Part shown: in pieces, positions 1 through 29,846 of the stretch
Layout: every line of letters begins with the position of its first letter
How positions within the stretch are numbered: the first letter of the stretch is position 1
Notes under the pieces: model-generated
Told to the model about the DNA's origin: nothing
Seen by the model: only the letters and a program-made list of their open reading frames with translations
Databases searched by the model: none
Virus record (IMG/VR): IMGVR_UViG_3300013126_000164
Span: 1-29,846 of that record
Length of the DNA: 29,846 nt
From: a virus
Strand: one strand, 5' to 3'
Made by a program: the position numbers and the translations under genes

Positions 1-99
1 AAAGGTATTGGATACGGAAAGAAAGCAGTCGCTAAGTATGGTAAGAGAGCAGTCGCTAAAATGATTAAAGCGAAACGCTCAAGAAAAGGAGGCAAATAA
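1..99 (+). CDS. C-terminal fragment of a very basic protein (start outside window)
   Basis: Frame 1 is open from the first base to a TAA at 97-99 and gives the last 32 residues of a protein. The tail is dominated by Lys, Arg, Gly and Ala and contains an imperfect internal duplication (GKKAVAKYGKRAVAKM). Such tails often contact nucleic acid or serve as flexible basic anchors, but the family cannot be told from the fragment. Its 3' end carries the AAAGGAGG ribosome site (84-91) for the next gene, one base away, so it belongs to the same rightward operon. Confidence 0.6.
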   Translation, partial: KGIGYGKKAVAKYGKRAVAKMIKAKRSRKGGK

Positions 100-100
100 T

Positions 101-535
101 ATGCCATTAATTAAAGTAGGAGCAGTTGAAAAGAATTACGACGTTTTACCAGAAGGTAAATATGAGGTATTTGTAGATAAGTTTGATGATGTCCAAGTCG
201 TTGACGGAATTGAAGTTTCACGTATTATGTTTACTATTCGCAAGGACGTTGATAGCGTTAATGGTGGTCGTAAAGTGTTTACGAACATTAAATCAAGTGA
301 TAACTTTGCTTGGTTAGTCAATGGTTTATCTAAAGCGGTTGGTATTCCCGTTGATAGTGCTTATGAAACCTTAAGTGATTTCTTAAATGATATTAAAGGT
401 AAAACTTTAGTCGTTAAAGTTCGTCATAAACCAAACCCAAAAGACGCCACTAAACCTTATGTGAATATTACGGATTTCTTCCCAACCACAAAAGGTGCCG
501 TTAGTTTAGCAAAAGCAGACACAGAAATTATTTAA
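101..535 (+). CDS. DUF669-like single-stranded DNA-binding protein
   Basis: The 144-residue product starts with a conserved-looking segment (LPEGKYEVFVDKFDDVQV) followed by FTIRKDV, GRKVFTNI and a C-terminal VNITDFFP strand. This order of beta-strand blocks is what I know from phage DUF669 proteins, small OB-fold-like proteins thought to bind single-stranded DNA next to phage recombination and replication genes. The C-terminus is not the classic acidic DDDIPF tip of bacterial SSB. The ATG is preceded by AAAGGAGG at 84-91. It is first of the recognisable replication genes and lies directly upstream of the primase-helicase. Family call is by eye; the role is inferred from family and context. 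Confidence 0.65.
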   Translation: MPLIKVGAVEKNYDVLPEGKYEVFVDKFDDVQVVDGIEVSRIMFTIRKDVDSVNGGRKVFTNIKSSDNFAWLVNGLSKAVGIPVDSAYETLSDFLNDIKGKTLVVKVRHKPNPKDATKPYVNITDFFPTTKGAVSLAKADTEII

Positions 536-567
536 TAGGCGTTTGCCTAAGAAAGTCGGTGAGTTAA

Positions 568-3351
568 TTGATTATCTTTGAACACTTCTTTAAAGAGGTA
601 GATTTTAACTCCGCCAATGGTAGCGGGGAGGTGGCAGTTGCCTGCCCCTTTCCGCATACTACAAATGATGGTAAACGATACTACGAAACAAACCCATCGG
701 CACATATTAACACCGAAAAATCTTTGTTTCATTGTAAGGTTTGTGGGGAAAAGCATAGTGAGGCAAGTTTTTTAGTTTCACAAACTAATCTTCCCTATGG
801 TAAAGCGGTTGAGATTATTGACGAATTAACCAACCATAGTATTGTAGCAAATTGGGAAGTTGCCGTAAACGCCCTCAAGACAAATAGCATTACTCAAGCG
901 TTAATTAAGAAACTAAAGTTCTCTAAAGAGGCGGTTGATTTTTTACGCATTGGTTTTGAAGGCGAAGGTATTTCTTATCCAGTTTATGTTTATAGTCAAT
1001 TAATGGACGTGCGAAAGTATAGACCAGGTCAACAACCTAAGGTTATGAGCCGTTCGGGGGCAAAAGCGGGATATATTATCCCAGATTTGTCCTATATGAA
1101 AGACCTTGAAACCGTTTACATTTGTGCGGGTGAGAAGGATATGACCATTGCGAGAAGTAATGGTTTTGATGCTTTTACACTTACGGGCGGAGAAATGGCA
1201 ATCCCATACACCTACGGGTATGCTTTCCGTGGTAAGAAAGTTTATATTTTATATGATAACGATAAGACGGGTTTAGAAGGTGCTGCGAAAGTGGGTCTTT
1301 TCCTTAAGGAGCAAGGTGCTATCCCATATGTCGTGACGGGACATCACGCAACTTGTGTTGAAAAAGGTGAAGACATTTGGGACTTCTTCGGTAAGTATAA
1401 TAAAACCGCAGACGACCTAAAGGCGATTATTGACGCCACTGAACCTATGAGTTCCGAGCAACTAAAGAAGGAGTTTGAAAAAGAATATCCTTCAATTCCT
1501 TTAGAAAATGCCGTTGAACCACAATATCGTAATAAGTATGTGACGGCGTTAGTCCAAGTTGTGGGCGTTTACAACAATACTTTTGGTATTCCCGAAGTAA
1601 TTGAAGTTGAAAAACTAACCCCAACGGATACAAGACCACAAGTTAACGTTATCCCTATTGGCACAAAGAAACTATTTACGGTAGACGATACTAACATTGA
1701 GGACGTGTTATACCTAATGGATAGCAACCTGAAGGAAGACCAAGTCCGTAAGAACATTTTAGGTTTGGCAAAAATTCCGTCAACCGAAGTTTCTATTGCG
1801 ATTAAATACAAAGCACACGCTACGGTCTATAAATCTACGGTCGTTAACTATGGGGCAAGTAAATCTGCTCCTATTGAAATTGACGTCTATTCTAAACAAC
1901 CTTTAGAGAACGGAAAGAAATACACTATAACATTTAAACCCGTTCAACACCCTCTTAGACAACAAGAAATCGTTTTAATTGCTAAGCGTGTTCAAGGTAT
2001 GGATAATACCTTAGAAAACTTTGAGTTAAATGAAGACGTCAAGGGTAGTTTAAAGGTTTTCCAAGTCGGTAAAGACGTTAATGAAGGTATGGAAATGCTT
2101 TTCCAATACGACAAAGGTTATGTCGGTGGAGAGGCAGATAGAAACATTACCCAGACCGTAGACCTTGTTTATAATACACCTTTACACATTAAAGTAGGTA
2201 AGTCGGTTATCCGTGGCACCTTAGACGCATTTATGGTGGGAGAAACCCGCACGGGTAAGTCGCATACCTCTAAAGTCAAGCGAGAACTATACGATATGGG
2301 TAGCGTCATTAACCTTGGTACCACTACGGTCGCAGGTTTAATCGGCGGTACTAATAAGGCGACGAACAAAACTAAAATTGGTTTATTACCACGAGAACAT
2401 AAAAACCTTGTGATTATGGAAGAGTTTTCCTCTATGAAGGACAATGCTTTCATTAAATCAATGACTGAAATACGCTCCTCTAATGAAGTTCGTATTGTCC
2501 GTGTAGATACGGATATTCGTGTGCCTTGCCAATTACGTATGCTAACTATCTCAAACCCTAAATCACGTCAAGGTGGTGCGGGTCGTTCAATGAAGTCATA
2601 CCCCAATGGGGTAGAAGTTTTGTTAGAACTTATTGATAGTCCCGAAGACATTGCTCGTTATGACTTCTTTACCTTAGTTCCTGAACCTGAGGAATACATC
2701 TCCTTTATGGATAAGGACTATGAAAAATTGCCAGAAATATCCTATAGAAACCGTGTTCGTTGGGCGTGGACACGTAGACCCGAACAAATTATTATGGATA
2801 CAGATACTCAAAAGTATTTGTGGCAAAAGTCGGTTGATTTAAACCGAGAATACAATACACACGTTCGTTTATTTGGTACTGAGGCGTGGCAAAAGATTGC
2901 CCGCATTGCCGTCGCAAGTGCGATTATGCTTGTCTCTACAGACACTACGTTTGAAAATGTGGTCGTGACAAAGCAACACATTGACTGGGCGGTTAATTTC
3001 TTAATTAGAATATACGACAATAATGTGTTTAAACTAAGACAATTCGTTAATGAACAACGCAAATATAGCGAAGTTGACGAAGAATTAGTAAAAGAATTAC
3101 AAGAACTTTATCTCAACAACGCCACCTTATTTAACTTTTTAGAGATGAGTAGTGGTGTGCCAAGAGCAGTTCTAAGAGACGTTTCGGGTAAGAGCAATGA
3201 GGATTTCTCCGTTATCCTAAACGAAATGTCCCGATTATACTTGTTTAGATGGTCTAGTAGTTTAGTTATCCCATCTGAGCGGTTAAGAAAAGGTCTATCT
3301 AAAATTAATAGAAATATCCGTATGAAAGGAAGTGGTAATAGTGTTCTATAG
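568..3351 (+). CDS. Primase-helicase: zinc/TOPRIM primase joined to MCM-like AAA+ helicase
   Basis: The 927-residue product probably makes primers and unwinds DNA at the fork. Residues 26-59 hold a zinc site (C26, H30, C56, C59) like DnaG/T7 gp4. Residues ~182-250 form a TOPRIM fold with GEKD (E189) and YDND (D230, D232). Residues ~320-550 are beta-rich, where an MCM N-terminal domain would lie. The ATPase has Walker A GETRTGKS (558-565), a TTVAGL block like the MCM SSAAGL motif, Walker B LVIMEEF (614-620), sensor-1 asparagine in ISNPK (N663) and an arginine-finger-like ARYD (R697). The last ~70 residues look like a winged helix. This is not the RecA/DnaB ATPase usual for phage primase-helicases. 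The TTG start follows GGTGAG (558-563) and an in-frame stop lies directly upstream, so it cannot extend. Confidence 0.8.
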   Translation: MIIFEHFFKEVDFNSANGSGEVAVACPFPHTTNDGKRYYETNPSAHINTEKSLFHCKVCGEKHSEASFLVSQTNLPYGKAVEIIDELTNHSIVANWEVAVNALKTNSITQALIKKLKFSKEAVDFLRIGFEGEGISYPVYVYSQLMDVRKYRPGQQPKVMSRSGAKAGYIIPDLSYMKDLETVYICAGEKDMTIARSNGFDAFTLTGGEMAIPYTYGYAFRGKKVYILYDNDKTGLEGAAKVGLFLKEQGAIPYVVTGHHATCVEKGEDIWDFFGKYNKTADDLKAIIDATEPMSSEQLKKEFEKEYPSIPLENAVEPQYRNKYVTALVQVVGVYNNTFGIPEVIEVEKLTPTDTRPQVNVIPIGTKKLFTVDDTNIEDVLYLMDSNLKEDQVRKNILGLAKIPSTEVSIAIKYKAHATVYKSTVVNYGASKSAPIEIDVYSKQPLENGKKYTITFKPVQHPLRQQEIVLIAKRVQGMDNTLENFELNEDVKGSLKVFQVGKDVNEGMEMLFQYDKGYVGGEADRNITQTVDLVYNTPLHIKVGKSVIRGTLDAFMVGETRTGKSHTSKVKRELYDMGSVINLGTTTVAGLIGGTNKATNKTKIGLLPREHKNLVIMEEFSSMKDNAFIKSMTEIRSSNEVRIVRVDTDIRVPCQLRMLTISNPKSRQGGAGRSMKSYPNGVEVLLELIDSPEDIARYDFFTLVPEPEEYISFMDKDYEKLPEISYRNRVRWAWTRRPEQIIMDTDTQKYLWQKSVDLNREYNTHVRLFGTEAWQKIARIAVASAIMLVSTDTTFENVVVTKQHIDWAVNFLIRIYDNNVFKLRQFVNEQRKYSEVDEELVKELQELYLNNATLFNFLEMSSGVPRAVLRDVSGKSNEDFSVILNEMSRLYLFRWSSSLVIPSERLRKGLSKINRNIRMKGSGNSVL

Positions 3352-5251
3352 ACAAATGGTTGCGGACGCACAACAACTACTCGTTGACCTTAAAAAGTCA
3401 AGCAAAGAGTGGGTTGCGTTTGATACTGAAACCACGGGTCTGCACCTAAAAGCAGACAAACCCTTCCTTATTACCTTAACATTTGACGACCAAAGTCGTT
3501 CTATTGAGGTTGGTAAGTGGCATCCCGCCGTCTTACAAGAAGTGTTTAATGAACTAAAGAACTTTAAGTATGTCGTAGGTCATAACATTAAGTTTGATTT
3601 ACATATGCTTGAAAACATTGGCGTTAAGTATTCGGCAAATAATTTGACTGACACAATGATACTTGCTCGTCTTGCCTTAGATACGGACGAAGTATTTACT
3701 TTAGCACTCAAGTCATTAGCGACTAAGTACATTGACGGGGCGGCAGCAGACGACCAAAAGGTTGTTAAATCTGCTTTATTAAGAATTAAGAAAAGCACAA
3801 CTATTCAAGAACCAACATATAAAGACGTCTATGAACACGACGAATATCGTCAAGCAATGATTGAGTATGCCTATAACGATACTGAAATTACACTACAACT
3901 TGCTAAAAAACTAATAGATGTTGTGTATGCGAGAAAACAAGAAGACACACTTAAGTTAGAAAACGCACTTATCCTACCCCTATTCCGTATGGAACGTGTG
4001 GGTTTAAAGGTTGACCGTGAGTATTTAACTGAAAGAAAGAAGTTCTTTGAGGAGTATATCTCTGGAAAACGTGCGGAACTACATAAGTTAACGGGTGAAA
4101 CCTTTAACGTAGGTCAACATAAGAACATTAAAGAGTGGTTTAACAAGAACGGTATTCAATTAGCGTCAAGCGACGATAGTGCTATGGAATATGTGATTAA
4201 AACCGCAGAAGACCTACCTAAAACCGTTGCTAAGATTATCCAAGAATTACGTAGTTTAGAGAAATGGTATAGCACTTATATCGTCCGTATGCTTGAAAAA
4301 AGTGAGTTTGACGGACGTGCCTACACCCAATTCAATGCCAATTCGGCAATTACGGGTCGTTTAAGTAGCGATTTCCACCAATTTCCTAAGTATGCTCTAT
4401 TAAATGAACAAGGTGAGGAGATGTTTCACCCCCGTCGTATGGTTATCCCAACTAAAAACGGGTACGAAACACTTGCTTTCTTAGATTATTCACAAATAGA
4501 GCTACGTGTTCAAGCAAACTACACCTACGAAATTAGTGGTGGCGACTTGAATATGTGCCGTGCATATATGCCTCATCAATGCGTAGACGCTAATGGTGTG
4601 GTCTTTGACCCGCTATTACACAAGAACGAAATTACTACAAAGTCTTGGTTTACACAAGAAAGTGGGAAAGTGTGGAAACCCACCGACCTTCACTCCGCTA
4701 CAACCAAAGAGGCGTTCCCAGAAGTAGATGAAAGCAGCGACGAGTTTAAGAAACTGCGTGGTCTTGGCAAAGCAACTAACTTCGCAAAGAACTACGGAGC
4801 AACAAAGAACGCTCTTATAGAGCAGTTTGGGTTTGAAGAAAGCATTGCTATCAAGTTAGATAAAGCATATTACCAAGCGTTCCCCAAAATCTTAGACTAC
4901 CAAAACTTAGTCCGCAAGATTTACTACCAACGTGGATACGTTAAGAATATGTATAGTCGTAGATACTATATGACTGATAAGCGATTTGTATACCGCCTTT
5001 ATAACTACTTAGTTCAAGGGTCGTGTGCCGATATGCTTAAATCTAAGATTATAGAGATAGATAACTTGTTATTGCCTTACAAGTCAAGGTTTCAAATGAA
5101 TATCCACGACGAATTATCGTTTGAGATATACGAAGGCGAAGAATTCTTAGTTAATAAAATTAAAGAAATTATGGAAAACGTTCCCCGTATGATAATTCCA
5201 GTTGTCGCCGAATTGGAGACAACTCAAACAAACTGGGAGGACAAGGAGTAA
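3341..5251 (+). CDS. Family A DNA polymerase with 3'-5' exonuclease domain
   Basis: Replicative phage polymerase of about 636 residues, close to T7-type length, with no 5'-3' exonuclease domain. The proofreading domain shows AFDTETTG (D28, E30), HNIKFDLHML and the YNDTEITLQL motif III. The polymerase domain shows motif A FLDYSQIELRVQ (D382), motif B with K477 and YG at 485 in the O-helix (GLGKATNFAKNYG) and motif C NIHDELSFE (H589, D590). About 55 residues are inserted after motif A. I chose GTG 3341 over GTG 3332 because AGGAAG at 3327-3332 sits about 8 bases before 3341 but overlaps 3332; ATG 3356 is a less likely alternative. It overlaps the primase-helicase gene by 11 bases. Confidence 0.93.
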   Translation: MFYRQMVADAQQLLVDLKKSSKEWVAFDTETTGLHLKADKPFLITLTFDDQSRSIEVGKWHPAVLQEVFNELKNFKYVVGHNIKFDLHMLENIGVKYSANNLTDTMILARLALDTDEVFTLALKSLATKYIDGAAADDQKVVKSALLRIKKSTTIQEPTYKDVYEHDEYRQAMIEYAYNDTEITLQLAKKLIDVVYARKQEDTLKLENALILPLFRMERVGLKVDREYLTERKKFFEEYISGKRAELHKLTGETFNVGQHKNIKEWFNKNGIQLASSDDSAMEYVIKTAEDLPKTVAKIIQELRSLEKWYSTYIVRMLEKSEFDGRAYTQFNANSAITGRLSSDFHQFPKYALLNEQGEEMFHPRRMVIPTKNGYETLAFLDYSQIELRVQANYTYEISGGDLNMCRAYMPHQCVDANGVVFDPLLHKNEITTKSWFTQESGKVWKPTDLHSATTKEAFPEVDESSDEFKKLRGLGKATNFAKNYGATKNALIEQFGFEESIAIKLDKAYYQAFPKILDYQNLVRKIYYQRGYVKNMYSRRYYMTDKRFVYRLYNYLVQGSCADMLKSKIIEIDNLLLPYKSRFQMNIHDELSFEIYEGEEFLVNKIKEIMENVPRMIIPVVAELETTQTNWEDKE

Positions 5252-5252
5252 T

Positions 5253-5741
5253 ATGCTTATATTATCAATAGACCCATCGGGCAACTATACCGAGGGCAAA
5301 GGCAAAACAGGTTGGTCAACTTTCAAAGACAATGCGTTTACTTTCGGTACAATTAAAGCGGAAGATTACAAAACCCGTGTAGATTATTGGTACGCCGTAG
5401 CAATGCTTATCATTGAAAAGCGTCCCAATATGTTAGTAGTTGAGGACTACCGACTTTATAACACCGCAGCAACGGGTGCAGCGGTGCAGTCGTTCTCTCA
5501 AATGGAAACGCCAAGATTACTTGGTATCATTGAGCAGACCGCACAAATGAATAACATCCCTATTGTATTTCAAATGGCGATGGTTACAAAACCATATAGT
5601 GACGATAAACTACAAAAATTAAGTATTATCACAAAGGAAAAGAATAGATGGTGGTTTAGAGGAAATGCCGTCAATGACCACGAACGTTCATCTCTTAGAC
5701 ACTTACTTCGGTATTTAGATAAGGAGAAGATTAAATGGTAG
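5253..5741 (+). CDS. RuvC-like Holliday junction resolvase
   Basis: The 162-residue product has an RNase H-fold pattern: ILSIDPSGN near the N-terminus (first Asp), LVVEDYR mid-protein (central acidic residue) and VNDHERSSLRHLL near the C-terminus (last acidic cluster with a helix). This is the arrangement of phage RuvC-like endonucleases that cut four-way junctions made by recombination or replication, clearing branches before packaging. The ATG at 5253 follows AAGGAG (5243-5248) and lies one base after the polymerase stop; a longer frame opens at 5202 but lacks a ribosome site there and would run deep inside polymerase. Confidence 0.75.
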   Translation: MLILSIDPSGNYTEGKGKTGWSTFKDNAFTFGTIKAEDYKTRVDYWYAVAMLIIEKRPNMLVVEDYRLYNTAATGAAVQSFSQMETPRLLGIIEQTAQMNNIPIVFQMAMVTKPYSDDKLQKLSIITKEKNRWWFRGNAVNDHERSSLRHLLRYLDKEKIKW

Positions 5742-5923
5742 ACGAGGACTTCGTAGAGTATATTAAAATGGTAAGCAAAACTGAAAGGGCAATGGAGAAA
5801 ACAAATGAAGATAGCAATAGGCGGAATGATAGCGAGTGGAAAAAGTACGCTCGTAGACAACTTAGCAAAAGAATTCAACCTACAAAAAATGGACGAGTTC
5901 GACAAAGAAGACGAAGTATTTAA
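5735..5923 (+). CDS. Possible small overlapping ORF, 62 aa
   Basis: The ATG overlaps the resolvase stop (ATGGTAG) and has AAGGAG about ten bases upstream, which favours translation. The first ~26 residues (MVDEDFVEYIKMVSKTERA) look protein-like. The rest, from 5805, runs in another frame inside the kinase gene and turns into a compositionally odd Arg/Lys/Gln-rich tail. It may be a real small protein, a leader whose translation couples the resolvase and kinase genes, or chance. No family recognised. Confidence 0.35.
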   Translation: MVDEDFVEYIKMVSKTERAMEKTNEDSNRRNDSEWKKYARRQLSKRIQPTKNGRVRQRRRSI

Positions 5924-6443
5924 TACATTATTAAAGTGGTTGTATGAGGGTCGTGAGAACGTAGAGATGTTATTACAAATCTACTTCTTACACAAGCATT
6001 GGAAATCACAAAAAGAAATCAAAGGCAACGTTATTGTTGACCGTCACATTATTGAACACTGGTTATTTGCTCAAATCAACTTGGCAAAGACACCCGAAGT
6101 CCTCAATATGTACAATGGTTTATTCCACCAATATATGAACTCTGTGGTGCACCCCGACCTCTATATTATCTTAGATATGGACTGGGACACCTTCAAAGAA
6201 CGTATTATGAAACGTGGGCGTGAGCAAGAAATCGAAAACTTTGGTCAAAATGAAAACTACTTCAAATATCTTATGGACGGATACGTTCGTAAGTTAAAAG
6301 CACAATGCGAAATCTACAATATACCAAGCATCGTTATTGATACTTCGGGTATGGACGAAGAAGGCGTACTTGATGCTGCCGCACAGATTATAGAACTTAT
6401 AGATAAGGACGGAACAATAAATGGGTCTAAAAATCACAACTAA
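5805..6443 (+). CDS. Deoxynucleoside kinase
   Basis: Phosphorylates deoxynucleosides with ATP to give dNMPs for DNA synthesis. The 212 residues fit the Drosophila-dNK/deoxyguanosine-deoxyadenosine kinase family: P-loop GGMIASGKST (6-15), an acidic residue after beta-2 (MDEF, ~30-32), the DRH motif (79-81) that contacts substrate, and an Arg-rich lid MKRGREQE near residue 140. Substrate preference cannot be read from sequence. The ATG follows GGAG at 5794-5797. The gene ends inside the next one by 23 bases. Its position between resolvase and nuclease suggests it supports rapid phage replication. Confidence 0.88.
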   Translation: MKIAIGGMIASGKSTLVDNLAKEFNLQKMDEFDKEDEVFNTLLKWLYEGRENVEMLLQIYFLHKHWKSQKEIKGNVIVDRHIIEHWLFAQINLAKTPEVLNMYNGLFHQYMNSVVHPDLYIILDMDWDTFKERIMKRGREQEIENFGQNENYFKYLMDGYVRKLKAQCEIYNIPSIVIDTSGMDEEGVLDAAAQIIELIDKDGTINGSKNHN

Positions 6444-7371
6444 CTTTAGAACGGGCGTATCAAGTTCAAAGATGGACGCTATTTTAAACAAGTCAAAGTA
6501 TAAGAGCGTTATTGAACAATACCTTTTAGATACTAAACAAATCACCGAGACCGTTACCGAAGTTGGTCGCCAAAAGATGGAAATGGGTAAAGTTATGGAA
6601 CCCATTATCAAAGATTTGGTGGAAAAGTCCTTTAATGTTAAACTAACCGTAGATAAGAATAGATACCAACACGACGTTCACGAGGCGTTTACCATTGAGT
6701 TTGACGCTTTAGACTGGGAAAATAAGATTGTCTATGAGTTTAAAAACACCGAAAAGGATGAAAATAGCATCTTAGAAACCTATTATGCTCAAGTCCAATT
6801 CGCTATGTTTATGATTGGTTGGAAAGAGGCACGTATTTGCTACCTACGTAATGGGTGGGAATTAGGGTATATCGTAGTTAAAAGAGACCAAAATTTCATT
6901 GATAATATGGAGATTGTGGGTAATTACTATGCCAAATGCCTAAAAGATAGAGAACAACCAGACCCAGACTACATTAACTCCATTGTTGCTAATATCAACT
7001 TCTATACAAGCAAGGATAGAGGTTTAAAGGGAGTGGGGCAAACCTTAGACCTTACGGCAGAAGAAATCACAGACCTATATGCTTGGAATGACCTTAAAAA
7101 GCAAATTGCGGCATTAGAACTGCAAGAACAAACCTTTAAGGCAAAGTTCTCCGAGAAATATGGTAAGTACTCCGACGGAGTAGTAACGTTTACTAATACC
7201 GAAACCTTAAGGGAGGGTGGTATTAATATTAGCGAATTGCTTAAGGATAACCCTCAAATTGATATTAGAAAGTATACAAAAGAACCTACCAAGTTTAGTA
7301 GACAACTTCTAAGGGTAAAACAATCCAAAGAAGACGTAAACCCTGGTAAATTTACGGAAGATTTAGTATAA
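6421..7371 (+). CDS. YqaJ/lambda-exonuclease-like PD-(D/E)XK nuclease
   Basis: The 316-residue product carries the core of YqaJ-type phage recombination nucleases: MEMGKVMEPII with the conserved Glu at position 60, D95 in FTIEFDALDW, and the EFK triad (E106, K108), followed by a helix with ETYYAQVQFAMFM (Gln124/126). These residues bind metal and cut DNA; family members resect double-strand ends for single-strand annealing. The C-terminal third is helical and charged, with no domain I recognise. AAGGAC (about 6405-6410) precedes the start, which overlaps the kinase. An annealing partner is not obvious here, although the DUF669-like protein could bind the resected strand. Confidence 0.78.
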   Translation: MGLKITTNFRTGVSSSKMDAILNKSKYKSVIEQYLLDTKQITETVTEVGRQKMEMGKVMEPIIKDLVEKSFNVKLTVDKNRYQHDVHEAFTIEFDALDWENKIVYEFKNTEKDENSILETYYAQVQFAMFMIGWKEARICYLRNGWELGYIVVKRDQNFIDNMEIVGNYYAKCLKDREQPDPDYINSIVANINFYTSKDRGLKGVGQTLDLTAEEITDLYAWNDLKKQIAALELQEQTFKAKFSEKYGKYSDGVVTFTNTETLREGGINISELLKDNPQIDIRKYTKEPTKFSRQLLRVKQSKEDVNPGKFTEDLV

Positions 7372-7377
7372 AAAATT

Positions 7378-7419
7378 GGAAGGGGCTACAGTTTTCCTCC
7401 CTTTACTGTAGTCTTTTCC
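7378..7419 (+). terminator. Long wobble-paired hairpin after the nuclease gene
   Basis: Bases 7378-7392 pair with 7405-7419 over 15 positions when G-U pairs are allowed, around a 12-base pyrimidine-rich loop. The right arm contains CTTTTCCC but there is no long U-run after the stem, so it is only a weak intrinsic terminator. It may instead be an RNA-stabilising 3' structure or control the next ORF, whose ATG lies 5 bases beyond the stem without a Shine-Dalgarno site. Confidence 0.45.
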
Positions 7420-7423
7420 CTCT

Positions 7424-7675
7424 ATGGAAAAATTAAAACAACAACTTAAAATGCTAATAGCCACTCCAAAGGGGTGGCTTTCTTGGCTTATAGCGAACGT
7501 TATAACCTCTTTACCGTGGGCTATACCGTTAATCTACGGCTTTGTTTTTAAGGATAACAACGGTTATGTGATTGCAGGGTTTGTATGGGCATTCGTAATG
7601 CTACCTATTACCCCGTTTTGGATGTTAAACGTTATTATAGCAGTCTTCTTACGTAATAAAATTATTAAGGGGTAG
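7424..7675 (+). CDS. Small two-helix membrane protein, 83 aa
   Basis: Two hydrophobic segments (about residues 19-41 and 47-74) are joined by a short polar turn FKDNNGY; both ends are basic, suggesting an inner-membrane hairpin. Function unknown; a holin-like role is possible from topology only. No Shine-Dalgarno sequence precedes the ATG, which follows a pyrimidine run right after a long hairpin, so it may be weakly or conditionally translated. A terminator-like hairpin lies inside its 5' end (7459-7484), and its stop codon is part of the acceptor arm of the tRNA-like element. Confidence 0.5.
   Translation: MEKLKQQLKMLIATPKGWLSWLIANVITSLPWAIPLIYGFVFKDNNGYVIAGFVWAFVMLPITPFWMLNVIIAVFLRNKIIKG
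7459..7484 (+). terminator. Intrinsic-terminator-like hairpin inside the small membrane-protein ORF
   Basis: AGCCACTCC pairs with GGGGTGGCT (one G-U pair) around an AAA loop, followed by TTCTT. The stem is GC-rich and compact and could end part of the early rightward transcription. It encodes the ATPKGWL stretch, so it may also be a coding coincidence. Confidence 0.45.
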
Positions 7676-7747
7676 TCGGGTAAGTTAACCTACAACCTTA
7701 ACTGAGTGTAGGTTAAAACGTGGGTTCAACTCCCACCTACTCCACCA
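7669..7747 (+). tRNA. tRNA-like element with encoded CCA and abnormal anticodon arm
   Basis: GGGGTAG (7669-7675) pairs with CTACTCC (7737-7743), followed by discriminator A and CCA (7745-7747). The T-arm is canonical: GTGGG-TTCAACT-CCCAC (7720-7736). A weak D-arm can be drawn (GGGT/ACCT around a 6-base loop lacking the GG pair). The centre does not give a normal 5-bp stem with 7-base loop. Instead TTAACCTACA and TGTAGGTTAA form a perfect 10-bp stem around the 12-base loop ACCTTAACTGAG. No anticodon has both U33 and a purine at 37; UAA is the least bad reading. It is either a degenerate tRNA or a tRNA mimic. Total length is 79 bases. Confidence 0.55.
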
Positions 7748-7800
7748 AATACTACCTATTATTCCTATAAAAAGAGGTAGTAAATTCCTATAAATAGGAG

Positions 7801-7818
7801 TTTCGATTATAATCGAAA
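7801..7818. promoter_or_regulatory. Perfect 18-bp palindrome, operator-like, copy 1
   Basis: TTTCGATTATAATCGAAA is its own reverse complement and has a TATAAT box at 7808-7813 (and the same on the other strand). A dimeric repressor bound here would cover a -10 element. The binding protein is unknown. Confidence 0.6.
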
Positions 7819-7823
7819 TTGAT

Positions 7824-7853
7824 TGAGAAAATTACACAAACTTCGACTATAAT
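7824..7853 (+). promoter_or_regulatory. Candidate promoter overlapping palindrome copy 2
   Basis: TTGAGA (7824-7829), an 18-base spacer and TATAAT (7848-7853) give a good sigma-A-type match. The -10 box lies in the middle of the second palindrome. Transcription would start near 7860 and meet the bidirectional terminator at 7920-7944, with no ORF in between. Confidence 0.5.
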
Positions 7854-7858
7854 CGAAA
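7841..7858. promoter_or_regulatory. Near-perfect palindrome, operator-like, copy 2
   Basis: CTTCGACTATAATCGAAA matches copy 1 at 16 of 18 positions and lies exactly 40 bp further on, about four helical turns, so two bound dimers could face the same side of the DNA. Confidence 0.6.
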
Positions 7859-7859
7859 T

Positions 7860-7944
7860 GTTATCCTATTAGCAATTTAGGTTGTTTTATACCTATTATT
7901 GCCAACATATTAGCATAAGAAAAGAGCCCCGTAGGGCTCTTTTT
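7860..7944 (+). ncRNA. Possible short RNA between promoter and terminator
   Basis: A transcript from the 7824-7853 promoter would be about 85 bases, ending at the GAGCCC/GGGCTC terminator hairpin. It has no usable ORF. Because it runs against the end of the late operon, it could also only serve to block read-through. Support is limited to promoter and terminator shape. Confidence 0.3.
7920..7944. terminator. Bidirectional intrinsic terminator between converging operons
   Basis: AAAAGAGCCC and GGGCTCTTTT form a perfect 10-bp stem around CGTA. The A- and T-flanks make it a terminator on both strands: it ends the leftward virion operon (the stop codon of the 1093-aa gene lies in its flank) and any rightward transcript. 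Confidence 0.88.
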
Positions 7945-10900
7945 ATTTGGGTTTGTACTGATAACCTTGACGTTTTTTTAGTTCGTCTAAGGTTGGTAGT
8001 CTTTCGCCCGTTTGTTGTTCGTATAACTTTCTTAGATTTCTTAATTCTTCTAACCGTTGATATAGGTTAGTTAATTGAATTTCCGACAACTTCTTGGTTT
8101 GTGTTAGACCTAAAGCCGAGTTCAAGTCATCTGCAAAATCACCTAAATTTTGTTTACCGACAGCAGTATCTACAAGACTTAGTAATCCAGATACAAGTCT
8201 TCTTGGGTTTCGTAGACCTAAGTCATCCGCAATCTTTTGAATAACTGGGTCTCCAGATAGATAAGCCTCTCCATCTTTACCTCTAATTTCGGATAAAACA
8301 CCAGTTCCCTTTTCCATACGATTAGTTTGACCTGGGAAATCTTTTAAAGGGGCTCCTGTGAAGCTATCTCTACCCGTACCAAGTTCAAGAGCAATTTTTG
8401 CAGGAACCGTTAGAGAAGTAACCCCACGGCTGAATGGTTTTTCAATAAATTCTACAAAATCTGAGACTGGTAGGTTTAACTTTAAAAAGTTAATACTATC
8501 TTTGTCGTCTCTATTAATAAGCATTGGGATTGGTAACCACATATTACTTTTAATATAATCTGGAAGTTCGTTGATGTCCATATCGGTCATCCCTTCTGTC
8601 CAGTGTTTATAACTTCTTAGCAACTTAGCATATTGTTGTGGATTTTTAACAATGTTCTTAGATTGGAATATAAGGTTGTTCTTCATAAACGTATAGAACG
8701 GAATAGCACGTTTCATTACGTCTCTTTCAAACGGAGTAAGTAGAGTATAATCGAATAATGCTTCCCGTACTTGTTTGAAAGCTGCGGTTGAACTACCTGT
8801 CTTCTTTAATGACCAATTATACAAGGCTATACGTTGTATATCGTCCATTTCTTCAGCTAAGTTAAAGTTAGTTTCTACAACTTTTTGAAGAATGTTTTTG
8901 TCTTTAAAGTTTTTGCCTTGACCTAAGCGTTCAATCATTGCCTTAACGTCTTCTAAGTCTCGTGCTCCACGGTGACCCGTAAGAACACCACTCTTAGCAA
9001 TTTCGTCAAAACTATTTAAGAATAGTTTATCTGCTTGTTTCAACGCTTGTTCGCCAAATTCGGCACGTAATTTAGCAAGTCGTTTATACTTCATTAGGTC
9101 TTTAATTGCTTGGGCTTGATAACGTATAATATCTACCGTATTCATACCAACAAGATACATATTAGATGCGTTACCAAAGAAGTTTCTACCGTGGAAACCT
9201 GGGCTTAATAATGTAAATCCTTTCCATTGAGCCATAAGTTTATCATAGTACTCAATTAATTTAGGAACTTCTCTATAGGCGTTATCTGCGTTTTTTAGAA
9301 TATTATATGCAGATTTTTGCATTGCAACGGTACCATCACCCGCAGCACCAACAGTTGCTAAGAAAGTATCATTAAATGCCTTTTGCATTTCTGGTGGTAG
9401 GTTTTTGAATAAGTTAGAGAACTCATCTTTAAATGATTTAATAGCTTTAAAACCATTTGGAAGTTGTTCTTGAATTTCTTTGATAGTTTTACCTTTCATT
9501 GAAATAAAGAACTCTGGAGCACCATCTACTTTTACATATTTACCTGTAAAATCGGGTTCAACACCTAAGAACATCTTAGTTAAATTCGTTTGTGTATATT
9601 GCTTTTGAGCAACATTAACTAAGTCTTGTACAGATAGTAAGGCACTTTCGTTAAATAAGTCGCCTTCAATACCATATAAGTCTTTTAAAGCGGCGTTAAT
9701 TTCGCCAGTCGTACCTTCATAAGTACGAGCGGCAAGGTCTGAATGACCTGGACGGATGTAATCTGTAACATAATATCTTGAATTTTTAAACAATTCTTCT
9801 GCTTGTGCGGTAGGAACACGACGTAAATATTCTACATTACTTGCAAATGTCTTACCACCAACATTAAACTCACCCATTTGTTCTAAGAACTTACGGGTTT
9901 CCGCTTGAATATTTCTTAATTTGTCTGTAGCATTTTTTAATGTATCACCGTGTTTGGCAATCGCTTCCATTGTTTGAGGAAGTAGTTTTCTTTTACCAAT
10001 ATCTAAAACAGCGTTTAAAAGGTTATCCCCTTGCGTAGTACTAAGAGTTTCAATTATCTTAGCAAACTCAGCACTGTCTCCGATAAACTCTAAACCAACA
10101 GAACCTTTTTGACCAACTCGAGTTAATAAAACATCTTTACCGATAATCTTATTGGCTTGTTCAATGTAGCCTCTTAGTTTTTGATATGCTGCTGGATTGT
10201 CTATTGCGTTTAAACCTGGGATTGCTTTTGAAGCAATTTTACCAGTGGCTTGAGCCCCACGTCTTGCTACGTCATCCGCAAATTTAGGAATGATGTTGTT
10301 CATAATAATTTTACCGTCTGGTAAAACTACACTCCAGGCTTTAGTTGCAGCATCTTGAACTAAGTTTGCACCGTTTTGAATGATGTCTGAAGCAATACGG
10401 TCTGCATCCTTAATACCACTTTTTCTTAGAATATCGCTAACATCGTTAATAGCAATCTTTAAGTTGTCTGCCGTTTGACCAGCTTCTGCACTAATCTTTT
10501 TAATAGCACGAATTTCGTCATCGGTTAAACCTTTAGTAGCATTAAAAATATAACCTGCATCATCAGCAAATTTTGCAACACCTTTAACAAAGCCTTCGAC
10601 TGCTTCTGCGGCTGGTTTTAATTTAGTACTTGCTTTGGCGGCATCAAGTAAAGAACCACCAACTTTTGCAACGGCAGAACCACCAACACCTAATACCTTC
10701 TTTAATGGCTTAGTAATAACGCCAAAACCAAGATAGGTTGTGGGGTCTGAAGCAATATCTAAACCTACGTCAAGAACAAAGTTTCCGATTTCGTCAGCAA
10801 TACCTTCTCCTTCTTTAAACTGTAAGAAGTTCTTATCACCCGTAAGGTTTTGAAGAGCTTCTTTTGTAGATAATTTTTCTTTACCTGCTAAACCATCCCA

Positions 10901-11224
10901 AGCTGCTTCTAATACATTTCTTCTATCGCTATCACCTAAAGAACTTAAAACGTTTGAAACTACTTGACGAGGTCTATCTAACACTTCAAGAATGTCCATA
11001 AGAACATCTTGTTTAGGTGTTAGATTTAATGCCTTCTCAAGTATGTTTCTTTTATCCAGGTCTTTTTGTGGAAGGTTAGTATCTACACCGACCCCACTAA
11101 ACCTCTTTTCAAGATTAGATACTTGCCCTTGAATATAAGCATTAGTATCTTTTGTTGCAGGTTTAAAAAGATTAACTGCTGTTGGTTTATACTTATAGTT
11201 ATATTTTGGTTTTTTGATTGCCAT
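7943..11224 (-). CDS. Large putative internal virion (DNA ejection) protein, 1093 aa
   Basis: Last and largest gene of the leftward virion operon. It is rich in helix-forming Ala, Lys and Leu, with Gly-rich amphipathic stretches near residues 165-260. Around 670 it has SPGFHGRNFFGN and around 830-850 FERDVMKRAIPFYTFMKNN. I know this pair from very large phage proteins carrying LPD-type (large polyvalent protein) domains or annotated as internal virion proteins. The likely role is to sit in the capsid and be ejected with DNA. No peptidase or muramidase motif was recognised. There is no clear Shine-Dalgarno; the ATG lies 4 bases after the upstream stop, so translation is probably coupled. The function is inferred from position and size. 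Confidence 0.6.
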   Translation of the reverse strand: MAIKKPKYNYKYKPTAVNLFKPATKDTNAYIQGQVSNLEKRFSGVGVDTNLPQKDLDKRNILEKALNLTPKQDVLMDILEVLDRPRQVVSNVLSSLGDSDRRNVLEAAWDGLAGKEKLSTKEALQNLTGDKNFLQFKEGEGIADEIGNFVLDVGLDIASDPTTYLGFGVITKPLKKVLGVGGSAVAKVGGSLLDAAKASTKLKPAAEAVEGFVKGVAKFADDAGYIFNATKGLTDDEIRAIKKISAEAGQTADNLKIAINDVSDILRKSGIKDADRIASDIIQNGANLVQDAATKAWSVVLPDGKIIMNNIIPKFADDVARRGAQATGKIASKAIPGLNAIDNPAAYQKLRGYIEQANKIIGKDVLLTRVGQKGSVGLEFIGDSAEFAKIIETLSTTQGDNLLNAVLDIGKRKLLPQTMEAIAKHGDTLKNATDKLRNIQAETRKFLEQMGEFNVGGKTFASNVEYLRRVPTAQAEELFKNSRYYVTDYIRPGHSDLAARTYEGTTGEINAALKDLYGIEGDLFNESALLSVQDLVNVAQKQYTQTNLTKMFLGVEPDFTGKYVKVDGAPEFFISMKGKTIKEIQEQLPNGFKAIKSFKDEFSNLFKNLPPEMQKAFNDTFLATVGAAGDGTVAMQKSAYNILKNADNAYREVPKLIEYYDKLMAQWKGFTLLSPGFHGRNFFGNASNMYLVGMNTVDIIRYQAQAIKDLMKYKRLAKLRAEFGEQALKQADKLFLNSFDEIAKSGVLTGHRGARDLEDVKAMIERLGQGKNFKDKNILQKVVETNFNLAEEMDDIQRIALYNWSLKKTGSSTAAFKQVREALFDYTLLTPFERDVMKRAIPFYTFMKNNLIFQSKNIVKNPQQYAKLLRSYKHWTEGMTDMDINELPDYIKSNMWLPIPMLINRDDKDSINFLKLNLPVSDFVEFIEKPFSRGVTSLTVPAKIALELGTGRDSFTGAPLKDFPGQTNRMEKGTGVLSEIRGKDGEAYLSGDPVIQKIADDLGLRNPRRLVSGLLSLVDTAVGKQNLGDFADDLNSALGLTQTKKLSEIQLTNLYQRLEELRNLRKLYEQQTGERLPTLDELKKRQGYQYKPK

Positions 11225-11225
11225 T

Positions 11226-11894
11226 TTATCTATTCTTATATGGGTTATTTGCGTCTAACTCTTGTTGTGTTATCATCGGATTATTGCGTTTTTGTTCGGC
11301 TTCCCATTGTAAGGTTTCTGGTGATTTACCCCAGTTACTTGGGAATATGTATGCACCATATCTCCACCAATCAACAGTAGTACCTGGTTTACCTTGTTGT
11401 AAGAAAGTAGTTATTTGGTCTGGACTATATCCTAAAGCTTGTAAACGTTGTTGTTTTTCGGTATCCGTTAACTTAGTGTCATTGACAATAGATTGTAATT
11501 GTTCAACTCTTTGGTAATTAAATTGTTGATTTTCACGTTCATATTGTTGTGCTTGTTGACCTTCTAATAAGGCATTGCTATAGATAGAAGCTTCACCAGC
11601 CTTTTGTTGTCTAAATGCGGCTTCTTGACCTTGCATTAAGTTGCCAAGTTGTTCCGCTTGTTGAGCACCTAAACCTGCACGAACACCTGCGGCTTGCCCA
11701 CCAGAAAGACCACGTTGAGCAGATGCCCCAAGACCCATACCATAACCTTGCTTACGCAAACGTTGATATGCGGTTGAGTAGTCTCTACCAATGTTTTGTT
11801 TTTCTAATTCTGATTGTGCTTTTAATCTTTCATAAGCGGCTTTAAAGGCATTTTCGCCTGCTCCGCCTGGTGTAAATGGATTTTGTTCTGCCAT
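11226..11894 (-). CDS. Putative internal virion / core protein, 222 aa
   Basis: Gln-, Ala- and Gly-rich protein with a long helical segment (residues ~15-45 and ~80-135) and a Gly/Ala-rich patch GYGMGLGASAQRGLSGG. A patch of this type in a helical, Gln-rich protein beside a very large one resembles the small internal core proteins of podophages (T7 gp14 type), but identity is not shown. The C-terminus has a compact, aromatic region (WWRYGAYIFPSNWG). AAGGAGAAG precedes the ATG. The next gene follows one base after its stop. Confidence 0.5.
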   Translation of the reverse strand: MAEQNPFTPGGAGENAFKAAYERLKAQSELEKQNIGRDYSTAYQRLRKQGYGMGLGASAQRGLSGGQAAGVRAGLGAQQAEQLGNLMQGQEAAFRQQKAGEASIYSNALLEGQQAQQYERENQQFNYQRVEQLQSIVNDTKLTDTEKQQRLQALGYSPDQITTFLQQGKPGTTVDWWRYGAYIFPSNWGKSPETLQWEAEQKRNNPMITQQELDANNPYKNR

Positions 11895-11895
11895 A

Positions 11896-12759
11896 TTATT
11901 TCTTCTCCTTAACCCTAAAGGTTAGATAATCTTTAATGATGTTGTATCTTGTATTTAAGTCTACAGTCATCACTTGTTTAATATAGTTACGAGCGTATTC
12001 CCGTCCATTTAAGAACATTGATACGATTAGGAATAAACTTGTTGCTAACTTGAACCAGAACGCCGTATCTAATAAATCTGCGGTGTATATGAAGGCATTG
12101 AAGAACGCTGCACCACCAACCGCAAATAAGAACTGAGCGTAGTTATCTTTAACTTTTCGACCTAACGTATCTTGTCTTGTTAACTTTTTTTCACTCTTAA
12201 TGACTTCGCCTGTTTCCACAAAACTACGGTCAATTTCATCGAAATCTACTCGTAATGCAAGGATTAGTTTATCTAATCGTTCTACCTTGATGCTTTCTTC
12301 AAGGTTAATTCGTCTTCTACAATATCTATTCTTCTTTTTATCTTCGTCAGTACCAAAGTACCATATTTCTAAGTTTTTAGGTTTTGCTTTGAGTTCTTCT
12401 TTACTAATCTTGTTTTGAACCTTTGCTCGGTAAGCGGCTATCTTCTCCGCCTTATTCCGATTGAAGACCCAAGTACCAAACTCGCTGTCTAAGTCGTTAC
12501 GAACTGAAGTATCTACACTTGTCTTTAGGTTTATATAACCCTTGTCCGTTTCTGAGAACTTAACGATATACATAGACACGGTAGCGATTAACACAAGCAA
12601 GTTGGCTAAGTTTTGTGAGATAACTTTATTCCAGAACTCTGCACTGCTTAAGATGTTATCTTGGTATTGTATCGTTAGGATATTGAATAACCCAACGATG
12701 GCGACTGCCGCAATGTATAAGATTGCGTACGGTAATGCTCTCCCTATTTTAGCCCACAT
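11896..12759 (-). CDS. Four-helix membrane protein of unknown function, 287 aa
   Basis: Two transmembrane segments near the N-terminus (about residues 8-28 and 46-66), a charged soluble part of ~140 residues rich in Lys, Glu and Arg, then two more (about 208-230 and 235-253) and a basic tail. I do not recognise the family. It lies with two other membrane proteins between the tail-fibre group and the ejection-protein genes, so it could form part of an entry pore, a holin system or superinfection exclusion. AAAGGAG precedes the ATG. A CHC-like metal site is absent. Confidence 0.75.
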   Translation of the reverse strand: MWAKIGRALPYAILYIAAVAIVGLFNILTIQYQDNILSSAEFWNKVISQNLANLLVLIATVSMYIVKFSETDKGYINLKTSVDTSVRNDLDSEFGTWVFNRNKAEKIAAYRAKVQNKISKEELKAKPKNLEIWYFGTDEDKKKNRYCRRRINLEESIKVERLDKLILALRVDFDEIDRSFVETGEVIKSEKKLTRQDTLGRKVKDNYAQFLFAVGGAAFFNAFIYTADLLDTAFWFKLATSLFLIVSMFLNGREYARNYIKQVMTVDLNTRYNIIKDYLTFRVKEKK

Positions 12760-12770
12760 ATACTACTCCT

Positions 12771-13184
12771 TTATTTCTTTAACCATTTACGGTAATCTTC
12801 TGCACGTTCTTTCTCATACAACGCAAGGAAGACCCCTGCAATCATATTCGATATAAGCGTAAACCCAAACACAGGAACTAAGCGTTGTGCGTAGCGGGTA
12901 GCAAAGAAAACTATTAAAAAAGCAAAAAGGGTTGGGAATATATGCACCAACCAGATTGCGATACCTTTAAATACCGTTACTTGTTCAAAGCTCTTTGCCC
13001 ACTTAACTATCTGCTTTCTAAAGAAAGTCAAGACAATCAGTAGTCCTACCACCCCGATAACTGAGAGTTTAAATTCAGGTGGGGTTTCAAAGAAGGTTAC
13101 AAAGGGGAAGTAATGGTTTAAAACAATTAGCGGTGTCGCTAATGCGAAGGTGATGAAACCTACATAAAACCAGAACTTTTTCAT
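12771..13184 (-). CDS. Four-helix membrane protein of unknown function, 137 aa
   Basis: Nearly all of the protein is hydrophobic, with segments at about residues 4-25, 40-58, 72-95 and 103-122, and a charged C-terminal tail (YEKERAEDYRKWLKK). The size and hydrophobicity fit a holin or other small inner-membrane protein but give no proof. The ribosome site is weak and the start lies one base after the upstream gene, so translation is probably coupled. Confidence 0.7.
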   Translation of the reverse strand: MKKFWFYVGFITFALATPLIVLNHYFPFVTFFETPPEFKLSVIGVVGLLIVLTFFRKQIVKWAKSFEQVTVFKGIAIWLVHIFPTLFAFLIVFFATRYAQRLVPVFGFTLISNMIAGVFLALYEKERAEDYRKWLKK

Positions 13185-13185
13185 A

Positions 13186-13617
13186 TTATTTTACTAATTG
13201 TTCTCTTAATTTAGTTAAAACGTCTTGTCCGACTGCTTGAACCACTTCTTGAATAACTGGTTTTGGTTCTTCTTTCTTAACTTCTTCAACCTTTTCAACT
13301 GGTTGTTTTAAGAAGGTTCTATACTTGTTTTGAATTAAGTTATAGTCTTCTAAGACTGCTGATTTTGTACCTGCTGGAAGATTAGAACCAATAACTGCAT
13401 CTTTATAAAGTTTAGCAGTTAATTCAACCATTTCAGCAACTTGGTCAATCCGTTCAAAGTTTGCTCTTGCTTGAAGCAGTTGGGTCTTTTCGGTATTGAT
13501 TGCACCGATTGAGTTCACGATTAACTTGGTGATAATCCCAAGTACCCCTAACACCACGATTGAGATGACGTTAGAGATGATTGCATTGTCCTGTAGTAAT
13601 TCTAAGATAATTTCCAT
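13186..13617 (-). CDS. Single-pass membrane protein with coiled coil, holin-like topology
   Basis: One hydrophobic helix near the N-terminus (about residues 13-37), then an amphipathic helix (EKTQLLQARANFERIDQVAE) and a Lys/Glu/Pro/Val linker before a C-terminal helix. The topology resembles LLH-type phage holins, which carry one N-terminal helix and a cytoplasmic helix, but length and tail differ. AAAGGAGATG precedes the ATG. The ATG overlaps the stop of the preceding gene. No endolysin is seen in the window, so the lysis role is speculative. Confidence 0.65.
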   Translation of the reverse strand: MEIILELLQDNAIISNVISIVVLGVLGIITKLIVNSIGAINTEKTQLLQARANFERIDQVAEMVELTAKLYKDAVIGSNLPAGTKSAVLEDYNLIQNKYRTFLKQPVEKVEEVKKEEPKPVIQEVVQAVGQDVLTKLREQLVK

Positions 13618-14039
13618 TATAGTACATCTCCTTTGGTGTCTAAGTAATTGAGCACCTTAATAATGTCTTGTTGTTGAGCTTCTAATCGACTTGTGGCTTG
13701 AATAAGTGAGCGGATAATCTGAGGATATTTGTCTTCCATCGGTTGACCTAAGATAATCGCTTGTGTGAGTGGGATTTTGTCTGAGGTGTAACCCTCAACT
13801 TTATCCTTATCTAAAACCCTAATTTTTATTTCAAAATAAGGGTCTTTTAGCTCTTTTTTATCAATTATAATACGATTATTTTCTATTTTACGAAACAAAC
13901 CGCTATTGATACAAAACTCAAGTTGAGCCTCTGGGGAAGCATAAACATTGTCTAAAACAACGTCAGCCTCTATATTATTATACACCAAATTGTCGTTTTC
14001 CATTACAAAAATGTGTCCATCTTTAAGAATAAATTTCAT
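13617..14039 (-). CDS. Unknown virion-associated protein, 140 aa
   Basis: The first ~90 residues look beta-rich, and the C-terminal ~40 (YPQIIRSLIQATSRLEAQQQ) form a probable coiled coil. The layout, a small beta domain plus trimerising helix, is common in phage baseplate or fibre-attachment proteins. I do not recognise the family. The start is weakly marked (GGGGGAT about 13 bases upstream). Confidence 0.65.
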   Translation of the reverse strand: MKFILKDGHIFVMENDNLVYNNIEADVVLDNVYASPEAQLEFCINSGLFRKIENNRIIIDKKELKDPYFEIKIRVLDKDKVEGYTSDKIPLTQAIILGQPMEDKYPQIIRSLIQATSRLEAQQQDIIKVLNYLDTKGDVL

Positions 14040-14041
14040 AG

Positions 14042-14203
14042 CTATTTCTTATCCCCCATATAATCGCCGGCAGTTTTAGCCGCTTTGATGAAGTCTGAGG
14101 CTTTAGGGGCACCTTTGGACCCCACCTTTCGCATTCTTTCTTTGCTACCACGTTTAATTCGTCTACGTTTAGCGTGGATATTTGCATATAATCCTTGTTT
14201 CAT
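14042..14203 (-). CDS. Small conserved basic phage protein, 53 aa
   Basis: Starts MKQGLYANIHAKRRRI and continues with ERMRKVGSKGAP and FIKAAKTA. This pattern (KxGLYANIHAK, RMRKxGSKGAP) is a recurrent small protein in structural operons of short-tailed phages; its function is not established. It is strongly basic, suggesting contact with DNA or an acidic partner. The ATG overlaps the stop of the upstream gene (TAATG), with AAGGTG upstream. Confidence 0.8.
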   Translation of the reverse strand: MKQGLYANIHAKRRRIKRGSKERMRKVGSKGAPKASDFIKAAKTAGDYMGDKK

Positions 14204-14484
14204 TACCATTTCACCTTGTCAGCCCAGTAAGCGGCTGACATTTTACCTTTGGCTATATTTGAGCCGTGTCTTGCTTTGAACGACTTTTGACGTGCCTTGT
14301 CTTTTTCAGACTTAGGGTTAGCACCTGCCCCGCTTACACCTTGTTGACCAAAGCGGATGGTTTTAACTGTGTCTCCTGACTTAGCCACCACAACGTGGGA
14401 CTTAGTAGGATGACTTGGGGTCTTCTTAGGTTGATTGAACCCGCTTACCCCTACCCGTTTGAGTATTGAATAATAATCTTTCAT
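14203..14484 (-). CDS. Small conserved phage virion-operon protein, 93 aa
   Basis: Contains KTPSHPTKSHVVVAK, IRFGQQGVSGAG, ARQKSFKARHGSNIAKGK and ends SAAYWADKVKW. These blocks are familiar from a conserved small protein found in many podophage structural operons, where it usually lacks an assigned function. Basic, Gly-rich and probably compact. The ATG overlaps the stop of the 43-aa gene (ATGA), and AAAGGAGGG lies just upstream. Always near the tail/fibre genes in my experience, so a structural or assembly role is likely. Confidence 0.8.
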   Translation of the reverse strand: MKDYYSILKRVGVSGFNQPKKTPSHPTKSHVVVAKSGDTVKTIRFGQQGVSGAGANPKSEKDKARQKSFKARHGSNIAKGKMSAAYWADKVKW

Positions 14485-14612
14485 TTTTCCCTCCTTTTGA
14501 AGTATTCAACTTCACGCATACGCTTTTTAGCACCTTCTTTTGAACTACTTTCTCCCAGATTCTTTCCAGAACGTGAGACTACTCTATACTTTTCGCCAAC
14601 TTTTTTAATCAT
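14481..14612 (-). CDS. Very small protein, 43 aa
   Basis: Starts MIKKVGEKYRVVSRSGKNLG and ends with KKRMREVEYFK, a pattern (beta hairpin, then KEGAKKRMREVEYFK-type helix) seen in tiny proteins of phage structural operons. Stop TGA overlaps the next ATG by four bases. The ribosome site is weak (AGTAGGTC), but the coupling with both neighbours and codon use suggest a true gene. Confidence 0.65.
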   Translation of the reverse strand: MIKKVGEKYRVVSRSGKNLGESSSKEGAKKRMREVEYFKRREK

Positions 14613-14614
14613 CT

Positions 14615-14791
14615 TTATGACCTACTTTTCCAATTATCACAAGGTGATAAACATTCTACTTCAGGTGTTAATGGGTCATCAATACAAATCATTATACAAA
14701 CATCAGGCATTGATTGCCTATGATGAACGAACAGTCCTGAAAGCACAAACAACAGTAATAACCACACGCCAATTAAAATACCAATTCTCAT
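14615..14791 (-). CDS. Small Cys-containing single-pass membrane protein, 58 aa
   Basis: Hydrophobic residues 3-22 (IGILIGVWLLLLFVLSGLFV) form a signal anchor. The C-terminal half holds four cysteines (C32, C36, C47, C51), compatible with two disulphides outside the membrane or a metal site. No lipobox is present. Strong AAGGAG sits 6 bases before the ATG, and the start lies just after the stop of the 68-aa gene, so it is very likely expressed. Function unknown; candidates are a lysis accessory or an entry-blocking protein. Confidence 0.7.
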   Translation of the reverse strand: MRIGILIGVWLLLLFVLSGLFVHHRQSMPDVCIMICIDDPLTPEVECLSPCDNWKSRS

Positions 14792-14794
14792 AGT

Positions 14795-15001
14795 TTACTC
14801 CTTGGTTAAACCCTTAATCCACTCTCGCAATTCTTCGAGCCGTTTTGCTTTTAATTTCGCGGTTTTTTTATACTCAATCCAACGAGGGTCATCTTCCGAC
14901 CATTCGCCACGAATTATTTTGTGGGGTAAATAATCCGTTTTCGCAAACCACTGCTCAATTTCTTTGATTTCGATTTTTTCTTGTAAAAATTTAATTACCA
15001 T
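14795..15001 (-). CDS. Small tail-fibre-associated protein, 68 aa
   Basis: Contains WFAKTDYLPHKIIRGEW followed by DDPRWIEYKKTAKLKAKRLEEL, the layout of small proteins often found next to phage fibre genes: an N-terminal motif with aromatic residues and a C-terminal coiled coil. May act as an assembly helper or be a small subunit. TAGGAGGA precedes the ATG; it starts 8 bases after the fibre gene's stop. Confidence 0.65.
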   Translation of the reverse strand: MVIKFLQEKIEIKEIEQWFAKTDYLPHKIIRGEWSEDDPRWIEYKKTAKLKAKRLEELREWIKGLTKE

Positions 15002-15009
15002 AAATCCTC

Positions 15010-17964
15010 CTAAATTTCGGAATTATAACTTTCAAAAACCATTTTTTGAACGCCACCTTTATTTTCATAATAAACATCAACATTAGTATTTCCTAAAAAC
15101 ACATAATTTGATGTATCACCGACTAAACAAGAAGCACTCGTGACTGTCTGCGTGTTAAAACTATAAACAACTTTTTCGCCAAACGCTTTTTCAACAATAA
15201 TACCAGGGTAAATGCTTGAAAATCCACCATCGGTTAAAGTGAAAAAAACACGAATTTGTTTTGAATTGTTAGGAACTTTTACAACATATGTTCTAAAAGA
15301 ACCTTCTGCCGCTTTTGTAATTATTATTAAATCATTGTTATCAATCTGAGCATTTGTTAAAACATATTCATAAATTCCACCAACCAAATTAAAGGTCGGG
15401 TTAGTTAGCGTTAAGGTAGTATTAGGGTTTGGGTTTGCCCAAACAAGTCCATTTAAATTTTTGGTTAAAACATATCCATTAAGACCAACGCTATTGGTTC
15501 CATCTTTAATTTGTGTTGGTTTCATCGCACCATCATCATCAATGGTTAAAATTACATTACTATTATCTACAATAGGTGCGACATCATTAACTTTTCTATA
15601 ACTCAATCTTAACTGAGCATCGGTTTCGTTTGCTTTTAATACATTTTGAAAAACAAAACTTTCCCTTTGTCTTTTTTCTACTGGCGGTCCGCCTGCTAAA
15701 CTAAAAGGAGTAGGAACAATATATTCATCAATAAAATCAGTAGTAGAACCAATTAAAAACATTTTGGTTCCATTAGGATTAAACACAACACCAGTTGTCA
15801 CGTTTTGTTGAACTGCTAACGTTGTAGTTATTGTGGCACTTGATAATAACCAAGCGGTTGATAATGTATATTCCACTACATTATCTGAACTTGTTCCAAC
15901 CACAAACATTTTTGTTCCAGTGGGGTTAAACCACAATCCAGTAGGTGTAGCATCAGCAGCGGAAATGCCAAAAGTATTTGTTTGTGTCCAACTGGTAACG
16001 TCATACGCAGACGTAAGAGTTAATTCTCTTATAATATCATCGGTGCTATCAACAATATAAACTTTTAATCCATCAGGTTTAAAAAACATTTCTTGATATG
16101 TTTTACTACTTGGCAATGTGGATGTTGAAGACGTTGTAAGAGTAAGGGTTGATATATTCCAAGCGGTTGATAAAGTATATTTGTTAATCTTTCTTGCGGT
16201 GTTATCTAAAACAAACAAGGTTAAACCATTATCAGTAATATAAAGTCCTCTTATAGAAGGAATAGCAGGATTGGTAATACTTGTTGTAGAAGTTATACTT
16301 GTATTTGAAACATCAAAAGCAGTCGTTAAAGCAATTGTTAAAATGTTGCTTCCATCTGCCACAAAAGCAGTTAACCCATCGGGTTTGAAAAATATGTTTT
16401 GTGGTGCTGACCCCAATGCAACATTACTGCTTCTTAAATAAGTCGCGGGTGAAGTAGGCACAACTTCCCAAGTATTACCCTCGATGGCAAGTTTTGGACT
16501 ATTGAAAAACTGTCCGCCCGCAGTAGCGTTTTGGGGTTCTTTTATATTAAAATCTTCAAACGAAAAATTGTAAAATGGTATTAACTCATAACCTCCACCA
16601 ACTGGGTCATATAATCGGTATAACTTAAAGGCAACATCAGGTGTGTAATAAATATAATTTTTAATTACACCATTTGATGCAACCATTGCCCAGTTTGCCA
16701 GAGATTGAGAACTTCCATTGTTTAATTTTTTCCAAATGCTTAAACTATCACCAATATCACCAAACGCTAAAATATGTTTTCCACCAGTTGTAAAAGGAAC
16801 GTTAGGAAACTGATTTTCATTATTGACTTCATAAATTTGCGTGCTAAATAAATCAATAATGTTTTGACTTTTTCTTTCTACTACATTTAAAGCGGTTTGA
16901 GTAGCAGTTGAAACGGGTTTATTTGCATCGCTTGTATTGTTAACGTTGCTTAAACCTACCTGTGCCTGCGTAACTGAGTGTGGGTTATCGGTTCTTGATG
17001 TGTGAGCATCTAAAGCCGTTTGAGTGGCAGTTGAAATTGGTTTATTAGCATCAGAAGTATTATCAGCATTACCCAAACCAACTTGTGCTTTTGTAATTGA
17101 GTGAGGGTTGTTTGTAGCAGAAACGTGAGCATAAGCGGTAGAAACTTTATTCACTTCTGCGGCAGTATAGTCGTTTTCACTCAAACCCTTACCAACAATT
17201 TTATCCACCTTGCCGTTCAATGCGCTAACTAAATCAGCACCTTCAGGATATTGGTTAAAAATTTGTAGAATTTCACCGATTGTATCAACAACATTGTCTC
17301 CGTCATTGGTATTTAATAAAGCGACTAAGTTGTCTAAACTAACTTTATCAGCGGCAGACATTAGACCTGCTAAAGATTGTGTAGCATTACCTAACGCCGT
17401 TTTAAATTCGTTTAAAGTAATACTGTCTTCTAAATCAATTCCTATAATGGTTTGGTTTTTATTTACCTTACCGTCTAATTCTACATCCACGTAATTTGTT
17501 AAATTGCCTACTTCAGTTACCACATAAGCGGTTGTTGCAATTTGTGTAGTATTGGTTGACGCCGTAGCAGTTGGTGCAGTAGGAGTTCCTGTTAATGCAG
17601 GAGATGTAAACATTGTTGCCTTTGATTCGTTTGTAACGTTTCCTAAACCCACTTGTGCTTTTGTAACGGCGTGGGGGTTAGAAGTGTTATTGATATGAGT
17701 ATTAACATAAGTTAAATCAGCTTTTGTATTATCTAAACCCAAAACATCCGTTTCTAACTGAACAATATCAGCTTCTGCAGTCGTCATACGACCTTCTAAA
17801 GCCGTAATATCACCTTCTGCAGTTGTAATTCTTGTTTCGTGGTCAATTAAAGTGTCATCGTTTGTATTTAACGCAGTCGTAATTTGATTACGTTCATAAA
17901 CATAATCTCGTGCGTTAATGATTTCACCATTTCGCCACGTTCTTAATCCTGTTACTTTTGCCAT
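15010..17964 (-). CDS. Tail fibre / receptor-binding protein with beta-propeller-like region
   Basis: The 984-residue product likely binds the host surface. The N-terminus (~20-100) includes heptads (TAEGDITALEGRMTTAEADI) typical of a trimeric coiled coil. Three phage-fibre repeats with NPHxxTKAQVGLGNV follow, plus the TSPALTGTPTAPTA motif. Residues ~360-510 are a mixed beta domain. Residues ~510-756 hold five repeats of ~45-50 residues of the form FxPDGxxxFVxDxxxxxIxxYTLSTAW, which look like beta-propeller blades. The last ~225 residues are beta-rich. GAGGT precedes the ATG, which overlaps the upstream stop (TAATG). The middle and end are the likely host-range part. Confidence 0.85.
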   Translation of the reverse strand: MAKVTGLRTWRNGEIINARDYVYERNQITTALNTNDDTLIDHETRITTAEGDITALEGRMTTAEADIVQLETDVLGLDNTKADLTYVNTHINNTSNPHAVTKAQVGLGNVTNESKATMFTSPALTGTPTAPTATASTNTTQIATTAYVVTEVGNLTNYVDVELDGKVNKNQTIIGIDLEDSITLNEFKTALGNATQSLAGLMSAADKVSLDNLVALLNTNDGDNVVDTIGEILQIFNQYPEGADLVSALNGKVDKIVGKGLSENDYTAAEVNKVSTAYAHVSATNNPHSITKAQVGLGNADNTSDANKPISTATQTALDAHTSRTDNPHSVTQAQVGLSNVNNTSDANKPVSTATQTALNVVERKSQNIIDLFSTQIYEVNNENQFPNVPFTTGGKHILAFGDIGDSLSIWKKLNNGSSQSLANWAMVASNGVIKNYIYYTPDVAFKLYRLYDPVGGGYELIPFYNFSFEDFNIKEPQNATAGGQFFNSPKLAIEGNTWEVVPTSPATYLRSSNVALGSAPQNIFFKPDGLTAFVADGSNILTIALTTAFDVSNTSITSTTSITNPAIPSIRGLYITDNGLTLFVLDNTARKINKYTLSTAWNISTLTLTTSSTSTLPSSKTYQEMFFKPDGLKVYIVDSTDDIIRELTLTSAYDVTSWTQTNTFGISAADATPTGLWFNPTGTKMFVVGTSSDNVVEYTLSTAWLLSSATITTTLAVQQNVTTGVVFNPNGTKMFLIGSTTDFIDEYIVPTPFSLAGGPPVEKRQRESFVFQNVLKANETDAQLRLSYRKVNDVAPIVDNSNVILTIDDDGAMKPTQIKDGTNSVGLNGYVLTKNLNGLVWANPNPNTTLTLTNPTFNLVGGIYEYVLTNAQIDNNDLIIITKAAEGSFRTYVVKVPNNSKQIRVFFTLTDGGFSSIYPGIIVEKAFGEKVVYSFNTQTVTSASCLVGDTSNYVFLGNTNVDVYYENKGGVQKMVFESYNSEI
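15695..16435 (-). repeat. Five degenerate coding repeats: propeller-like blades in the tail fibre
   Basis: The repeats share an FxPDG or FNPxGTKMF turn, then a V(D/G)xxxD strand and a YTLSTAW-type strand. Examples are FFKPDGLKVYIVDSTDD and WFNPTGTKMFVVGTSSDN. Spacing is about 140-150 bases per unit. Repeats are clear at protein level and weak in DNA. Confidence 0.7.
16920..17690 (-). repeat. Tail-fibre NPH-type repeats
   Basis: Three units centred near 17660, 17090 and 16970 encode NPHAVTKAQVGLGNV, NPHSITKAQVGLGNA and NPHSVTQAQVGLSNV. The two later units are followed by NTSDANKPxSTATQTAL. They match the common phage fibre repeat and are probable sites of homologous exchange. Confidence 0.75.
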
Positions 17965-20900
17965 TATCTGGACCTCGCTTTTTTCATTTTATAAGTAATC
18001 CCCAACGACTCTAAAGTCCATTTGGATTTACCCGTTTCGGTAATACTGATTTTACAATTATAACCCTTACCTGCAAGCTTAATTGTTTCGACTGCTGTAA
18101 TAATATTGCCAAAGTCACTTGTTCCAAACGTCCAGTTACCCAACCTTGTACCTAAGTTAATGACTCGCTCAACCGCAGATTGTGAATAACTTTGAATTGG
18201 GTCAATGTTGAGTGTTCCTTCTTCAGACAAGATAACATTTGTAAACGTAATCGAGTTGTCGTAAGTTGAGTCGTTGAGCACGGCGACACTTTCGTCAACT
18301 GTGGTTAACGCCCCACCTACGATTGGAAATCCTTGACTAACAATTTTAATTTCACAAGGCATCGTATCCGTATCTAAGATTTGAAATTCAATAGGCAACC
18401 AAGATTGACTAACTGGGTTTGTATTCGTGAATGTTCCAGTTGCTCTTGATACATTATTAACATAAATTGTATAACTATAAGCCGTAGGTACATTGACTTT
18501 GTCTAAGGTAATCTGATAGAAGTGTCTTTTAATTAAATTAGCATCAAACAAAATATATTGTGTAGGTGATGTTCCACCTTCACCGTAAGTTCCTTCTATA
18601 CCATAGATAGGTTCTTTACCGATATTATATTCGTTTTGAATAGTAAAATCCATTTTTGCTTCTTTATAGTTTTTAGGATGAAAAGGTTGATTTTGATTTA
18701 AAAATGAAGTAGTTACTCTTGATTCAAAAAATTGACCTAAATCTGATGGAAGTGAATAATCTAACTCAACATCAAATATTTTTAAATCATCTTCTTCTTC
18801 AAACTGAGATGGTTGTGTGATAAATCTTAAACGACCATCAACGTTTATATATTTATGAATACCACCAAATTGGTTCCACGCTTTATAAGTATCTTTTACC
18901 CACGCTTTCTTATCTACATAATATCGCAAGGTTTCTCCCGTATTAGGGAAGTGTAACCAGTATTGGTCATCAAAATATGTACAAACTGCATTTGTATCTC
19001 GTGGAACAATATTATAAATATTACGGTCGATTGGGTCTACGTTATATCTTAAATCTTCTGCATATAATGCACGTAGGGTGAAAACGCCTTCTTTAGACAA
19101 GAAGTATAATTGATTACGAACGTTCTTAACACTGTAAGGAGCGATACACCCGATAGTTGGATTAATGGTAATCTTTTGATAGATTTGACCTTCTAAAGGG
19201 TTTAATGGAAGTGGTGTATCACCTTTTAATCCCCAAGTATAACTTTCAGATTGAACTACAAGGATATTCATAAACTTATTAACAGCAGTAACGTCTTCAT
19301 ACAAATCATTTGAGAATTGTATTGTGTAAAAATATGGGATATATTCTTTAGAAGAAATATCGCTAAAGAAAAGATAGTCTGAATGTGTTGGATGACCAAA
19401 GAAACATAACCGTCCGTTATGTTCAGTTAATCTATTGCATTGATGTACTTTTAATGTGTCTAAGGGCGGCTCATTAAAGTCGGTTAACTTTTCAGGAGTT
19501 ACCCAAATATTAGTATACTCAATCGTGTTTAAAACTGTTTCATCTGTGTAGAAAACAGGAGCAACGCTTTGGTCATTTGTTCCATCTGCTTTCTTAGCAT
19601 ATCTAAAAGAAGACTCAGAAAGAACAAATTCAACACGATAATCCCAATAACCTGCAACAAGATTATAAAGCTCTACTTTAGTTCTATTTAAAACATCAGT
19701 ACTCAGATTAGGGAAAATATTATTAGCACCAAACCCAAGGTCGTTTGTTAACATAGAGACTGGGTAAGTAACACCACTTCGTGTAATGCTAAATTCAGCT
19801 ATGCTATCCGTAACGGTTTCGTAAGCTGTTTCAACAGTTATACCAGCTCTTCTTTTTGATATACGAGCTTTAATATTTAGTTCGTATCGTTTATTGTCTA
19901 TAGTATAAACACCACCAGATAAAGTCCATTTTGCCCAAGGATTATTCCAAGTAGCTGGTGTGGTTGAAGAGTCAAAAACATTATCTCCAGAAGTCCAATA
20001 ATCATAAGTGGCATTGTTGTATAAATGATACGCAACTTCAAAGTTTAATTTACCGTTATCTAATTGATATGGTAAAAACGGATACTTGATAAGTTCTTTA
20101 AAGATTACGCTTCTAAGAGGAACGGCAACACTGTCATAAGTAGAGCCGTGAGAACTTGTTTCCGTTAAAGTATCCGTATCGTATAAATATCCTTCAGTGT
20201 CTACGCTATTTAAGTCGTATCCACGTAATTGAATATCTAAGTCAGATGGTTCGTATTGTTGAAATACATAAATCTTGCCATCGCCTTTATAATAAACTGG
20301 ATAGGTGCCTGTGGCAATATAAAGCTTATCGTCTAATCTAACACCTTCAATAGGATGTGTGGTTTGGAAATCAGCATCATAAATGCTAACAATACCAGTT
20401 AATAATCCAACACTTCCAGTTGCGTTATTCCAACGATAGTACTTATTAGTTCTTGTATCAAAGTAGTAAGCACCTTGAGTTAAACCACTTGGAAATGGGA
20501 AAGTTGAACTCGTAACAGAAGTCCAGGTTGTGTTAGGGGTTCCAGTTCCTGTATTTACATAGATTGTATTGTTTGTAGAATGAACGTATTCTCCTGGAGC
20601 ACCAAAAGTAACTCCGTTTGGGTTTCCTGAAACAAATCTTGGTGCATTAGTACCAAATACTGGATTACTACCAAAGTTTGTAGCACCTGTAAATGTTTGG
20701 TTAACATAGATACCTAAGGAAGATAAATCAACCGCAACGCCTGTTTCGCTATCAAATAAATTGACTACTTGGAAACCAGCACCTTGGTCAATGTAAAAAC
20801 GACCTTCAATAGCAATGATTTTGTGGATTGTATTTTCACTTACATAATATTCAAAATAACCTTGAACGATTGAGCTAACGCTTGTTAAGCTTGCCCAAGG

Positions 20901-21095
20901 GGCGTGTTCTAATAATTTGTGTAAACCATACCGCTTTTCAATGAAGTTAAATTCGCTTAAAGAGATATTTTCTGCTTCACGCAAATAAACATCCTTTAAA
21001 GCATCATCCGTATCAACGGTTTTAAGACCGCCTTGGAATTGCTTATGGACGTCGATATAACGTATTAATTTATTAACGTCATAGTTATAACGCAT
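17964..21095 (-). CDS. Tail tubular protein B-like nozzle protein
   Basis: The 1043-residue product begins with a region containing FQGGLKTVDTDDALKDVYL, then LREAENISLSEFNFIEKRYG, the pattern of podophage tail nozzle proteins (T7 gp12 type) where a Gly-rich start is followed by an N-x-KRxG element. The centre has LTEHNGRLCFFG and DLYEDVTAV, then NILVVQSESYTWGL, typical of a large beta-propeller-like nozzle. The start is weakly marked by AAAGGCGGA nine bases upstream; the gene starts 3 bases after the adaptor stop. The length is greater than T7 gp12 (about 794 aa), so extra domains are likely. Role: forms the distal tail tube through which DNA leaves. Confidence 0.75.
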   Translation of the reverse strand: MRYNYDVNKLIRYIDVHKQFQGGLKTVDTDDALKDVYLREAENISLSEFNFIEKRYGLHKLLEHAPWASLTSVSSIVQGYFEYYVSENTIHKIIAIEGRFYIDQGAGFQVVNLFDSETGVAVDLSSLGIYVNQTFTGATNFGSNPVFGTNAPRFVSGNPNGVTFGAPGEYVHSTNNTIYVNTGTGTPNTTWTSVTSSTFPFPSGLTQGAYYFDTRTNKYYRWNNATGSVGLLTGIVSIYDADFQTTHPIEGVRLDDKLYIATGTYPVYYKGDGKIYVFQQYEPSDLDIQLRGYDLNSVDTEGYLYDTDTLTETSSHGSTYDSVAVPLRSVIFKELIKYPFLPYQLDNGKLNFEVAYHLYNNATYDYWTSGDNVFDSSTTPATWNNPWAKWTLSGGVYTIDNKRYELNIKARISKRRAGITVETAYETVTDSIAEFSITRSGVTYPVSMLTNDLGFGANNIFPNLSTDVLNRTKVELYNLVAGYWDYRVEFVLSESSFRYAKKADGTNDQSVAPVFYTDETVLNTIEYTNIWVTPEKLTDFNEPPLDTLKVHQCNRLTEHNGRLCFFGHPTHSDYLFFSDISSKEYIPYFYTIQFSNDLYEDVTAVNKFMNILVVQSESYTWGLKGDTPLPLNPLEGQIYQKITINPTIGCIAPYSVKNVRNQLYFLSKEGVFTLRALYAEDLRYNVDPIDRNIYNIVPRDTNAVCTYFDDQYWLHFPNTGETLRYYVDKKAWVKDTYKAWNQFGGIHKYINVDGRLRFITQPSQFEEEDDLKIFDVELDYSLPSDLGQFFESRVTTSFLNQNQPFHPKNYKEAKMDFTIQNEYNIGKEPIYGIEGTYGEGGTSPTQYILFDANLIKRHFYQITLDKVNVPTAYSYTIYVNNVSRATGTFTNTNPVSQSWLPIEFQILDTDTMPCEIKIVSQGFPIVGGALTTVDESVAVLNDSTYDNSITFTNVILSEEGTLNIDPIQSYSQSAVERVINLGTRLGNWTFGTSDFGNIITAVETIKLAGKGYNCKISITETGKSKWTLESLGITYKMKKARSR

Positions 21096-21098
21096 TGA

Positions 21099-21827
21099 TT
21101 AATCCGCCTTTAAATAAATAATAACAGGACTGGTTAATGTATTACTTCCTTCAACCTCAAATAAAACAGTGGTATCACTATAAAACTTACCATCCGTTCC
21201 AGTAATACCAGCAAGACCAGCAACCTCACTAAGGGTTTTACCCGAGGTAAAATTTACTCTTGATTTTGTAATTGTAATTCCAGTTTGACCTGTACCTGCA
21301 TAAAACTCAGCAACAAGTGTTTCTTTAAACTCTGGGATACTGGTTGTATTATGACCCCAATCTCCTGCCCAAGGTGAAATGCTCATATCTGAGACATAAA
21401 CATTTTCGCCCATTTGATATTTTTCTAAGTCTCTTGCTGTTTTAATCTTTAAATAATCATAGGGAACGTTGCTTGCGTTTTTAAACAAACGTGCATTCAT
21501 CATATATTCTTGTATAAATAACTGTTTTTCACTTAGTGAAGACTCTTGTCCTCTAACTGAAGAAGCAATAAAAGGCAAAATGACACCTAACATAAAGGTG
21601 TCGTCTAATGGGTATGATGTGCTTGTGTAAGCTGGATATAAACCAGTACCATCCCAAGGGTCACCAACATCTTCTTCGTCGTTTAAAAAAGCCATTGGAT
21701 AAGTAGTAACTGGCGATATTAAATTATAACTTGCAATACCTTTATTAAACCATCTAACAATGTCTTCTACTTCAAATGTATCATCGACATCTTGGTTGAC
21801 ATATAGTGTTAAGTCGTAAATATTCAT
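21099..21827 (-). CDS. Head-tail adaptor / tail tubular protein A-like
   Basis: The 242-residue product starts with a helical region including EVEDIVRWFNKGIASYNL and then PLDDTFMLGVILPFIASSVR, an order I associate with podophage adaptors (T7 gp11 type) that connect portal to nozzle. The C-terminal ~60 residues look beta-rich. CAGGAG precedes the ATG. The position just upstream of the nozzle gene supports the call. Confidence 0.65.
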   Translation of the reverse strand: MNIYDLTLYVNQDVDDTFEVEDIVRWFNKGIASYNLISPVTTYPMAFLNDEEDVGDPWDGTGLYPAYTSTSYPLDDTFMLGVILPFIASSVRGQESSLSEKQLFIQEYMMNARLFKNASNVPYDYLKIKTARDLEKYQMGENVYVSDMSISPWAGDWGHNTTSIPEFKETLVAEFYAGTGQTGITITKSRVNFTSGKTLSEVAGLAGITGTDGKFYSDTTVLFEVEGSNTLTSPVIIYLKAD

Positions 21828-21884
21828 CTATGTCTCCTGTGGTGACCTCTTTGAGTCATTTACCTCTATTCGGTCATAACCAAA

Positions 21885-21903
21885 CCCCCTCCGAAGAGGG
21901 GGG
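21885..21903 (-). terminator. UUCG-capped GC hairpin between head and tail genes
   Basis: On the - strand, CCCCCTC-TTCG-GAGGGGG forms a very stable 7-bp stem closed by the UUCG tetraloop, followed by only TTT. The short U-tract suggests partial termination or an RNA-stability element that lets some transcripts continue into the tail genes. Confidence 0.6.
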
Positions 21904-21912
21904 CGGAACTAC

Positions 21913-22239
21913 TTAGTCTTTATAAACTTCTTCAGGCGTACGACGCTTTTGTGTCTTATTTAAGACCGCACTCTTCATCAAACGTTGAGCGTGCATTGCG
22001 TGAATTTCAGGAACTTGGATAGTTTGTGCAATTGGAATTTCAACACGAACACCGTTGACACTGAATTGCATTGGATTTCCGAAAGCCGCTTTATAAACTT
22101 CAGGAATATAGATGTCTACCATCTTAGAACCTGTTGCTTTTGCAGCAAGTTCTAATTCCTTTTTAAGCTTTGCTTCTGGTTTCGTCACTTGACCTTCACG
22201 AAGTTTGGCAGTAGTATTTATATTTTTTTCAGTTGGCAT
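21913..22239 (-). CDS. Small conserved protein downstream of capsid, 108 aa
   Basis: The C-terminal ~70 residues contain VDIYIPEVYKAAFGNPMQ, then FSVNGVRVEIPI and VPEIHAMHAQRLMKSAVL. This order (a short IPxxY motif, a VNGVxxxIPV strand pair, then helix) is familiar from small proteins next to phage capsid genes. Role unknown; a capsid decoration or completion factor is a guess. AAAGGGAGG precedes the ATG. Confidence 0.65.
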   Translation of the reverse strand: MPTEKNINTTAKLREGQVTKPEAKLKKELELAAKATGSKMVDIYIPEVYKAAFGNPMQFSVNGVRVEIPIAQTIQVPEIHAMHAQRLMKSAVLNKTQKRRTPEEVYKD

Positions 22240-22264
22240 ATTTTGCCCTCCCTTTAGTTACTTA

Positions 22265-23503
22265 TTAAACGATTTCTAAGAAGAATTCGTCAGCAGCAGT
22301 TAATTCAACAGTCGCTAAACTTGAACCAGAAGCCGCTAAAGTGAATGGAGTGATTGTACCAGCACCCGTGTTATTCACTAAGACACCAGCAGCAACGGCA
22401 CGAGCGATAACTGACGCACCGGTTTCACCCTTATAGGCTTTAAAAGTTCCTTGTTTAATAGACAAGTCAGCAGCGGTTTCAGCGGTACGTAATGTAAACG
22501 TTACAGTCACCACTTCATTCTTGTCTAAGATATCACCGGCAGCCAAGGTTTGGTTAGCAGGAACTGACCAATAGTTGACGACAGCTTCGTTGTTAAGAAC
22601 ACGAACACCGAAACCATTGATTTTCCAACCCATAGATTGACGTTGGTTGAGTGGGTCTTCGACACCAGCTGAACCTAAGCCTTTCGTGATGATGGATAAA
22701 CCAGCACCTTCAAGCTTCGTAATCGCATAGGCTTCTTCACCGATAACAAGCGAGTCGTGAGTAGTAATAGCATCGTTTTGTGCGGTTGGAGCATTTAAAA
22801 CTTCAACGAAACGAATACCAAACATTTCAACAATCATACCATCACCAAATGGAGCATTAGATTGTCCAAAGTTCATATAGTCTTGCATTCTTTCATCATC
22901 GAATAAGTCGAACATAACTTCAGGCGAGACTAAGGCAACATATTTACCACCAGCTTTGCGGTTTCCGCCTAAGAAGGCTTTCTTCATCGCAATAGTGATT
23001 TTACGGAAGTCATCAATTTTAGGAACGTCGCCATTAGCAAGGGTTCCTATACCGTCACGGCTCGCAGCAAAGAAGGCAGAACCTTCAGCAACAAGCACGT
23101 TACGAACGATTAAGTCTAAGGTTTCTTTTGCAAGATAACCTAATTCAACGGCATATTCACGTTTGACATCATCTAATTGTTCTAATTCGACTAAGTCGGA
23201 TAGATACATAACGTCACCGAATTGAGCGATGACAGCAGTGATAGACGAACCACTGATTTCTTTCCCTTCTGGAGTAATACCTTCAGTTAAAGGTAAAACA
23301 GATGGGGATAATTTAACATAGCGTCTCCAGTTAATGGTATCGCCATAGTTACGAGGCAAGGATTTTTCGACAGCATACTTTGCAAATTCAAAGTTAAGTT
23401 GACGAAGCATTTTAAGCAATAACTTATCGTAGTACGCATCTGGTTTTAATCCAGCACCAGAAGCAGTCACTACGGCAGTTGTTTGTAGATTAGTAACAGC
23501 CAT
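22265..23503 (-). CDS. Major capsid protein, N4-gp56 family
   Basis: The 412-residue product shows LPRNYGDTINWRRYVKL, then LTEGITPEGKEI and VMYLSDLVEL, matching the N-terminal region of N4-gp56-type HK97-fold capsid proteins. MKKAFL and VALVSPEVMFDLFDD and a FGVRVLNNEAVV strand follow. Residues ~325-412 (after VNYWSVPANQ) form an extra beta-rich segment that looks like an added surface domain. AGGAG precedes the ATG. It follows the scaffold gene, as expected for capsid assembly. There is no sign of frameshifting. Confidence 0.9.
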   Translation of the reverse strand: MAVTNLQTTAVVTASGAGLKPDAYYDKLLLKMLRQLNFEFAKYAVEKSLPRNYGDTINWRRYVKLSPSVLPLTEGITPEGKEISGSSITAVIAQFGDVMYLSDLVELEQLDDVKREYAVELGYLAKETLDLIVRNVLVAEGSAFFAASRDGIGTLANGDVPKIDDFRKITIAMKKAFLGGNRKAGGKYVALVSPEVMFDLFDDERMQDYMNFGQSNAPFGDGMIVEMFGIRFVEVLNAPTAQNDAITTHDSLVIGEEAYAITKLEGAGLSIITKGLGSAGVEDPLNQRQSMGWKINGFGVRVLNNEAVVNYWSVPANQTLAAGDILDKNEVVTVTFTLRTAETAADLSIKQGTFKAYKGETGASVIARAVAAGVLVNNTGAGTITPFTLAASGSSLATVELTAADEFFLEIV

Positions 23504-23521
23504 ATAAATCTCCTATAGATT

Positions 23522-24352
23522 TTATTTACCGAGTTTTTCTTTTAAGAATGAGTCTATTTCAGCATCCATATCGGCAACGGATGTATCGACATTGCCACCT
23601 TTTGTGCCTAACGAAGGACTGGCGGTCGTTTCACGACGTTTCTTTGTTTCTTCAAGTATTGCTTGACGACCCTTAGTCAAAGCTACGTCATAATTCAAGG
23701 CTTTATAAGCTACTTCTAATAGCTTGGGGTTTGCTACGACATCCAAACCTAACTCGCCAATCTTTTGGAAAACCGTTTCAATTTCTTTAGCTGGGATATT
23801 GTACTTTTGTACTAATCTTTCTGCTTCATAATTGAAGGTTTCTTGTTGATAACGTTGTTTGATAGTTTGAACTTCTTGTTCCAAGGTTTGCATCCGTTTG
23901 AATTGGTCTAACGGGATACCTTGTTTTTCCGCTTCTTTTTTAAGGCGGTCATCTTTAAATTTCTTCATTAGCTCGTCTTTACTAACGCCGTATTGACCTG
24001 CTAATTCAGCAAGGAATTTATCAGATTGCTCTAATCGTTCCTTTTCTTCACGGAGCTTTTTAAACGCTTCATTTCGTTTATGCAAGTCAGGGTCGTTGAC
24101 TGGTGCCGCATCTTCTTGATTAGGTTCTTCAGCTACTGGTTCTTCCACTGGTTCTTCAGCTTGTGTTTCTTCAGGGAGTGCCTCATCTTTGGGCTCTTCA
24201 ACCTTTTCTTCTGCTTCAGCGGGGGCTGGTGCAGCTTGTTTAGTGTCCTGTGTCTCAGGAACGGCTGGTTGTGGAGTTTCTTTTGCTTCAAACTCCTTAT
24301 CAAAGTCTGCTAAAAACGAATTTGCATCAAACTGCTCTCTGTCATTTGCCAT
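23522..24352 (-). CDS. Capsid scaffold protein
   Basis: The 276-residue product has an acidic, Pro/Glu/Ala-rich region (about 25-88) with repeats of EEPVEEPVAEEP type, then coiled coils (about 95-190) and a short basic C-terminal part ending in a helix with DAEIDSFLKEK. Low complexity, high charge and location directly before the capsid gene are typical of scaffolds, which guide procapsid assembly and leave or are degraded. AAGGAG is 8 bases before the ATG. It is the first gene after the promoter at 24474-24502. Confidence 0.85.
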   Translation of the reverse strand: MANDREQFDANSFLADFDKEFEAKETPQPAVPETQDTKQAAPAPAEAEEKVEEPKDEALPEETQAEEPVEEPVAEEPNQEDAAPVNDPDLHKRNEAFKKLREEKERLEQSDKFLAELAGQYGVSKDELMKKFKDDRLKKEAEKQGIPLDQFKRMQTLEQEVQTIKQRYQQETFNYEAERLVQKYNIPAKEIETVFQKIGELGLDVVANPKLLEVAYKALNYDVALTKGRQAILEETKKRRETTASPSLGTKGGNVDTSVADMDAEIDSFLKEKLGK

Positions 24353-24416
24353 TTGGGTGGCTCCTTCCCTCTACGTCTTGAGGATACACGTCGGACGACG
24401 ACACCAACGCAGAAAT

Positions 24417-24462
24417 ATGTTGTTCATACACTAATTTACGTGGATTGGACTCCACACAACAT
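24417..24462 (-). promoter_or_regulatory. Structured 5' leader of the scaffold-capsid transcript
   Basis: In the RNA, AUGUUGU (24462-24456) can pair with ACAACAU (24423-24417), enclosing GUGGA (24455-24451) paired with UCCAC (24444-24440). The stem would lie close to the predicted transcript 5' end (~24467), which can protect abundant mRNAs from decay. The rest of the ~115-base leader also has a small CGTCG/CGACG hairpin. Confidence 0.45.
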
Positions 24463-24473
24463 CTTCTATCTAT

Positions 24474-24502
24474 ATTATAGCAAGAAAAGTACTATTTTAC
24501 TA
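24474..24502 (-). promoter_or_regulatory. Extended -10 promoter for the capsid operon
   Basis: On the - strand TGCTATAAT (24482-24474) is an ideal extended -10 element; the -35 position 17 bases upstream is TAGTAA, a weak match. It lies just after a terminator and directly before the scaffold leader, so it likely drives scaffold, capsid and the genes that follow. Confidence 0.75.
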
Positions 24503-24507
24503 CTAAA

Positions 24508-24529
24508 AAAGTGCACCGAAGTGCACTTT
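24508..24529. terminator. Terminator after the zinc-ribbon gene
   Basis: AAAGTGCAC-CGAA-GTGCACTTT is a perfect 9-bp hairpin. On the - strand the loop is UUCG and the stem is followed by a T-run, ending transcripts from the terminase-portal group just before the capsid promoter. Confidence 0.88.
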
Positions 24530-24533
24530 CTTA

Positions 24534-24704
24534 TTATTTGATGTTACAATTATCGTTTTTACACTGAGCTGTTAGCTCTTTATAATCAAATTCCTTATAA
24601 CATTGCGTACATTTTAGCATATGGGTAGGTTTGTTTTCAATTCCGATTATAATATCTATAAAGTCGTCGTGCTTACAAATTGGACAGATAATCTTAACTT
24701 CCAT
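24534..24704 (-). CDS. Small zinc-ribbon protein, 56 aa
   Basis: Contains CPIC (Cys 7 and 10) and CTQC (Cys 32 and 35), the four-cysteine knuckle pair of a zinc ribbon, plus CKNDNC (Cys 48 and 53). Zinc ribbons of this size bind nucleic acid or protein; possible roles are transcription control or packaging support. The ATG overlaps the portal stop (TAATG) and GGAGG lies inside the portal 3' end, so translation is coupled. The specific function is not known. Confidence 0.75.
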   Translation of the reverse strand: MEVKIICPICKHDDFIDIIIGIENKPTHMLKCTQCYKEFDYKELTAQCKNDNCNIK

Positions 24705-26626
24705 TACATCATACCTCCGCCTTGCGGCTCACTCCCTGGAACGCCTTGTTGGCGTTTTTGAACATCTCCAATACCTTGTTTTTGTGGGTTAAGGGCTTGG
24801 AATACTATTTGAGTAATCACTTGCATTGGGTCGAGTTCACGTTGCTGTGCCATTTGCATTTCTGGGGTCATTGGTTGACCAGCTTCCATACCACCACCTT
24901 CCATCGGTTGGGGTTGAGCAGCAGCTTGAGCTTGTTGCATCTGCATTTGCTCGATTTGGATTTGTTCCATCGCTTGCATAATTTGTTGTGCAATCGCTTG
25001 AGCATTTTCCATCGACTTTTGTTGTCTTTCTTGCTCAATACGAGCTAAAATGATGTCACGGTTTTGTGGATTAAACGCTTTAATCATATCTTCTGGTGTG
25101 ACAATCGACACATCAGGAGCATATTGTAGCTGCCACTCGGCAAGCATCCGCATCTTTTCTTGGTTGCTTTGTTCGGTATGCTTTAGCTTTTGCGTAATAT
25201 CAATACTGAAGTCCCAGGCAATGTCCTTAAAAAACTCTGCGGTAAATGGGATGTATTCATATTCAGCATCACCATTTGGGTCTTCGGATTTCATACGCAT
25301 TAAGCGTTCATCCGTATAGTATTCAATCGCTAATGTAATAAGGATATAGCTAAGTTTTTCTAAGAACTTTTCAAACGCTACATATTCACTTTGGTTACCA
25401 ACCAGCGAACGTTCAATTAAACTATTGACACCTGCAGAGGTTTGAAGTGAACCTGAACCTTGACCAGTTGCAATATCTGTTAAACCTGTAAATTCTTGAA
25501 TATCTCGTTTTAAGAACTCAATGTAATTCATTAATGTCACAGGAATTTCAGACACGTCCACGTTACGAATAACGTTTTGTAGGTCTGGGTGTTTAGATAA
25601 GTAGACTAACCCGTAGGCGTTTCCGTACTTGGAGACGATACGTGGGTCGATACCTGCACCTTCATACACAATCTTTTGTGGATTTTGATATAATGTAGCA
25701 AGTGTACCAATAATAGATTGGACTTTATTAATCATCTTCACATTTGGTAAGATGAGTTGGCAGTCGCTAATGCCCCAGAAATCTTGACGAGCTTGATGTT
25801 GTCGTAAGATAACAAACGGGAACATATTTGGCTTAATACCTTTGACTTCTTTTAAGATAATACCATCGGCAATGTATGTAACGTTAATCGAGAAACCGCC
25901 AGCTTCATTCACTACTTTTTCATAATATGTAATCAAATCAACTACATCTTCTTGATAACTTGAGTAGTCACGAGCGTAGATTTCACCTCTGGTTGCTTGG
26001 TCTTCAGAAGCATAAGCATTGTTCTTACGATTTTCTAAGAATTTCTTTTTCGATTTATCTTCAATACTTGTATCTGCTTTAATGTGGTCAACGGTAGTAC
26101 GTGTGTAGGTACCGCAGTATAACGCTTCTTCTAATTCAAACGCTTGTGGGTCTACAAAGAAGGTTGATGGTTCGATAGGAGTAATCATAATCTCACCTTG
26201 ATACAGGTGATTACGAGTTCCGCCAATATAGTTTTCATCCCAACCGATATAGAGGATACCAGTACCTAATAAGCGAGATGTCGTAATGACATCTAACAAC
26301 TTAAAGCGAATGTTTAACTTTTCCCAAAGCTGTTCATAGGACTTCTGTAACAAGAAGATGTTATCTGCTTGCTCAGGAGCTAATGGTTTAAGTTCGCCAA
26401 GATAATTATCAACAAGTAATTCACCTGCTTTTAACTTCTTAACGTGGTTAACATAGTTACTGGATGGTTTTGGTATCCAGCTTGGCATACTGCCTTTATC
26501 ATTCCATTGGTCTCCACGGTCAAAAGAGTCTAACTCTTTCCAGGTATTGTCCTTGCGTTGTCTACGAAAGTCAATCGCATCTTTTGCTTTCTGCCAAATC
26601 TTTTTTGCTCGTTCTTCGTATTTCAT
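24704..26626 (-). CDS. Portal protein
   Basis: The 640-residue product starts with a helical region with FRRQRKDNTWKELDSFDRG and DQWN, then TTSRLLGTGILYIGWD and PIEPSTFFVDPQA, a sequence order typical of podophage portal proteins. Later NVKMINKVQSIIGTL and the FTGLTDIATGQ segment with LQTSAGVNSLIERS support this. The C-terminal ~120 residues are a Gln/Met-rich barrel-like extension (QAIAQQIMQAMEQIQ), as in portals with long crowns. AAGGAT precedes the ATG. It sits between terminase and scaffold in the usual packaging order. It forms the DNA entry ring. Confidence 0.88.
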   Translation of the reverse strand: MKYEERAKKIWQKAKDAIDFRRQRKDNTWKELDSFDRGDQWNDKGSMPSWIPKPSSNYVNHVKKLKAGELLVDNYLGELKPLAPEQADNIFLLQKSYEQLWEKLNIRFKLLDVITTSRLLGTGILYIGWDENYIGGTRNHLYQGEIMITPIEPSTFFVDPQAFELEEALYCGTYTRTTVDHIKADTSIEDKSKKKFLENRKNNAYASEDQATRGEIYARDYSSYQEDVVDLITYYEKVVNEAGGFSINVTYIADGIILKEVKGIKPNMFPFVILRQHQARQDFWGISDCQLILPNVKMINKVQSIIGTLATLYQNPQKIVYEGAGIDPRIVSKYGNAYGLVYLSKHPDLQNVIRNVDVSEIPVTLMNYIEFLKRDIQEFTGLTDIATGQGSGSLQTSAGVNSLIERSLVGNQSEYVAFEKFLEKLSYILITLAIEYYTDERLMRMKSEDPNGDAEYEYIPFTAEFFKDIAWDFSIDITQKLKHTEQSNQEKMRMLAEWQLQYAPDVSIVTPEDMIKAFNPQNRDIILARIEQERQQKSMENAQAIAQQIMQAMEQIQIEQMQMQQAQAAAQPQPMEGGGMEAGQPMTPEMQMAQQRELDPMQVITQIVFQALNPQKQGIGDVQKRQQGVPGSEPQGGGMM

Positions 26627-26627
26627 A

Positions 26628-26855
26628 TTACTTTAAATCCTTGGGAATACCATAATCTTTGTTAATGTCGGCAGGGAATAAGTCCGACTTTTGGTATTGT
26701 ACCTTTTCATCCTTGAAACTTGCAATAAGTTCATTTAACTCCTTGAGTTTCTTATCATAGTCTTCTTTCTTTGAGAATTTCACATCAATCTTAAAAAGAC
26801 CTGATAAAATGAAACCCGCAAGGAAACTCGCTATGCTTATTACTATAAAATCCAT
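26628..26855 (-). CDS. Small single-pass membrane protein with coiled coil, 75 aa
   Basis: One hydrophobic helix (residues ~2-20, FIVISIASFLAGFILSG) and a Lys/Glu-rich helix (KEDYDKKLKELNELI). I set the start at ATG 26855 because GGAGG lies 4 bases upstream; a longer frame to 26882 would run into terminase without a ribosome site. Lies between terminase and portal. Unknown; spanin- or holin-like shape only. Confidence 0.65.
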   Translation of the reverse strand: MDFIVISIASFLAGFILSGLFKIDVKFSKKEDYDKKLKELNELIASFKDEKVQYQKSDLFPADINKDYGIPKDLK

Positions 26856-26863
26856 ACTACCTC

Positions 26864-28375
26864 CTAAAATCCTGTGTACCATTCCGTAACAGGGGTGTCA
26901 TCTTCTTGTAATTCTTTTGGAAAATTGAATGTTTTTCTACCAGCAGTCTTTGTCGAATTGAAGTAAACTTCGTTGACTAAGTCTTCTGGATTATCTGGCA
27001 GCTCTTGAATTACATAACGCAGAGCGTCCATTGCGTGGTTGTTCGAGTCAATCGGTTTCTCCCCCCGATTTTTCTCTATGTCTAATGCTCCACTACTATA
27101 TTTATACTCACGACCTTCCCGAATTACATTAAAACAATTTGACATTATCTTCAATTTACCCAAGGCAAAGTAGGTAAATACCTTCATAATCCCTGCATCT
27201 ATGTTATTTATGCCCTCTTTAAACCACAATCCATACTCAGAATAGTGCCCAAAGTAGCTCTTTCCATTGGTTCCCCGACGGGTCTTACCGCTTGGGTCGG
27301 CAATGATTTGACTATAAATCATCCCCGCAGGCACCTTATCAACCATCGCCCGCATCTTGGTGGCGTGGTGGTTAACTGGTTTTTCCGCCTCATAGTGCTC
27401 GTCGTAGACATAAGCAATCCCTTTATCGGGGTCTATTGCTATCCCTAACATAACCGTTGGGTCTCGTAGCCCAAAGTCAACGCCGAAAAGCCGCTTCCAA
27501 TTCGCTGGAATTGAAAACGGTTCTACAATATGTTCTAAAAACGTAGGATAAACTAACCCTTCGCTATATTCAAAGCTACCGTAGATATATCTTTTTACCC
27601 ACCAGTCTGGTTTACCTCGCCCAATACGGGTTTGGAAGTCTGGGTCTAAATATTTATTTTGGAAAGAGCTATGCAAATGGCAGCTAAGATAAGGGTTGTA
27701 AAAAGGGTCTCGAGGATAATTGATAGTAGCATAAACTTTATCCGACTTATACAAAATCTCAGTTCTAATCCAACCACTATCGGGGTTAGAACAAAGAATT
27801 CCTAACAGTCGAGATTTTTTAACCTTCCTTTTCCCTTCTTCGTCGACTTCATATTCAACCGCTGCTTCGTTTCTTAATCGAGCAGAAAGTTCAACATACA
27901 CTTCGTACTTAGAGTTACTCGCTTCTTCTAAATAAAATCCAGTCAGGTTTAATGACCGTATCTTATCAGCATCGTTGCTGGGCAGTAGCATAATCTCGTG
28001 CCCATTCTTCATTACTATCTTTTCTTCACCCTTGGTTTTGGTCTCATACTTAATATGACCTTCGGGTAAGAACTTCATTAATTCGTTATAACTGGTTTCC
28101 TTCAATAACTGCATTGTTGGTGCGAGCAGTGCCGTCCTGCCGTGAGGAACCGCCAGGACGTGCTCGACAATGGACATTACAGCAGTGGTGGTTTTACCAC
28201 TCCCATACGCCCCAAATATTGCTTTAAATGTGTGAGGGTCTTTATGAAATTGTGCTTGGTGGGGTTGCGGCTTATAATGAATTTCAGTTGCATTACAAAT
28301 ATTACAAACAGAATATTTCTTTCCATCTGGTTGTATCATTTCCCCCGCACTACACAATTTACATTTTCTATTCAA
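26864..28375 (-). CDS. terL: Terminase large subunit with N-terminal zinc knuckle
   Basis: Packaging motor ATPase and nuclease, about 503 residues from TTG 28375. The zinc pairs CKLC and CNIC lie in the first ~30 residues. The ATPase has Walker A GAYGSGKTT, and FYLEEAS, a Walker B/catalytic Glu region. The nuclease has GVDFGLRDPT (Asp), ADPSGKTRRG and a final NNHAMDALRY. I prefer TTG 28375 because GAGGAG sits 7 bases upstream, whereas ATG 28414 has no clear ribosome site; the overlap with the phosphoesterase then falls from 47 to 8 bases. No small terminase is recognised in the window. Confidence 0.92.
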   Translation of the reverse strand: MNRKCKLCSAGEMIQPDGKKYSVCNICNATEIHYKPQPHQAQFHKDPHTFKAIFGAYGSGKTTTAVMSIVEHVLAVPHGRTALLAPTMQLLKETSYNELMKFLPEGHIKYETKTKGEEKIVMKNGHEIMLLPSNDADKIRSLNLTGFYLEEASNSKYEVYVELSARLRNEAAVEYEVDEEGKRKVKKSRLLGILCSNPDSGWIRTEILYKSDKVYATINYPRDPFYNPYLSCHLHSSFQNKYLDPDFQTRIGRGKPDWWVKRYIYGSFEYSEGLVYPTFLEHIVEPFSIPANWKRLFGVDFGLRDPTVMLGIAIDPDKGIAYVYDEHYEAEKPVNHHATKMRAMVDKVPAGMIYSQIIADPSGKTRRGTNGKSYFGHYSEYGLWFKEGINNIDAGIMKVFTYFALGKLKIMSNCFNVIREGREYKYSSGALDIEKNRGEKPIDSNNHAMDALRYVIQELPDNPEDLVNEVYFNSTKTAGRKTFNFPKELQEDDTPVTEWYTGF

Positions 28376-29315
28376 TGAATAACTCCTCGCAATAGCGATG
28401 TCCTCGTTCGGCATTGAATACCATCATTAGTATCCCCGCCTTAGAAGACAAGTTCTTATCCGACTCATAATTCGACTTGACCGTGGACATACTTGGTGCA
28501 TAGAACACTTTTTTATTACAGCCCTTACCTTCGTATAGTGTGACCTCACGGTAGTGATGGAAATGCCCAAACAATCCGTAGTCAAACTGAATGCCCCGAT
28601 AATACGCTAACTCTTGTAGATAACCTTCTTTCTTATTCCCAATTAAATGCCCGTGAGCAACAAACATCTTATGGTTAGCCGTCACTGGAACAACCAGGTC
28701 ATTACCACCCCAGACCATTACATTTCTATTGTTCTTAACACTTTCTTTAATATAATGATAGAACACGTGCATTAAATCTTCTTCAACTAACTCGTTCCTA
28801 TCGGTGCCGAGTGGACGTAGCTGCGTATGGTTTGAGCTTGTAATACAATAGAATTCAACCTTCATTGTCTTAGACAACTTCTGGATTAAATCCGCATACA
28901 CTTTCGACACATCAACAATCTGAAACACCATCCCCTTCTTAATCGCCATTAACTGACTTGTCCGTAATGCCCCACCGTCAATGGTGTCGCCTAACTCCAG
29001 CAGTTTAATTCGCTTGAACTTGAATTGCTTTTGCTTTTGGACAATATAGGCATACACTTTAGCAAGATGCTGTAAAAGGGTCTCGTCCCCGTTATAGTGA
29101 AAGTCACTGGTAACAAAGACATACTCATCATCCTTTGACGTCGAATTGTCTTGTACAAATTTAACAGGCGGCTTTTTCTTTTTGATGGCTGACTTTAATT
29201 CTTCCCCGAACAAAGTCTTGCTTGTCAGAACCTTCAGGTCTTCCTGGTTACGGCTCCGCTCGAAACTAAGATACTGCTTCTGCAAACGTAATTGTCTTTT
29301 GATTTCTAAATCCAT
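28368..29315 (-). CDS. Calcineurin-like metallophosphoesterase
   Basis: The 315-residue product has the metal-binding set DxH (SDFHYN), GDxxD (ELGDTIDGG), N-H (TSSNHTQ instead of GNHE), HGH (VAHGHLIG) and GHxH (GLFGHFHH). These two-metal enzymes cleave phosphodiesters or phosphomonoesters; the substrate is unknown. The first ~60 residues are Lys/Arg-rich and helical. AGGGAGG precedes the ATG. It is the first gene of the leftward arm in this window, directly ahead of terminase; similar enzymes occur in many phages and may act on nucleic acids or nucleotides. Confidence 0.85.
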   Translation of the reverse strand: MDLEIKRQLRLQKQYLSFERSRNQEDLKVLTSKTLFGEELKSAIKKKKPPVKFVQDNSTSKDDEYVFVTSDFHYNGDETLLQHLAKVYAYIVQKQKQFKFKRIKLLELGDTIDGGALRTSQLMAIKKGMVFQIVDVSKVYADLIQKLSKTMKVEFYCITSSNHTQLRPLGTDRNELVEEDLMHVFYHYIKESVKNNRNVMVWGGNDLVVPVTANHKMFVAHGHLIGNKKEGYLQELAYYRGIQFDYGLFGHFHHYREVTLYEGKGCNKKVFYAPSMSTVKSNYESDKNLSSKAGILMMVFNAERGHRYCEELFIE

Positions 29316-29452
29316 AGAAACCTCCCTGATTATTTTATATGCACATATGGCTAATTTTACGCTAAATTTTTTGAGTTAGTGTGTGGGTAGGGGGTTGCTA
29401 TCTATAAAGGATAAAGACACGGACTACCTACCACCCCAACATTTAGGGGTCT

Positions 29453-29477
29453 CCCCTCCGCCCTCCCCCCCTCCCCC
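29453..29477 (-). other. G-quadruplex motif
   Basis: On the - strand four G-runs (5, 7, 3 and 4 G) are separated by loops of 1, 1 and 4 bases, a short-loop motif expected to be stable. It would be in the non-template (RNA-like) strand of leftward transcription toward the phosphoesterase gene. Confidence 0.6.
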
Positions 29478-29507
29478 GTAGGGGTACCCCCCTCCCCCCG
29501 TGGGGTA

Positions 29508-29534
29508 TTAGCACTCCCACCCCTTGACCGCTAA
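29508..29534. promoter_or_regulatory. CIRCE-type inverted repeat, copy 1 (HrcA site)
   Basis: TTAGCACTC, a 9-base spacer, and GACCGCTAA: left arm exact, right arm with two changes from the CIRCE consensus TTAGCACTC-N9-GAGTGCTAA. The spacer is the same as in copy 3, so the copies are likely duplicates. Confidence 0.75.
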
Positions 29535-29539
29535 CCCCT

Positions 29540-29566
29540 TTAGCACTCCGCCCCCTCAAGTGCTAA
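29540..29566. promoter_or_regulatory. CIRCE-type inverted repeat, copy 2 (HrcA site)
   Basis: TTAGCACTC, a 9-base spacer, and AAGTGCTAA: left arm exact, right arm with one change from the consensus. The centre is 32 bp from copy 1. Confidence 0.8.
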
Positions 29567-29587
29567 CCGCACCCCACCCCCCACCCC

Positions 29588-29614
29588 TTAGCACTCCCAC
29601 CCCTTGAGTGCTAA
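29588..29614. promoter_or_regulatory. Perfect CIRCE element, copy 3 (HrcA site)
   Basis: TTAGCACTC-N9-GAGTGCTAA without a mismatch, the full consensus of the operator bound by HrcA, which represses dnaK and groE operons in many bacteria. The centre is 48 bp from copy 2. The nearest visible gene start (29315) is about 270 bp to the left. Confidence 0.9.
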
Positions 29615-29763
29615 AAATACCCACCGCCCCCCACTACTAAAAAACTACTAAACCGCAAAACCGCCAAAACAAAAACAACGCATTAGACGAGCGAAAAACA
29701 GCGGGAGGATATAAACTACCACCCCCACCCCTTCCGTGCCTCCTTGACCCCTTTACGTGATTT

Positions 29764-29846
29764 CGCATTTTATCGCATTTTTTTAGCACCCCAAAAAATC
29801 CCCGTATTTATCGGCATTTTTTACCCCCAAAAAACCCCGTGTTTAT
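29764..29846. repeat. Tandem ~36-bp A/C-tract repeats running off the window edge
   Basis: Two copies, 29774-29811 and 29812-29846, share the order CG(G)CATTTTTT, ACCCC, AAAAAA, CCCCGT, TTTAT; a short third (CGCATTTTAT, 29764-29773) precedes them. The phased A-tracts may bend DNA. Iteron-like or terminal-repeat function is possible. The left copy also holds a CIRCE half-site (TTAGCAC). Confidence 0.65.

Follow-up and report, generated by a model that had tools for sequence, protein, structure and literature searches.

Gene content and order at the locus

The stretch of DNA analysed here (hereafter the window) is a 29,846-base virus record from IMG/VR. Its principal feature is a forward-strand reading frame, open throughout, which encodes the 927-residue protein described below (Table 1). 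The genes in this part of the window follow one another in the order SSB (single-strand DNA-binding protein), primase-helicase, PolA (family A DNA polymerase), and then a resolvase-like protein, a deoxynucleoside kinase and a RecE-like exonuclease. The DUF669 SSB also adjoins the homologous gene in the cultured phages SV21 and API480, and in 71 related loci PolA follows the family gene, in no case preceding it. The probable start of PolA in the window is the ATG at 3356; the listed GTG at 3332 is in the same frame.

Table 1. Features of the primase-helicase gene and its immediate neighbours, in positions of the window; residue numbers refer to the primase-helicase.
Feature	Position	Strand	Remarks
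Single-strand DNA-binding protein (DUF669, PHROG 378)	101..535	+	directly upstream of primase-helicase gene
TOPRIM-MCM primase-helicase	568..3351	+	927 aa, TTG start, no internal stop; relatives found
CHC2 zinc ribbon	619..792	+	residues ~18-75; ligands C26, H30, C56, C59
DnaG-type RNA polymerase domain with TOPRIM core	838..1467	+	residues ~91-300; E189, D230, D232, D269
MCM N-tier	1474..2007	+	residues ~303-480; structural alignment and hhalign
MCM AAA+ motor	2008..3057	+	residues ~481-830; profile, Foldseek, VIA-align, hhalign
Walker A GETRTGKS	2239..2262	+	residues 558-565; K564 68/68
Helix-2 insert	2326..2394	+	helix 588-592, strands 593-596 and 601-604, helix 606-609 (DSSP of model); hhalign with MCM h2i
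Walker B LVIMEEFS	2407..2430	+	E618-E619; E619 68/68
Pre-sensor-1 beta-hairpin	2485..2526	+	strands 640-644 and 649-653 (DSSP of model); basic residue at 645 in 65/68
Sensor 1 ISNPK	2548..2562	+	residues 661-665; N663 68/68
Arginine finger ARYD	2653..2664	+	residues 696-699; R697 68/68
C-terminal winged helix	3073..3321	+	residues ~836-918; H-H-H-E-E DSSP pattern 866-902
Family A DNA polymerase with 3′-5′ exonuclease (PolA)	3356..5251	+	directly downstream of primase-helicase gene

Several further features were recorded elsewhere in the window. An Rfam tRNA model matches at 7669-7744 (+) with 42.4 bits, where ARAGORN makes no call; the match falls in the gap where the replication genes and the structural genes converge. 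At 7801-7858 and 7919-7944, also between the convergent gene blocks, lie two imperfect palindromes (TTCGATTATAATCGAAAT, with 40 nt between copies) and a strong terminator-like hairpin. Among the structural genes, the ORF at 7943-11224 (-) encodes 1093 amino acids with no Pfam or PHROG match, and a tail-fibre-like ORF (15010-17964) contains an imperfect 123-nt (41-aa) repeat at 16884-17109 (-). The right end of the contig (29466-29846) carries C-rich and 38-nt tandem repeats.

Domain architecture of the primase-helicase

The N-terminal third of the protein is a DnaG-type primase, as judged from profile and model comparisons, with a CHC2 zinc ribbon, a TOPRIM core and intact catalytic residues; primer synthesis is a predicted activity. 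With the window protein alone as query, CHC2 is the sole Pfam match in this third, and Zn_ribbon_DnaG scores 23.1 bits (E 6.6e-5), just below its cut-off of 24.9, but the same model is matched by 48/51 family members (E<=0.01). A profile built from 68 full-length relatives, which are 21-77% identical to the window protein, finds the zinc and polymerase domains of Aquifex DnaG (2au3) among PDB sequences at E 2.2e-26 over 291 positions (profile positions 8-298), followed by more DnaG chains and then T7 gp4. A model of residues 1-306 (pLDDT 94.4) superposes on 2au3 with Z 20.0 (208 residues, rmsd 2.9) and on other DnaG proteins and T7 gp4 with Z 17-18, as opposed to Z <=9.5 for TOPRIM proteins that are not primases; the zinc ribbon matches the fold of 1d0q at Z 8.5. 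The far better superposition on DnaG identifies this region as a DnaG-type primase and not just as any TOPRIM protein.

The zinc site and TOPRIM motifs originally proposed for the N-terminus are thus confirmed, and their residues persist across the family. Among the 68 full-length relatives the zinc ligands are conserved in 68 (C26), 67 (H30), 68 (C56) and 62 (C59), and the TOPRIM acids in 67 (E189) or all 68 (D230, D232 and D269), so that the motifs are no chance resemblance and the catalytic residues have not been lost in relatives.

Three independent tests, by profile, by profile-profile alignment and by structure, agree in identifying the C-terminal part as an MCM. Searched against PDB sequences, the family profile retrieves dozens of MCM chains (best E 1e-11), and each of the 60 matches listed is either an MCM or a primase chain. 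Aligned by hhalign with six archaeal plasmid or virus MCMs, it gives a probability of 99.2 and E 8.6e-20 over 580 collinear columns, which place window residues 252-897 on archaeal MCM 26-641, up to the C-terminal winged helix. Finally, the best 50 Foldseek matches of the full-length model (pLDDT 89.8) are all MCM, and VIA-align superposes the model on SsoPfMCM with Z 28.3 over 453 residues. Since this superposition covers model residues 303-824, the match takes in the N-tier as well as the AAA+ motor. On these grounds residues ~303-898 are a collinear MCM, comprising N-tier, AAA+ domain and C-terminal winged helix, for which hexamer formation and DNA unwinding are predicted.

The individual motifs are in keeping with this assignment. 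The TTVAGL block (residues 586-591), ISNPK and ARYD occur in MCM order, as originally described, and K564, E619, N663 and R697 are conserved in 68/68 relatives. The terminal winged helix was likewise correctly recognised (DSSP pattern at 866-902, hhalign to 897), and a pre-sensor hairpin, suggested as a feature to look for, is found at 640-653 in both model and alignment. Two reservations held against MCM membership carry no weight: the GKS of Walker A, in place of the typical AKS, also occurs as GTGKS in the aligned archaeal plasmid and virus MCMs, and the E-E of Walker B is a variant seen in 26/68 relatives, with D-E in the other 42. Sensor-2 candidates are K776 (68/68) and R779 (65/68), in a region where the alignment is ambiguous. 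The zinc site of the N-tier is absent from the window protein, which has no cysteine at residues 330-405, and at least three of the cysteines are kept in 44/68 relatives; on this comparison the site is lost within the family, and we do not count the loss against MCM membership.

Single-model Pfam searches are less discriminating. The window protein scores 15.8 bits against PF00493 (MCM), below the cut-off of 23.3 that several relatives pass, and a close 14.7 bits against Mg_chelatase. Because PF00493 also matches in each of the 14 control genomes, those of bacteria among them, a bare match was rejected as proof and the profile-profile and structural comparisons were used instead. Across 51 members at E<=0.01, MCM is matched by 43 and Mg_chelatase by 18, with the better best E for MCM. 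There is no match to the D5/SF3 Pfam family in the window (E<=0.1) or among the 51 members (E<=0.01), and none to an SF4 motor of the RecA/DnaB type in the window protein.

The core of the original prediction, a bacterial-type primase on an archaeal/eukaryotic-type helicase in one protein, is therefore supported at all three levels of comparison. HMM-HMM search and structure prediction, proposed with it as checks, assign the N-terminal third to DnaG/TOPRIM and the remainder to MCM, and not to DnaB, D5/SF3 or another AAA+ clade. Beyond that prediction, we find that an MCM N-tier is present, that the family is widespread and that AEP primases, too, are found on this MCM lineage.

Distribution of the family and exchange of primases

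A single-sequence search for related loci returned none, and an alignment query was needed. With it, relatives were found in at least 348 viral contigs, as well as nine in bacterial MAG contigs. Cultured carriers include the Paenibacillus phages SV21 and API480, Weizmannia phage Youna2, Bacillus phages BSP7/BSTP, Arthrobacter phage Wollypog and the Microbacterium Krampusvirus; the metagenomic phage ctIqW946 carries a TOPRIM-MCM protein too. The pairing had been considered uncommon, a view that does not hold for a family of this spread. The SV21 and API480 proteins share 37% identity with the window protein over their full length, and the cultured and ctIqW946 homologues match Pfam CHC2 and/or Toprim, plus MCM. 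In the databases these homologues are labelled 'DNA primase', 'DNA primase/helicase', 'DNA primase small subunit' or 'DNA directed DNA polymerase'. In API480 the homologue is gp47 (predicted 105 kDa), which its authors name DNA primase; mass spectrometry detected it in gel bands 1-3, and it was most abundant in band 1 (PMC6937236); the gene is thus expressed, and its product runs in the top gel slices. In Youna2 (L003) and BSP7 (L004) the TOPRIM-MCM gene is followed by genes for QueC, QueD, QueE and GTP cyclohydrolase I, and these queuosine/7-deazaguanine genes suggest that the phage DNA is modified.

Of 178 family ORFs, 141 encode TOPRIM and MCM in one frame, and another 13 are of the AEP-MCM kind. 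In four cases the TOPRIM and MCM parts are encoded by neighbouring ORFs, and in five the helicase ORF shows no detectable TOPRIM; the remainder are cut by contig ends or come from duplicate contigs. The four split loci are L100, L139, L163 and L169, where Rfam detects no intron; a gene split, a frameshift or an insertion are candidate causes. The TOPRIM-less helicase ORFs are L046:5920-8040, L112:3883-5715, L121:4419-6677, L129:4491-6677 and L175:4803-6677, with L112 included on account of an upstream stop, though one count took it as cut. In L046 the zinc ribbon is kept and runs directly into the MCM N-tier, and L121 and L129 retain a remnant resembling DnaG; the neighbouring ORFs that were checked yielded no replacement primase. 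As TOPRIM can be absent or encoded next door, the covalent link is not absolutely required.

An AEP primase (DNA_primase_S plus DNA_primase_lrg-like) stands ahead of a homologous MCM at 13 loci, namely vB_BboS-125 (L007), L101-L110, L144 and L165. The window protein matches PHROG 18685 at E 1.2e-28 through its helicase part only (residues 447-844), and this PHROG corresponds end to end to the AEP-MCM protein of L101 (2316 bits); listed as being of 'unknown function', it is an AEP-MCM primase-helicase. In tblastn searches the L101 protein finds the TOPRIM-MCM phage helicases at 1e-38 to 1e-56 and archaeal MCMs only near 1e-5, and its AEP half as query matches other phage AEPs. A helicase tree places the phage MCMs of both kinds apart from archaeal MCMs (SH-aLRT 100), with AEP and TOPRIM forms interleaved.

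The sequence comparisons thus support at least one exchange of unrelated primases, AEP and DnaG/TOPRIM, on a single lineage of phage MCM. The helicase tree calls for two changes, but the AU test does not reject one AEP clade (p = 0.22), and the claim is accordingly limited to 'at least one' exchange in place of two or more independent AEP exchanges.

Primase-MCM fusions as such were known from AEP proteins, both BcMCM and the plasmid PrimQH proteins (PMC4538821, PMC5862659). The phage AEP-MCM loci compared here as 'BcMCM-type' (PHROG 18685; vB_BboS-125 AYP68415), a set to which BcMCM itself may belong, share with TOPRIM-MCM a homologous MCM half and a single polypeptide with the primase first, but their primase is an unrelated AEP where TOPRIM-MCM has CHC2-TOPRIM. 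The PrimQH proteins are likewise primase-MCM fusions of bacterial mobile elements, but with AEP and not TOPRIM, and the passages of their description consulted here mention no TOPRIM-MCM (Kazlauskas 2018, PMC5862659). No description of TOPRIM-MCM was found in the open full-text literature, a body that lacks key surveys such as the 2016 one on the replication proteins of dsDNA viruses; their accession numbers suggest that the cultured members were deposited later than that survey. TOPRIM-MCM is thus a real and widespread pairing within the phage primase-helicase fusions, and apparently an undescribed one.

Predicted role at the replication fork

Gene content points to a replicative role. DnaB_C is matched in 0/44 relative records, an absence that weighs less in the many that are fragments, and Toprim_2 is matched in 41/44, once each and always in the primase-helicase gene; taken together, these counts make the protein most likely the phage's only replicative primase-helicase. 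PolA occurs in 32/45 records and PolIII alpha in 9/45, never both in one record. Our main reading, to which we assign a probability of roughly 0.85, is that of a replicative primase-helicase of the phage's own, in which a DnaG-type primase is fused N-terminally to a complete MCM, with hexamer, polarity and priming predicted by homology and modelling.

MCM rings travel 3′-to-5′ on the leading-strand template with the N-tier at the fork, as in archaeal MCM and CMG, and Pol alpha-primase in CMG sits on the N-tier side, where the primase of TOPRIM-MCM is likewise placed. By analogy, the MCM half would form a hexamer carrying six primase domains on its N-tier and moving 3′-to-5′ along the leading-strand template. 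The excluded lagging strand would emerge at the N-tier and be primed there with RNA; it is because the primase is joined to the tier where this template is excluded that it should act on the excluded strand. PolA, or PolIII alpha in other members, would then extend the primers.

Such a protein would fill the role of T7 gp4 with a motor of opposite polarity. T7 gp4 and Twinkle also have a DnaG-type primase (CHC2 plus TOPRIM in T7) N-terminal to a ring helicase, but their motor is RecA-type SF4 and moves 5′-to-3′, whereas that of TOPRIM-MCM is an AAA+ MCM expected to move 3′-to-5′. T7 gp4 accordingly primes the strand that has already passed through its ring, and TOPRIM-MCM is expected to prime the excluded, not the threaded, strand. 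The complete MCM chain with its N-tier is shared with archaeal and eukaryotic MCMs, but in comparison with these and with CMG the primase is bacterial-type and covalently fused, and the ring is presumably a homohexamer without the CMG partners.

Of the other readings, the best placed, though an unlikely one, is that the protein is a replication initiator or repair helicase, serving origin melting or restart while host DnaB-DnaG drives the fork. In its favour, the winged helix at the MCM C-terminus could serve to bind an origin, an SF2 helicase is also encoded by these phages, and DnaB is supplied by the host. Set against this are the position of the gene between SSB and the replicative PolA, the conservation of both catalytic centres, the pointlessness of a fused primase if host DnaB were used and the fact that, in an unsystematic look at the annotated neighbourhoods, no DnaB loader was noticed. 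Still less probable is that the TOPRIM half is a nuclease or structural relic and another factor primes. Its outright loss in the five TOPRIM-less relatives would fit such a relic, but the family has retained the acids of TOPRIM, the zinc site of CHC2 and the N-terminal RPD subdomain that is specific to DnaG, and the RPD as a whole fits DnaG structures at Z 15-20, as against <=9.5 for other TOPRIM proteins. We give very little credence to the idea that 'MCM' over-reads a P-loop shared with another AAA+ protein (Mg-chelatase/ComM type), D5/SF3 or SF4: the near-equal MCM and Mg_chelatase scores of the window protein and the unspecific PF00493 matches lend it something, but the MCM chains found by the family profile, the members' preference for MCM, the collinearity of N-tier, AAA+ and winged helix, the lack of any D5/SF3 match and DnaB_C at 0/44 led us to drop all these identities.

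We also incline, with some reserve, to a wider proposition: one phage MCM lineage would have swapped its fused primase between AEP and DnaG-TOPRIM, perhaps more than once, and the TOPRIM form, with its 3′-to-5′ motor, would prime the strand excluded from the ring and not the threaded one, an unreported geometry that would be common in phages.

The family amounts to a natural experiment on primase-helicase coupling, in that one helicase is found with two primases that arose independently (AEP or DnaG) and its relatives pair with either of two families of polymerase (PolA or PolIII alpha); on both counts the coupling looks geometric and not lineage-specific. It also bears on the mutual replacement of non-homologous replication enzymes. 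TOPRIM-MCM may also offer a compact, single-chain, homo-oligomeric system for asking how a 3′-to-5′ MCM passes the lagging strand to a primase, a handover that is difficult to study on its own in the CMG replisome with its many subunits. Finally, hundreds of phage genes now labelled 'DNA primase', 'DNA primase small subunit' or 'DNA directed DNA polymerase' should be re-annotated as TOPRIM-MCM primase-helicases.

Follow-up and report, generated by a model that had tools for sequence, protein, structure and literature searches.

A conserved array of predicted HrcA operators between the early and late genes of a phage with a probable Bacillota host

The window, an entire linear viral record of 29,846 bases, carried three units of the CIRCE operator (TTAGCACTC-N9-GAGTGCTAA) at positions 29508–29614, where the early and the late genes diverge. 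Such a conserved host-repressor operator array in a phage is real and apparently undescribed; its function we infer. Judged by its sequence, the array is very probably a genuine binding site for HrcA and appears to be kept by selection in the early/late control region. HrcA activity is dependent on GroE, and groE and dnaK are repressed through CIRCE (PMC3842655). Since the element held the same place in related phages, the phage probably captures or senses the host heat-shock repressor.

A pattern search allowing up to three mismatches returned exactly three matches, none assigned to a strand. Unit 1 (29508–29534) read TTAGCACTC-CCACCCCTT-GACCGCTAA with 2 mismatches, unit 2 (29540–29566) read TTAGCACTC-CGCCCCCTC-AAGTGCTAA with 1 mismatch, and unit 3 (29588–29614) was perfect (TTAGCACTC-CCACCCCTT-GAGTGCTAA), with start-to-start spacings of 32 and then 48. 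The left arm was exact and the spacer 9 bases long in 3/3 units, which, with the 2, 1, and 0 changes in the right arm, confirmed the structure given in the original prediction. Its claim that the array exceeds chance also held, as 100 dinucleotide-preserving shuffles of the window yielded 0 CIRCE matches in the same search. Each unit could fold as a weak hairpin, as would be expected if the units were only look-alikes of CIRCE, i.e., an RNA hairpin, a terminator, or a chance palindrome. We consider this highly improbable: apart from the shuffles (0/100), perfect CIRCE occurred in 103 stretches of IMG/VR viral contigs vs 1 for a scrambled palindrome, the arms were conserved as sequence beyond what pairing demands, the spacer was fixed at 9 bases with its sequence free, and the units sat in the same place in independent contigs. 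Chance or a hairpin artefact was ruled out by the shuffles, the scrambled-palindrome control, and the arm/spacer conservation.

Three related phages, L061, L109, and L062 (terminase identity to the window of 92%, 88%, and 61%, respectively), had one or two CIRCE units each upstream of the same late operon. The distance from CIRCE to the late-operon start codon was 193 bp in the window and 149–210 bp in the relatives (210 bp in L062). In L061 one CIRCE was perfect and another was truncated at the contig end; L109 had two units with one mismatch each, and L062 one perfect unit. Every unit in the four phages had the 9-base spacer, and identity between phages was 94% in the arms vs 26% in the spacers, the pattern expected of a binding site. 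CIRCE was absent from the close relatives L111/L112 and L133, which nevertheless had two features described below, the late promoter region and the palindrome GGGGTACCCC. The original prediction had proposed scanning related phages for the array and named loss of the repeats in close relatives as evidence against it; the scan recovered the element in L061, L109, and L062 and not in L111/L112 or L133, so that the loss was seen in part. On the terminase tree, CIRCE was present in the clade of the window, L061, and L109 and, apart from that clade, in L062, the placement of which is unsure. Because the window is the whole record, 232 bases separate the array from the end of the contig. A contig-end artefact or chimera was ruled out, as three contigs of other metagenomes had the element at the corresponding position.

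The nearest named phages were the Paenibacillus phages SV21 and API480 (terminase 41%, polymerase 38%), both ~45 kb long. A near-complete relative, L111 (G005), was 44.7 kb, which suggests that the window is short of some 10–15 kb of early genes beyond 29846. The host is probably a member of the Gram-positive Bacillota, based on the named relatives, the GGGAGG ribosome-binding sites, a GC content of 38%, and the cre-type sites of L116 (see below). In searches for a closer host assignment, a terminase-profile search of genome contigs for prophage relatives gave at best 32% identity, to a Saprospirales MAG contig, and spacer-like DNA matches between window positions 1–20000 and 398 Bacillota genomes were weak only (best E 5e-5). 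A separate primase query against viral contigs found nothing. hrcA was present in 5/5 Bacillota genomes tested and is presumed for the phage host. The consensus match, the conservation, the free spacers, and the Bacillota-type phage together give good support to the original reading of the units as CIRCE/HrcA operators in a phage control region.

The left part of the record encoded rightward replication genes (SSB, primase/helicase, DNA polymerase A, and RecE-like) and the right part a leftward late operon (exonuclease-like, terminase, portal, and major head protein). First in the late operon was the exonuclease-like gene (phrog_284; 28368–29315, minus strand, 315 aa), with the terminase large subunit at 26864–28414 (minus strand). 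Alignment of relatives and sequence inspection placed a conserved late-operon promoter region directly before the exonuclease-like gene (29316–29390, minus strand), with the elements CACACA ... GTAAA ... TATAAA/TATAAT ... GGGAGG. Nine relatives kept this region over the part that their contigs cover, and it gave no match in the sigma-70 scan. Moving from the late to the early side, it was followed by a GC-rich stretch with hairpin-like GTAGGGGTACCCCC repeats (29440–29507, no strand), the CIRCE array, a non-conserved stretch, and AT-rich iteron-like repeats of the AAACACGGGGTTTTTT type (29750–29846, no strand). The GGGGTACCCC-type palindrome of the GC-rich stretch was common to the window, L109, L111, and L133. 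The promoter scan found no sigma-70-like promoter in 29200–29846 of the window, in agreement with the earlier remark that the array seems to stand apart from any strong promoter. A separate feature, an Rfam tRNA match of 42 bits at 7669–7744, lay at a convergent gene junction; ARAGORN made no call there, and the anticodon arm looked irregular.

The iteron-like repeats, which were common to L109 and lay on the early side of the array, are a candidate origin or early control sequence. If they were the phage origin, the array could serve replication or packaging, with HrcA as an architectural or blocking protein beside them. This seems improbable to us, as L111/L112 and L133 manage without CIRCE and there was no direct sign of the repeats being an origin. 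An iteron query, GATAAANACGGGGNTTTTTT, was a poor pattern without a match to L109 and retrieved four unrelated contigs only.

No HrcA, Hsp20 (HSP20), or Cpn60 genes were found in the window or in 19 related records, many of them fragments. There was thus no sign of a phage-encoded HrcA in the known family, and the window's lack of an HSP20 or Cpn60 gene agreed with the original prediction. That prediction had also raised a chaperone gene beyond the right edge, in which case the array would be the ordinary operator of that gene. A chaperone gene beside CIRCE is indeed the rule in about a third of the other CIRCE-bearing viral contigs, where the operator adjoined groES/EL, Hsp20, or HtpG genes. 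The right-hand neighbour of the window array lies beyond the contig, and we judged this arrangement with 20 related records: none of them, many being fragments, had an HSP20 or Cpn60 gene, and in L109 the 1.3 kb adjoining the array toward the early genes held only small ORFs, none of which matched the chaperone search baits. The array did not occupy the promoter or leader of a chaperone gene, and one of its sides was the late structural operon. We therefore hold an operator for a phage chaperone gene to be doubtful, even a little more so than a role in replication or packaging, and the earlier suggestion was not upheld for this family.

Our preferred reading, though a tentative one, is that the main function of the array is that of a replication-amplified decoy for HrcA, in line with the titration that the original prediction slightly favoured. 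Host HrcA, in its GroE-assisted form, would bind the phage array, and phage replication would raise the number of CIRCE sites, at three per genome, far above the 2–3 of the host. HrcA would then be spread over the phage operators and drawn off the host sites, the host groE and dnaK operons would be derepressed as capsid folding needs them, and more host chaperones could lead to better folding of phage heads. Support for the decoy comes mainly from copy numbers, and further from the distance to promoters and the absence of a cargo gene. CIRCE (≤1 mismatch) was present in 199/199 sampled Bacillota genomes at 1–5 copies each, mostly 2–3, and a reversed-sequence control in the same genomes had no occurrences in the table. 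One phage genome would thus roughly double the operators in a cell and replication would multiply them, so that replicating phage DNA would soon exceed the host's own sites. The comparison of three promoter-free CIRCE per phage genome vs 1–5 per Bacillota genome takes phage copy number and the amount of HrcA as assumed. Against the decoy are the phages without CIRCE (L111/L112 and L133) and a sibling, L116, with cre-type sites beside promoters in the same slot.

HrcA could instead regulate the phage directly, as the original prediction also suggested. From the array it would restrain early or late genes, either through looping or as a block, and infection would thereby respond to heat or folding stress in the host; HrcA would be diluted as the phage replicates, and the block lifted. 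Four phages share the location of the array in the divergent early/late control region, many other viral contigs have CIRCE as a short-range operator, and the cre-type operators of L116 flank promoters in the equivalent region. Set against this are the lack of a sigma-70-like promoter at the array, the hairpin stretch that separates it from the late promoter region, and, in L109, a distance of ~420 bp to the nearest early promoter candidate. The control-region slot and the L116 sites by promoters make direct control nearly as likely as the decoy.

The L116 region equivalent to the array contained no CIRCE and five cre-type (CcpA/LacI) operators, TGTAAGCGCTTACA and similar. They fell within 700 bp (9081–9771; G009 3479–4169) and nowhere else in 24 kb, with nine strand matches vs 0.04 expected. 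One site was 229 bp before the terminase start, near the 210 bp of CIRCE in L062, and by inspection others flanked promoters. Between two of the sites was a TTGACA-N17-TATAAT promoter with a predicted transcript of ~85 nt ending at a terminator-like hairpin. If CcpA, which is abundant and has many sites, is the reader of the L116 sites, sensing would be a better fit than titration. Other regulators of the LacI family could recognize such sites as well. L112 (1860–4857) had TTAACA-N5-TTWACA six times vs 0.01 expected, several of these just upstream of an early-promoter -35, and the same elements occurred in L111 at 636, 1111, and 2160. They bear a likeness to PhoP boxes.

We put forward, as a speculative generalization, that in this phage family the early/late control region offers host global regulators a docking slot with exchangeable contents. 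Its occupants might be HrcA (window, L061, L109, and L062), a CcpA/LacI-type regulator (L116), and perhaps a reader of TTAACA-N5-TTWACA (L111/L112). If so, phages would exchange operator arrays there in order to soak up or sense the host regulator that counts in their niche.

The array shares with the CIRCE/HrcA control of Bacillota groE and dnaK an identical operator with conserved arms and a free spacer. Bacillota chaperone operons have one or two CIRCE copies at the promoter or leader, whereas the phage has three in a control region where neither a chaperone gene nor an adjoining promoter was found. It likewise resembles the CIRCE before Hsp20, GroES/EL, or HtpG genes in being perfect CIRCE in contigs classed as viral; those, in contrast, are short-range chaperone-gene operators, and some of the contigs may be cellular. 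The Bacillus phage phi29 has Spo0A boxes in its early control region, where direct repression of early promoters is linked to sporulation. These are also host-regulator sites in an early control region, in a lytic phage of a Gram-positive host, but the regulator and site are different. Among documented systems, the closest precedent is the binding of the host regulator PhoB at promoters of cyanophages (PMC10976474). Both systems place host-regulator sites in phage DNA; the PhoB boxes are functional, in a lytic phage, and activate individual cyanophage genes (PMC10976474), whereas binding at the array is predicted and its units are repressor sites without an evident target promoter. Our literature search, which covered few subscription journals, found no published description of CIRCE in phage genomes.

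Head assembly of many phages depends on host GroE, and we know of no account of how phages raise chaperone supply in HrcA-using bacteria. A conserved operator array without a cargo gene would be a simple, DNA-only route to it. That a sibling has cre-type sites in its stead suggests that operator sites alone may be enough for phages to rewire the regulatory networks of their hosts, which would be invisible to gene-based annotation.

The wider set of CIRCE-bearing viral contigs was varied. CIRCE adjoined groES/EL in 13 cases, for which chaperone sequences served as ordinary search baits. An Hsp20-like gene was preceded by perfect CIRCE in ~21 contigs, mostly 20–60 bp away (including L004, L013, L025, L026, L030, L032, L060, L077, and L087), and HSP20 was confirmed in 8 records. 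In L021 a perfect CIRCE (1982–2008) was 42 bp before an HtpG-like (Hsp90) gene. The remaining stretches were mixed, some eukaryotic- or cellular-looking and some in large contigs of phage-like character that carried a single CIRCE region per genome, and given this mixed origin we make no claim that all 103 are phage operators. L028, perhaps a phage, perhaps some other mobile element, had four CIRCE units (5375–5548) at a strict 49-bp period, with GTTAGANNNNTCTAAC-like palindromes interspersed, upstream of a strong promoter. L039 (7037–7140), L091 (379–473), and L006 (11790) were contigs of 164–172 kb with one CIRCE region per record, preceding genes that were alike by eye, and L039 had three TGAAACGTTTCA palindromes beside CIRCE. 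In L047 a distance of 19 nt separated a perfect CIRCE (6412–6438) from the start codon downstream, that of a 319-aa gene with the look of a tail structural gene.
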